A stretch of DNA of 36,135 nucleotides from the NCBI GenBank assembly GCA_016785955.1, contig JAEUWH010000058.1, positions 1 to 36,135 on the forward strand. The letters run 5' to 3'. The notes beneath the pieces were generated by a model, which was not told where the DNA came from, did no database searches, and worked only from the letters and a program-made list of their open reading frames with translations. This DNA comes from Pseudobdellovibrionaceae bacterium (GTDB taxonomy: Bacteria > Bdellovibrionota > Bdellovibrionia > Bdellovibrionales > Bdellovibrionaceae). The translations under genes and the position numbers were made by a program. Shown here piece after piece: positions 1 through 36,135 of this stretch (position 1 is its first letter; each line of letters starts with the position of its first letter).

Positions 1-218
1 TCACTTTGAGACTCCAATCGCCTTCTATTAACTTTATATTTTCTATTAACCAGGCACACTTATAGCATTACTTTAACTTTGTAAGAGGTTGCAGTTGAAA
101 CCATGGGAAATTAATCCCAACAACTTTGCAACGGTATCAATTAAAACTGTGTCATTTAGAACTATTATTTCTGTCTATTTCCTAATCAACTGTCATACAT
201 CCATGACTTACCATCCAT

Positions 219-1766
219 ATGAGAGCCATAGTGGTGAGAATTAAACAGGATTTCATCAAAACTCTATACACTCTCAAGTACTTTTTTGCATGCAGCATCT
301 TTTTTTCAATAACCGAAGTATTTGCGACCACAACATGTGATTCCTTTTATAGTCCCGCAACTCCCAAGGCGGCTATTATAAAAGTTTTACCGGCTGCACT
401 AGTGCGTGAAAAATTATACGCTGTCCATGCGACTAATTTTTTACCAAAAGATGGAGTCATAGTTGCTGATGGGAGAGGCCTGGAAATACCAGTCCTTCGC
501 TCTGAAATTCATTTTTCACTTGGTGGACTCGTACCGGCTCACATAAGTGGCAACTGGGAGTCTCGTAAATTTGCAGTTGTAACCCCTCTATCAGGACTAG
601 AACCGCAACTAGCTAATTTAATGGTTTTTGACACCATAATTTATGGTGATTTTAAAATTCCAAAAGGTTCAACTCTCGTTATTCCTGATGGTATTCCAAT
701 AAAGCCCCTACCAAATGATATTACTGTATATTATTATTCAGCCGGAACTACATTACGAACAGCCATTGAAAATGTAATCAAAAGCAAGTCAGGATGGGTT
801 TTAAAGACAAAATATGGTGATGGACGAAAAGATGATGAAGCCATCATTGAAGAATTTGGTATCAATATAAACTCACCAGTAACCCTTAAAGAAATATTCG
901 ATCAACGCCCCAACGTGACTTTCCTCAATGGAGTACAAACCAAAGGAGATATCATCTCACAATGGTCACGATTTTTACTAAAATATTTTGCTATGAAAGA
1001 CAGGCTCTACATTACCACGGCCCAGATCAGATTTGAAAAAAGGAAACTTGAAATTTTCGCGAATAGCGTACGAAGCGATGTCGATGCTCTCTACCTTACC
1101 GACATACCAAGAAATGGATATCTAAAATTTGCGTCCAAAGTCAGACATCTAAATCATTTTTTATCTTTGGAAATCGAGCTTCGCGAAAGATTTGGACGTA
1201 GCATCTTTAGTTCTGACCCTAAAGCATGGATGCCAAAAGTTCTGCCACTCATTCAGCATCATAATAAACTTCGCAAATTAGTTTTTTCTAATATAGAAAA
1301 ATTTGAAATTGTTCATCAGGGCAATATGAATATATACGCAGAGACCATTGCAGATGATTTGGTTACTCTTTCTAAAAAAAATGTGATTAGCCTTTTGAAC
1401 AAATTTCCTGATTTTTTTAGACAGGTAGAAGAAGGTGATAAAGCCGTCTTTGACTATTTTGTAGTTAAAAGATTAGCTGCTATTGGGCCGAAAAATGCTG
1501 ATCAGGAAAAACTATTAAGTGACATCGAATCAGCTTTTGAACGTGCTTCAAAAACTAGATATGGTATTGCTAAGTTATTACTCTCTATAATACCAAGAAA
1601 CTCAGATTCTTTTGGCTATCTTTTAAAAAGCTCTAAAATCACAAATATCTTATCAGCAGAATATGATATAAATAAGTTCAACCTTATAAATAACTTTGAA
1701 CAAGCTGACTCAAATATTGATTTTATGCGCTTTATTAAACGATCTCCACCAGAGGTCAGCAACTGA
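219..1766 (+). CDS. Exported protein with CxxFY motif, function unknown
   Basis: I do not recognise the family. The 515-aa product has a basic start, a hydrophobic stretch at about residues 20-35 ending EVFA, then TTTC and the motif C40-D-S-F43-Y44, so it is predicted to be exported by Sec. Residues about 45-180 look beta-rich, with a patch HFSLGG..PAHISGNWE near 97-114; the rest (about 185-515) is mostly helical. No catalytic signature is visible. No Shine-Dalgarno precedes the ATG. GAGAG at 221-225 lies 5-8 nt before in-frame GTG codons at 231 and 234, so the real start may be there, which would also shorten an overlong N-region. It stands alone, with 169 bp before the next gene. The CxxFY motif links it to the exported proteins further right. 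Confidence 0.75.
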   Translation: MRAIVVRIKQDFIKTLYTLKYFFACSIFFSITEVFATTTCDSFYSPATPKAAIIKVLPAALVREKLYAVHATNFLPKDGVIVADGRGLEIPVLRSEIHFSLGGLVPAHISGNWESRKFAVVTPLSGLEPQLANLMVFDTIIYGDFKIPKGSTLVIPDGIPIKPLPNDITVYYYSAGTTLRTAIENVIKSKSGWVLKTKYGDGRKDDEAIIEEFGININSPVTLKEIFDQRPNVTFLNGVQTKGDIISQWSRFLLKYFAMKDRLYITTAQIRFEKRKLEIFANSVRSDVDALYLTDIPRNGYLKFASKVRHLNHFLSLEIELRERFGRSIFSSDPKAWMPKVLPLIQHHNKLRKLVFSNIEKFEIVHQGNMNIYAETIADDLVTLSKKNVISLLNKFPDFFRQVEEGDKAVFDYFVVKRLAAIGPKNADQEKLLSDIESAFERASKTRYGIAKLLLSIIPRNSDSFGYLLKSSKITNILSAEYDINKFNLINNFEQADSNIDFMRFIKRSPPEVSN

Positions 1767-1935
1767 GTCGCTGATTCAAAATTTCTTTCTTTACCGCTTT
1801 TTTGATTGTGGATACGGCATGATATTCGTTACACCTGGAATAACTCGATTCTCTTCAAACGATACGAATAATACGGCGGTGCTTATACATAACTGCTTCT
1901 TGCCGTCATGAGTATCCTCGTGATCAGATAGAGTT

Positions 1936-3243
1936 ATGACCAATAAATCTCGATTTTATCAAATGATTGCTCCTTACATTGAGCGTACTCCACTAGCGGC
2001 CTTTTTCCTGGGAATATCATCAGGTTTTCCGTATGCACTGATCGGTGCTACGCTGAGCACCCGCCTAGCCCAAGTCGGAATCGACAAAAAAAGCGTAACC
2101 ACGTTTGCTTTGGTTTTTCTTGCGTACAATTTGAAGTTTCTTTGGGCATGGATGGTTGAAGGGATTCGACTGCCTATCCTGAGTCGTCTTGGGCAACGTG
2201 TTTCCTGGATGCTCTTTGCCGGCCTTATCATGATCGCTGCGGTTTTGAATTTAGCATTTGTTGATCCTGCCGCTAATTTGATCGCAACGGCACAAGCCGC
2301 AGTTCTGCTGGGCATTGCAGGTGCCACATTTGATATTATTATTGATGCCTATCGTATCGAGATTCTAGAACCGCATCAGCTGGGAGTTGGCGCTGGAATG
2401 TCACAATATGGTTGGCGAATTGGATCCACAGGAGCGGGAGCCTTGGCTTTGGTATTGTCGGCCCGTGTTGGTTGGGAAATGGCTTATGTGGCTTGTGCAT
2501 TGTTTGCGTTGCCAGCGATGAGTACAGCACTGATCATAGGCGAACCCTCTCGACATCATAATCTGGACAAGAAAAAACGTTCTTGGAAGGATGTCGGCGA
2601 CTCGATCATAGGTCCTTTTTTAGAATTTTTTCGACGTAAAGGGGCCGCTCTTGTTTTACTTTTTATTGTCCTTCACAAAGTCGGTGATACACTGGCTAAT
2701 TTAACTTTACGTTTGTTATTTAATGATCTGGGGTATACCAATGACGAAATTGCAATCTATGATATCGGCGTAGGATTCTGGGCCCTCTTGCTGGGCGTAT
2801 TTGTCGGCGGGATTCTGTATGCCCGCTTGGGAATGAAGCGCTCGGTTTTAATCAGCTTAGTTCTGATGGCCATTTCCAACTTGAGTTTTGCCGGACTAGC
2901 AGCCGCTGGACACTCTAATCTGGGAATGGCGGCGGCGATTGGTTTTGAAAACTTCTCCAGCGGTATTGGCGGAGTGACTGTGGTCGCCTATTTCTCTGCA
3001 CTTTGCAATTTAAGCTTCACAGCGGCCCAATACGCATTGATCTCCGCAGCGGCGAGCATCTTTGGCCGTATTGCCACAGGAACAACCGCGGGTGGGCTGA
3101 TTGAAAGCATGGGCTATATGAACTTTTATCTGATGACCACCGTAATCGCTTTTCCGGGCGTAATTCTATTTTGGGCAATGATGCGCGCAGGTTTAATAGA
3201 CGAATCCATTGGCAGTGCAGGAACTGAATCAAGCAAGAAATAG
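1936..3243 (+). CDS. ampG: AmpG-like muropeptide MFS permease
   Basis: This is a major facilitator superfamily permease of the AmpG type, which imports anhydro-muropeptides released from peptidoglycan across the inner membrane for recycling. The 435 aa contain about 12 hydrophobic segments. AmpG-like landmarks are FLGISSGFPYALIGATL near the N-terminus, then a VFLAYNLKFLWAW segment, and FDIIIDAYRIEILEP followed by GAGMSQYGWRIG, matching the conserved order of helices 1, 2 and 4-5 in AmpG. It is shorter than E. coli AmpG (491 aa), as are many AmpG-like permeases. The ribosome site is weak (purine-rich agatagag just before the ATG). It is the only cytoplasmic-membrane housekeeping-type gene in the first 29 kb. 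Muropeptide uptake fits a bacterium that remodels much peptidoglycan, but substrate specificity within AmpG-like permeases cannot be read from sequence. Confidence 0.88.
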   Translation: MTNKSRFYQMIAPYIERTPLAAFFLGISSGFPYALIGATLSTRLAQVGIDKKSVTTFALVFLAYNLKFLWAWMVEGIRLPILSRLGQRVSWMLFAGLIMIAAVLNLAFVDPAANLIATAQAAVLLGIAGATFDIIIDAYRIEILEPHQLGVGAGMSQYGWRIGSTGAGALALVLSARVGWEMAYVACALFALPAMSTALIIGEPSRHHNLDKKKRSWKDVGDSIIGPFLEFFRRKGAALVLLFIVLHKVGDTLANLTLRLLFNDLGYTNDEIAIYDIGVGFWALLLGVFVGGILYARLGMKRSVLISLVLMAISNLSFAGLAAAGHSNLGMAAAIGFENFSSGIGGVTVVAYFSALCNLSFTAAQYALISAAASIFGRIATGTTAGGLIESMGYMNFYLMTTVIAFPGVILFWAMMRAGLIDESIGSAGTESSKK

Positions 3244-3332
3244 ATTACGACATAGATTACAACTCTGTTGTTTCCACACTATATATTGCACACAGAAAGT
3301 AATGCTCTTAACGATTTTTTGAAGGGATCCAA

Positions 3333-3348
3333 ACGCAAACGGTTTGCT
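3333..3348. promoter_or_regulatory. LacI/PurR-type palindromic operator candidate
   Basis: The 16-mer acgcaaacggtttgct contains 6-bp arms GCAAAC/GTTTGC around one central G. It matches the PurR/LacI-family operator pattern ANGCAANCGNTTNCNT at all but one fixed position. It lies 130 bp upstream of the 576-aa gene. No regulator gene is in the window, so binding is inferred. Confidence 0.35.
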
Positions 3349-3433
3349 ATGGTTCTAGCTTTGCATCGTCAAAATATAGACTCTCGCATTGGCGGTAGTC
3401 CTTGGTTAAACTCGCCTATTTTTAGGGGGTTTG

Positions 3434-3439
3434 TATAAT
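3434..3439 (+). promoter_or_regulatory. Candidate -10 box (TATAAT)
   Basis: A perfect TATAAT lies 38 nt before the start of the 576-aa gene. No good -35 hexamer is found at 16-18 nt spacing (ctcgcc there), so this is a weak promoter call. Confidence 0.35.
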
Positions 3440-3476
3440 ATTGAGACATGTGTATTGAATAATTTCAGGAGTATTT

Positions 3477-5207
3477 ATGAAACTGTCCTCTTGCTTTTTC
3501 TTACTTTTATCGTTTTTTGTGGGACCGTCTATGGTGTGGGCCAAAGCCAGTTGCGTTCAGTTTTATAATGAAAAGATCAACCACAGACCAAGCATGAACA
3601 AAGATCTACAAGTATCAACGGCTGACATCAATAGAATCGTACAAATGATCTTTCTTAAAATGCGCGCCGACCAATCTATTGACAGCATATTCCACGAATT
3701 AATTTCAACACTGAAGTCCGCAGCCAATGTCCAAAATGAACAGGCGTATACTCGGGCAATATCCGAGATAGGCGACAGTTCTGTTGTCGAAAATGAAACG
3801 GCAAACCGTCTGAACTCTTACTTCGAAAGAATGAAGACTATTACTCATTTGGTATCTAAACTAAAATCCGACTCAGAAAAGCCTAAGCTGTGGGGATCAA
3901 AAAACGGCGCCAATTTAGATATCAGAAAAATTGAAGAAATTCAGCAACTCTTTCAAACCATCAAGGCAGATCGAAAACATTTTCTTGAACGAAAACCCCA
4001 TATAGAAAAGCTGGCTACCCAATACTCTGATCACTACCCAATCATTCAAACCTTAGAGGCCTCAAGTAATCTGTATTTAAGCTTATTGATTAATGTTCGT
4101 GAACGTATGTTGGAACCAAGTACGCATTTAGGTGTGAACTTGGATGTGAACTTACATAGAAAATTGAATATGCTTCATGGATTACTCAGTACGCCTATTG
4201 AGGGTCTCCAAATGAGATCAAACAACTTACGACTACTTTTAGAATCACTCGAAGGGCGAGCCGCCCAGATGGCGCAGATCGAGTCTATACTCGCGTATCA
4301 GGGAAACACCCCAATTGAAGATGTGTACACTGCGGGTGGTTTCACTTTAGCAGAGTCTCAAGCCATAGCTGAATCCTATCGAAAATACCAAATTCAGGTA
4401 ACCGAAAAAGAGGCGAATAGTTTGAAAGTCAAATGGGCAAACTTAAAGCAAAACTCTATGAAATTTAAAAAAATGGCCATCGGCCTTGGGATCGCGGGGT
4501 TAGTAAGCTCGCCGATAATTGGCGTCAATATGCACAATCAAAAAATAGAGGATACATTCAATGCCCATGCTGTAAAAGTTGTGCAAGCGGAAGGCTCAAA
4601 AGCCGCACCCGACTTGAAATACCTTGTGGAACATTCACCTGATTTTAACAGCTTTAAGGCCGGGCTTGAACGAGATTCAGTGATAGCCAGCCTGAAGAAG
4701 GCCGACATCATTTTTTTGGCCCGATCAGCAAAATTTTACAACACAGATGCTGATATCTATATTTTTGATAAAATTTTCCAACAAGCCAAGGTTGAAAGTC
4801 CGTTTTCTACTCAAGAGGCTTCAGAATTGAGACAGGCCATTTTAAATCGACCGGGTTATCAAAAAACCTTTGGCCTAGGTCAAGACGATCTCAACACTCC
4901 AATAACGCTTTTAGAAGAATTTATTCGTGCGTCTGATAAAGGAATTTCTATAGCTGAGAATCTGACTCAGGAACGTGGGGAGCATGGGGTTGATAAAATA
5001 TCGTTTAAAGGTTACAATTCTTCATACCGGAGAAACGCTATCGAAGAAATCACTAAACCAATAACATCAGAGAGCAGCCGAGATTCGAAAATTATACAAC
5101 TTATTGTCACACATAGCGGCGACCTTACGACATCAGATGCAATTGATTTGGCGAAAAAAATTAGATCAGAAGGTAGGAGAGACGCACTATTATTAAGGTT
5201 TAAGTAA
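3477..5207 (+). CDS. Exported CxxFY protein with internal membrane segment
   Basis: This 576-aa protein of unknown family has a clear signal peptide (residues 1-22, ending MVWA) followed by K-A-S-C26-V-Q-F29-Y30. Residues about 35-320 are predicted long helices rich in K, E, Q and L. A single hydrophobic segment at about 334-350 (MAIGLGIAGLVSSPIIGV) is preceded by lysines, so the chain is probably anchored in the inner membrane with a large N-terminal periplasmic part; the topology of residues 351-576 is uncertain. The same plan, including the linker before the membrane segment, recurs in the 661-aa protein at 22211-24196, so the two are probably distant paralogues. The start is supported by AGGAG about 6 nt upstream. 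A terminator-like hairpin follows the stop. Confidence 0.8.
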   Translation: MKLSSCFFLLLSFFVGPSMVWAKASCVQFYNEKINHRPSMNKDLQVSTADINRIVQMIFLKMRADQSIDSIFHELISTLKSAANVQNEQAYTRAISEIGDSSVVENETANRLNSYFERMKTITHLVSKLKSDSEKPKLWGSKNGANLDIRKIEEIQQLFQTIKADRKHFLERKPHIEKLATQYSDHYPIIQTLEASSNLYLSLLINVRERMLEPSTHLGVNLDVNLHRKLNMLHGLLSTPIEGLQMRSNNLRLLLESLEGRAAQMAQIESILAYQGNTPIEDVYTAGGFTLAESQAIAESYRKYQIQVTEKEANSLKVKWANLKQNSMKFKKMAIGLGIAGLVSSPIIGVNMHNQKIEDTFNAHAVKVVQAEGSKAAPDLKYLVEHSPDFNSFKAGLERDSVIASLKKADIIFLARSAKFYNTDADIYIFDKIFQQAKVESPFSTQEASELRQAILNRPGYQKTFGLGQDDLNTPITLLEEFIRASDKGISIAENLTQERGEHGVDKISFKGYNSSYRRNAIEEITKPITSESSRDSKIIQLIVTHSGDLTTSDAIDLAKKIRSEGRRDALLLRFK

Positions 5208-5216
5208 AGTCAGTGG

Positions 5217-5251
5217 ACCTCGCCTACGGCCTAGATCAAGAGCGAGGTTTT
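5217..5251 (+). terminator. Rho-independent terminator candidate
   Basis: Arms ACCTCGC (5217-5223) and GCGAGGT (5242-5248) form a 7-bp stem with an 18-nt loop, followed by a short T run (ttttg). It lies 10 nt after the stop of the 576-aa gene. The T tract is short, so termination strength is uncertain. Confidence 0.55.
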
Positions 5252-5297
5252 GTCCTGACGACTGCCTCTATGCCAGTTGATGTGTTAAACTTTGTAG

Positions 5298-6713
5298 ATG
5301 AAGCCGGTTTTTTTATGGTGTGTCCTGGGCATCATTTTTCTTAGAGCGAATGCCCAGCAAACTAATTCCGTTTCCATTAACGAACCACCGTCCAATGCGT
5401 TTATTTATCCGCAACAGCTGAGTGTACACTTACCTGATATCCACGAGTATAAAATACTCTCCGATGAAGATAAACTCATCTACCTTGCCTCGGCGATTGT
5501 GTTTGCGGCTCGATGGGAAGGCCCCACGGCGCTTAAAACCGGAGAGGCCAGAAAAACCGCCCAATTATTGTCGCTTCCTCCAGGATTTGAATTTTTTTTG
5601 GCCCAAAAATCTCATGCTTTTTCCGCGCTGCTATTAAAACTTGCCCTGTCCCGCTCGGCATTGGCGCGCATTGGACCGGTCCTCTCTTCGTTAGGTGGAT
5701 CTCTTTTTCGCAAAAGTGTTATGCCGGCCTCAGAACAAGCGGTGCATATTACCAATATTCTAAACAAGCAAAATAAAGTTTTGGATTTGGTTGCTGACTT
5801 ATCACGACAAAAAAAAACTAAATCCTTAACACCAAGTGAAGCCTCGCTGCTTAAAAAACAAATTGGTACACTTACAAAAGAAATCAAAACAGACATCGAG
5901 CTGTACCGACGCAGTGGCGGCGACGTCAAAGCCCTGGCCGAGGCTGGGATAAAGGCTAAAAAATCGTGGGCGGCCAGGATAGGCTCATTTGCCGTGACCG
6001 TCGCCGCTAGCTATGCCATCTTCGAGGTTTTCGATCGATTGATTTCAATGAAAGATTCAGACAAACAAATACCTACTTTGATCAGCAATTCAGATAGCTC
6101 TACGCCCGTTGTGTTAGGAAAAGAAGGCTCTCCCTGTGTGTATGGTCTGTACCCGTCCTCTCTCATAAAAAAAGACAAAGGTCTTGCCTGTGCCAGGCCC
6201 ACGTTCGAGTCCGGCATTTGCGCGAAGACTGATTTTCTGTGCCCAGATTTTGGTATGGCTTTAGGGAATGTAAAAACTCAAAAAAAGTTCTGCATCAAAG
6301 AAAACTCCCCTGCGGAATCGACATCGGCTCGTTGTGGCGCTTTGTTTCTACGTGAACTTCAGACCACCATCGATAAAAAAGCCACAATGACAACTTCTGA
6401 TCGGCAGACCATTGATCTACAGCTCAAAGAGAACGATGTGTTAAGGTTGGTTACGCTCATCAAATCACTGACTAGCCAATGGGAAACCGAACGATTGCTG
6501 TCCGGTAAAAACACCAAAGGGAAAATATCAATCCATCACTATTGCAACGATGAAACTTCATCGGGGCTGGATCTTAGAACAAAAGAATGTCAAGCCATCC
6601 GAGAGTTCGTACTGCACTTGAAATCGACCAAGGTCTCTAACAGACTCTTTGCCAGTGAATCACCGCCAGGTCTAAAAAAGGAAAAAGAGCCTGCGGCTGC
6701 GGCCACCAAGTGA
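5298..6713 (+). CDS. Secreted protein with Cys-rich C-terminal domain
   Basis: I do not recognise this 471-aa protein. Residues 1-20 form a signal peptide ending ANA before QQ. It lacks the CxxFY motif of its neighbours. Residues about 25-240 are helical, with a possible membrane-associated stretch near 228-245 (RIGSFAVTVAASYAIFEVF). Residues about 275-450 carry eight cysteines in contexts PCVYG, LACAR, GICAK, FLCPD, KFCIK, ARCGA, HYCND and KECQA, an even number consistent with disulfides in an oxidising periplasm. The C-terminus is Lys/Glu/Pro/Ala-rich. No strong Shine-Dalgarno precedes the ATG. It converges with the UbiB-like gene on the other strand, 48 bp away. Confidence 0.78.
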   Translation: MKPVFLWCVLGIIFLRANAQQTNSVSINEPPSNAFIYPQQLSVHLPDIHEYKILSDEDKLIYLASAIVFAARWEGPTALKTGEARKTAQLLSLPPGFEFFLAQKSHAFSALLLKLALSRSALARIGPVLSSLGGSLFRKSVMPASEQAVHITNILNKQNKVLDLVADLSRQKKTKSLTPSEASLLKKQIGTLTKEIKTDIELYRRSGGDVKALAEAGIKAKKSWAARIGSFAVTVAASYAIFEVFDRLISMKDSDKQIPTLISNSDSSTPVVLGKEGSPCVYGLYPSSLIKKDKGLACARPTFESGICAKTDFLCPDFGMALGNVKTQKKFCIKENSPAESTSARCGALFLRELQTTIDKKATMTTSDRQTIDLQLKENDVLRLVTLIKSLTSQWETERLLSGKNTKGKISIHHYCNDETSSGLDLRTKECQAIREFVLHLKSTKVSNRLFASESPPGLKKEKEPAAAATK

Positions 6714-6719
6714 AACACG

Positions 6720-6747
6720 CCTGACACCACCCAAGACGTCAGGGTGT
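6720..6747. terminator. Hairpin between convergent genes
   Basis: CCTGAC (6720-6725) can pair with GTCAGG (6738-6743); alternatively ACACC pairs with GGTGT. No T tract follows in either direction, so a shared terminator is only a possibility. Confidence 0.25.
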
Positions 6748-6761
6748 AACTTTACGCAAAT

Positions 6762-9056
6762 CTATTTTGCATAAAACTTCGCGCATCCTGCAAAAGAAGA
6801 CGTATTTATTTTTTCGCCTGTCGCTGCCTGGGGCAGAGCAAAAACCTGATTTAAAGGCGATCTTCCATCGCGGACGTCATTGGCTAACTCCTTGGCCCGG
6901 TTCAGCAGCCCTTTTCCAAAACCAAAGAGTTTTTTACCTTGTTCGACGACCACCTGAGGATTTTCGATAACAGTTTTTGCCGCCCGAGTGCCGGCTTCAA
7001 CGACGCCATCTTTAACTAAGCCTCCGGCTTCTAGCAACGACAGATGATTGAAGCTGCCCAAAGTTCGTGTCATTAAAGCTGGATTTTTTCTGAATAAATC
7101 AGCTAACATCTCACTTGGTTTTTTCGTCGATTTGGTCATGTTCACCAGTCCCTGTGCCGCCTTGAACCCCCGAGCCAGCATCACAAAATTAGTGTCTAGC
7201 TCCACTCCATTTTTAACAAACAATCCGACAGCTTTTTCAATAACAGATTTAGATTTATCTGTGGCGGCGGTTTCACTGGATTCACTTTCTAAAAATGTTT
7301 TCGCCAGGGCTTCCACCTGCTCGAAGGAAAAATTTTCTTTATTGTTTGCCTGCAAATACACGCTGCGGGCTAAGGCCTTGCTGTTTTTAAGTGTGGCTCC
7401 TATTGCCATCAGCATGAACAACTCGCGTCCTTCGGGACCAATGACTCCGGCCATTCCATAGTCAATAATGTGGGCCTTTATACGATCCGAGTTTATACTG
7501 GCGTCTATTTTGATATTACCGGGCTGCATATCAGCATGGATAAATCCCGTTGAAAGAATGGCTTTCTCCATCCAGTTGGTAAATAAAATCTCAGCCACCT
7601 CACGAGCTTTTTCTGGCTGACGAGCATAAAAATCTTCCAGTGAAACTCCGGCCACCCAATCACTGGCGATCACTGCGTCTTTATTTGACATATACGCAGC
7701 AGGAACCTCAATGGACAACTTGGATCCATCAGACAGTATTTTACTTTCGCCACCCAAAAGACTTACGGCCTGATTTTGATTTTTTTGAGTCGCTCGCGCG
7801 TTGAGTTCTTCTCGGACCAGTTGAATTAAATCAGAAATGAATTTGCTGTAATTCTCGCCAATATTCCCATCAGAGAGCAAAGGATCTCGTTTCAACGTGT
7901 CCAATACAGAGTCTAAAAAGCGTTCATCCATTTCAATCATCGCCTCGATACCTGGCTTGATCAAGCGAACGGCAATGAATCGTTCTTGCCCGTCATAATG
8001 AAATCGCACTCGGGCTTTGTGAACTTGAGCCATCGATCCGACTTTGATGGGTTTTTCGTCTAGTTGCAAAATTTCAAATTCACTGAATTGCAAATTATTT
8101 AACAGGGCCGCCACATCTTGGCTGCGCGCCGGAGGTAAATTTTCTTGGAATGTTTTTAGAATGGTAGATAGCTCTACAGGAACGCCCTCTTCCGTCGAAA
8201 CCATTTGAAAAATTTTATGTAAATGTGGTCCTACGTTGCGGCTGAATAATTGAAAACGTTCCAGGACCGTCTCTACCTCGGGACGTTCCATTTGTAGAAA
8301 GATAAGATTCCATATCACCGATTCTGGCAGTTGAGAAAAATACTCGGTTAAAACAATCTCCATGAAACGTTTTGCCTTGGGATCTTTGATTTTCAGTTGT
8401 GTATTTTCTAACAGTTTTCCACCACTGGTTCTAATCGTTTTCGCTACCGACTGAACCGCCTCTGATAATTTATTCAAGTACTGAAGTTTTTCTTGATCTG
8501 ATTTTTGCTGCATGGCCGTGATTGCCAACCAGGAATCTCTAGAATTTTCAAACAGCAAATCAAAGAAAGTGACATTTCGTTGCGAAACGGCTCCTACGAA
8601 ATTCAAAAATCCCGCCAGCATTCCCTGGGGTGGAAAGGAAAACTCGATATCCATTAATCGCCTGTATGAGTTAGCCACGCGTTCAAACTCTCTTTCCACT
8701 CCCGCTGCTGGAACCAAAATTTTTGGCAGAGGCACCTGTCCTCGTAAAAAATATTCGATTTCACTTTGCACGGTTCCTTGCGGATGCAAGTAGGCGCTAC
8801 GCACGTGTGCTAGTTCATCCGCCGAAATCACATGCTCGGGAATAACTCCCTTAATTTCTTTATGTGCCTTGGCCCGCACAATCAAAGCATTCAAAGCCGC
8901 TAACTTTTCATGATCATTCCGAGCCAGCGTGACGGCGCGAATAAATCGGTCTTGAATCCAATACCGCCCCAGATCCAGCGATTTAATATCACCCGAAGCA
9001 AAGCTTGACGACACCACTAAAAAAACCAGGCACGCAAGCCGACGAATCTGTTTCAC
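6762..9056 (-). CDS. Exported UbiB/ABC1-family atypical kinase-like protein, CxxFY at C-terminus
   Basis: The 764-aa chain has a signal peptide (residues 1-20, ending SSSFA) and a central UbiB/ABC1 (ADCK) kinase-like domain at about 275-560. The KxGQ-like motif is K281-I-F-Q284. The A-rich loop is represented by VGSMAQVHKA (339-348). The position of the ATP-binding Lys in AVKxxxPGI is R364 (AVRLIKPGI). The catalytic-loop equivalent is H507-A-D509-M-Q-P-G-N514, and the metal-binding motif is D532-Y-G. So Asp and Asn are kept, but the Lys is Arg and the KxGQ Gly is Phe. Residues 20-270 are a helical region not seen in ordinary UbiB. The chain ends GC758-A-K-F761-Y762-A-K. Ordinary members are cytosolic or mitochondrial; export is odd. 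Translation starts with GTG three bases after the AAA+ stop, with GGAGGT inside the end of that gene, so it is translationally coupled. Confidence 0.82.
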   Translation of the reverse strand: MKQIRRLACLVFLVVSSSFASGDIKSLDLGRYWIQDRFIRAVTLARNDHEKLAALNALIVRAKAHKEIKGVIPEHVISADELAHVRSAYLHPQGTVQSEIEYFLRGQVPLPKILVPAAGVEREFERVANSYRRLMDIEFSFPPQGMLAGFLNFVGAVSQRNVTFFDLLFENSRDSWLAITAMQQKSDQEKLQYLNKLSEAVQSVAKTIRTSGGKLLENTQLKIKDPKAKRFMEIVLTEYFSQLPESVIWNLIFLQMERPEVETVLERFQLFSRNVGPHLHKIFQMVSTEEGVPVELSTILKTFQENLPPARSQDVAALLNNLQFSEFEILQLDEKPIKVGSMAQVHKARVRFHYDGQERFIAVRLIKPGIEAMIEMDERFLDSVLDTLKRDPLLSDGNIGENYSKFISDLIQLVREELNARATQKNQNQAVSLLGGESKILSDGSKLSIEVPAAYMSNKDAVIASDWVAGVSLEDFYARQPEKAREVAEILFTNWMEKAILSTGFIHADMQPGNIKIDASINSDRIKAHIIDYGMAGVIGPEGRELFMLMAIGATLKNSKALARSVYLQANNKENFSFEQVEALAKTFLESESSETAATDKSKSVIEKAVGLFVKNGVELDTNFVMLARGFKAAQGLVNMTKSTKKPSEMLADLFRKNPALMTRTLGSFNHLSLLEAGGLVKDGVVEAGTRAAKTVIENPQVVVEQGKKLFGFGKGLLNRAKELANDVRDGRSPLNQVFALPQAATGEKINTSSFAGCAKFYAK

Positions 9057-9059
9057 ACG

Positions 9060-9067
9060 CTACCTCC
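9060..9067 (-). promoter_or_regulatory. Ribosome binding site deciding the GTG start of the kinase-like gene
   Basis: On the minus strand GGAGGTAG lies 3 nt before the GTG start. It overlaps the last two codons and stop of the AAA+ gene, where it encodes W-R-stop. This supports GTG initiation and translational coupling. Confidence 0.7.
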
Positions 9068-12000
9068 ATCCGTAAAATCTAAGACACAGATTCGCTTCAA
9101 ATTTCCGCGTGATAGGGTTTATATTGTAAAAGCGTTCTGATTTATATCTATCGGGACCCAGACGACGAACCTGAGTAGCGGTGGCCATGATATCAGTTTC
9201 CAACATCTTTAGAATCTCACGAATATTGATTCGCTCGTTTCGCATACGTCGCACATAATTGCGGACAATATTAACTTCATCAAGATCAGCTGATTGTATG
9301 TTTACCGATACGCCTAAATTTTTAAATATCGTAGCCTTGGCTTCACGAATTTTCATGCGCATAATTTCGGTGACTGTGTCAAAACCAGGGGGATAGGCGA
9401 TATGCACACGAACACGGCTGATCAAAGGCGCCGGAATACCAAATTCTTCTAACAGCCGAGTGATTTCAACGTTATTCTCCTTCAGATACTGTTTAAATTC
9501 TTTATCTAACTCGGCACTGGACATTCTTTCGTAACGCTCATCTTTTTGAATTTTATCCATAAACCAGTTCAGCACGTCCGCCCCTATCGTATTTGCCGTA
9601 AGGATGACTGTCGAATTCACAAGAGTATTATGTCTTTGTTCATTCTGACCATCGGACACTTCAAAATAGTCGAAATTCTGATTAGAAAATGCTTTTAAAA
9701 GAACTTCTAATACTTTTGGATCTGCCTTTTCCACCTCATCAAGAAGTAAAACAGAGTGTGGATTTTTATCGATCGCGTCCGACATCTCCTTTAATAAATC
9801 ATTGGGACTCCGCATGCCCTTCTTGTACATGTTCATATCAATATAAGCTAATGGGACCCCGGTTGCTTTTGCGACCGCTTTAGCCATTTCCGTTTTTCCA
9901 ACCCCTGGTGGACCTTCAATCCACTCCATTAACATACCACCTCGGCCAGAATGGAGGCTGGCTAATCCGATTTCAGTGCCTTCTTGTATAGGAGCCAGGA
10001 TATGCTGATGACCAACGACATCTTTAGCCACTTTATCCATAAATTTTGTCATGGTATCGATCTGTGCCTTTTCTGTCGCCAACTGCTCGGGAACCCCGTA
10101 AAGATAAGTCAGAGCTTTTTCCACCTCGCTTCGACGGATAGTAATAGCAGAGCCCTTCTCTGTTTTAAGTTCCCTTGCCATACCACGCAAAAAGTCTTCA
10201 GATCGACGCGGTTCGGGATTGACTGATTTAAGCACGGCTGTTTTTTCCATAACGAAATCTAAAGTATCGTCATTAATTCTAACATCAGGAAGTTTTTCGG
10301 ATAAAAATTTCTTTAAATACAATTTCAAATCATCGTTACTAAGGGGTGACACTGACGTGTAGTTCAATGACGAAACTATGTCCGGCGTTTTCACACGGTC
10401 CTTCAGATACTGCGCCGAATCTGTCGTCGCAATCCACTTGAGGCCACTCGCCTCATCTGCAAAATCAGGACTAATAAGCTCTAAAATATCTGTTTTCGAT
10501 CCAGTGACCGATCCGAAACCAGCAACACCGGCCATATTATTAACAAAAAGAACTGTGGGCACTGTTCGGTAGGCTTGACGAAGCTGTCCCGCCCGTTCTG
10601 ACAATGTTCCCACCATCGAAATATCTCCAAAAGCTCCCGTATCAAAAATCAAGGCCTTCCATGTTCTGGGAATTTTTTTAGCCACTGAACTCTGAATGTT
10701 ATTCTTGTCCGTGGTATTACCGACCAAAACCTGAGTGACCGTGTCACCAGAAAGCACCTGATCAGAAATCGTTTTGATGATGCGGTCTCTTGTCGGTGAC
10801 GGCGCAATCAGCTTGCTAAAGGCTTTTCGCGCATCTGTGAATTTACCCAAAAATTCAATAGCGCTACGATTTTCTTCTGCTTGGACAGAGCTGTCCGTCA
10901 ACGTGGACGGGACAAAAGTGCTTTCAATTTTAAAATAATCCACACCGTCCGTGGATTTGCTAAGATCCACCTGTCGAGCCAAGTTGGGGTGAGATAAAAT
11001 CCCATCTTTAATTTGAAAACCTAAATTGGGTGAATTCACTTGGGGCACACCGGACTGAAAGGTCATTTTAACTGTCACACTATCAGAAAGACGACGGACA
11101 AAAATTCCCGGCGCTTCTGGGTGTGTGTAAATTTGATAGCTAATGTCCTTATCAACTAATTTTATATTGATGTTAGATGTCTTAGGGGCCGCCGGCACAG
11201 ACTCTCGACTTTCTGGTGGTTGTCCTGATGTATCCACCTGAGACTGAGATGCGGCCTCTGACATTGATGATGGTTTCAAAACATCATTGGATTTCAGATC
11301 AGGAGCCGTCATCACCGACACGTTTCCACCCATTTGATTGGCTACACCCGTTTCCTGTGACGATCTATTCACTGACTTTAGTCCTACACGTGAAAGTGTT
11401 TCTTGTAACGATACGGCCGTTCCAGAAATCACCGCACTCAACGCTGGATTTTCGCCTTTGTGATTATCGATATCTATTTTGGATAGTTGAGGTAGATACT
11501 TAGGGCTTAACAAGCGATACTCACCTGTAGGATAATCGACTAAAAGTGTCTGTGTTTCACCTTTAAGTGTCCGAGTGCTTAAACTCAGATAGTACCTTTG
11601 CGATTTCGCCTCGATAGTGCGTATATTGGCGAGTGTCACATTCATCAGTGGCCCCGATGAAAAAGGAATCTCAAAACTTTCAAAATTATTTGGCCCTTTA
11701 AAAAACAAAATAATTGAATTGTTGGTCTGTACTAAAAACCAAGTTGTTGGATTGACTAGATTCCGATTACCATCTTCAATCATCACTCGTTTTATGTCGC
11801 CCGTTAGTCCAACCTGTTGGCCACTAAATTGACTGATAGCCTGTATAGAATCAACAGTATACCAACTTTTTTTATCACTGCCAGGGCCATTTGATAACGA
11901 TATCTTATATTGATACTCAGATTTTTCAATATGCAAGGTGACTCGTCCGCCAAATTCAATTGAGTCTTCGATGACAGCGCCACTACCGGCGCCGCCTCCC

Positions 12001-12080
12001 ATTCCAAATGGGTTTTTCCAATCGATGGCATAGGACATCGAACTCATAAATAGACAAAATAAAATCAATCGGACGTACAT
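9060..12080 (-). CDS. Exported ClpA/B-like AAA+ protein with degenerate D1 and intact D2, CxxFY at C-terminus
   Basis: The 1006-aa product has a signal peptide (1-18, ending SYA). A beta-rich N-terminal region (about 35-200), a Ser/Gln/Pro linker (240-300) and a second beta-rich stretch (305-390) follow. Residues about 430-640 align with ClpB D1 by order, but the Walker A position reads VGNTTDKNN, the Walker B position reads VLFVNN, and the arginine-finger region is lost. Residues about 680-965 are a good D2: VVGH near 688-691, Walker A GPPGVGKT (723-730), Walker B VLLLDE (777-782), sensor-1 N830, a likely Arg finger R889 and a sensor-2 region near 947-954. The usual GYVGY pore loop after Walker A appears deleted. 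The C-terminus is C999-L-R-F1002-Y1003-G-W-R. Middle gene of the operon, 26 bp from the TelA-like gene, with AAGGTGG before its ATG. Confidence 0.85.
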   Translation of the reverse strand: MYVRLILFCLFMSSMSYAIDWKNPFGMGGGAGSGAVIEDSIEFGGRVTLHIEKSEYQYKISLSNGPGSDKKSWYTVDSIQAISQFSGQQVGLTGDIKRVMIEDGNRNLVNPTTWFLVQTNNSIILFFKGPNNFESFEIPFSSGPLMNVTLANIRTIEAKSQRYYLSLSTRTLKGETQTLLVDYPTGEYRLLSPKYLPQLSKIDIDNHKGENPALSAVISGTAVSLQETLSRVGLKSVNRSSQETGVANQMGGNVSVMTAPDLKSNDVLKPSSMSEAASQSQVDTSGQPPESRESVPAAPKTSNINIKLVDKDISYQIYTHPEAPGIFVRRLSDSVTVKMTFQSGVPQVNSPNLGFQIKDGILSHPNLARQVDLSKSTDGVDYFKIESTFVPSTLTDSSVQAEENRSAIEFLGKFTDARKAFSKLIAPSPTRDRIIKTISDQVLSGDTVTQVLVGNTTDKNNIQSSVAKKIPRTWKALIFDTGAFGDISMVGTLSERAGQLRQAYRTVPTVLFVNNMAGVAGFGSVTGSKTDILELISPDFADEASGLKWIATTDSAQYLKDRVKTPDIVSSLNYTSVSPLSNDDLKLYLKKFLSEKLPDVRINDDTLDFVMEKTAVLKSVNPEPRRSEDFLRGMARELKTEKGSAITIRRSEVEKALTYLYGVPEQLATEKAQIDTMTKFMDKVAKDVVGHQHILAPIQEGTEIGLASLHSGRGGMLMEWIEGPPGVGKTEMAKAVAKATGVPLAYIDMNMYKKGMRSPNDLLKEMSDAIDKNPHSVLLLDEVEKADPKVLEVLLKAFSNQNFDYFEVSDGQNEQRHNTLVNSTVILTANTIGADVLNWFMDKIQKDERYERMSSAELDKEFKQYLKENNVEITRLLEEFGIPAPLISRVRVHIAYPPGFDTVTEIMRMKIREAKATIFKNLGVSVNIQSADLDEVNIVRNYVRRMRNERINIREILKMLETDIMATATQVRRLGPDRYKSERFYNINPITRKFEANLCLRFYGWR

Positions 12081-12106
12081 ACAACCACCTTGCTGAAAAC
12101 ACGCAA

Positions 12107-14008
12107 CTATTTTTTGTTGTCACCTTTAGATCTGACAATCCCATCAACAGCATTAGCAATCCCGCCATTTAGCACCTCATGCTTGCCATCATTATGTCCT
12201 GCAATAAGTTCAGCGTTGGCCTGTTTTAACTTGTCGTATGCCGCAGCCATCTCTTTTGCAAATTTGTCACGAGCGACAGACATTCTTTTTTCCACCTCTG
12301 CTAACACTTTAGGGTCAACCACCGACGTACCCGCCAACTCAGCTGTTTGCCTAAGAGCTTTTTCTTGGGCACCAGCTAACGATTTCAAACGCTCTTCCAT
12401 TAAGTTTTTTGTGGCTTTGGCCCGCATGATCTGAGCCTCTTGTGCTGCAATAGCACTGTGGGTGGATTCGGTGATAGCCATGATAGGAATAATTTCCCGC
12501 TGAAGCACGTCACTTTGATTGATAACACTCAGACCCGCTAAAATTGTCACGTCTATTTGACTGCATGAATTTTTTAGTATTCTAAGAGTTGCAATGACAG
12601 AGTTAAGCTCTCTTTGAACACGTTGACCTATGTGAATTTTGATCGCTTCGACTTGAGCCGAATTAGAACTTCCCAATTCAGCAATGTATTGTTCAATAAG
12701 ACCTGCGATAATAGCCAAGCGAGCCACTTCTTTTTCAAGGTCCAGTGAGTACTGCACCGCCTTCGCTCGCAATCCGTTTAATGTCTGATTATCCGACTGG
12801 ATTGTCATCATCCCGTCATTCAATGCTTGCCGAGTGAGTTCAATCTTCTTTTTCAGACTCGCTTTTGCTAATTCCTTATTGTTGTAGCCATCAAGTTTAC
12901 TGGCCATAAATCCCGCCACTCTTCCAACCAGCGGAATATTTTCTCCTTTTTTAATAAGACGCGATGCCCTTCCTGCTGTTTCACTGCCATCGATAATAGA
13001 ACCATATTCTTTTAGGGAGGCTAAAAGATCATCGTAGCTTTTTAATGTTCCCTCATTCTTTTTACTTCCAATACTCAACGCGGCTTCAGAGCGCTGCAAA
13101 AGGTTGTTATCTTTTAAAAACATATCAGCAGCTGTTTGATTTGTAGCTCTAACAATTCCGCCCGTTTTTTCGTTCATTTGAGCATCGCCAGGTCGACTAG
13201 ATAAATCCATCAGTTTTGCAAAGTGGATTTGAGCTTTCTCTTGAATAAGCTTGGCTTCATTTGGTGAAACAGAAATAGTAATTTTGGACCCGTCAGCGCC
13301 CACAACATCCATGGACTGCACATCGTTATTACCCTTAAATAGATCAATTAACAAATTCTTGGATAGAGCATGATGAATGTCCGTCAACGACAAACTCATA
13401 CCATCATTCATATTAAACGCCTCCAACGCCTGAGACAGCACCACACTAGCAGCCCCTGACGAGTCGGTGGACATTTGAACCAAAAGCTCCTTATAAAGGG
13501 CCAAAACGCGATCCTTTCCCTCTTGAGATAACGTGTGAGCATCAATTTTAGAAACCAATGCAGCCATTGTATATTGCGCATATATGTTTGCATCCGACGC
13601 CAACGATGACTGTATGGCTGAATTAGAAATATCCATGCCGCTGACTCCAGCCATGATCTCGATTCTAGTCTGAATAATGTCTATTGTCTTAGGATCATTA
13701 TCTATTTTTAAAATTCGAATCGCATCATCAACGACCTTGCGAACAGTGTTATTTGATGCATAGACTGATAACAGTTTGTCGATGGCCATAGGATCAACAC
13801 TTGCGAAAGCTGGAATTGCTTCCATTTGTGTTTTGAGCGTACTCAGCTTCTGAGTGTTAACAAATGAAGTGACCGAGCCTGGTTGTTGTTGCCCTGTCAC
13901 CTGAGCCCCTGATTTAGCTGCGGATCTAAAGCCAACCTGCTGAGCATTTACGGCTGATGATAAAAGAGTGACAGTCACTAATAGGCTGATGCGTTTTCGA
14001 GTGGTCAT
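12107..14008 (-). CDS. Exported TelA-like coiled-coil protein
   Basis: First gene of the minus-strand operon. The 633-aa protein has a signal peptide (1-22, ending SSAVNA) and a helical body. Residues about 300-600 follow the plan of the TelA/KlaA toxic-anion resistance family: an ENIPLVGRVAGFMASKLDGY stretch at about 356-375, then a basic helix, an element like the TelA segment leading to the LEQY helix (EKEVARLAIIAGLIEQYIAEL), and a later long helix with VQRELNSVIATLRIL. It is longer than usual TelA proteins (roughly 360-400 aa) because of an extra N-terminal helical region at 50-290. TelA proteins are cytosolic, so a signal peptide is unusual. It lacks CxxFY. The start is secured by a perfect AAGGAGGT (14015-14022). 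TelA membership is by eye and should be tested with a profile search. Confidence 0.75.
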   Translation of the reverse strand: MTTRKRISLLVTVTLLSSAVNAQQVGFRSAAKSGAQVTGQQQPGSVTSFVNTQKLSTLKTQMEAIPAFASVDPMAIDKLLSVYASNNTVRKVVDDAIRILKIDNDPKTIDIIQTRIEIMAGVSGMDISNSAIQSSLASDANIYAQYTMAALVSKIDAHTLSQEGKDRVLALYKELLVQMSTDSSGAASVVLSQALEAFNMNDGMSLSLTDIHHALSKNLLIDLFKGNNDVQSMDVVGADGSKITISVSPNEAKLIQEKAQIHFAKLMDLSSRPGDAQMNEKTGGIVRATNQTAADMFLKDNNLLQRSEAALSIGSKKNEGTLKSYDDLLASLKEYGSIIDGSETAGRASRLIKKGENIPLVGRVAGFMASKLDGYNNKELAKASLKKKIELTRQALNDGMMTIQSDNQTLNGLRAKAVQYSLDLEKEVARLAIIAGLIEQYIAELGSSNSAQVEAIKIHIGQRVQRELNSVIATLRILKNSCSQIDVTILAGLSVINQSDVLQREIIPIMAITESTHSAIAAQEAQIMRAKATKNLMEERLKSLAGAQEKALRQTAELAGTSVVDPKVLAEVEKRMSVARDKFAKEMAAAYDKLKQANAELIAGHNDGKHEVLNGGIANAVDGIVRSKGDNKK

Positions 14009-14225
14009 TGGATTACCTCCTTAAGGTAGAAAAATTAAAAATAAAATGACTCGAAATGTATCAAAGCAAGACGTGGACCAGTAATAGACTGAATAGAACG
14101 TCAAAAATTTTTAAATTATGTCAAATCGTCACCGGTCGTGTCTTAGAATGATACACATTAAGTTAAAAAAATAAGCGTACTTACGAAGGCACTTAAATTG
14201 TTTATTAAAACTAGCGAGGTGAAAC
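14009..14225. promoter_or_regulatory. Divergent control region
   Basis: This 217-bp AT-rich spacer separates the minus-strand TelA/AAA+/kinase operon from the plus-strand cluster, so it should hold promoters for both. Visible elements are AAGGAGGT for the minus gene (14015-14022), GAGGTG for the plus gene (14216-14221) and two direct TCAAA repeats 20 bp apart (14101 and 14121). No convincing -35/-10 pair was found. Shared control of both arms is plausible but unproven. Confidence 0.5.
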
Positions 14226-15749
14226 ATGATCGCCAGTAGGAAATTAAATCATTTTGATACAGTCACAGTGAATATATTTAAGACACCTGTCTTACATATT
14301 ATATTTTCCGGACATATTTTACTTTCAGTGTTCTTTATCACTATAATAGACATACCCCGCACATGGGGTTCATCTTTGTCCTGTTCGCAGTTTTACGAAA
14401 GCCAGCCAAGGACCCTGGTCGATCACATAGTCAAAAATCTCCAAGAAAACCCGAATGGTTTTCCCGCTCTTATCATATCCGAGTCTTTGCAGGAATACCT
14501 ACAACCTATTATAGAAAAATACCAAAAAGTTATGGAGCGAGCAACCGAGTCCAACGCTATCAACCCTATTAAAACAATGGTGAGCAGTACAGAGACAGCA
14601 CTCACTAGATTTTACGAATTGTCGTCCAAAATCAATAAAGAACTCGATCGCTCCACAAAAAATCGCAGAAAAATTCTGGAACTTTCAGAGGATTTAAGAT
14701 CCTGCTTTAGCAATCTGATGCTTTGTCGAACCAATATTAAAGACCAACTACCTGTGGTTAGATCGGAAATTGAGCGCGACCAAGCCATACTTGATAATAT
14801 AAAGTCCATCGTTGACGAATTGAATCGGTTTAAAGCAGAACTCCCCAGCCTGACCGACATTCCTCAAATGTTTCACAATGAATTGAAGAATGCTATTGAT
14901 AGCCAAACTTACTTGCTTGAACACTCGCTTCGTCTTGTTCTGCAAAGTCATATCGAAGTCCAAACCCAACTGCTGAATTTAGCGCAAGCACAGATTCCAC
15001 TTCTTGTGAGAGTTCAATCAGATGCAGCCAATTTAGAGTCGGCGGGAGCCAAAGACATTGGTGCTCTTGAATTGTTGAGCGGTCGTAAAAGCAATAAGAC
15101 CGTCGTTCCTGAGCAAACATTAACAGATTTCAGTAAGCGCTTGGAATCAAGTCAGAGGACTCAATGGGGAGGTGATTTTATCAGAATGGCATCAGATGGG
15201 TACTCGATTCGACAACTTTTCGACACCTTAAATACCGATCGTAATTATAAGGGGGTTTATTTGTCCCTAAAAGACGTACAAGAAATCGCAGAGATCTATT
15301 TAAAAAAAATTCATAAAGATTCGAGTACTGGTGGTTTCGTTAACTATGATTTTAAACTCAAGAGCTATTCCCGTAAGAGTAGTTGGACTGTGTTAAATGA
15401 GGGGTTTTCGGGACTTAAATATTTGATATTTTTGACTGGTTCCAGCCATCCACAGATTTATATCGAATACAACATTTGGCTAAATAAGCTTATTGATCAG
15501 AAGATAGAATCTATTGATGAACAGCTTGCTGCTCTAGATAACGAACCATTCCGTCTAAACAATGTACTCAAAAAATTTAAAATTAAATCTACGCTTAAGC
15601 ACGTCTTGTCCCTATTTTTGAAAATAAAAAATATCGGCGATCAAAATGTAGTCCGAACGGCGCAAAGCTACCCATTTGACACTATATCTTGGGTTAACGA
15701 TCAAAGGTATGAGCAGACCATGGATATGCATCCTGAGATGCCCAAATGA
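14226..15749 (+). CDS. Exported CxxFY / Cx6C-family helical protein (paralogue 1)
   Basis: First of five paralogues. The 507-aa product has a long basic N-region and a hydrophobic segment at about 22-42, then S-L-S-C53-S-Q-F56-Y57. A family signature ENPNGFPALIISE follows at about 75-87. Residues 90-270 are long helices with the conserved pair C160-x6-C167 (RSCFSNLMLC), probably a disulfide or helical hairpin. A conserved LESAGA patch comes next, then a less conserved C-terminal half containing NIWLNKLIDQKIESID. No enzyme motif is visible. GAGGTG is 4 nt before the ATG. Its stop overlaps the next start by 4 bases (ATGA), indicating one operon. Closest to the 546-aa paralogue at 20424-22064. 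Confidence 0.8.
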   Translation: MIASRKLNHFDTVTVNIFKTPVLHIIFSGHILLSVFFITIIDIPRTWGSSLSCSQFYESQPRTLVDHIVKNLQENPNGFPALIISESLQEYLQPIIEKYQKVMERATESNAINPIKTMVSSTETALTRFYELSSKINKELDRSTKNRRKILELSEDLRSCFSNLMLCRTNIKDQLPVVRSEIERDQAILDNIKSIVDELNRFKAELPSLTDIPQMFHNELKNAIDSQTYLLEHSLRLVLQSHIEVQTQLLNLAQAQIPLLVRVQSDAANLESAGAKDIGALELLSGRKSNKTVVPEQTLTDFSKRLESSQRTQWGGDFIRMASDGYSIRQLFDTLNTDRNYKGVYLSLKDVQEIAEIYLKKIHKDSSTGGFVNYDFKLKSYSRKSSWTVLNEGFSGLKYLIFLTGSSHPQIYIEYNIWLNKLIDQKIESIDEQLAALDNEPFRLNNVLKKFKIKSTLKHVLSLFLKIKNIGDQNVVRTAQSYPFDTISWVNDQRYEQTMDMHPEMPK

Positions 15750-18610
15750 AAACAATGAATCTGCTGCTGATAGCTTTGTTAGTGTTGACTTGGTCGCCAA
15801 AAGGCCGCACGCAAGGGGCGTCCATTTTACAAGACTCAACCACACAAATTGAAACACGTGCGGGTAAATGGCAACGCTTTTTAGATCCCTCTCAAATTAA
15901 ACAAAATCCGACACTGGTCAATATTTCGTCTTCAGCCGCTGCATTTTATGTCTTAGGTGCTTTGCAAGTGATGTATAGAATGGCGGCCGAACCTGAAAAA
16001 GATGCTGAAATGCTAAAAAATTTTTTTACAAATCAAGTATTCAGCGCTCAAGCTTTTATTTCTATATCCATGTATTCCATCGGTGTTCAATCCGTGAACT
16101 CGGCATTTCATACCTTCGCGGTTAAAAACAATTGGATTAAAGATGAATTAAATATTCAGCGAGTTATGGCAGGACTGGCTCAGCAAAAAAATCTGCCGGG
16201 TCATCCCGGTATACTGACTCAACCGAAAGGCTACACACCCGAACTAATAAGTGAATGGAAAAAAGTCAGAGCCCAAGCTGAAAAATCCATCCCGGGGCGT
16301 TTTAGTGCCAACCGATTTGCTAAAGTTTCACTGCTGACCAGTTTTTCTGTAGCGTTACCTTTGGTTACCGTGTTTTCTGACTTGCTTGCAGATCCAGACA
16401 TTCAATTTTATGCAGAAAGTCTTATATCGTCGCCAGAAAAAGTAAATCAAATGATACGTGAAAAAAACATCACTCCCCTGGAGGCTCATGAACGGGCGTA
16501 TCAACGCTGGGTCGTCGGAAATAAAATCGCCGATTACACCCCCGCTCTTTTGTCCGCATGGACCGCGCTTTCTATCCAGCTTTTCGCTATACCCCAAATC
16601 GTAAAGGCGTCTGGTCTTTTAATAGAAAAATTTACGGGCGCAGCGCCCACTGCTTTAAAACCTTATTTAGTAAAAGGCATTCAATTAGCTCGGTCCGGAG
16701 TGCATTATGTACCCCAAGGGAAGCTGGCCTCGATTGTTGGAAACGGGATTGTTTTTCTCAGCCTGAATGAACTACTTTCAAAACCTTTCCAAAGAATCTA
16801 TGATAATTTCACTTACCGAAAACGCCTTACCGAATCAAAGACATTGGTTCAGCAAACCCAACTGCGTCCCGAAATCGGGTCCTCGTGCTTGGCTACGCTG
16901 AAAAAAAATCCACAATTTTCAGTGAGCACATTGAACGCAACCCCCTACTCCACGCTTCGAAAAGTTCTTTTATTAGAAGACGTGGATGGGTGTTCTGATT
17001 TGCCGCCCAGCCTTAGCGAAGAACTGGAATCCATGTCGACGGCCTATTCGCAATGGCGGCATCTGCACTTATCAGAAAAATTAGCCCCGCTAAATTTGTG
17101 GGCCGCCCACACCGCACAAGCATTGAATGATTATTCCACCAGTGAATATTTATATCGAGAACTGGTTCAAGCTGTAAAAACGAATGATAAGTTTCTCACT
17201 CACCACGACGCTTTTTATGGTCTAGGCAAAGTAACTGCGGACGGGAAATCAGATAACACAGCGGCAAAACTCGCCGAGACCATTCAATTACTCAAACGCC
17301 AAATCGAAGCGAGTCAGTCAACATCACCACCTCAAAATGGTTTTGATCGAAAAGTTCTGATTCTGTACAACAGAATGGATCGGTTCTTGTCCGTATTGCT
17401 AAGCTCTTATAAAAAACCAGAATTCTTGACCAAATGGCTTAATGGAATCAATTTCAACAAGACTCAAGATTCGAGTCAAATGACGAGTCAGAAAATGACC
17501 GGCAACAGGCTCGTTGAAATCTATGCGGGAAATGCATTTTTTGAATTTCAAGATTTTATAAAGAACAATGCCAAAGACATCACCGGATATCAACGCTATG
17601 AATTTGATAAACTCTGGGCACACGCGCAAGACACTACCCCCAAGGCACCTGGTGAATTTTGGATGAACACCATCCGCTATAAGCTGGCCAATTCCCCGTT
17701 TCGAGCCTATCCCGAAGCCGTTTCTGTACAGGGTTTAAGTGTCAGAAATAATTTCGAGTACATTTTAACACAGGCTTTGTGCTCAAACAATGAAAGTGCG
17801 CACATTAAATCCATACCATTTTGGTCATTGAATTTGTCACTCCCTTTGTTATTAGATGCCACAGATAAAATCGATTGTTCGAAAGCCACCCAGTCTCTGC
17901 TTTGGCCCGATCAAGAGAAAAACATTTTTAAATCTAATCTTGAATCTGAGGTCCCTCGTTACGTAAATTTATTTGATTTAGGCACAGCGAAATTACAAGC
18001 AAAAATCAATAACGCCAATTTTGATTTTGAGTCTTGGTGGCAAAGCAAAGTAGGCGGGCCTGCCGACAAAGAGTTTCAGGAAAAAGCAACCCGAGTGCGT
18101 GTGCTTTATGAAACTTCTATTCGTCCCGCACTGTTCACTAGCTCTGGCGCCGAAACAGAAGAAATCGGTTTAACGGCGTCTCTGTTACAAGAAATAAAAA
18201 TGTACACCGACGTTTTGAAAACTCGGGTTTTAAATAACTCAACAGCTTTTGATGCTTATTGGTCGGTCGCAACCACAGTAACCGCCCTAGTAACCAAAGC
18301 GCCTTCAGACCAAAACCTTGCCGGCATCCTGCAAACCAGTGGCTGGAACAAGTCACTGGGAACTGGAACAGAAACTGACACACCCAAATCTGCAAAGGAA
18401 CGCTATCTCTGGGTCAATCGTGTGGGAACCAACCTTATCGAATCCGCCCGCAAATATGCTTTAGAAAACACGGATGTCAGCAAACTTAATCCAGATCAGC
18501 AAATTTTACTATTGCAAGCCCGCACAGCTATTGAGTCTCGTATAAAACAAATATTAGAAATCTCGAAATTTCCGTTACTTTTTTCCATTCAAAACAAGGA
18601 TCAGCCATGA
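15746..18610 (+). CDS. Large exported membrane protein, function unknown
   Basis: A 954-aa protein with no recognised domain. Residues 1-22 form a signal peptide or first membrane helix. Further hydrophobic segments are at roughly 62-80, 100-116, 192-212, 268-292 and 325-345. They are followed by a soluble region (about 370-954) with only scattered cysteines. It lacks the CxxFY motif. It overlaps both neighbours by 4 bases (ATGA at 15746-15749 and 18607-18610), so it is tightly co-translated with two exported CxxFY proteins and may be their membrane partner. The last 60-70 bases of the gene recur in degraded form just before the start at 20424, evidence that a copy of this gene's 3' end was once duplicated there. 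Confidence 0.8.
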   Translation: MKTMNLLLIALLVLTWSPKGRTQGASILQDSTTQIETRAGKWQRFLDPSQIKQNPTLVNISSSAAAFYVLGALQVMYRMAAEPEKDAEMLKNFFTNQVFSAQAFISISMYSIGVQSVNSAFHTFAVKNNWIKDELNIQRVMAGLAQQKNLPGHPGILTQPKGYTPELISEWKKVRAQAEKSIPGRFSANRFAKVSLLTSFSVALPLVTVFSDLLADPDIQFYAESLISSPEKVNQMIREKNITPLEAHERAYQRWVVGNKIADYTPALLSAWTALSIQLFAIPQIVKASGLLIEKFTGAAPTALKPYLVKGIQLARSGVHYVPQGKLASIVGNGIVFLSLNELLSKPFQRIYDNFTYRKRLTESKTLVQQTQLRPEIGSSCLATLKKNPQFSVSTLNATPYSTLRKVLLLEDVDGCSDLPPSLSEELESMSTAYSQWRHLHLSEKLAPLNLWAAHTAQALNDYSTSEYLYRELVQAVKTNDKFLTHHDAFYGLGKVTADGKSDNTAAKLAETIQLLKRQIEASQSTSPPQNGFDRKVLILYNRMDRFLSVLLSSYKKPEFLTKWLNGINFNKTQDSSQMTSQKMTGNRLVEIYAGNAFFEFQDFIKNNAKDITGYQRYEFDKLWAHAQDTTPKAPGEFWMNTIRYKLANSPFRAYPEAVSVQGLSVRNNFEYILTQALCSNNESAHIKSIPFWSLNLSLPLLLDATDKIDCSKATQSLLWPDQEKNIFKSNLESEVPRYVNLFDLGTAKLQAKINNANFDFESWWQSKVGGPADKEFQEKATRVRVLYETSIRPALFTSSGAETEEIGLTASLLQEIKMYTDVLKTRVLNNSTAFDAYWSVATTVTALVTKAPSDQNLAGILQTSGWNKSLGTGTETDTPKSAKERYLWVNRVGTNLIESARKYALENTDVSKLNPDQQILLLQARTAIESRIKQILEISKFPLLFSIQNKDQP

Positions 18611-20343
18611 CAATGCACATGAAAATTGAACATAAATATTTTATTCCATTGTTATTCATTTGCCTTCATGCCTGGTCTGGCCCCGAGTGTGTTTTCTTTT
18701 ACAGCAAAAAAGAAAAACCAGGCGACCAAACGATGGTTGTCGGCAATATCCTTGGCTCAACACGAGACCAGATCGAACGAGCTGTGTTCGAATTTTCGGA
18801 CCTCAATCTAGATCAAATCAAAGCCAAGCTTCGCTCTACCCCGGGATGGGAACAGGTCTTGCTCGAAAATCAAAATTTAAGATTGGAAAAATTAACCAAG
18901 ATAGCCACCCTTCTGAATGAAGGAAAATTTCTTCTTAGCCCTCTACATCATGCCTTGTTTCTTAAAGCCGCTGGTCTGGGTTTCTCTGACTCTACTATGA
19001 AAGGACAAAGTAACTATATCGTAGGGATGGGAGCGCTCACTCAAAAATCCTTAAAACCGGTAAAGGACATCGTCGAAGGAAATATAGCAGATAGCCAAAG
19101 CAGACGAGAACTTATCGCTATAAACATGGCAAGTTATTTCAATAATTTTATTAATAGATATGTGAATAGATCATCGTGGAGTGAGCTGAGCCAGCAAGAT
19201 AAAGTTGCTCACGCCGACATCATTATCAAAGATTTTAACCTGAACATTCGTTATGTAAAAATAACACCAAAAGATATAGTCCCGGCATTGGATGCCTGGT
19301 CTAAAATCGCCGCCGAGCCAGATGGACTAAAACATCTCATAAAAATATTTGAGTATCTTCTTCCGGAAAACCTTAAAATAGCCCAGGCTCAAGCCCGTGG
19401 TGCCACGTCATCTGTAATTAAGTATGGCGTCCCTACAAGTTTAGGAACCTTACTGCCTGTCGCCTTTTTTAGTCTTGATCAAGGGGTTTCAGTAACACAA
19501 TGGATAGCCCACTATGTAGCCGCCAAAGACATGATGCTGCTGCCTCTGGTGACTATGGGAGGGTTCCTCGGAACGGGAATCATGTCCGTATCAAAAGTGA
19601 CGGCGGGCCTACCCGATTTACCTGGGCGCGTGAAAAGTTCTTTTGTGCGCAGAAGACTGCAACAGCAAACTATCGATTTTGTTCAAACTCGTGCCCAGAC
19701 CGATATACATCTTGAAAGAGATCAACTCAAAGCTCTTCACAACGAAACAGAAATAGTCGATCGCCTAGATGTGGATTTTAATGCCATCAAAGCCGATTTA
19801 AAGCTAAACAGTCTTTTCAGCATAATTGAAATTTCTGAATGGCAAAATGCATTCAAAGAAGCGGTCAACAAACTGGCTGAAAGAACATCTTTACTGGAAG
19901 AAAAGAGTCGACGGCTGAAACATCTTACGGATGAATTGATTTTAACCGCTCGACAAGATCACCTGAGCACTACGACTCGAGCAAAAAACCTGGGTCAGAT
20001 GTCCGAACTAGACAACGCTCTTTCAAACCAAGTTGCCCAAATTGTCCAATTCCAAATGGATTTACTGTACCTAGCCGCTGCCTACGATAGGTATTTGGAA
20101 AAAACAAATAAGGCTATTGAAAATCCTGACTTATCCCACAGTCAACTGGCCATCATTGACATGAAACAGAAATCGCTAGTGACCGCAAAATCAAATTTAA
20201 CTGCAATGGCCGCATTTGCCACTACGGCATTAAATTCAACAATATCTTTTATGCAAATGAGACATGATGCGGAAACACTGCAATCGAGTATTCCAATTCT
20301 GAAATCACTTGACGGCCCTCAAAACGAATCGAGGAATCCATAA
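18607..20343 (+). CDS. Exported CxxFY protein with two central membrane segments
   Basis: Unrecognised 578-aa protein. Three in-frame ATGs lie within the first five codons; the first overlaps the preceding stop (ATGA) and has aaggat 5-6 nt upstream. The signal peptide (about 1-24, ending HAWS) is followed by G-P-E-C28-V-F-F31-Y32. A helical region (40-265) precedes two hydrophobic segments at about 272-290 and 305-325. The C-terminal part (350-540) is long coiled-coil-like helix with KLAERTSLLEEKSRRLKHL. It lacks the Cx6C pair of the other family, though the layout (exported helical part, membrane part, coiled coil) recalls the 576- and 661-aa proteins. Its TAA overlaps the upstream ATG of the next gene by one base. 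Confidence 0.78.
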   Translation: MTMHMKIEHKYFIPLLFICLHAWSGPECVFFYSKKEKPGDQTMVVGNILGSTRDQIERAVFEFSDLNLDQIKAKLRSTPGWEQVLLENQNLRLEKLTKIATLLNEGKFLLSPLHHALFLKAAGLGFSDSTMKGQSNYIVGMGALTQKSLKPVKDIVEGNIADSQSRRELIAINMASYFNNFINRYVNRSSWSELSQQDKVAHADIIIKDFNLNIRYVKITPKDIVPALDAWSKIAAEPDGLKHLIKIFEYLLPENLKIAQAQARGATSSVIKYGVPTSLGTLLPVAFFSLDQGVSVTQWIAHYVAAKDMMLLPLVTMGGFLGTGIMSVSKVTAGLPDLPGRVKSSFVRRRLQQQTIDFVQTRAQTDIHLERDQLKALHNETEIVDRLDVDFNAIKADLKLNSLFSIIEISEWQNAFKEAVNKLAERTSLLEEKSRRLKHLTDELILTARQDHLSTTTRAKNLGQMSELDNALSNQVAQIVQFQMDLLYLAAAYDRYLEKTNKAIENPDLSHSQLAIIDMKQKSLVTAKSNLTAMAAFATTALNSTISFMQMRHDAETLQSSIPILKSLDGPQNESRNP

Positions 20344-20354
20344 TGTTTAAATCT

Positions 20355-20423
20355 TGCATAACACGAGTATTGAAATTCTGGAAATTCTACTTAATTTTTT
20401 TCCATTCAAAAAAAGGATCAACT
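20355..20423 (+). repeat. Degraded copy of the 3' end of the 954-aa gene
   Basis: The stretch from about 20357 to the ATG at 20424 aligns with 18541-18606, the last codons and leader of the preceding genes. They share ttttttccattcaaaa, aaggatca and the ATGACAAT start, with roughly three quarters of positions identical. It suggests this region arose by tandem duplication. It also explains the apparent 27-codon N-terminal extension of the next gene. Confidence 0.65.
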
Positions 20424-22064
20424 ATGACAATAAAATTTAAACATTTGGGTGTACGTTGGCCAGGAACTTCTCCGGTGATCTTGTCTATGATCTTATCTGT
20501 GGTCTTACCTATATTTTTGACAGTGATTTTGTTTGGAGGCGATGCCTCTGCCAATAACTATCTTTGTAGCCAGTTTTACAATTCGAACGTCAACTCGCAA
20601 AAATCGATATCGTTAGTTGATACTATTAAAAAAGATTTGCGCGAAAACCCGAATTCCTTTCCGGCATGGGTGATATCCGAACAGTTAGAAAAATTTTTAT
20701 CCGAGACCACGTCTCATTTTTCACGTATCACTGCAAAAATAGAAGAACGTGATCAGATTAATTTACTGGACACTTCTGTGAAGTCCGGAGAAGCGGCGTT
20801 AGCAAGTTTTTACAGAATACATAAATCGTTAAGCGCCGAGCTTAATAACGCCAAGAATAGCGCCAATTCTAATAAAAAAAAAATTAATGAGCTGGCCGAT
20901 AATCTCAAATCTTGTTTGAACACCATGGAATCATGTCGCATAAATTTAAAACAAGCCGTTGTCGACGCACATACGGAACTCAGCCAGCTGAATGAATTTT
21001 TGGCAAACTTACAACATAAAGCAGAAATACTAAATCAATTCGCTTTACAACTGCCCCAACTTCACGAAGTGCCTGCTTCATTAGTTCCAGAAATAACCAG
21101 TTTAATTGAATCACAGCTTCAAATTTTATCAGCTGGGTTGCCCAGGATGATTCAATCCCACATTGAAAATCAAAAAAATCTTATATCTTTGGCTCACACG
21201 ATTATTCCTGGCATCGTTAGAGCCAATTCCGAAGCGGCTTTCTTAGAGGCGAGTGGAGCATTTAACGTGGGTGCAATTTCTGGTTTGGGCCGGCTGACAA
21301 ATCCAGAAATCACAAACAGGGGATCATCAGAAAAAGCACAAGTACGGCAAATACACTCGCGAATGAATCTTCCGGCGCAGGCTAGAAAATTTGAAGAATT
21401 AGCCAGCCAAAGTGAGCCCACACCTTTCGGTGACTCTATTTTAACCCAAGCTGCTTCAAAAGGGATAAAGATCTACCCAATTTTATCAGAAGCTAATATT
21501 GCTGAAAACAGTAGAATTTCAATGGCCGATCTTAAAGCCATCACCGAAGCATTGCTAGCCAATCGCGCTTTTGTGAATGATTATGACAACTTTCATTCCG
21601 CTTACAAGCTGGAAGGTATACAAGAAATACATCCTAATGGCAGTCTGCCGATTGTACAAATAGGGTATCTCCATCTTAATCTTCATGAGGTTGTTTTTAA
21701 TTTAAACTTACTTCCCTTTTTGTTGAAAGAATTTAATGCCGAAAAATTCAGTCTTTATACCAACTGGTTGAATTCCCAACTGGTTAATTTGAAGAAAGAC
21801 TTAGATGCAGAAATCAAAAAAAACGTACTCACACGGTGGACCCCTTTGTACATTGGAGCGAGTCTCTTATCTCCTGAATCCATATCAATGAAAAAAGCTT
21901 CCTCTTTAATTGGTGCTTATCTTAAAAGCTATAATAGAGACAAAGACAAAATGAATATTGAATCTATGGTCATCAGCATGAGGCGAATGCAACCATCCGA
22001 GCGAAACGTCAACTTTGGTAGTAACTTGAAGTTTCAAATCGATATTGATCCTTCAGAGAAATAG
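20424..22064 (+). CDS. Exported CxxFY / Cx6C-family helical protein (paralogue 2)
   Basis: I place the start at 20424, giving 546 aa, because AAGGA sits 6 nt upstream and the extension from an ATG at 20343 is a relic of another gene's tail. A long N-region and hydrophobic segment (17-38) end DASA, then N-N-Y-L-C48-S-Q-F51-Y52. The family signature ENPNSFPAWVISE follows, then long helices with C164-x6-C171 (KSCLNTMESC), a poly-Lys patch before it, the FLEASGA patch, and a C-terminal YTNWLNSQLVNLKKDLDAEI helix. It is the nearest relative of the 507-aa protein. It ends the tightly packed four-gene block; a 146-bp spacer follows. No enzymatic motif is visible. Confidence 0.8.
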   Translation: MTIKFKHLGVRWPGTSPVILSMILSVVLPIFLTVILFGGDASANNYLCSQFYNSNVNSQKSISLVDTIKKDLRENPNSFPAWVISEQLEKFLSETTSHFSRITAKIEERDQINLLDTSVKSGEAALASFYRIHKSLSAELNNAKNSANSNKKKINELADNLKSCLNTMESCRINLKQAVVDAHTELSQLNEFLANLQHKAEILNQFALQLPQLHEVPASLVPEITSLIESQLQILSAGLPRMIQSHIENQKNLISLAHTIIPGIVRANSEAAFLEASGAFNVGAISGLGRLTNPEITNRGSSEKAQVRQIHSRMNLPAQARKFEELASQSEPTPFGDSILTQAASKGIKIYPILSEANIAENSRISMADLKAITEALLANRAFVNDYDNFHSAYKLEGIQEIHPNGSLPIVQIGYLHLNLHEVVFNLNLLPFLLKEFNAEKFSLYTNWLNSQLVNLKKDLDAEIKKNVLTRWTPLYIGASLLSPESISMKKASSLIGAYLKSYNRDKDKMNIESMVISMRRMQPSERNVNFGSNLKFQIDIDPSEK

Positions 22065-22157
22065 GAAATAAAATAGATAGCCCAAGAATTTGAGGAAACT
22101 TTCACTGTCGTCTGGCGTTTTCTTGTGTGGCATCAATCTAGCAGTCTCATTTTGAGG

Positions 22158-22204
22158 CATGTAGGGCATTTTAATGTTAATACGGCGATGAAAATCGCTA
22201 GGAG
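22158..22204 (+). promoter_or_regulatory. Leader with GAAA-tetraloop hairpin touching the RBS
   Basis: A possible -35 TTGAGG lies near 22153-22158, with GTTAAT about 18 nt later. Just downstream, GCGAT-GAAA-ATCGC (22185-22198) forms a 5-bp stem capped by a GNRA-type loop, directly followed by AGGAG (22200-22204) and the ATG at 22211. The hairpin could influence initiation or mRNA stability. Confidence 0.35.
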
Positions 22205-22210
22205 ATCATT

Positions 22211-24196
22211 ATGAAGTTTTTTTTGTTTACGTTGATGACTATTCTGATCAGCTTTAATTCCTTCTCAAATACATGTCTTTCATTCTACAAATACAAAGCC
22301 AAAAATAGTTCTACAGCTGTCGCTGACATGTACACTCTCCAACAAGATATGAGGCAGCTTGCAAACAAATATGAAAGTGAAATAAATTTAGTCGATGGTT
22401 TGGCAATGCAACATCATGAAGCCATGACTGCTAGCATGCACAGATACTTTGGGCTTCCACGGGAGTGGAGTGGTTATATTGAAAATTTCCAAAAAGCATA
22501 TGGCGACAATGGGTCGGTCACTAACTTAAATAAACAGCTAGCCGTATTTCAAGAAGGACTTCTTGATGTAAATGCCCTTGTCAGCAAACTGGCGAGTTTA
22601 AATGAAGGTGTAAAAAAAAATAAAATCGGCGCTAGAGAAACCGACCTCATTATAGAGTTAAACGAAAAAATTGAAGCTTTGAATTGGGCTAAATCTGAAA
22701 TACAAAAAAACAATGCCGCATTCAATGAGTACAGAAGCAATCTAGAGAATGATTATTCTGCGATAGTAAATCTCATAAAAAAACTAGAAAAATTGCAGGA
22801 TGGTTTTTCACTTTTTGTAGAATATTTTAACGAGGCCGCCGTTCAAAAGCCTGTGCATATGGTCAAGTACAATATGTATATTGGTATGTTGTATGGAGAA
22901 GCTCAATCTTTAAAAAACAAATCGGTCCAATTGGCATCCATAAAATCATTGATGGATCAACATATGGCCTCATACAAAATGCTGTTTGACGAAAGTAACT
23001 CTCTAGGAAAGATCGATATTACTTCATTATTATCTGCTCATGGCATTCGCCCCTCGAAAGCCGCCCTAGTGGCCAGCGAATTTGAGACTGTTATCAAGAA
23101 ACAAGAAGAAACCATTAAAAAGAAAGACGCTTTTAAAAAAAAGATCGTTAATGCAAAAAAATACCTTGTCGTTGGCGCCTTATCCATAGCTTCATTGGGT
23201 GGTGGAAAAATGGGATTGGACTACTTACAAAACACTGATGTGCGTATCATTCAAAGACGTCAGACCGAATTAACAACCCTACAACCGGTGCAAGCAGACT
23301 TGCTAAAGAAGTACGAGAGCCAAGTGTCACCCTTTATAAGACAAAATTTGATCGACTTTGATGCCAAAAACAGTATTTTAACTTACATTAACAACCGCTC
23401 ACTCAAAAATACTACTCCAGCCGATATCATCTATCTCGTAAGTTATATACCGAAGCTTTTGGAAACTCGATCAAATACTGCTTGGAGCGACGGTTATGAG
23501 TTGAATAGAGCTATATTAGGACTTACTCCCATAAGGGCATATACCGATGCAGAACGCACGGATTTACAACTAGCTATAAAAAAACAAATTGAAACATGGG
23601 ATAGAATTTTAACGAAGGACACAACCATAGGAATTTTACACATGACGACCACAGGTGTGAAAGTAGATCCAAACAAAAATGCCTTATATTATGAACAATT
23701 AACTCAGGAACATTTGGGTCAGATTGCGAAAACTAAAGAGATGAGTCAAGTGAGCCCCAAACTTCTTGCTTTAGAAGGGTCTACCAATGAAGGTGCCTAT
23801 CTAATACAATTGCTCGATTTCATAAAGCAAAGTAGGGAAATCGGAAACAGAGACATGGTGTACATTGTAGATAAATTAGCAACATTTTCTCTACATTCTA
23901 TTAACAATGAAAATGCCGTCAATTTTAATACGCGAATGCAGACTAGAGTTAACAGCACTTTTAAATGGACCAATAACAGTGATAAAGAAGGATATGCGGA
24001 ATCTTACGTTCTGGAGCAATTATTTATGAAATTAAATTTGGATCCAATAAGTGCCGAAGAATTGAAGGCAATCAAACAAAAAATTAGCAATTTGAAATCC
24101 ATCTCACAAGCGAATCTCGTGGATAAGTACAAAGAGGAAACGATAGCCTACTTAAATCTCTTACTTGATGACGCCGTTAAATTAAAAAAGGACTGA
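22211..24196 (+). CDS. Exported CxxFY protein with internal membrane segment
   Basis: Unrecognised 661-aa protein. A signal peptide (1-19, ending NSFS) is followed by N-T-C22-L-S-F25-Y26. Residues 30-310 are long helices, one stretch (about 105-200) strongly coiled-coil-like. A lysine-rich linker (KKQEETIKKKDAFKKKIVNAKK) leads to a short hydrophobic segment at about 317-335 containing LGGGKMG. Residues 340-661 are mixed. The order matches the 576-aa protein at 3477-5207, suggesting a diverged pair split across the cluster. AGGAG supports the start. It ends 2 bp before the next gene, so the two are co-translated. Confidence 0.8.
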   Translation: MKFFLFTLMTILISFNSFSNTCLSFYKYKAKNSSTAVADMYTLQQDMRQLANKYESEINLVDGLAMQHHEAMTASMHRYFGLPREWSGYIENFQKAYGDNGSVTNLNKQLAVFQEGLLDVNALVSKLASLNEGVKKNKIGARETDLIIELNEKIEALNWAKSEIQKNNAAFNEYRSNLENDYSAIVNLIKKLEKLQDGFSLFVEYFNEAAVQKPVHMVKYNMYIGMLYGEAQSLKNKSVQLASIKSLMDQHMASYKMLFDESNSLGKIDITSLLSAHGIRPSKAALVASEFETVIKKQEETIKKKDAFKKKIVNAKKYLVVGALSIASLGGGKMGLDYLQNTDVRIIQRRQTELTTLQPVQADLLKKYESQVSPFIRQNLIDFDAKNSILTYINNRSLKNTTPADIIYLVSYIPKLLETRSNTAWSDGYELNRAILGLTPIRAYTDAERTDLQLAIKKQIETWDRILTKDTTIGILHMTTTGVKVDPNKNALYYEQLTQEHLGQIAKTKEMSQVSPKLLALEGSTNEGAYLIQLLDFIKQSREIGNRDMVYIVDKLATFSLHSINNENAVNFNTRMQTRVNSTFKWTNNSDKEGYAESYVLEQLFMKLNLDPISAEELKAIKQKISNLKSISQANLVDKYKEETIAYLNLLLDDAVKLKKD

Positions 24197-24198
24197 GT

Positions 24199-25701
24199 AT
24201 GTGTGGTCAAAAAATTATCTTGCCGATGGTTTTAGTCTCCCAGATTTTATCTGCATCACTGGGTTTTGCCAGTGAATGTAAAAATTTTTATAGCGTCCAA
24301 GTACGCGTGGTACGACCGTCTGTTTCTGAACAAATTGCAGCTCGGTTTAGAGCCGAACCTAACAGCTTTCCTGAATTGTTGGTTTCTGAAGTTCTTAGAA
24401 GCGAGTTAGCAGAATTACAAAATGAGTACTTGGGAATGATCGAGATTTTGTCGACAAAAGGAAGACATAATAAAATCACTTGGGTTTTAGAGACCACAGA
24501 AAGTACTCTCGCAGAACTGGGGCGAGTTTCAAAACTTTTGACCGTGGAGCTAGCGAAGAGTAAGCATCGTGACGAGGGTGCGATCACTTCGTTGTCTAAG
24601 GAACTGCAGCGATGCAGTCAAAATATCACGGCGTGTAGTGCAAATCTTCCACAAGCGATCACGGAGGCTGTACAAAAAATCAGTAAAGCTACGATGTTAG
24701 TTTCCCAACTAAGTGAGCGAGCGGATGATGTGGGACGCATTCTCAGCAGTCCCGATGGAATACAATCTATACCTTTTGAAATGCGCGGATCTGTTTCTAT
24801 GGCTCTCGAGTCGCATAAGCAGTTGGTCGCAAAATATATTATAGAAATCAATTCTGCACTGATGCTTTTTAAACAGTCCGAGATGTTGCTAAAAAGATTT
24901 GCAACTGAATTAGCGGCCGCAGAATATAATATTGCTTTTTTGCAAGCAAGTGGTGCGCGCATAGAAGATGCCTTATTACTGACGCCAAAATCTACACCTG
25001 AGTCTATACAGCGAATGGCGATGAGTTATCCAAACTTCGCTAAACTTTTTGAACAACCAGCTCAAAAAACCGTTTTTGGTGAACTGATGGCAATGGGAAT
25101 TGACAGATATGAATTAGATCAACCTTTTTATACTGCATATTTTCCTGAAAATAGTTTTATATTGCATCGAATGCTAAAAGACATGAAGGCAATAGCAGAA
25201 GTAAAGCCACATCTAGGAAATTTTGTTCAGGCCAATGACGTAAAAGAATTCATTCTTAAAATTCTTCGAGATCCAATTTTGGTGACCAGCCTAAATGAAA
25301 ATCGATTTACCAAACATGAAAAATTGACCTATGCTTTGAAACAAACACCCGAGGGCCTACAGGAATTTAATTTTCACTACATAAATTCTGGTCTTCATTT
25401 ACCTCTGCTGCTTATTAGGGGCAATGGTCCACAATTGTTTCAAGAAAATTTAATTTGGCTAGCGGAAACTATCGAGTCGGTGAAAAACGAAATTCAAAAA
25501 ACGCCAAGGTCATGGAAAAGCTATTTCTCTCAGCAGCGAGTACAGCACATTAAAATTCTTGAACGTTTAGCAGAAATATACAAAAGTGCCGCAAAAGACG
25601 AAAATTTTTTTCATCAGCAAGCCGCTTTATTGAAATACAAAGATTTAGAAATCTTAGGAGTTAATTTAGGATCCCAGTTTTTCCCCGTTCCGAAGGAGTA
25701 A
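24199..25701 (+). CDS. Exported CxxFY / Cx6C-family helical protein (paralogue 3)
   Basis: 500 aa. The signal peptide (1-24, ending LGFA) is followed by S-E-C27-K-N-F30-Y31. The family signature EPNSFPELLVSE follows near 50-61. The helical core carries C139-x6-C146 (QRCSQNITAC) and FLQASGA. The C-terminal half has GNGPQLFQENLIWLAETIESVKNEI and RSWKSYFS, both nearly repeated in the next gene, so these two are a recent tandem duplicate. No catalytic motif is visible. It starts 2 bp after the 661-aa gene. Confidence 0.8.
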   Translation: MCGQKIILPMVLVSQILSASLGFASECKNFYSVQVRVVRPSVSEQIAARFRAEPNSFPELLVSEVLRSELAELQNEYLGMIEILSTKGRHNKITWVLETTESTLAELGRVSKLLTVELAKSKHRDEGAITSLSKELQRCSQNITACSANLPQAITEAVQKISKATMLVSQLSERADDVGRILSSPDGIQSIPFEMRGSVSMALESHKQLVAKYIIEINSALMLFKQSEMLLKRFATELAAAEYNIAFLQASGARIEDALLLTPKSTPESIQRMAMSYPNFAKLFEQPAQKTVFGELMAMGIDRYELDQPFYTAYFPENSFILHRMLKDMKAIAEVKPHLGNFVQANDVKEFILKILRDPILVTSLNENRFTKHEKLTYALKQTPEGLQEFNFHYINSGLHLPLLLIRGNGPQLFQENLIWLAETIESVKNEIQKTPRSWKSYFSQQRVQHIKILERLAEIYKSAAKDENFFHQQAALLKYKDLEILGVNLGSQFFPVPKE

Positions 25702-25816
25702 GTGCATGGGTTCAGAAAATAGCGGAGTCGTTACCTTTTTGAAATTCCGGCAAGATAGGGTGACCCATTCTGCTTTGGCACACTGTAAGATTTCTAGGTA
25801 AAAAAAAGGGTTCCAC

Positions 25817-27292
25817 ATGCGCAATCTACAATTTATTTTAGTTTTAGTTCTAATGTCTGCGAGTCTCTTCGCCGAGTCGAGCTTTGCCAAAGAATGTCTA
25901 CATTTTTATACGACTACGGCGGTTGCGAGGCGTCCCCCAGTTTCTGAGCGTATTGCGGCCAAGATGAAAAGTACACCCAATGCTCTTGCTGAATTATTAA
26001 TTTCAGATGTCCTTAAGGATGATATAGCGGACTTACAAAGTAATTATCTAGCGATGATCGAAGGATTATCCACAAAGGGCCGAACGAATCCAATCACATG
26101 GGTTTTAGAAAGCACAAACGCCACTCTAACAGAACTCAGGCGAATTTCAAAAAGCATTGAAGAAGAATCTCTGAAGGGCAAGCAGAACGAAGTAACTATG
26201 ACCTCTTTAGCTCAGGACCTTCAGCGATGCAGCAGTAATATTGCGACCTGTAAAGCGAATCTTCTGCCAGCGATAGAAAATTCGGCACGAAGAATACGAG
26301 AAGCTATGACATTAGTTTCCCAGTTATCTGAACGAGTTCAAGATGTGGAACGTCTTCTCAATGAACCTGGGGCAATGTCCGAGATACCATCACAACTGCA
26401 TGAACCCGCGTTAAGGGGACTGCAGGCTCATAGGCAATTGATTTCTAATTATATTTTGGGAATCGAAGCAACGCTGGCATTTTTTAAAAACTCAGAGCTG
26501 GTGTTAAAAAATATGGCCCCAGAATTGGTGGCCGCAGAAAACGAAATAGTTGTCCTGCAATCTATAGTCACGAGCGTAAAATCCAAATCTAAAATATTTG
26601 TCGAAGCTGTCGGAGGCTACCCGAAATTTGCTAAACTGTTTGAGGCACCCGTTCAAGAGACCGCGTTCGGCAGTTTGGTGAAAATGTGGACAGAACAATA
26701 TAGAGGGCATGAACCAGGTACGAGAATATATTTAAGCGAGTCCAATTTTTTTAAAATGATGCAGGATATAGAAACGAAAATTCAAATACACCCGCACCTA
26801 AAACGTTATGCCCACGCAAGCGAAGTAAAAGCGTTAATTCTTAAAATTTTGCGAGACCCTCAATTACTAAAGCATCACGAACAGTTTGCACCGGCCCCAT
26901 TCTCTGTAAATTACCTCCTTAAAGGAGGCAAAATGTTAGAGTACAATACATTTTGGTGGGCTGATCTTCATCTTCCTCTTATGTTTATTGAGGGCAACGG
27001 GCCTCATCTATATAAAGAAAATTTAGTTTGGCTCTATGAAACTATCGAAGCGGTGAAGGTCGAAATTCAAAACAAGCCAAAGTCATGGAAAGACTATTTT
27101 TCGAAAGAACAACAACGGCATTTAAAAAATCTCCAACATCTTGCCGATACATACAGAAACGAACTAGAACAAGATCATTTTAACACATTGTACCTTTCTA
27201 GGAAAAAGTATAGCGCCTCAGAAGTCACGGGAATATTCATTTCCTCGAAAGTACCGCTTCAGAACAGTTATACATACACATTTGAAAAGTAG
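25817..27292 (+). CDS. Exported CxxFY / Cx6C-family helical protein (paralogue 4)
   Basis: 491 aa, the closest relative of the preceding 500-aa protein. The signal peptide (1-24, ending SSFA) is followed by K-E-C27-L-H-F30-Y31. The signature is TPNALAELLISD. The Cys pair is C138-x6-C145 (QRCSSNIATC). The C-terminal block GNGPHLYKENLVWLYETIEAV and KSWKDYF aligns with its neighbour, but the LxSGA patch is lost. It is separated from its neighbour by 115 bp. Inside the gene (26913-26935) a palindrome contains a perfect Shine-Dalgarno followed by an in-frame ATG, listed separately. Confidence 0.8.
   Translation: MRNLQFILVLVLMSASLFAESSFAKECLHFYTTTAVARRPPVSERIAAKMKSTPNALAELLISDVLKDDIADLQSNYLAMIEGLSTKGRTNPITWVLESTNATLTELRRISKSIEEESLKGKQNEVTMTSLAQDLQRCSSNIATCKANLLPAIENSARRIREAMTLVSQLSERVQDVERLLNEPGAMSEIPSQLHEPALRGLQAHRQLISNYILGIEATLAFFKNSELVLKNMAPELVAAENEIVVLQSIVTSVKSKSKIFVEAVGGYPKFAKLFEAPVQETAFGSLVKMWTEQYRGHEPGTRIYLSESNFFKMMQDIETKIQIHPHLKRYAHASEVKALILKILRDPQLLKHHEQFAPAPFSVNYLLKGGKMLEYNTFWWADLHLPLMFIEGNGPHLYKENLVWLYETIEAVKVEIQNKPKSWKDYFSKEQQRHLKNLQHLADTYRNELEQDHFNTLYLSRKKYSASEVTGIFISSKVPLQNSYTYTFEK
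26914..26935 (+). promoter_or_regulatory. Internal SD hairpin with in-frame ATG
   Basis: CCTCCTT-A-AAGGAGG forms a perfect 7-bp palindrome whose right arm is a full anti-16S complement, 4 nt before an in-frame ATG at 26933 (residue 373). It could allow internal initiation of a C-terminal fragment of about 119 aa, with the SD masked when the hairpin forms. The reading frame also simply codes LLKGGKM, so chance is possible. Confidence 0.3.
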
Positions 27293-27466
27293 ACAAGGCA
27301 ATCTATCATCCGTATCCTCTAGATATCCTTGATGACCTGTCCTTAGCAACAGTTGTCATGTCATTACCAACCTATCTAGATCGATTGATTCGTTTCTTTT
27401 AGTGACAGTGTTTCGTCTTTAGCCATTTACCTCGCATTTAGTTCTATATAGTCAAGTAGAGCTGGT

Positions 27467-29254
27467 ATGAAATTTGAAATTTTGTTTTCTTGCATGAAAA
27501 AAAAAGCATTACTAATTTTGATAGCGGCTTCTGTTTTAGCCTTTTCATTTGCACAGGCGAATGTCGGTACAACTTGCCATGCTTTTTATTCGTATAAAAG
27601 CCCTCAGTCGTCAGAGGTTTTATCACAAGACATTCAGCGATTGCTGCGGGAAAGACCTTATGAAAATCATGCATTGCTGGTCTTTGATTTTCTAAACGAT
27701 CGTTTTTCTGATGTAAGCGAAAACTACCTACACGCCCTATCAGATCTGCAAAGGGAGACAGCGCATAGTCGAATTAAAACGTCCGCACAGCTAAGTGAAA
27801 CGCTTTTAGGCACGACGAGCGGGCGCATTCAGGAAATTGAGAATTTAATTAGAAAAAATGCACTTCATTCAGATAAAGCTAAGACGGTGACCGAAGCACT
27901 GAAAGTGTGTTCACGAAATATGGCCGAATGCCAGGAAAGCCTGCGCATCGGTTTAGCTGAATCCCAAAGTGTCCTGAACGACACGATTCGTTTGATTCAC
28001 AAACTACAAATGCTAGAGACAGAAATATCGCAGGTACAGATAAATGACTCATTAACAAGTGCCGTCGAGAATATGAAAACCCAGTTTGTAATGATGAGAG
28101 GAACGCTGAATAGTTTAAAGATATTATTAGAACAACAGATCAGTCTCGGTTCTGCACAAGCTATGATGTTTCCAAATTTACGATTGCAATTATTGGATAT
28201 CCAAATGCGTGGGGTAGATTTAGGTCTCAAGATAAAAACTGACGGCAATACACTCTACAAAGCTGGCACTCTGGATAAATCTGTCGAGGCCTTATTGAAA
28301 CGATTTCCGGCAGAACCGACGTTCAACCAAACCATGATTAAACTGCTCTCTTTTAGTGAGAAAGACATTCAAGATAACCTCCCTGAGCTACTCATTAAAT
28401 TCGCCGGGGACACGGAGAGGCTTGATACGCCTTTGTACAATATTTTTTGGCGAGAAAATTATGTTTTGAGCAACGCGGGCCACAATCAGGTTAGGTGGGA
28501 AAGGGGCAGCTATGAATCTCGCGTCTTCAATGCAAACGAGAGGAAATACATAAGCGGCTATTCGCTGGGGGAAGTTAAAGAAATTTTAGACCTGGCTATT
28601 AAATCCTACGAAAAAGGCGTTCTGAATTTTACATGGAAAGCAGCTCTCAGAGGCGAGCTACCTTTTGTCGCAATTAACACCATAGAAAGACAACCTCGGG
28701 AATATAGAAACCTCATCGTGAACAATACATTCAGCGGGCAACAACATCCCGCTATTTTCCATTTATATTTCAGTTTGATGTCTCGATTACGTCACAAGCT
28801 CAATGCAAACGATTTAGATGTGATGACGGATTATCTGTTAGCCAAAGTTAAACCGATTCTAGAAAAAACCGAGCTTGAATATGCGCAAAAACTCAAAGAA
28901 GCCCAAGCGGAACACTCTGCTAAATTGCTTTTGATCAAAGAGAACTATTCTACACAAAAGAAGAAACTAGGGGTATTCAGTTTGCTAACCCGTTTTTCGC
29001 AGCGACAACGAAATAGAATGCTGCAAGAGATTAGTAGGCGAGATGACAGAATAGAACAGCAGCAGAAAGAGTGGCAGAAAATACAGACTCAATTGGTACA
29101 CTCCTATGCCATTGAACAATTAAAAGATTTCATTCAAAATATAGAAGCCGAAAAACAGACATTCTTTTCTAGCTTGGTTTTAGGAGCTGAACTCGAAAAC
29201 GCAGTTTATACAAACGGTCAAATTTTCTATAGACTGACAGCACCTGAATTGTAA
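27467..29254 (+). CDS. Exported CxxFY / Cx6C-family protein with coiled-coil tail (paralogue 5)
   Basis: 595 aa from the first ATG. A second in-frame ATG at 27494 gives a better signal peptide (MKKKALLILIAASVLAF...AQA), so the true start may be there; neither has a strong Shine-Dalgarno. The motif is T-T-C37-H-A-F40-Y41 in the longer numbering. The family core is recognisable but diverged, with the Cys pair C148-x6-C155 (KVCSRNMAEC). A C-terminal extension at about 465-575, rich in K, E, Q and R, is a strong coiled coil absent from the other paralogues. Last gene of the exported cluster; 174 bp separate it from the previous gene. Confidence 0.78.
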   Translation: MKFEILFSCMKKKALLILIAASVLAFSFAQANVGTTCHAFYSYKSPQSSEVLSQDIQRLLRERPYENHALLVFDFLNDRFSDVSENYLHALSDLQRETAHSRIKTSAQLSETLLGTTSGRIQEIENLIRKNALHSDKAKTVTEALKVCSRNMAECQESLRIGLAESQSVLNDTIRLIHKLQMLETEISQVQINDSLTSAVENMKTQFVMMRGTLNSLKILLEQQISLGSAQAMMFPNLRLQLLDIQMRGVDLGLKIKTDGNTLYKAGTLDKSVEALLKRFPAEPTFNQTMIKLLSFSEKDIQDNLPELLIKFAGDTERLDTPLYNIFWRENYVLSNAGHNQVRWERGSYESRVFNANERKYISGYSLGEVKEILDLAIKSYEKGVLNFTWKAALRGELPFVAINTIERQPREYRNLIVNNTFSGQQHPAIFHLYFSLMSRLRHKLNANDLDVMTDYLLAKVKPILEKTELEYAQKLKEAQAEHSAKLLLIKENYSTQKKKLGVFSLLTRFSQRQRNRMLQEISRRDDRIEQQQKEWQKIQTQLVHSYAIEQLKDFIQNIEAEKQTFFSSLVLGAELENAVYTNGQIFYRLTAPEL

Positions 29255-29398
29255 ATATCAACTTTAGCACTGCAAATCGCGAAGTAGCGCCTAAACTAGA
29301 GTTCAAACAAGTGGTTATGGCTCGCAAACTCTATTTCTGGTCATTACTTTTTTTTGATTTGGCACTTGAATCGACCGAACTCTTCTTTGACAGCATTT

Positions 29399-30244
29399 TT
29401 AATCAGCGACACTGGATTCGCCTAATTTTTTGAAACCATTGAATCCACTCTTAAAAAAGAGGTCTGGTGTATCCCAAACATATACATGACCTATGCTAGG
29501 GCCATATCCATAGGACAATATTTCTTTACCATTCCAAAATAGCAGAATCTTGTGCATTGATATCTCTAGCTTATCCGATGCCGTAGATTCGTCGAATGAA
29601 TTTACAAGTTCCTGGAATACATATCCAACGCCCTTTCTTTTTATTCGATCAGATAAGGTTTCAGGAGTGGAATCAAAATTCTTGTCTCTTGCGTAAGTAG
29701 AAGAGCCGATGACATTCACTTTTTGAATATTATCGAAACGTGCCTTAAAAAGAATATTTTGAATTGCACCCGAATGACAATTGGCCCAATATCCTCCTAA
29801 AACCAATATTGATTTTTCAGATACTAAAGGACTTTCACCCGCGGAAGACAAATACGCAGTGTAGTTACTTATTTCGGGCGAAACTAGCCATGTCGATATA
29901 TCGATTTTTGATAAATCAAACCCTGGAAAAATCAGATATGCAGTGTTCATATTTAAACTATCAAATTTGGAAACTATTTCAGAGATTTCCTTTGAAACCA
30001 GTTCGGCACCGGAAAATTCTGATTGAACATGGGTAACAACCAATGAAACTTTAGGAAGCTTTGGTTGTTTTAGAATTACTTTACCTAAATTCTCGCACCA
30101 TATTTGAAACTCTGTTCCAGTTGAGTTTTCGCAAACAATATCGTCTAAATGAGATGCCAACAATGTTGACACTCGTAAAATTATTACTAAAAAGATACAG
30201 CTAAATCGCCTGTTTGCATTCATATATATGCTCTCATTTGCCAT
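29399..30244 (-). CDS. Secreted protein, function unknown
   Basis: 281 aa from the first ATG. An in-frame ATG at 30223 is better placed, with GAGAG 8 nt upstream, giving 274 aa and a clean signal peptide ending STLLA. No family recognised. The mature part has beta-strand-like segments (VSLVVTHVQ, TAYLIFPGF, SILVLGGYWANCHSG, KVNVIGSS), an alpha/beta pattern, and a GGYWANCHSG patch that could be a functional Cys/His site. No CxxFY motif, so it probably does not belong to the cluster on its right-hand side. Base composition is more AT-rich than the preceding genes. Confidence 0.65.
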   Translation of the reverse strand: MANESIYMNANRRFSCIFLVIILRVSTLLASHLDDIVCENSTGTEFQIWCENLGKVILKQPKLPKVSLVVTHVQSEFSGAELVSKEISEIVSKFDSLNMNTAYLIFPGFDLSKIDISTWLVSPEISNYTAYLSSAGESPLVSEKSILVLGGYWANCHSGAIQNILFKARFDNIQKVNVIGSSTYARDKNFDSTPETLSDRIKRKGVGYVFQELVNSFDESTASDKLEISMHKILLFWNGKEILSYGYGPSIGHVYVWDTPDLFFKSGFNGFKKLGESSVAD

Positions 30245-30710
30245 TCATGAAGAATGCCAATAAAATATTTTTCTACGATAGAGCTATAGCTGATCATTGA
30301 AATCGCTATTTCCCAGCCTTCAGGAGCCACAACTACAGCCAGCCAGCCCCCAAAAGCAGTCTTTTGAAGGCATCTCTATATTTAGCGCCGGAAATCCGGC
30401 CAATATCAGTTCAACACCACAGCGTAGACCTGTTGAATTGAGTAACAAGCACGTGTCGGGCTATACGTGCGTCTTTCAAATCTTAAAATAATTCTCAATC
30501 AAAACCTACTACATCTCCATAGAGATCTTCATAGAGAAAACTCTTTGGCGTTCATCTGTATTTCACAGATTAGATGTCTATTGGAGCCGTCCCTCACCGT
30601 GTGGGCAACAGCAGCCCCGCCCATACCTCATTGAACTAAACGCACATTTCATCTCATTAGTTTCTATAAGCATAGTTAAGAAGCATTAAAAAAAATAATC
30701 AAGGAAAAAC
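30245..30710. other. Intergenic stretch, nothing identified
   Basis: 466 bp between the secreted 281-aa protein and the RND fragment. A 64-codon frame (30297-30491) has no ribosome site and reads like noise. No tRNA, terminator or repeat was seen. It may contain decayed sequence, as it borders a pseudogene. Confidence 0.4.
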
Positions 30711-31135
30711 ATGAAATCTTGGATAGAAAACATAATTAAATATCGGAAGCTAACGATTGTTCTCGTTTTGCTGATTACAGCAGGACTGATGTCCCAACTC
30801 AGAGGGCTGAAGGTCACCATTGATGCCGATGACTCGCTTCCGCAAAATTATCCCTACGTTATAACCAATAATCTGATCGAAAAAATTTTTGGAAGTAAGT
30901 ATTCCGCAGCTATCGGGATCACGGAAAAAGAAGGTTCGATCTACAACCCCAATCTTCTTGCAAAAGTAAAACGAATTACTGACAAGCTTGCTGATGCACC
31001 CGGTGTTGTTAAGGGGAATATCAACTCACTCGCAGCTCGAAAGTCGAAGGCAATCACTGGCAACGAAGAGGGCACGATCGTCAGATCAAATGATGGAGAA
31101 GGTTCCTGAGACGCAAGGGGAACTCGATCAGGAGT
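30711..31135 (+). pseudogene. Truncated, frameshifted RND-superfamily exporter
   Basis: The first 125 codons match the N-terminus of COG1033/MMPL-type RND exporters: a first membrane helix (LTIVLVLLITAGLMSQL), then KVTIDADDSLPQNYPY and the SKYSAAIGI segment of the first periplasmic loop. Full proteins are about 750-850 aa. The frame breaks at about 31086; the expected continuation MMEKVPETQGELDQ is found one base over (31090-31131) and then the homology ends. AAGGA precedes the ATG, so the leader was functional. The gene is a remnant with one frameshift and loss of all later domains. Confidence 0.75.
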
Positions 31136-31178
31136 TCGAGCTGTTTTGCTTACTGAACTTTATCTCTTTGTTAAAGAA

Positions 31179-31487
31179 CTAAGCGCCCTTAAGCTGAACC
31201 TGATAGTTCAAATGTGCCGCTCGCAGTAAATCCTGCAAAGAAAGGCGAATCAAAGCTAGCTCTGGAACTTTTAGGATCCGAGCAAACTTTGCGGCCCGCT
31301 CTGGACTTACCAGCTTCCTTTCTTTTTCCAAATCGCAGAGATTGGCTCGAGAAATTTTAAGCTTTTTAGCAAAATCGACCTGAGAAATATCGTCGCTTTC
31401 CCGGATTGCTTTTAAGAACAGACCCACAGCCATAGGACCATACTTAGATTCCAAAGATTCGACTCCAATTAGATTTTTAGTATTCAT
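31179..31487 (-). CDS. XRE-type helix-turn-helix antitoxin (HigA-like)
   Basis: The 102-aa protein has an HTH_3-like region at about 33-60 (SQVDFAKKLKISRANLCDLEKER), followed by SPERAAKFARIL, the usual plan of DNA-binding antitoxins that pair with RelE/HigB toxins. It would bind and neutralise the toxin and repress its own promoter. Its ATG overlaps the end of a toxin remnant on the same strand, the classic toxin-first order. Because the toxin is broken, this appears to be an orphan antitoxin. It could alternatively be a solitary regulator. Confidence 0.8.
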   Translation of the reverse strand: MNTKNLIGVESLESKYGPMAVGLFLKAIRESDDISQVDFAKKLKISRANLCDLEKERKLVSPERAAKFARILKVPELALIRLSLQDLLRAAHLNYQVQLKGA

Positions 31488-31596
31488 GTTTATTCACCTC
31501 TATAACTTCGACCAACTCAAGATCCCCAGCCGACGTTTCAATATAAATGGCCCGATAAGCTTTATTTAATCGAACGGACCGTTGACCTTTGTGAGT
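31477..31596 (-). pseudogene. Remnant of a RelE/HigB-like toxin (C-terminal 39 codons)
   Basis: Minus-strand frame reads THKGQRSVRLNKAYRAIYIE...VEVIEVNKHEY-stop, the typical C-terminal third of a RelE/HigB toxin (basic RSVRLN strand, then VEVNKH end). A stop codon (31597-31599) sits immediately upstream in frame and no N-terminal half is found. The 3' end overlaps the antitoxin start. Too short for automatic gene callers. Confidence 0.7.
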
Positions 31597-31654
31597 TCAT
31601 ATACTTTCAAGAATGGATTTTTTAAATATATGAAAAGATTTGGTTTTTCAAAAC

Positions 31655-31708
31655 TGGCGGGCACGAGTAGATGAGTTTATAACTGAGTGTCTGGATTTTG
31701 CTGTGTAA
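31655..31708 (+). pseudogene. Coding relic A (ends WRARVDEFITECLDFAV-stop)
   Basis: This stretch reads W-R-A-R-V-D-E-F-I-T-E-C-L-D-F-A-V-stop. It matches relic B on the opposite strand (33447-33500), with several differences at silent codon positions, so it derives from a protein-coding sequence. An in-frame TGA lies 21 nt upstream. Source protein not recognised; the 3' end of a mobile-element gene is one guess. Confidence 0.5.
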
Positions 31709-31906
31709 AAAAACTCTTGAGTTTGAAGCAATAGACTAGGATATACTTTCTAACTATGAAGAGAATTATGCTGCCAATGACCGGATGACCGCCGAAATTG
31801 TTGAAAGCTCAGGATTGAATTCCTTTTTTGGGTCCATCAAGTCATATAATGTACGGCGACCAATTCCTGATTTCTTTGCAAGATCAGATTTGTTTATCGT
31901 CATCAA
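31709..31906. other. Intergenic stretch with a possible -10 box
   Basis: About 200 bp holding a TATACT near 31743 and a 60-codon open frame (31785-31967) that overlaps the next gene in another frame and has no homology cue. I see no firm gene here. Confidence 0.35.
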
Positions 31907-32419
31907 ATGCGCAGTCAATACTTCTCGAAAAGACTCAATATCACCACTTCGAATAATAGTTTATTAACTGAACTTGGGCATGGTTATATAAATAGTGCTG
32001 TAACCGAATTTGTACTTTCATTGTATGATATTGCAGATTTTTTAAAAAAAATTACAGGTATATATAAATATAAAACCGATGGAGCTATGGATTTGGTATT
32101 CAAGTTTCGCCGAAATATACTCGCTCATAGGGGTTGCAATTGGGGCTCTGAAGAAAGTAATAAAACTCGTAAATTCTTATCACAAGAGACAATCTTCAAG
32201 ACCTGTCATGATGCGGCTCATGAGTTTATGCTAGATTTGCGCGAATATATATCTTTTGAGCCTCTCGATAACTGCCCGATGATACAGAAGCTTGAAAAGC
32301 ATGATTTGGATAATCTGTTTAGAAATTCGCCAGAACTTAAGTACCGATACGCCGCCCCTAGCATGAGCGAGGTTATAAATTTTTTTGGCACAAGTTTATT
32401 ACCTGATTTGAAAAAGTAG
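31907..32419 (+). CDS. Small protein with HEPN-like R-x4-H motif
   Basis: A 170-aa mostly helical protein. Around residue 70 it has FKFRRNILAHRG, giving R-N-I-L-A-H, the R-x4-6-H signature of HEPN-domain ribonucleases, which often occur in toxin-antitoxin and phage-defence genes. The long helix before it (AVTEFVLSLYDIADFLKKI) fits the HEPN four-helix layout. No clear partner gene (MNT nucleotidyltransferase) is adjacent. No good ribosome site precedes the ATG, so the start is uncertain and the protein could be truncated at its N-terminus. HEPN assignment rests on one motif. Confidence 0.5.
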   Translation: MRSQYFSKRLNITTSNNSLLTELGHGYINSAVTEFVLSLYDIADFLKKITGIYKYKTDGAMDLVFKFRRNILAHRGCNWGSEESNKTRKFLSQETIFKTCHDAAHEFMLDLREYISFEPLDNCPMIQKLEKHDLDNLFRNSPELKYRYAAPSMSEVINFFGTSLLPDLKK

Positions 32420-32564
32420 AAGTATATTTAGATAGTATTTCTTGCCGCTTTTTTTCAATGGGTGACCTTGTTTTTTTAGGCTACAAATTTAAGGCAACTT
32501 CATTATTAACTTATCTGCTCGAACCGCAAATTTGGCTTCCCAAATGCCATTCTAGGTCTGATAC

Positions 32565-32972
32565 CTAACTAGATTGCTCTTTATCTGGATCAATTTCATT
32601 TGCCGGAATTCTTTGATGTATCTCCTCAATCAATTCCTTAATGCTCGATCGACTTCTATACCAAGTTAATAGGAGGTAAAACCCAATAAAAGCACATGCT
32701 ATCGAGACGATTTTAAAAACCGTCTCAGTATTATTTGTCATTTGGGCAGAAAATAGAGTAATTACAAATGAAAGTGACGAAGATAATAAGACTAGTGAGA
32801 AATTTAGTTCAAGTGAGGCAGATGATCCATCGCCTAGCAGTTTTAACTCATAATCTGAAATCTCGTATATAGCGAAAGATGGAATTCGACCTCGTCGAAT
32901 TTGGGGTGGTTTCTCTGAACTGTTTTCATTTTTAACTGAATCTTCACGGTTCATAAATTCTTCTTGAGCCAT
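32565..32972 (-). CDS. Small membrane protein with two TM helices, partner of the Cas2-fold gene
   Basis: 135 aa. A polar N-terminus with RRGRIPSFAIYEISDYELKLL is followed by two membrane helices at about 56-76 and 85-105 and a basic cytoplasmic tail with IKELIEEIHQRIP. Its start overlaps the upstream SinR-like gene by 22 bp, so the two are co-translated. The family is not named to my knowledge. Pairing a small nuclease-fold protein with a two-TM protein recalls defence or toxin pairs with a membrane effector, but nothing proves this. Confidence 0.6.
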   Translation of the reverse strand: MAQEEFMNREDSVKNENSSEKPPQIRRGRIPSFAIYEISDYELKLLGDGSSASLELNFSLVLLSSSLSFVITLFSAQMTNNTETVFKIVSIACAFIGFYLLLTWYRSRSSIKELIEEIHQRIPANEIDPDKEQSS

Positions 32973-33235
32973 TCGTCTCTACACCGAACATTGCTCCATG
33001 CTGCCGCAACTCCAGACTTTAAAACGAAAAGACGATCATCTTGCTTCATGTGTTGTTTAAGATTATCGCGAATATCAGAAGCTTTTTCTTCTGATAGGAC
33101 GATCCAAGTTGACTCAGTAACTCTCGCCCAAGTTCCATACGTTTTAATAGTATCTATTAAGTTTTGATAATCATCAGGTTTCTTGTTTGTCAGATCGTAG
33201 GTTATTAAAAATGCAGGCATGTCTCGAAATCTCAT
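32951..33235 (-). CDS. SinR-family (Cas2-fold) small protein
   Basis: 94 aa, or 89 aa if translation begins at the Met at 33220, which fits the family better. The pattern is AFLITYDLTNKK near the start, ESTWIVLS in the middle, then DRLFVLKSGVAAAW and a C-terminal WLKKNL. This is the layout of bacterial proteins annotated as SinR family, a small ferredoxin-like Cas2/VapD-type fold; the name is unrelated to Bacillus SinR. The Asp in YDL corresponds to the Cas2 catalytic Asp. No CRISPR array or cas1 is nearby. It overlaps the two-TM gene downstream and forms a two-gene operon with it. Confidence 0.6.
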   Translation of the reverse strand: MRFRDMPAFLITYDLTNKKPDDYQNLIDTIKTYGTWARVTESTWIVLSEEKASDIRDNLKQHMKQDDRLFVLKSGVAAAWSNVRCRDEWLKKNL

Positions 33236-33566
33236 TGATGTAAGTAGGTTTATTTATATAATGCTTTTATCTCTAAGAGTCGTCACGAAAATAATCATTT
33301 TGGCAGCGAAAATGTAACCAGATTCATCTATACTTTAGGAGGGGATACGTCTAAATACTTAGCTAAGCTTCTAAACTTAGTCTATTACTGTCGTCTTGAG
33401 TTCGATAGCATCCGACTCCCTATCATATCAGAAAGAAACTATTCGCCTACGCAGAAAAATCCAAACATTCAGTTATAAATTCATCTACTCGTGCCCGCCA
33501 TTTCGAAAGTTGTCTCGTTCTCTGTGATGAGTCAGAAGCCATAATGTGTGGGTTCGACTATTCCAT
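33236..33566. other. Intergenic stretch with relic B
   Basis: 331 bp. Apart from relic B at 33447-33542 I see no gene, RNA or terminator; the sequence is AT-rich and unremarkable. Confidence 0.4.
33447..33542 (-). pseudogene. Coding relic B (31-codon frame ending WRARVDEFITECLDFSA)
   Basis: Minus-strand frame from an ATG at 33542 reads 31 codons ending W-R-A-R-V-D-E-F-I-T-E-C-L-D-F-S-A-stop. It has the same reading frame and stop position as relic A. Differences between A and B include GAG/GAA twice and CTG/TTG, all silent, so the homology is at protein level. It follows the lipoprotein gene by 24 bp on the same strand. It could be a tiny gene, but a truncated 3' end is more likely. Confidence 0.5.
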
Positions 33567-34541
33567 TTATCTCTTTCTCGGTAAATCTGCATAGTTTTTA
33601 AAAAACGTTTTTAAGCTTCCCAATTCAAAAGAACAGTGCCGACCTTGTGTGCGCTTGTAAAAAAAATGACTATTTTGATCTTTTAACTGAGAAGAGAAGA
33701 TATCAGCACCTTCAGTAAAACCGTATTCGTCTTCGGTTCCAATAGAAACAAACATGGGGATATCGTTGAACTTGCCATTTTTAATATGTGTAAACGGACT
33801 CCGATTAGTCCAATTTTCAGAACTCTGTATTTTTTCTTGGATTTCCTTTACTGACGATAGAACTAAATTTGTATCAACGACTTGTCGATTTCTAGCAAGA
33901 TAGTTAGAAACACTTTCTGCATCGAAGGGATCAAAATTAAATAAGGCTGGGCATAATGCAGTCAATGACTTAAAGTACTCTGGGTTGTTTGCAACGATAT
34001 TAAGTGCGTTGAATGCACCTAGTGAGATTCCTACAAGATGTCGATTTGGAGACTCTCCGGGGCTATAGCGATATTTAAGTACCTCGCGTTCTATCCAAGG
34101 AATAGCAAAATTTAAAATATCTTCGACTGAATGACGGCCATTGTTTTTCTCAAATGGAATAATATCATTTGGGCCAAAAGACAAAGATACAAAAACTGGA
34201 GATCTATGATCCGCGATAGCATTATAAAACAGACTGCTTCCAGAAAGGAATGGGAGCATATCTCCTGCTTTTCCATTTAAGCCATGTAAAAAATAAGTAA
34301 TATTATCTGGTAACATTGAACGTTGAAAATCTCTATAGCAATAGTGAAGTTGAGGACCACTTGGAAGTTTAATTTTACCACAGGCACCTCCATACTCGGA
34401 GTTATCTTCGGTTTTGAGTTCTTCAACTTTATTGATATCGTTTTTTTTATCACTATTCGAATTATCGTTAGAGCCAGAACCACAACTTGAAACTAAAATT
34501 GACGCTAGTAAATAAAATATCGATTTAAAAATGAATTTCAT
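33567..34541 (-). CDS. Lipoprotein esterase of the alpha/beta-hydrolase fold
   Basis: 324 aa. Lipobox I-L-V-S-S-C20 marks an outer- or inner-membrane lipoprotein, followed by a flexible Asn/Ser/Asp/Lys linker to about residue 48. The hydrolase domain shows HGLNG (86-90, oxyanion region), the nucleophile elbow G-I-S173-L-G, an acid candidate D271 in GTEDEYG and H302 in GRHC. Layout resembles esterase D / S-formylglutathione-hydrolase-like secreted esterases. Substrate unknown. It stands alone in the accessory region. Cys residues at 54 and 68 could form a disulfide. Confidence 0.8.
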   Translation of the reverse strand: MKFIFKSIFYLLASILVSSCGSGSNDNSNSDKKNDINKVEELKTEDNSEYGGACGKIKLPSGPQLHYCYRDFQRSMLPDNITYFLHGLNGKAGDMLPFLSGSSLFYNAIADHRSPVFVSLSFGPNDIIPFEKNNGRHSVEDILNFAIPWIEREVLKYRYSPGESPNRHLVGISLGAFNALNIVANNPEYFKSLTALCPALFNFDPFDAESVSNYLARNRQVVDTNLVLSSVKEIQEKIQSSENWTNRSPFTHIKNGKFNDIPMFVSIGTEDEYGFTEGADIFSSQLKDQNSHFFYKRTQGRHCSFELGSLKTFFKNYADLPRKR

Positions 34542-34656
34542 TGTTATGCTCTCCTCTATGCAATCGGCAACTACGCTCTAAATTAGAACTAATCGAAATT
34601 TCTGAGTCAAATTGAATTATGGTTTTGGATATAAACCATATAATATTGCCGCGTGC

Positions 34657-34698
34657 TGAAAATTCCATACTATTGGTTATAAACTCATCTACTCGTGC
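34657..34698 (-). pseudogene. Coding relic C (RVDEFIT fragment), cut by the IS
   Basis: Minus-strand frame reads A-R-V-D-E-F-I-T-N-S-M-E-F-S-A, matching relics A and B for the first eight residues and then diverging. It directly abuts the left inverted repeat of the IS, so the element probably inserted into this copy. Confidence 0.45.
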
Positions 34699-34731
34699 CA
34701 GGGGTTACGCATATGGCTGGAGCGTCTAGCC
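34699..34731 (+). repeat. IS left inverted repeat
   Basis: 33 bp, identical to the reverse complement of the right end at 27 of 33 positions; the inner part ends CTAGCC in both. Confidence 0.85.
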
Positions 34732-34801
34732 TATTACGAAAGTAAGCGTGTAAAGCGAGTCTATTTTTGCGACAATTTCAGTTCAAACTGGAGTTGTCAC
34801 G

Positions 34802-35950
34802 GTGATCAAAAAAAGATTTAAAAATCCATTATTAGTTCATTTATCAATTTTAGAAGACCCTCGAACTGGCGAGAACTATCGCCATGATTTTTTAGAGGTG
34901 ATGTTTATCACTGTTTGCGCGGTTATTTGTGGCTGTGAAAATTGGACTGAAATCGAAGATTATGCTGAAGCTAAATACGAATGGCTTTCCCAATTTTTGG
35001 AATTAAAGAACGGAATTCCATCACACGATACTTTTCGACGAATATTTTGTATTTTAGAGTTCGATGAATTTCAGAAATTTTTTATAAAATGGACTTCTGA
35101 AATCAGAAATAAATTGAATATAAAAAATGATCAGATTTGCATTGATGGAAAAACGCTACGTCGATGTTTTAAATCAAGAACAAGTAAATCGCTACATATG
35201 GTGAGTGCTTGGTCATCAGAGGCTTCGTTAAGTCTAGGTCAGGTTGCAACGGAGGAAAAGCCTAACGAGATTACAGCAGTTCCAGAGATTTTAAAGATAT
35301 TAGAAATTAAAGTCTGCCTTGTAAGCCTTGATGCGATGGGATGCCAGCGAGAGATCGCTGAGAAGATCGTAAAAAAAGGTGGTGACAATTTATTGGCTGT
35401 TAAAGAAAATCAAAAAGGTTTACTTGAAGCGACTGAAGAGATTTTTCGACGAAGTTCGACAACATATAAAAATAAATTAAGGCATGATGATTATCAACTG
35501 GCTGAAGAAAACAAGCACGGACGTGATGAAGTTCGAAAATGCCGAGTTATTTATCTCGAAAAAGAGGTTGGATTTTTCCCGCACAAGGATTGGACCGATA
35601 TCAGTTCAATTGTTCGAGTGCAGTCAGAAAGAATTATTAGGACAACGGGAGAGGTATCTTCAGAAGCCCGATATTATATATCGAGTGCAACAAAAACGGC
35701 TCATGAATTTAATGATGGTGTTCGAAACCATTGGGGAATTGAAAACAAATTGCATTGGTCACTTGATGTTGTCATGAATGAAGATGACAGCCGCATCTGG
35801 GCCGAAGAATCTGGTAAAAATTTTTCATTATTACGAAAGATGGTTTTGAATTTATTAAAAAAAGAACCCACGAAAAAAGGTATCCGTAGAAAACAAAAAA
35901 TTGCAGGGCTTCGAGATGATTATTTATTAAAGATTTTGTTCACTGGCTAG
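34802..35950 (+). CDS. ISAs1-family transposase
   Basis: 382 aa, starting with GTG preceded by GGAG about 9 nt upstream. N-terminal DDE_Tnp_1-associated domain with LEDPRTGENYRHDFLEVMFITVCAVICG and IPSHDTFRRIF. The DDE triad is D115 in ICIDGKTLR, D177 in VSLDAMGCQ and E314 in HWGIENKLHW. Full length and no frameshift, so the element may still be active. It moves the IS by cut-and-paste or copy transposition; it cannot be told from sequence alone which. Confidence 0.92.
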   Translation: MIKKRFKNPLLVHLSILEDPRTGENYRHDFLEVMFITVCAVICGCENWTEIEDYAEAKYEWLSQFLELKNGIPSHDTFRRIFCILEFDEFQKFFIKWTSEIRNKLNIKNDQICIDGKTLRRCFKSRTSKSLHMVSAWSSEASLSLGQVATEEKPNEITAVPEILKILEIKVCLVSLDAMGCQREIAEKIVKKGGDNLLAVKENQKGLLEATEEIFRRSSTTYKNKLRHDDYQLAEENKHGRDEVRKCRVIYLEKEVGFFPHKDWTDISSIVRVQSERIIRTTGEVSSEARYYISSATKTAHEFNDGVRNHWGIENKLHWSLDVVMNEDDSRIWAEESGKNFSLLRKMVLNLLKKEPTKKGIRRKQKIAGLRDDYLLKILFTG

Positions 35951-35977
35951 GCTTTCCCGTCATATGCGCAACCCCTG
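35945..35977 (-). repeat. IS right inverted repeat
   Basis: 33 bp, matching the left repeat in reverse complement (CAGGGGTTGCGCATATG...CTAGCC). The transposase stop is at its inner edge, 35948-35950, so the gene runs into the repeat. Confidence 0.85.
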
Positions 35978-36004
35978 TCCGACAACAAATTGCTACACTG
36001 CTGA

Positions 36005-36135
36005 CCGGTTAAATTTGATTACAATCACCTGTCCAAAGCCTTTTCGGAATTGAGTCTCCAGCGACAGCCGGACGGTGGGTCTTTACCAGCAAGACTTTTA
36101 GCTATGTACATCGATCTGATCTGTCGAAGTAGCTG
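36005..36135 (+). CDS. Partial open frame running off the right edge
   Basis: After a TGA at 36002-36004 the frame PVKFDYNHLSKAFSEL...RLLAMYIDLICRSS stays open to the window end (about 43 codons). It has no start codon or ribosome site and I do not recognise the family. It may be the end of a mobile-element gene next to the IS, or chance. Confidence 0.2.

Follow-up and report, generated by a model that had tools for sequence, protein, structure and literature searches.

Three genes on the minus strand lie close together in the window, the 36,135-nucleotide stretch of Pseudobdellovibrionaceae DNA that was analysed. They encode three proteins predicted to be exported: a helical protein of 633 aa (ATG start, 12107–14008), a Clp-type AAA+ ATPase of 1006 aa (ATG start, 9060–12080) and a UbiB/ABC1-like kinase of 764 aa (GTG start, 6762–9056). 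The open reading frames and their spacing in the ORF list, with gaps of 26 bp (AAA+/633-aa gene) and 3 bp (kinase/AAA+), agreed with the first-pass annotation, and two of its family labels were borne out by profile searches in Pfam and NCBIfam: Pfam AAA and AAA_2 together with ClpA-like matches for the AAA+ protein, a member of exported family A3, and a Pfam ABC1 match (PF03109, E = 1.7e-23) for the kinase. Two plus-strand genes on either side of the trio encode an exported Cys-containing protein of 471 aa (5298–6713) and an exported protein of 954 aa with several hydrophobic segments (15746–18610).

It had been suggested earlier that the trio, next to CxxFY proteins, may be a new extracytoplasmic machine. 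The trio and the 471-aa and 954-aa genes did recur, rearranged, in one genome of the same genus, G063 (kinase orthologue, 37%; similarity of the 471-aa protein judged by eye from ORF lists and unscored), but the clustered arrangement was kept in this one relative only. Outside the genus of the window the AAA+ and kinase genes were usually not adjacent, and because they mostly stand alone outside G063, a fixed three-part machine is supported only in part. Within the scope of the searches (369 genomes; 0/48 outside the phylum), both ATP-using families were confined to Bdellovibrionota, where they were also present in members without an established lifestyle.

Each protein of the trio begins with a Sec-type signal, as first described. 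The signal peptide of the kinase, MKQIRRLACLVFLVVSSSFA (8997–9056, minus strand), has a predicted cleavage at MKQIRRLACLVFLVVSSSFA^SGD, that of the AAA+ protein, MYVRLILFCLFMSSMSYA (12027–12080, minus strand), at MYVRLILFCLFMSSMSYA^IDW, and that of the 633-aa protein, MTTRKRISLLVTVTLLSSAVNA, at MTTRKRISLLVTVTLLSSAVNA^QQV. The exported starts are supported by the ribosome-binding sites that sit upstream of them: GGAGGT before the GTG of the kinase, AAGGTGG before the AAA+ gene and AAGGAGGT before the 633-aa gene. Signals were called by a home-made scan at a tightened threshold (the initial one overcalled, 157/335). They were found in 15 of 19 exported-type AAA+ proteins versus 0 of 11 cytosolic ClpA, and in 41 of 52 kinases of the Arg type described below versus 0 of 18 cytosolic UbiB; these counts are conservative, because evident signals, e.g., on L171 and L175, were missed and the L174 sequence was cut at its start. 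The signal peptides were conserved though the AAA+ and kinase sequences have diverged to 16–37%, and predicted export of these normally cytosolic ATP enzymes extends far beyond the source genome. Clear lipoboxes were present in the kinase orthologues L231, L238, L243 and L244. Both folds are usually cytosolic and their export is here a sequence prediction, which would suit hydrophobic N-termini that are not used for export, through a start-site error or as uncleaved anchors leaving the enzymes in the cytosol. Such a reading is very improbable given the ribosome-binding sites, the lipoboxes of the orthologues, the positive charge of the n-regions, the AXA-type sites of cleavage, the cytosolic relatives without such N-termini, and the separate cytosolic ClpA, ClpB, UbiB-type and TelA genes in the same genome.

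The AAA+ profile matched ClpC, ClpA, ClpB and HSP101 chains (E 1e-78 to 1e-68) and spanned D1 and D2 of ClpC/ClpA, giving two Clp-type AAA+ domains, though D1 of the window protein (approximately residues 430–650; 10131–10793, minus strand) is degenerate; its Walker A and B motifs were lost in the window protein and in G063, while most other members keep them. D2 (residues 722–862; 9495–9917, minus strand) carries GPPGVGKT, LLLDEVEK and the sensor-1 residue N830, with the Arg finger R889 and the sensor-2 residue R954 downstream. Nineteen exported Clp-type AAA+ proteins were collected, and a single branch with a support of 100 split exported from cytosolic Clp proteins. A scan of genome contigs brought up a single clear relative, MAG_57, and in its 80 loci no further protein of the exported type. 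The aromatic pore loop of D2 (GYVG) was absent from all 19 exported proteins and present in 17 of 17 cytosolic controls. The exported proteins share with the Clp/Hsp100 unfoldases (ClpA, ClpB, ClpC) the order of two AAA+ domains and the D2 Walker A and B, sensor-1, Arg finger and sensor-2 elements, but differ in the missing GYVG loop, the N-terminal region, the signal peptide and the separate branch. An exported Clp/Hsp100 protein is known from Plasmodium (HSP101). TorsinA, a Clp relative of the ER lumen, likewise lacks aromatic pore loops (PMC5425593). Like torsins, the proteins described here would be extracytoplasmic (by predicted export) and Clp-related and retain ATPase residues; unlike them they are bacterial and have two AAA domains rather than one and a C-terminal Cys tag. 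Pfam Torsin (PF06309) was not listed for the window protein and matched weakly in three of seven relatives (best E = 0.004). From the Clp-like fold, the export signal and the lost pore loop, we infer by analogy that the protein works like a torsin, not that it is one.

The kinase matched the ABC1 domain with 83.4 bits (curated cut-off 22.9) but reached only 96.9 bits against the UbiB equivalog of ubiquinone synthesis (TIGR01982, cut-off 487.55). Its ABC1 domain (residues 304–564; 7365–8147, minus strand) contains a Gly loop, VGSM, in place of the Ala-rich loop (AAAS) of UbiB/ABC1 proteins, the β3 residue Arg364, HAD509, N514 and DYG532. Exported UbiB-like kinases with Arg replacing the β3 Lys were found 52 times, many of them in one genus, and counts over this set are therefore not independent: the catalytic Asp (D509) and the DFG Asp (D532) were kept in 52/52, the metal-binding Asn (N514) in 51/52 and K367 in 49/52. 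The position of ADCK3 Ala339 (residue 340) was Gly in 49 of these 52, compared to Ala in 17 of 18 cytosolic UbiB proteins. With the atypical UbiB/ABC1/COQ8 kinases the exported kinase shares the ABC1 domain, the K and Q of KxGQ and the catalytic and DFG residues; it differs in its predicted export, a length of about 700 aa, the restored Gly loop, the change of the β3 Lys to Arg, the absence of a C-terminal membrane helix and the Cys tag. Most genomes of group g4 carry an exported UbiB-like orthologue of about this length. AlphaFold models of the AAA+ protein and the kinase each gave a pLDDT of 36 with shallow alignments.

Arg in place of the β3 Lys often weakens kinases. Together with the dead D1 in the window and G063, the lost pore loop and the scarcity of free ATP in the periplasm, this change throughout the kinase group would fit exported pseudo-enzymes, folds reused in the periplasm as nucleotide-independent scaffolds or binding domains. 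We consider this unlikely. The Walker A Lys, sensor-1, Arg finger and sensor-2 residues of D2 were near-invariant in the 19 exported AAA+ proteins (K729 and N830 in 19/19, the Arg finger and the Walker-B Glu in 18/19), although seed members were just 16–35% identical to the window protein, and the kinases kept their catalytic residues throughout and regained a Gly loop. Such conservation argues against disuse, because unused sites should decay, as D1 of the window protein did. In ADCK3, the A339G substitution shifted the preference from ADP to ATP and enabled autophosphorylation (PMC4718504). The sequence data thus support nucleotide sites that appear kept in the AAA+ protein and retuned in the kinase, not merely lost, and both enzymes probably use ATP outside the cytoplasm.

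Both proteins end in a short Cys motif of the form C-x-x-hydrophobic-aromatic. The AAA+ protein ends ANLCLRFYGWR (tag CLRFY, residues 999–1003; 9072–9086, minus strand; C999 invariant in A3), and the kinase ends FAGCAKFYAK (tag CAKFY, residues 758–762; 6771–6785, minus strand; C758 invariant in 11 orthologues). The first-pass annotation had noted CxxFY at N-termini only and had overlooked the C-terminal copies, the degenerate D1, the deleted pore loop of D2 and the β3 Arg; the link it drew between the trio and CxxFY proteins is stronger than it claimed, because the motif is C-terminal on both ATP enzymes. Other exported proteins of the genome have the motif directly behind the signal peptide. 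The N-tagged exported proteins of the window, all encoded on the plus strand, carry TTCDSFY (219–1766), ASCVQFY (3477–5207), LSCSQFY (14226–15749), PECVFFY (18607–20343), YLCSQFY (20343–22064), NTCLSFY (22211–24196), SECKNFY (24199–25701), KECLHFY (25817–27292) and TTCHAFY (27467–29254). A lone Cys in the last 20 residues is not rare, as 19% of all sampled genes have one, which would suit coincidence or plain disulfide chemistry with no common role. This is improbable, however: such a Cys was present in 51/52 Arg-type kinases (0/18 cytosolic UbiB) and in 15/17 complete exported AAA+ proteins, including members whose profile match stopped short of the tail. In addition, 744 kb taken as stretches (17% of the genome) contained 23 exact CxxFY motifs versus 3.8 expected, mostly at protein ends, with 6 of them falling within the final 14 residues (placement-based P, about 1e-4), and C, F and Y made up three of merely five invariant columns across eight divergent neighbours. 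Since tagged subtilases require no ATP, the tag is not peculiar to enzymes that use it; two radical-SAM enzymes, which add more cofactor-dependent "cytosolic" chemistry, were also among the tagged exported proteins.

PEP-CTERM, MYXO-CTERM and the CaaX box are C-terminal sorting signals. They resemble the Cys tag as short motifs that end a protein, in some with a key Cys, but the tag has no C-terminal transmembrane segment, also occurs at the mature N-terminus and is followed by 3–18 residues after the Cys, not exactly three. The helix and basic end of the MYXO-/PEP-CTERM type were absent from the kinase and AAA+ tails, which have at most about 18 residues after the Cys. A literature search, with most subscription papers outside its scope, gave nothing pertinent on earlier descriptions of such a tag in Bdellovibrio, or of a kinase or AAA+ protein exported there.

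The locus probably encodes representatives of two ancient families of ATP enzymes, both restricted to the phylum and exported through Sec. After export, the tag may dock the proteins to a shared extracytoplasmic receptor, fix them to it covalently through the Cys, or carry them onward. The AAA+ protein would remodel partner proteins in a torsin-like, ATP-switched manner without threading, with the helical 633-aa protein and the adjacent CxxFY coiled-coil proteins as candidate partners, and the UbiB-like protein may be an ATP-driven kinase or ATPase acting on proteins or membrane lipids. An ATP/ADP translocase was rejected as the ATP source, as the source genome has none of the Tlc family (one weak partial match in 141). 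The ATP would most likely come out of a prey or host cell that has been opened (a bdelloplast-like space or the prey cytoplasm); we infer the predatory life of the source organism from its phylum alone, and prey as the source and the role of the tag are both guesses, conceivable rather than probable.

The proteins might instead be predation effectors, exported by Sec and then delivered by the tag into the prey cytoplasm with its ATP and SAM, which would explain the same motif on an ATPase, a kinase and radical-SAM enzymes. The ATP- and SAM/FeS-dependent folds of the tagged set are in line with this, and B. bacteriovorus is thought to kill through proteins secreted into prey (PMC11003981). We regard it as rather doubtful, since no delivery route is known, the families extend to phylum members of no established lifestyle, and the kinase lipoboxes suggest membrane anchoring.

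Proteins related to AAA+ unfoldases and to protein kinases are assumed to act where ATP is. Here, two unrelated families with export signals occur phylum-wide with ATP-site residues under clear selection, one of them retuned as in ADCK3 toward ATP, and this implies a usable extracellular nucleotide pool. In predators, the fate of prey ATP thereby becomes a directly testable question, and the shared motif, through one Cys mutation, offers a handle for finding the receptor or route. Tentatively, an as yet undescribed terminal sorting tag of Bdellovibrionota (C-x-x-hydrophobic-aromatic, at either mature end) may gather Sec-exported ATP-, SAM- and protease-type enzymes in one extracytoplasmic or prey-side compartment with nucleotide. 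If so, they would form an outsourced set of cytosol-type enzymes.

The 633-aa protein had been labelled TelA, and this was rejected: the profile search for TelA (PF05816) was blank, with zero Pfam/NCBIfam matches, and hhalign against the true TelA of the same genome gave a probability of 2.9%. Profile comparison showed no similarity between the protein and its helical CxxFY neighbours. L122, a relative of the 633-aa protein in another family, bears an N-terminal DECSRYF.

An ORF check of the window recovered three minus-strand genes at 6762-9056 (kinase, 764 aa), 9060-12080 (AAA+, 1006 aa) and 12107-14008 (633 aa), and their coordinates, 3-bp and 26-bp gaps and signal peptides matched the first-pass annotation, which had proposed an exported operon of TelA, ClpB-like AAA+ and UbiB-like kinase. 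GGAGGT, AAGGTGG and AAGGAGGT precede the chosen starts of the kinase, AAA+ and 633-aa genes, respectively, which argues against downstream starts. The UbiB-like label was supported by a Pfam ABC1 match (E 1.7e-23), and the Clp-like label by matches to AAA/AAA_2 and ClpA-type models. The TelA label was dropped, since domain-model searches returned zero profile matches for the 633-aa protein and, when it was compared by profile with the cytosolic TelA that the genome itself encodes (identified through PF05816), the probability was 2.9%.

A profile from seven AAA+ members was run against 369 genomes of the phylum, and 19 of the 30 best-scoring matches were of the exported type, a count made by our own judgement and including proteins cut by contig ends. 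N-terminal signals were called in 15 by a home-made signal scan and in others by eye. None of the exported proteins had the D2 GYVG pore loop, which was present in 17/17 cytosolic comparison proteins; their N-terminal region also differed, and a single branch (support 100) separated the two sets in a quick tree with long branches and an unsure inner order. Walker A was present in both domains in most exported members, D1 being dead in the window protein and in that of the same-genus genome G063. The sequences show selection on the D2 hydrolysis site, with the Walker-A Lys and sensor-1 Asn each conserved in 19/19, and the Walker-B Glu and Arg finger each in 18/19. Torsins, the Clp relatives of the ER lumen, likewise lack aromatic pore loops (PMC5425593), and by analogy the exported AAA+ probably works like a torsin; Pfam does not class it as an actual one. 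In another class member, an exported AAA+ gene directly adjoins the gene for an exported protein of 1419 aa (L315:745-5004, minus strand), in which a Cys lies close to the C-terminal end (SCKAKLQGLAKGLTL).

The kinase group comprised 52 proteins (median 712 aa) in which Arg replaces the beta-3 Lys; a few exported-looking family members retain the Lys. The site is altered yet retained, with the catalytic and DFG Asp kept in 52/52 and the metal Asn in 51/52. An Ala-rich loop is the hallmark of UbiB, whereas in the exported proteins the loop has reverted to Gly: at the PKA Gly52/ADCK3 Ala339 position, assigned by motif register (GxGxxG / AAASIG / GVGTMA) rather than structure, Gly was found in 49/52 exported proteins and Ala in 17/18 cytosolic UbiB. 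The same change in ADCK3 turned an ADP preference into one for ATP and allowed the protein to autophosphorylate (see the review PMC4718504). The crude scan found signals in 41/52, and four members (L231, L238, L243 and L244) carry lipoboxes, which make sense only on the periplasmic face of the inner membrane. We infer that the proteins of both families are actually exported.

Both families share a cysteine tag. The window AAA+ ends in ANLCLRFYGWR and the kinase in FAGCAKFYAK, and this Cys was invariant in both seed alignments. With related sequences counted separately here and throughout, a Cys lay within the last 20 residues in 51/52 kinases, compared to 0/18 cytosolic UbiB and 19% of all sample genes, and in 15/17 complete exported AAA+; the tail was not selected for, because the matches that brought in several of these members stop short of it. 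Across eight divergent exported neighbours within the window, only five alignment columns were invariant, and the C, F and Y of CxxFY accounted for three of them. Exact CxxFY was observed 23 times against 3.8 expected in 744 kb of the window's genome (618 greedily called ORFs), about 12 directly following a signal peptide and 6 inside the last 14 residues. The motif was looser in other genera (C-x-x-hydrophobic-F/L), and a relative of the 633-aa protein carried it N-terminally. To our knowledge, a single motif usable at either terminus without a membrane helix fits no known sorting signal; it may dock or anchor the tagged proteins.

Elsewhere in this genome the tag was also seen on exported proteins, among them two radical-SAM enzymes and two subtilases. 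The former (L282:3935-5434, minus; L289:1746-2963, plus) contain CxxxCxxC, and their N-terminal signal peptides are directly followed by CSNFY and CESYY, respectively; radical-SAM chemistry beyond the cytoplasm would be highly unusual. The subtilases (L305:5925-8537, minus; L284:4086-6878, plus) end in CLGFYN and CQRFYGVTMGKKAK, the first with an additional lipobox-like LLNSC. An exported protein of 657 aa (L309:1250-3223, minus), which lacks Pfam matches but by eye contains a Rossmann-like stretch, ends in CEHFYGVSQWCV. Locus L289 (contig C110) holds a second cluster of CxxFY-type proteins resembling that of the window (CPKFY, CHGFY, CLDFY, CESYY and CAHFY).

Prey might supply the ATP. Circumstantial support comes from three sides: predatory relatives apparently kill via proteins secreted into prey (PMC11003981), ATP-dependent periplasmic steps have been reported in bacteria (in work cited in PMC4289276), and the tagged radical-SAM enzymes, too, would depend on cofactors of the cytosolic type. 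The absence of any Tlc-type ATP carrier among our findings weakens this reading, as does a predatory lifestyle that is only presumed for the organism.

The linkage, read in the first-pass annotation as a possible new extracytoplasmic machine, was conserved, but narrowly, because one of 141 genomes of the order (G063, whose contig is public as Bdellovibrionaceae bacterium MAG_57) held close homologues of the trio and the exported 954-aa neighbour (15746-18610, plus) within ~12 kb, in a different arrangement, and the genes for the AAA+ and the kinase were mostly solitary in other genomes, as is the kinase gene in the complete group g4 genome G016. The AAA+ and kinase families themselves are not narrow. 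Identities in G063 were 37% (kinase), 35% (AAA+), 26% (633-aa protein) and 28% (954-aa protein), and a homologue of the 471-aa neighbour (5298-6713, plus) was recognized by eye. Outside the phylum, only ClpA- and UbiB-scale matches were found in 48 genomes reached through other loci, a small, biased sample. Distant, longer homologues (~1100 aa) of the 954-aa protein, L125-L130 of family f7, had no adjoining AAA+ or kinase gene. Near the end of the window, which is the whole assembly contig, lies a transposase-like ORF (34802-35950), of ISAs1/IS4 type by eye.
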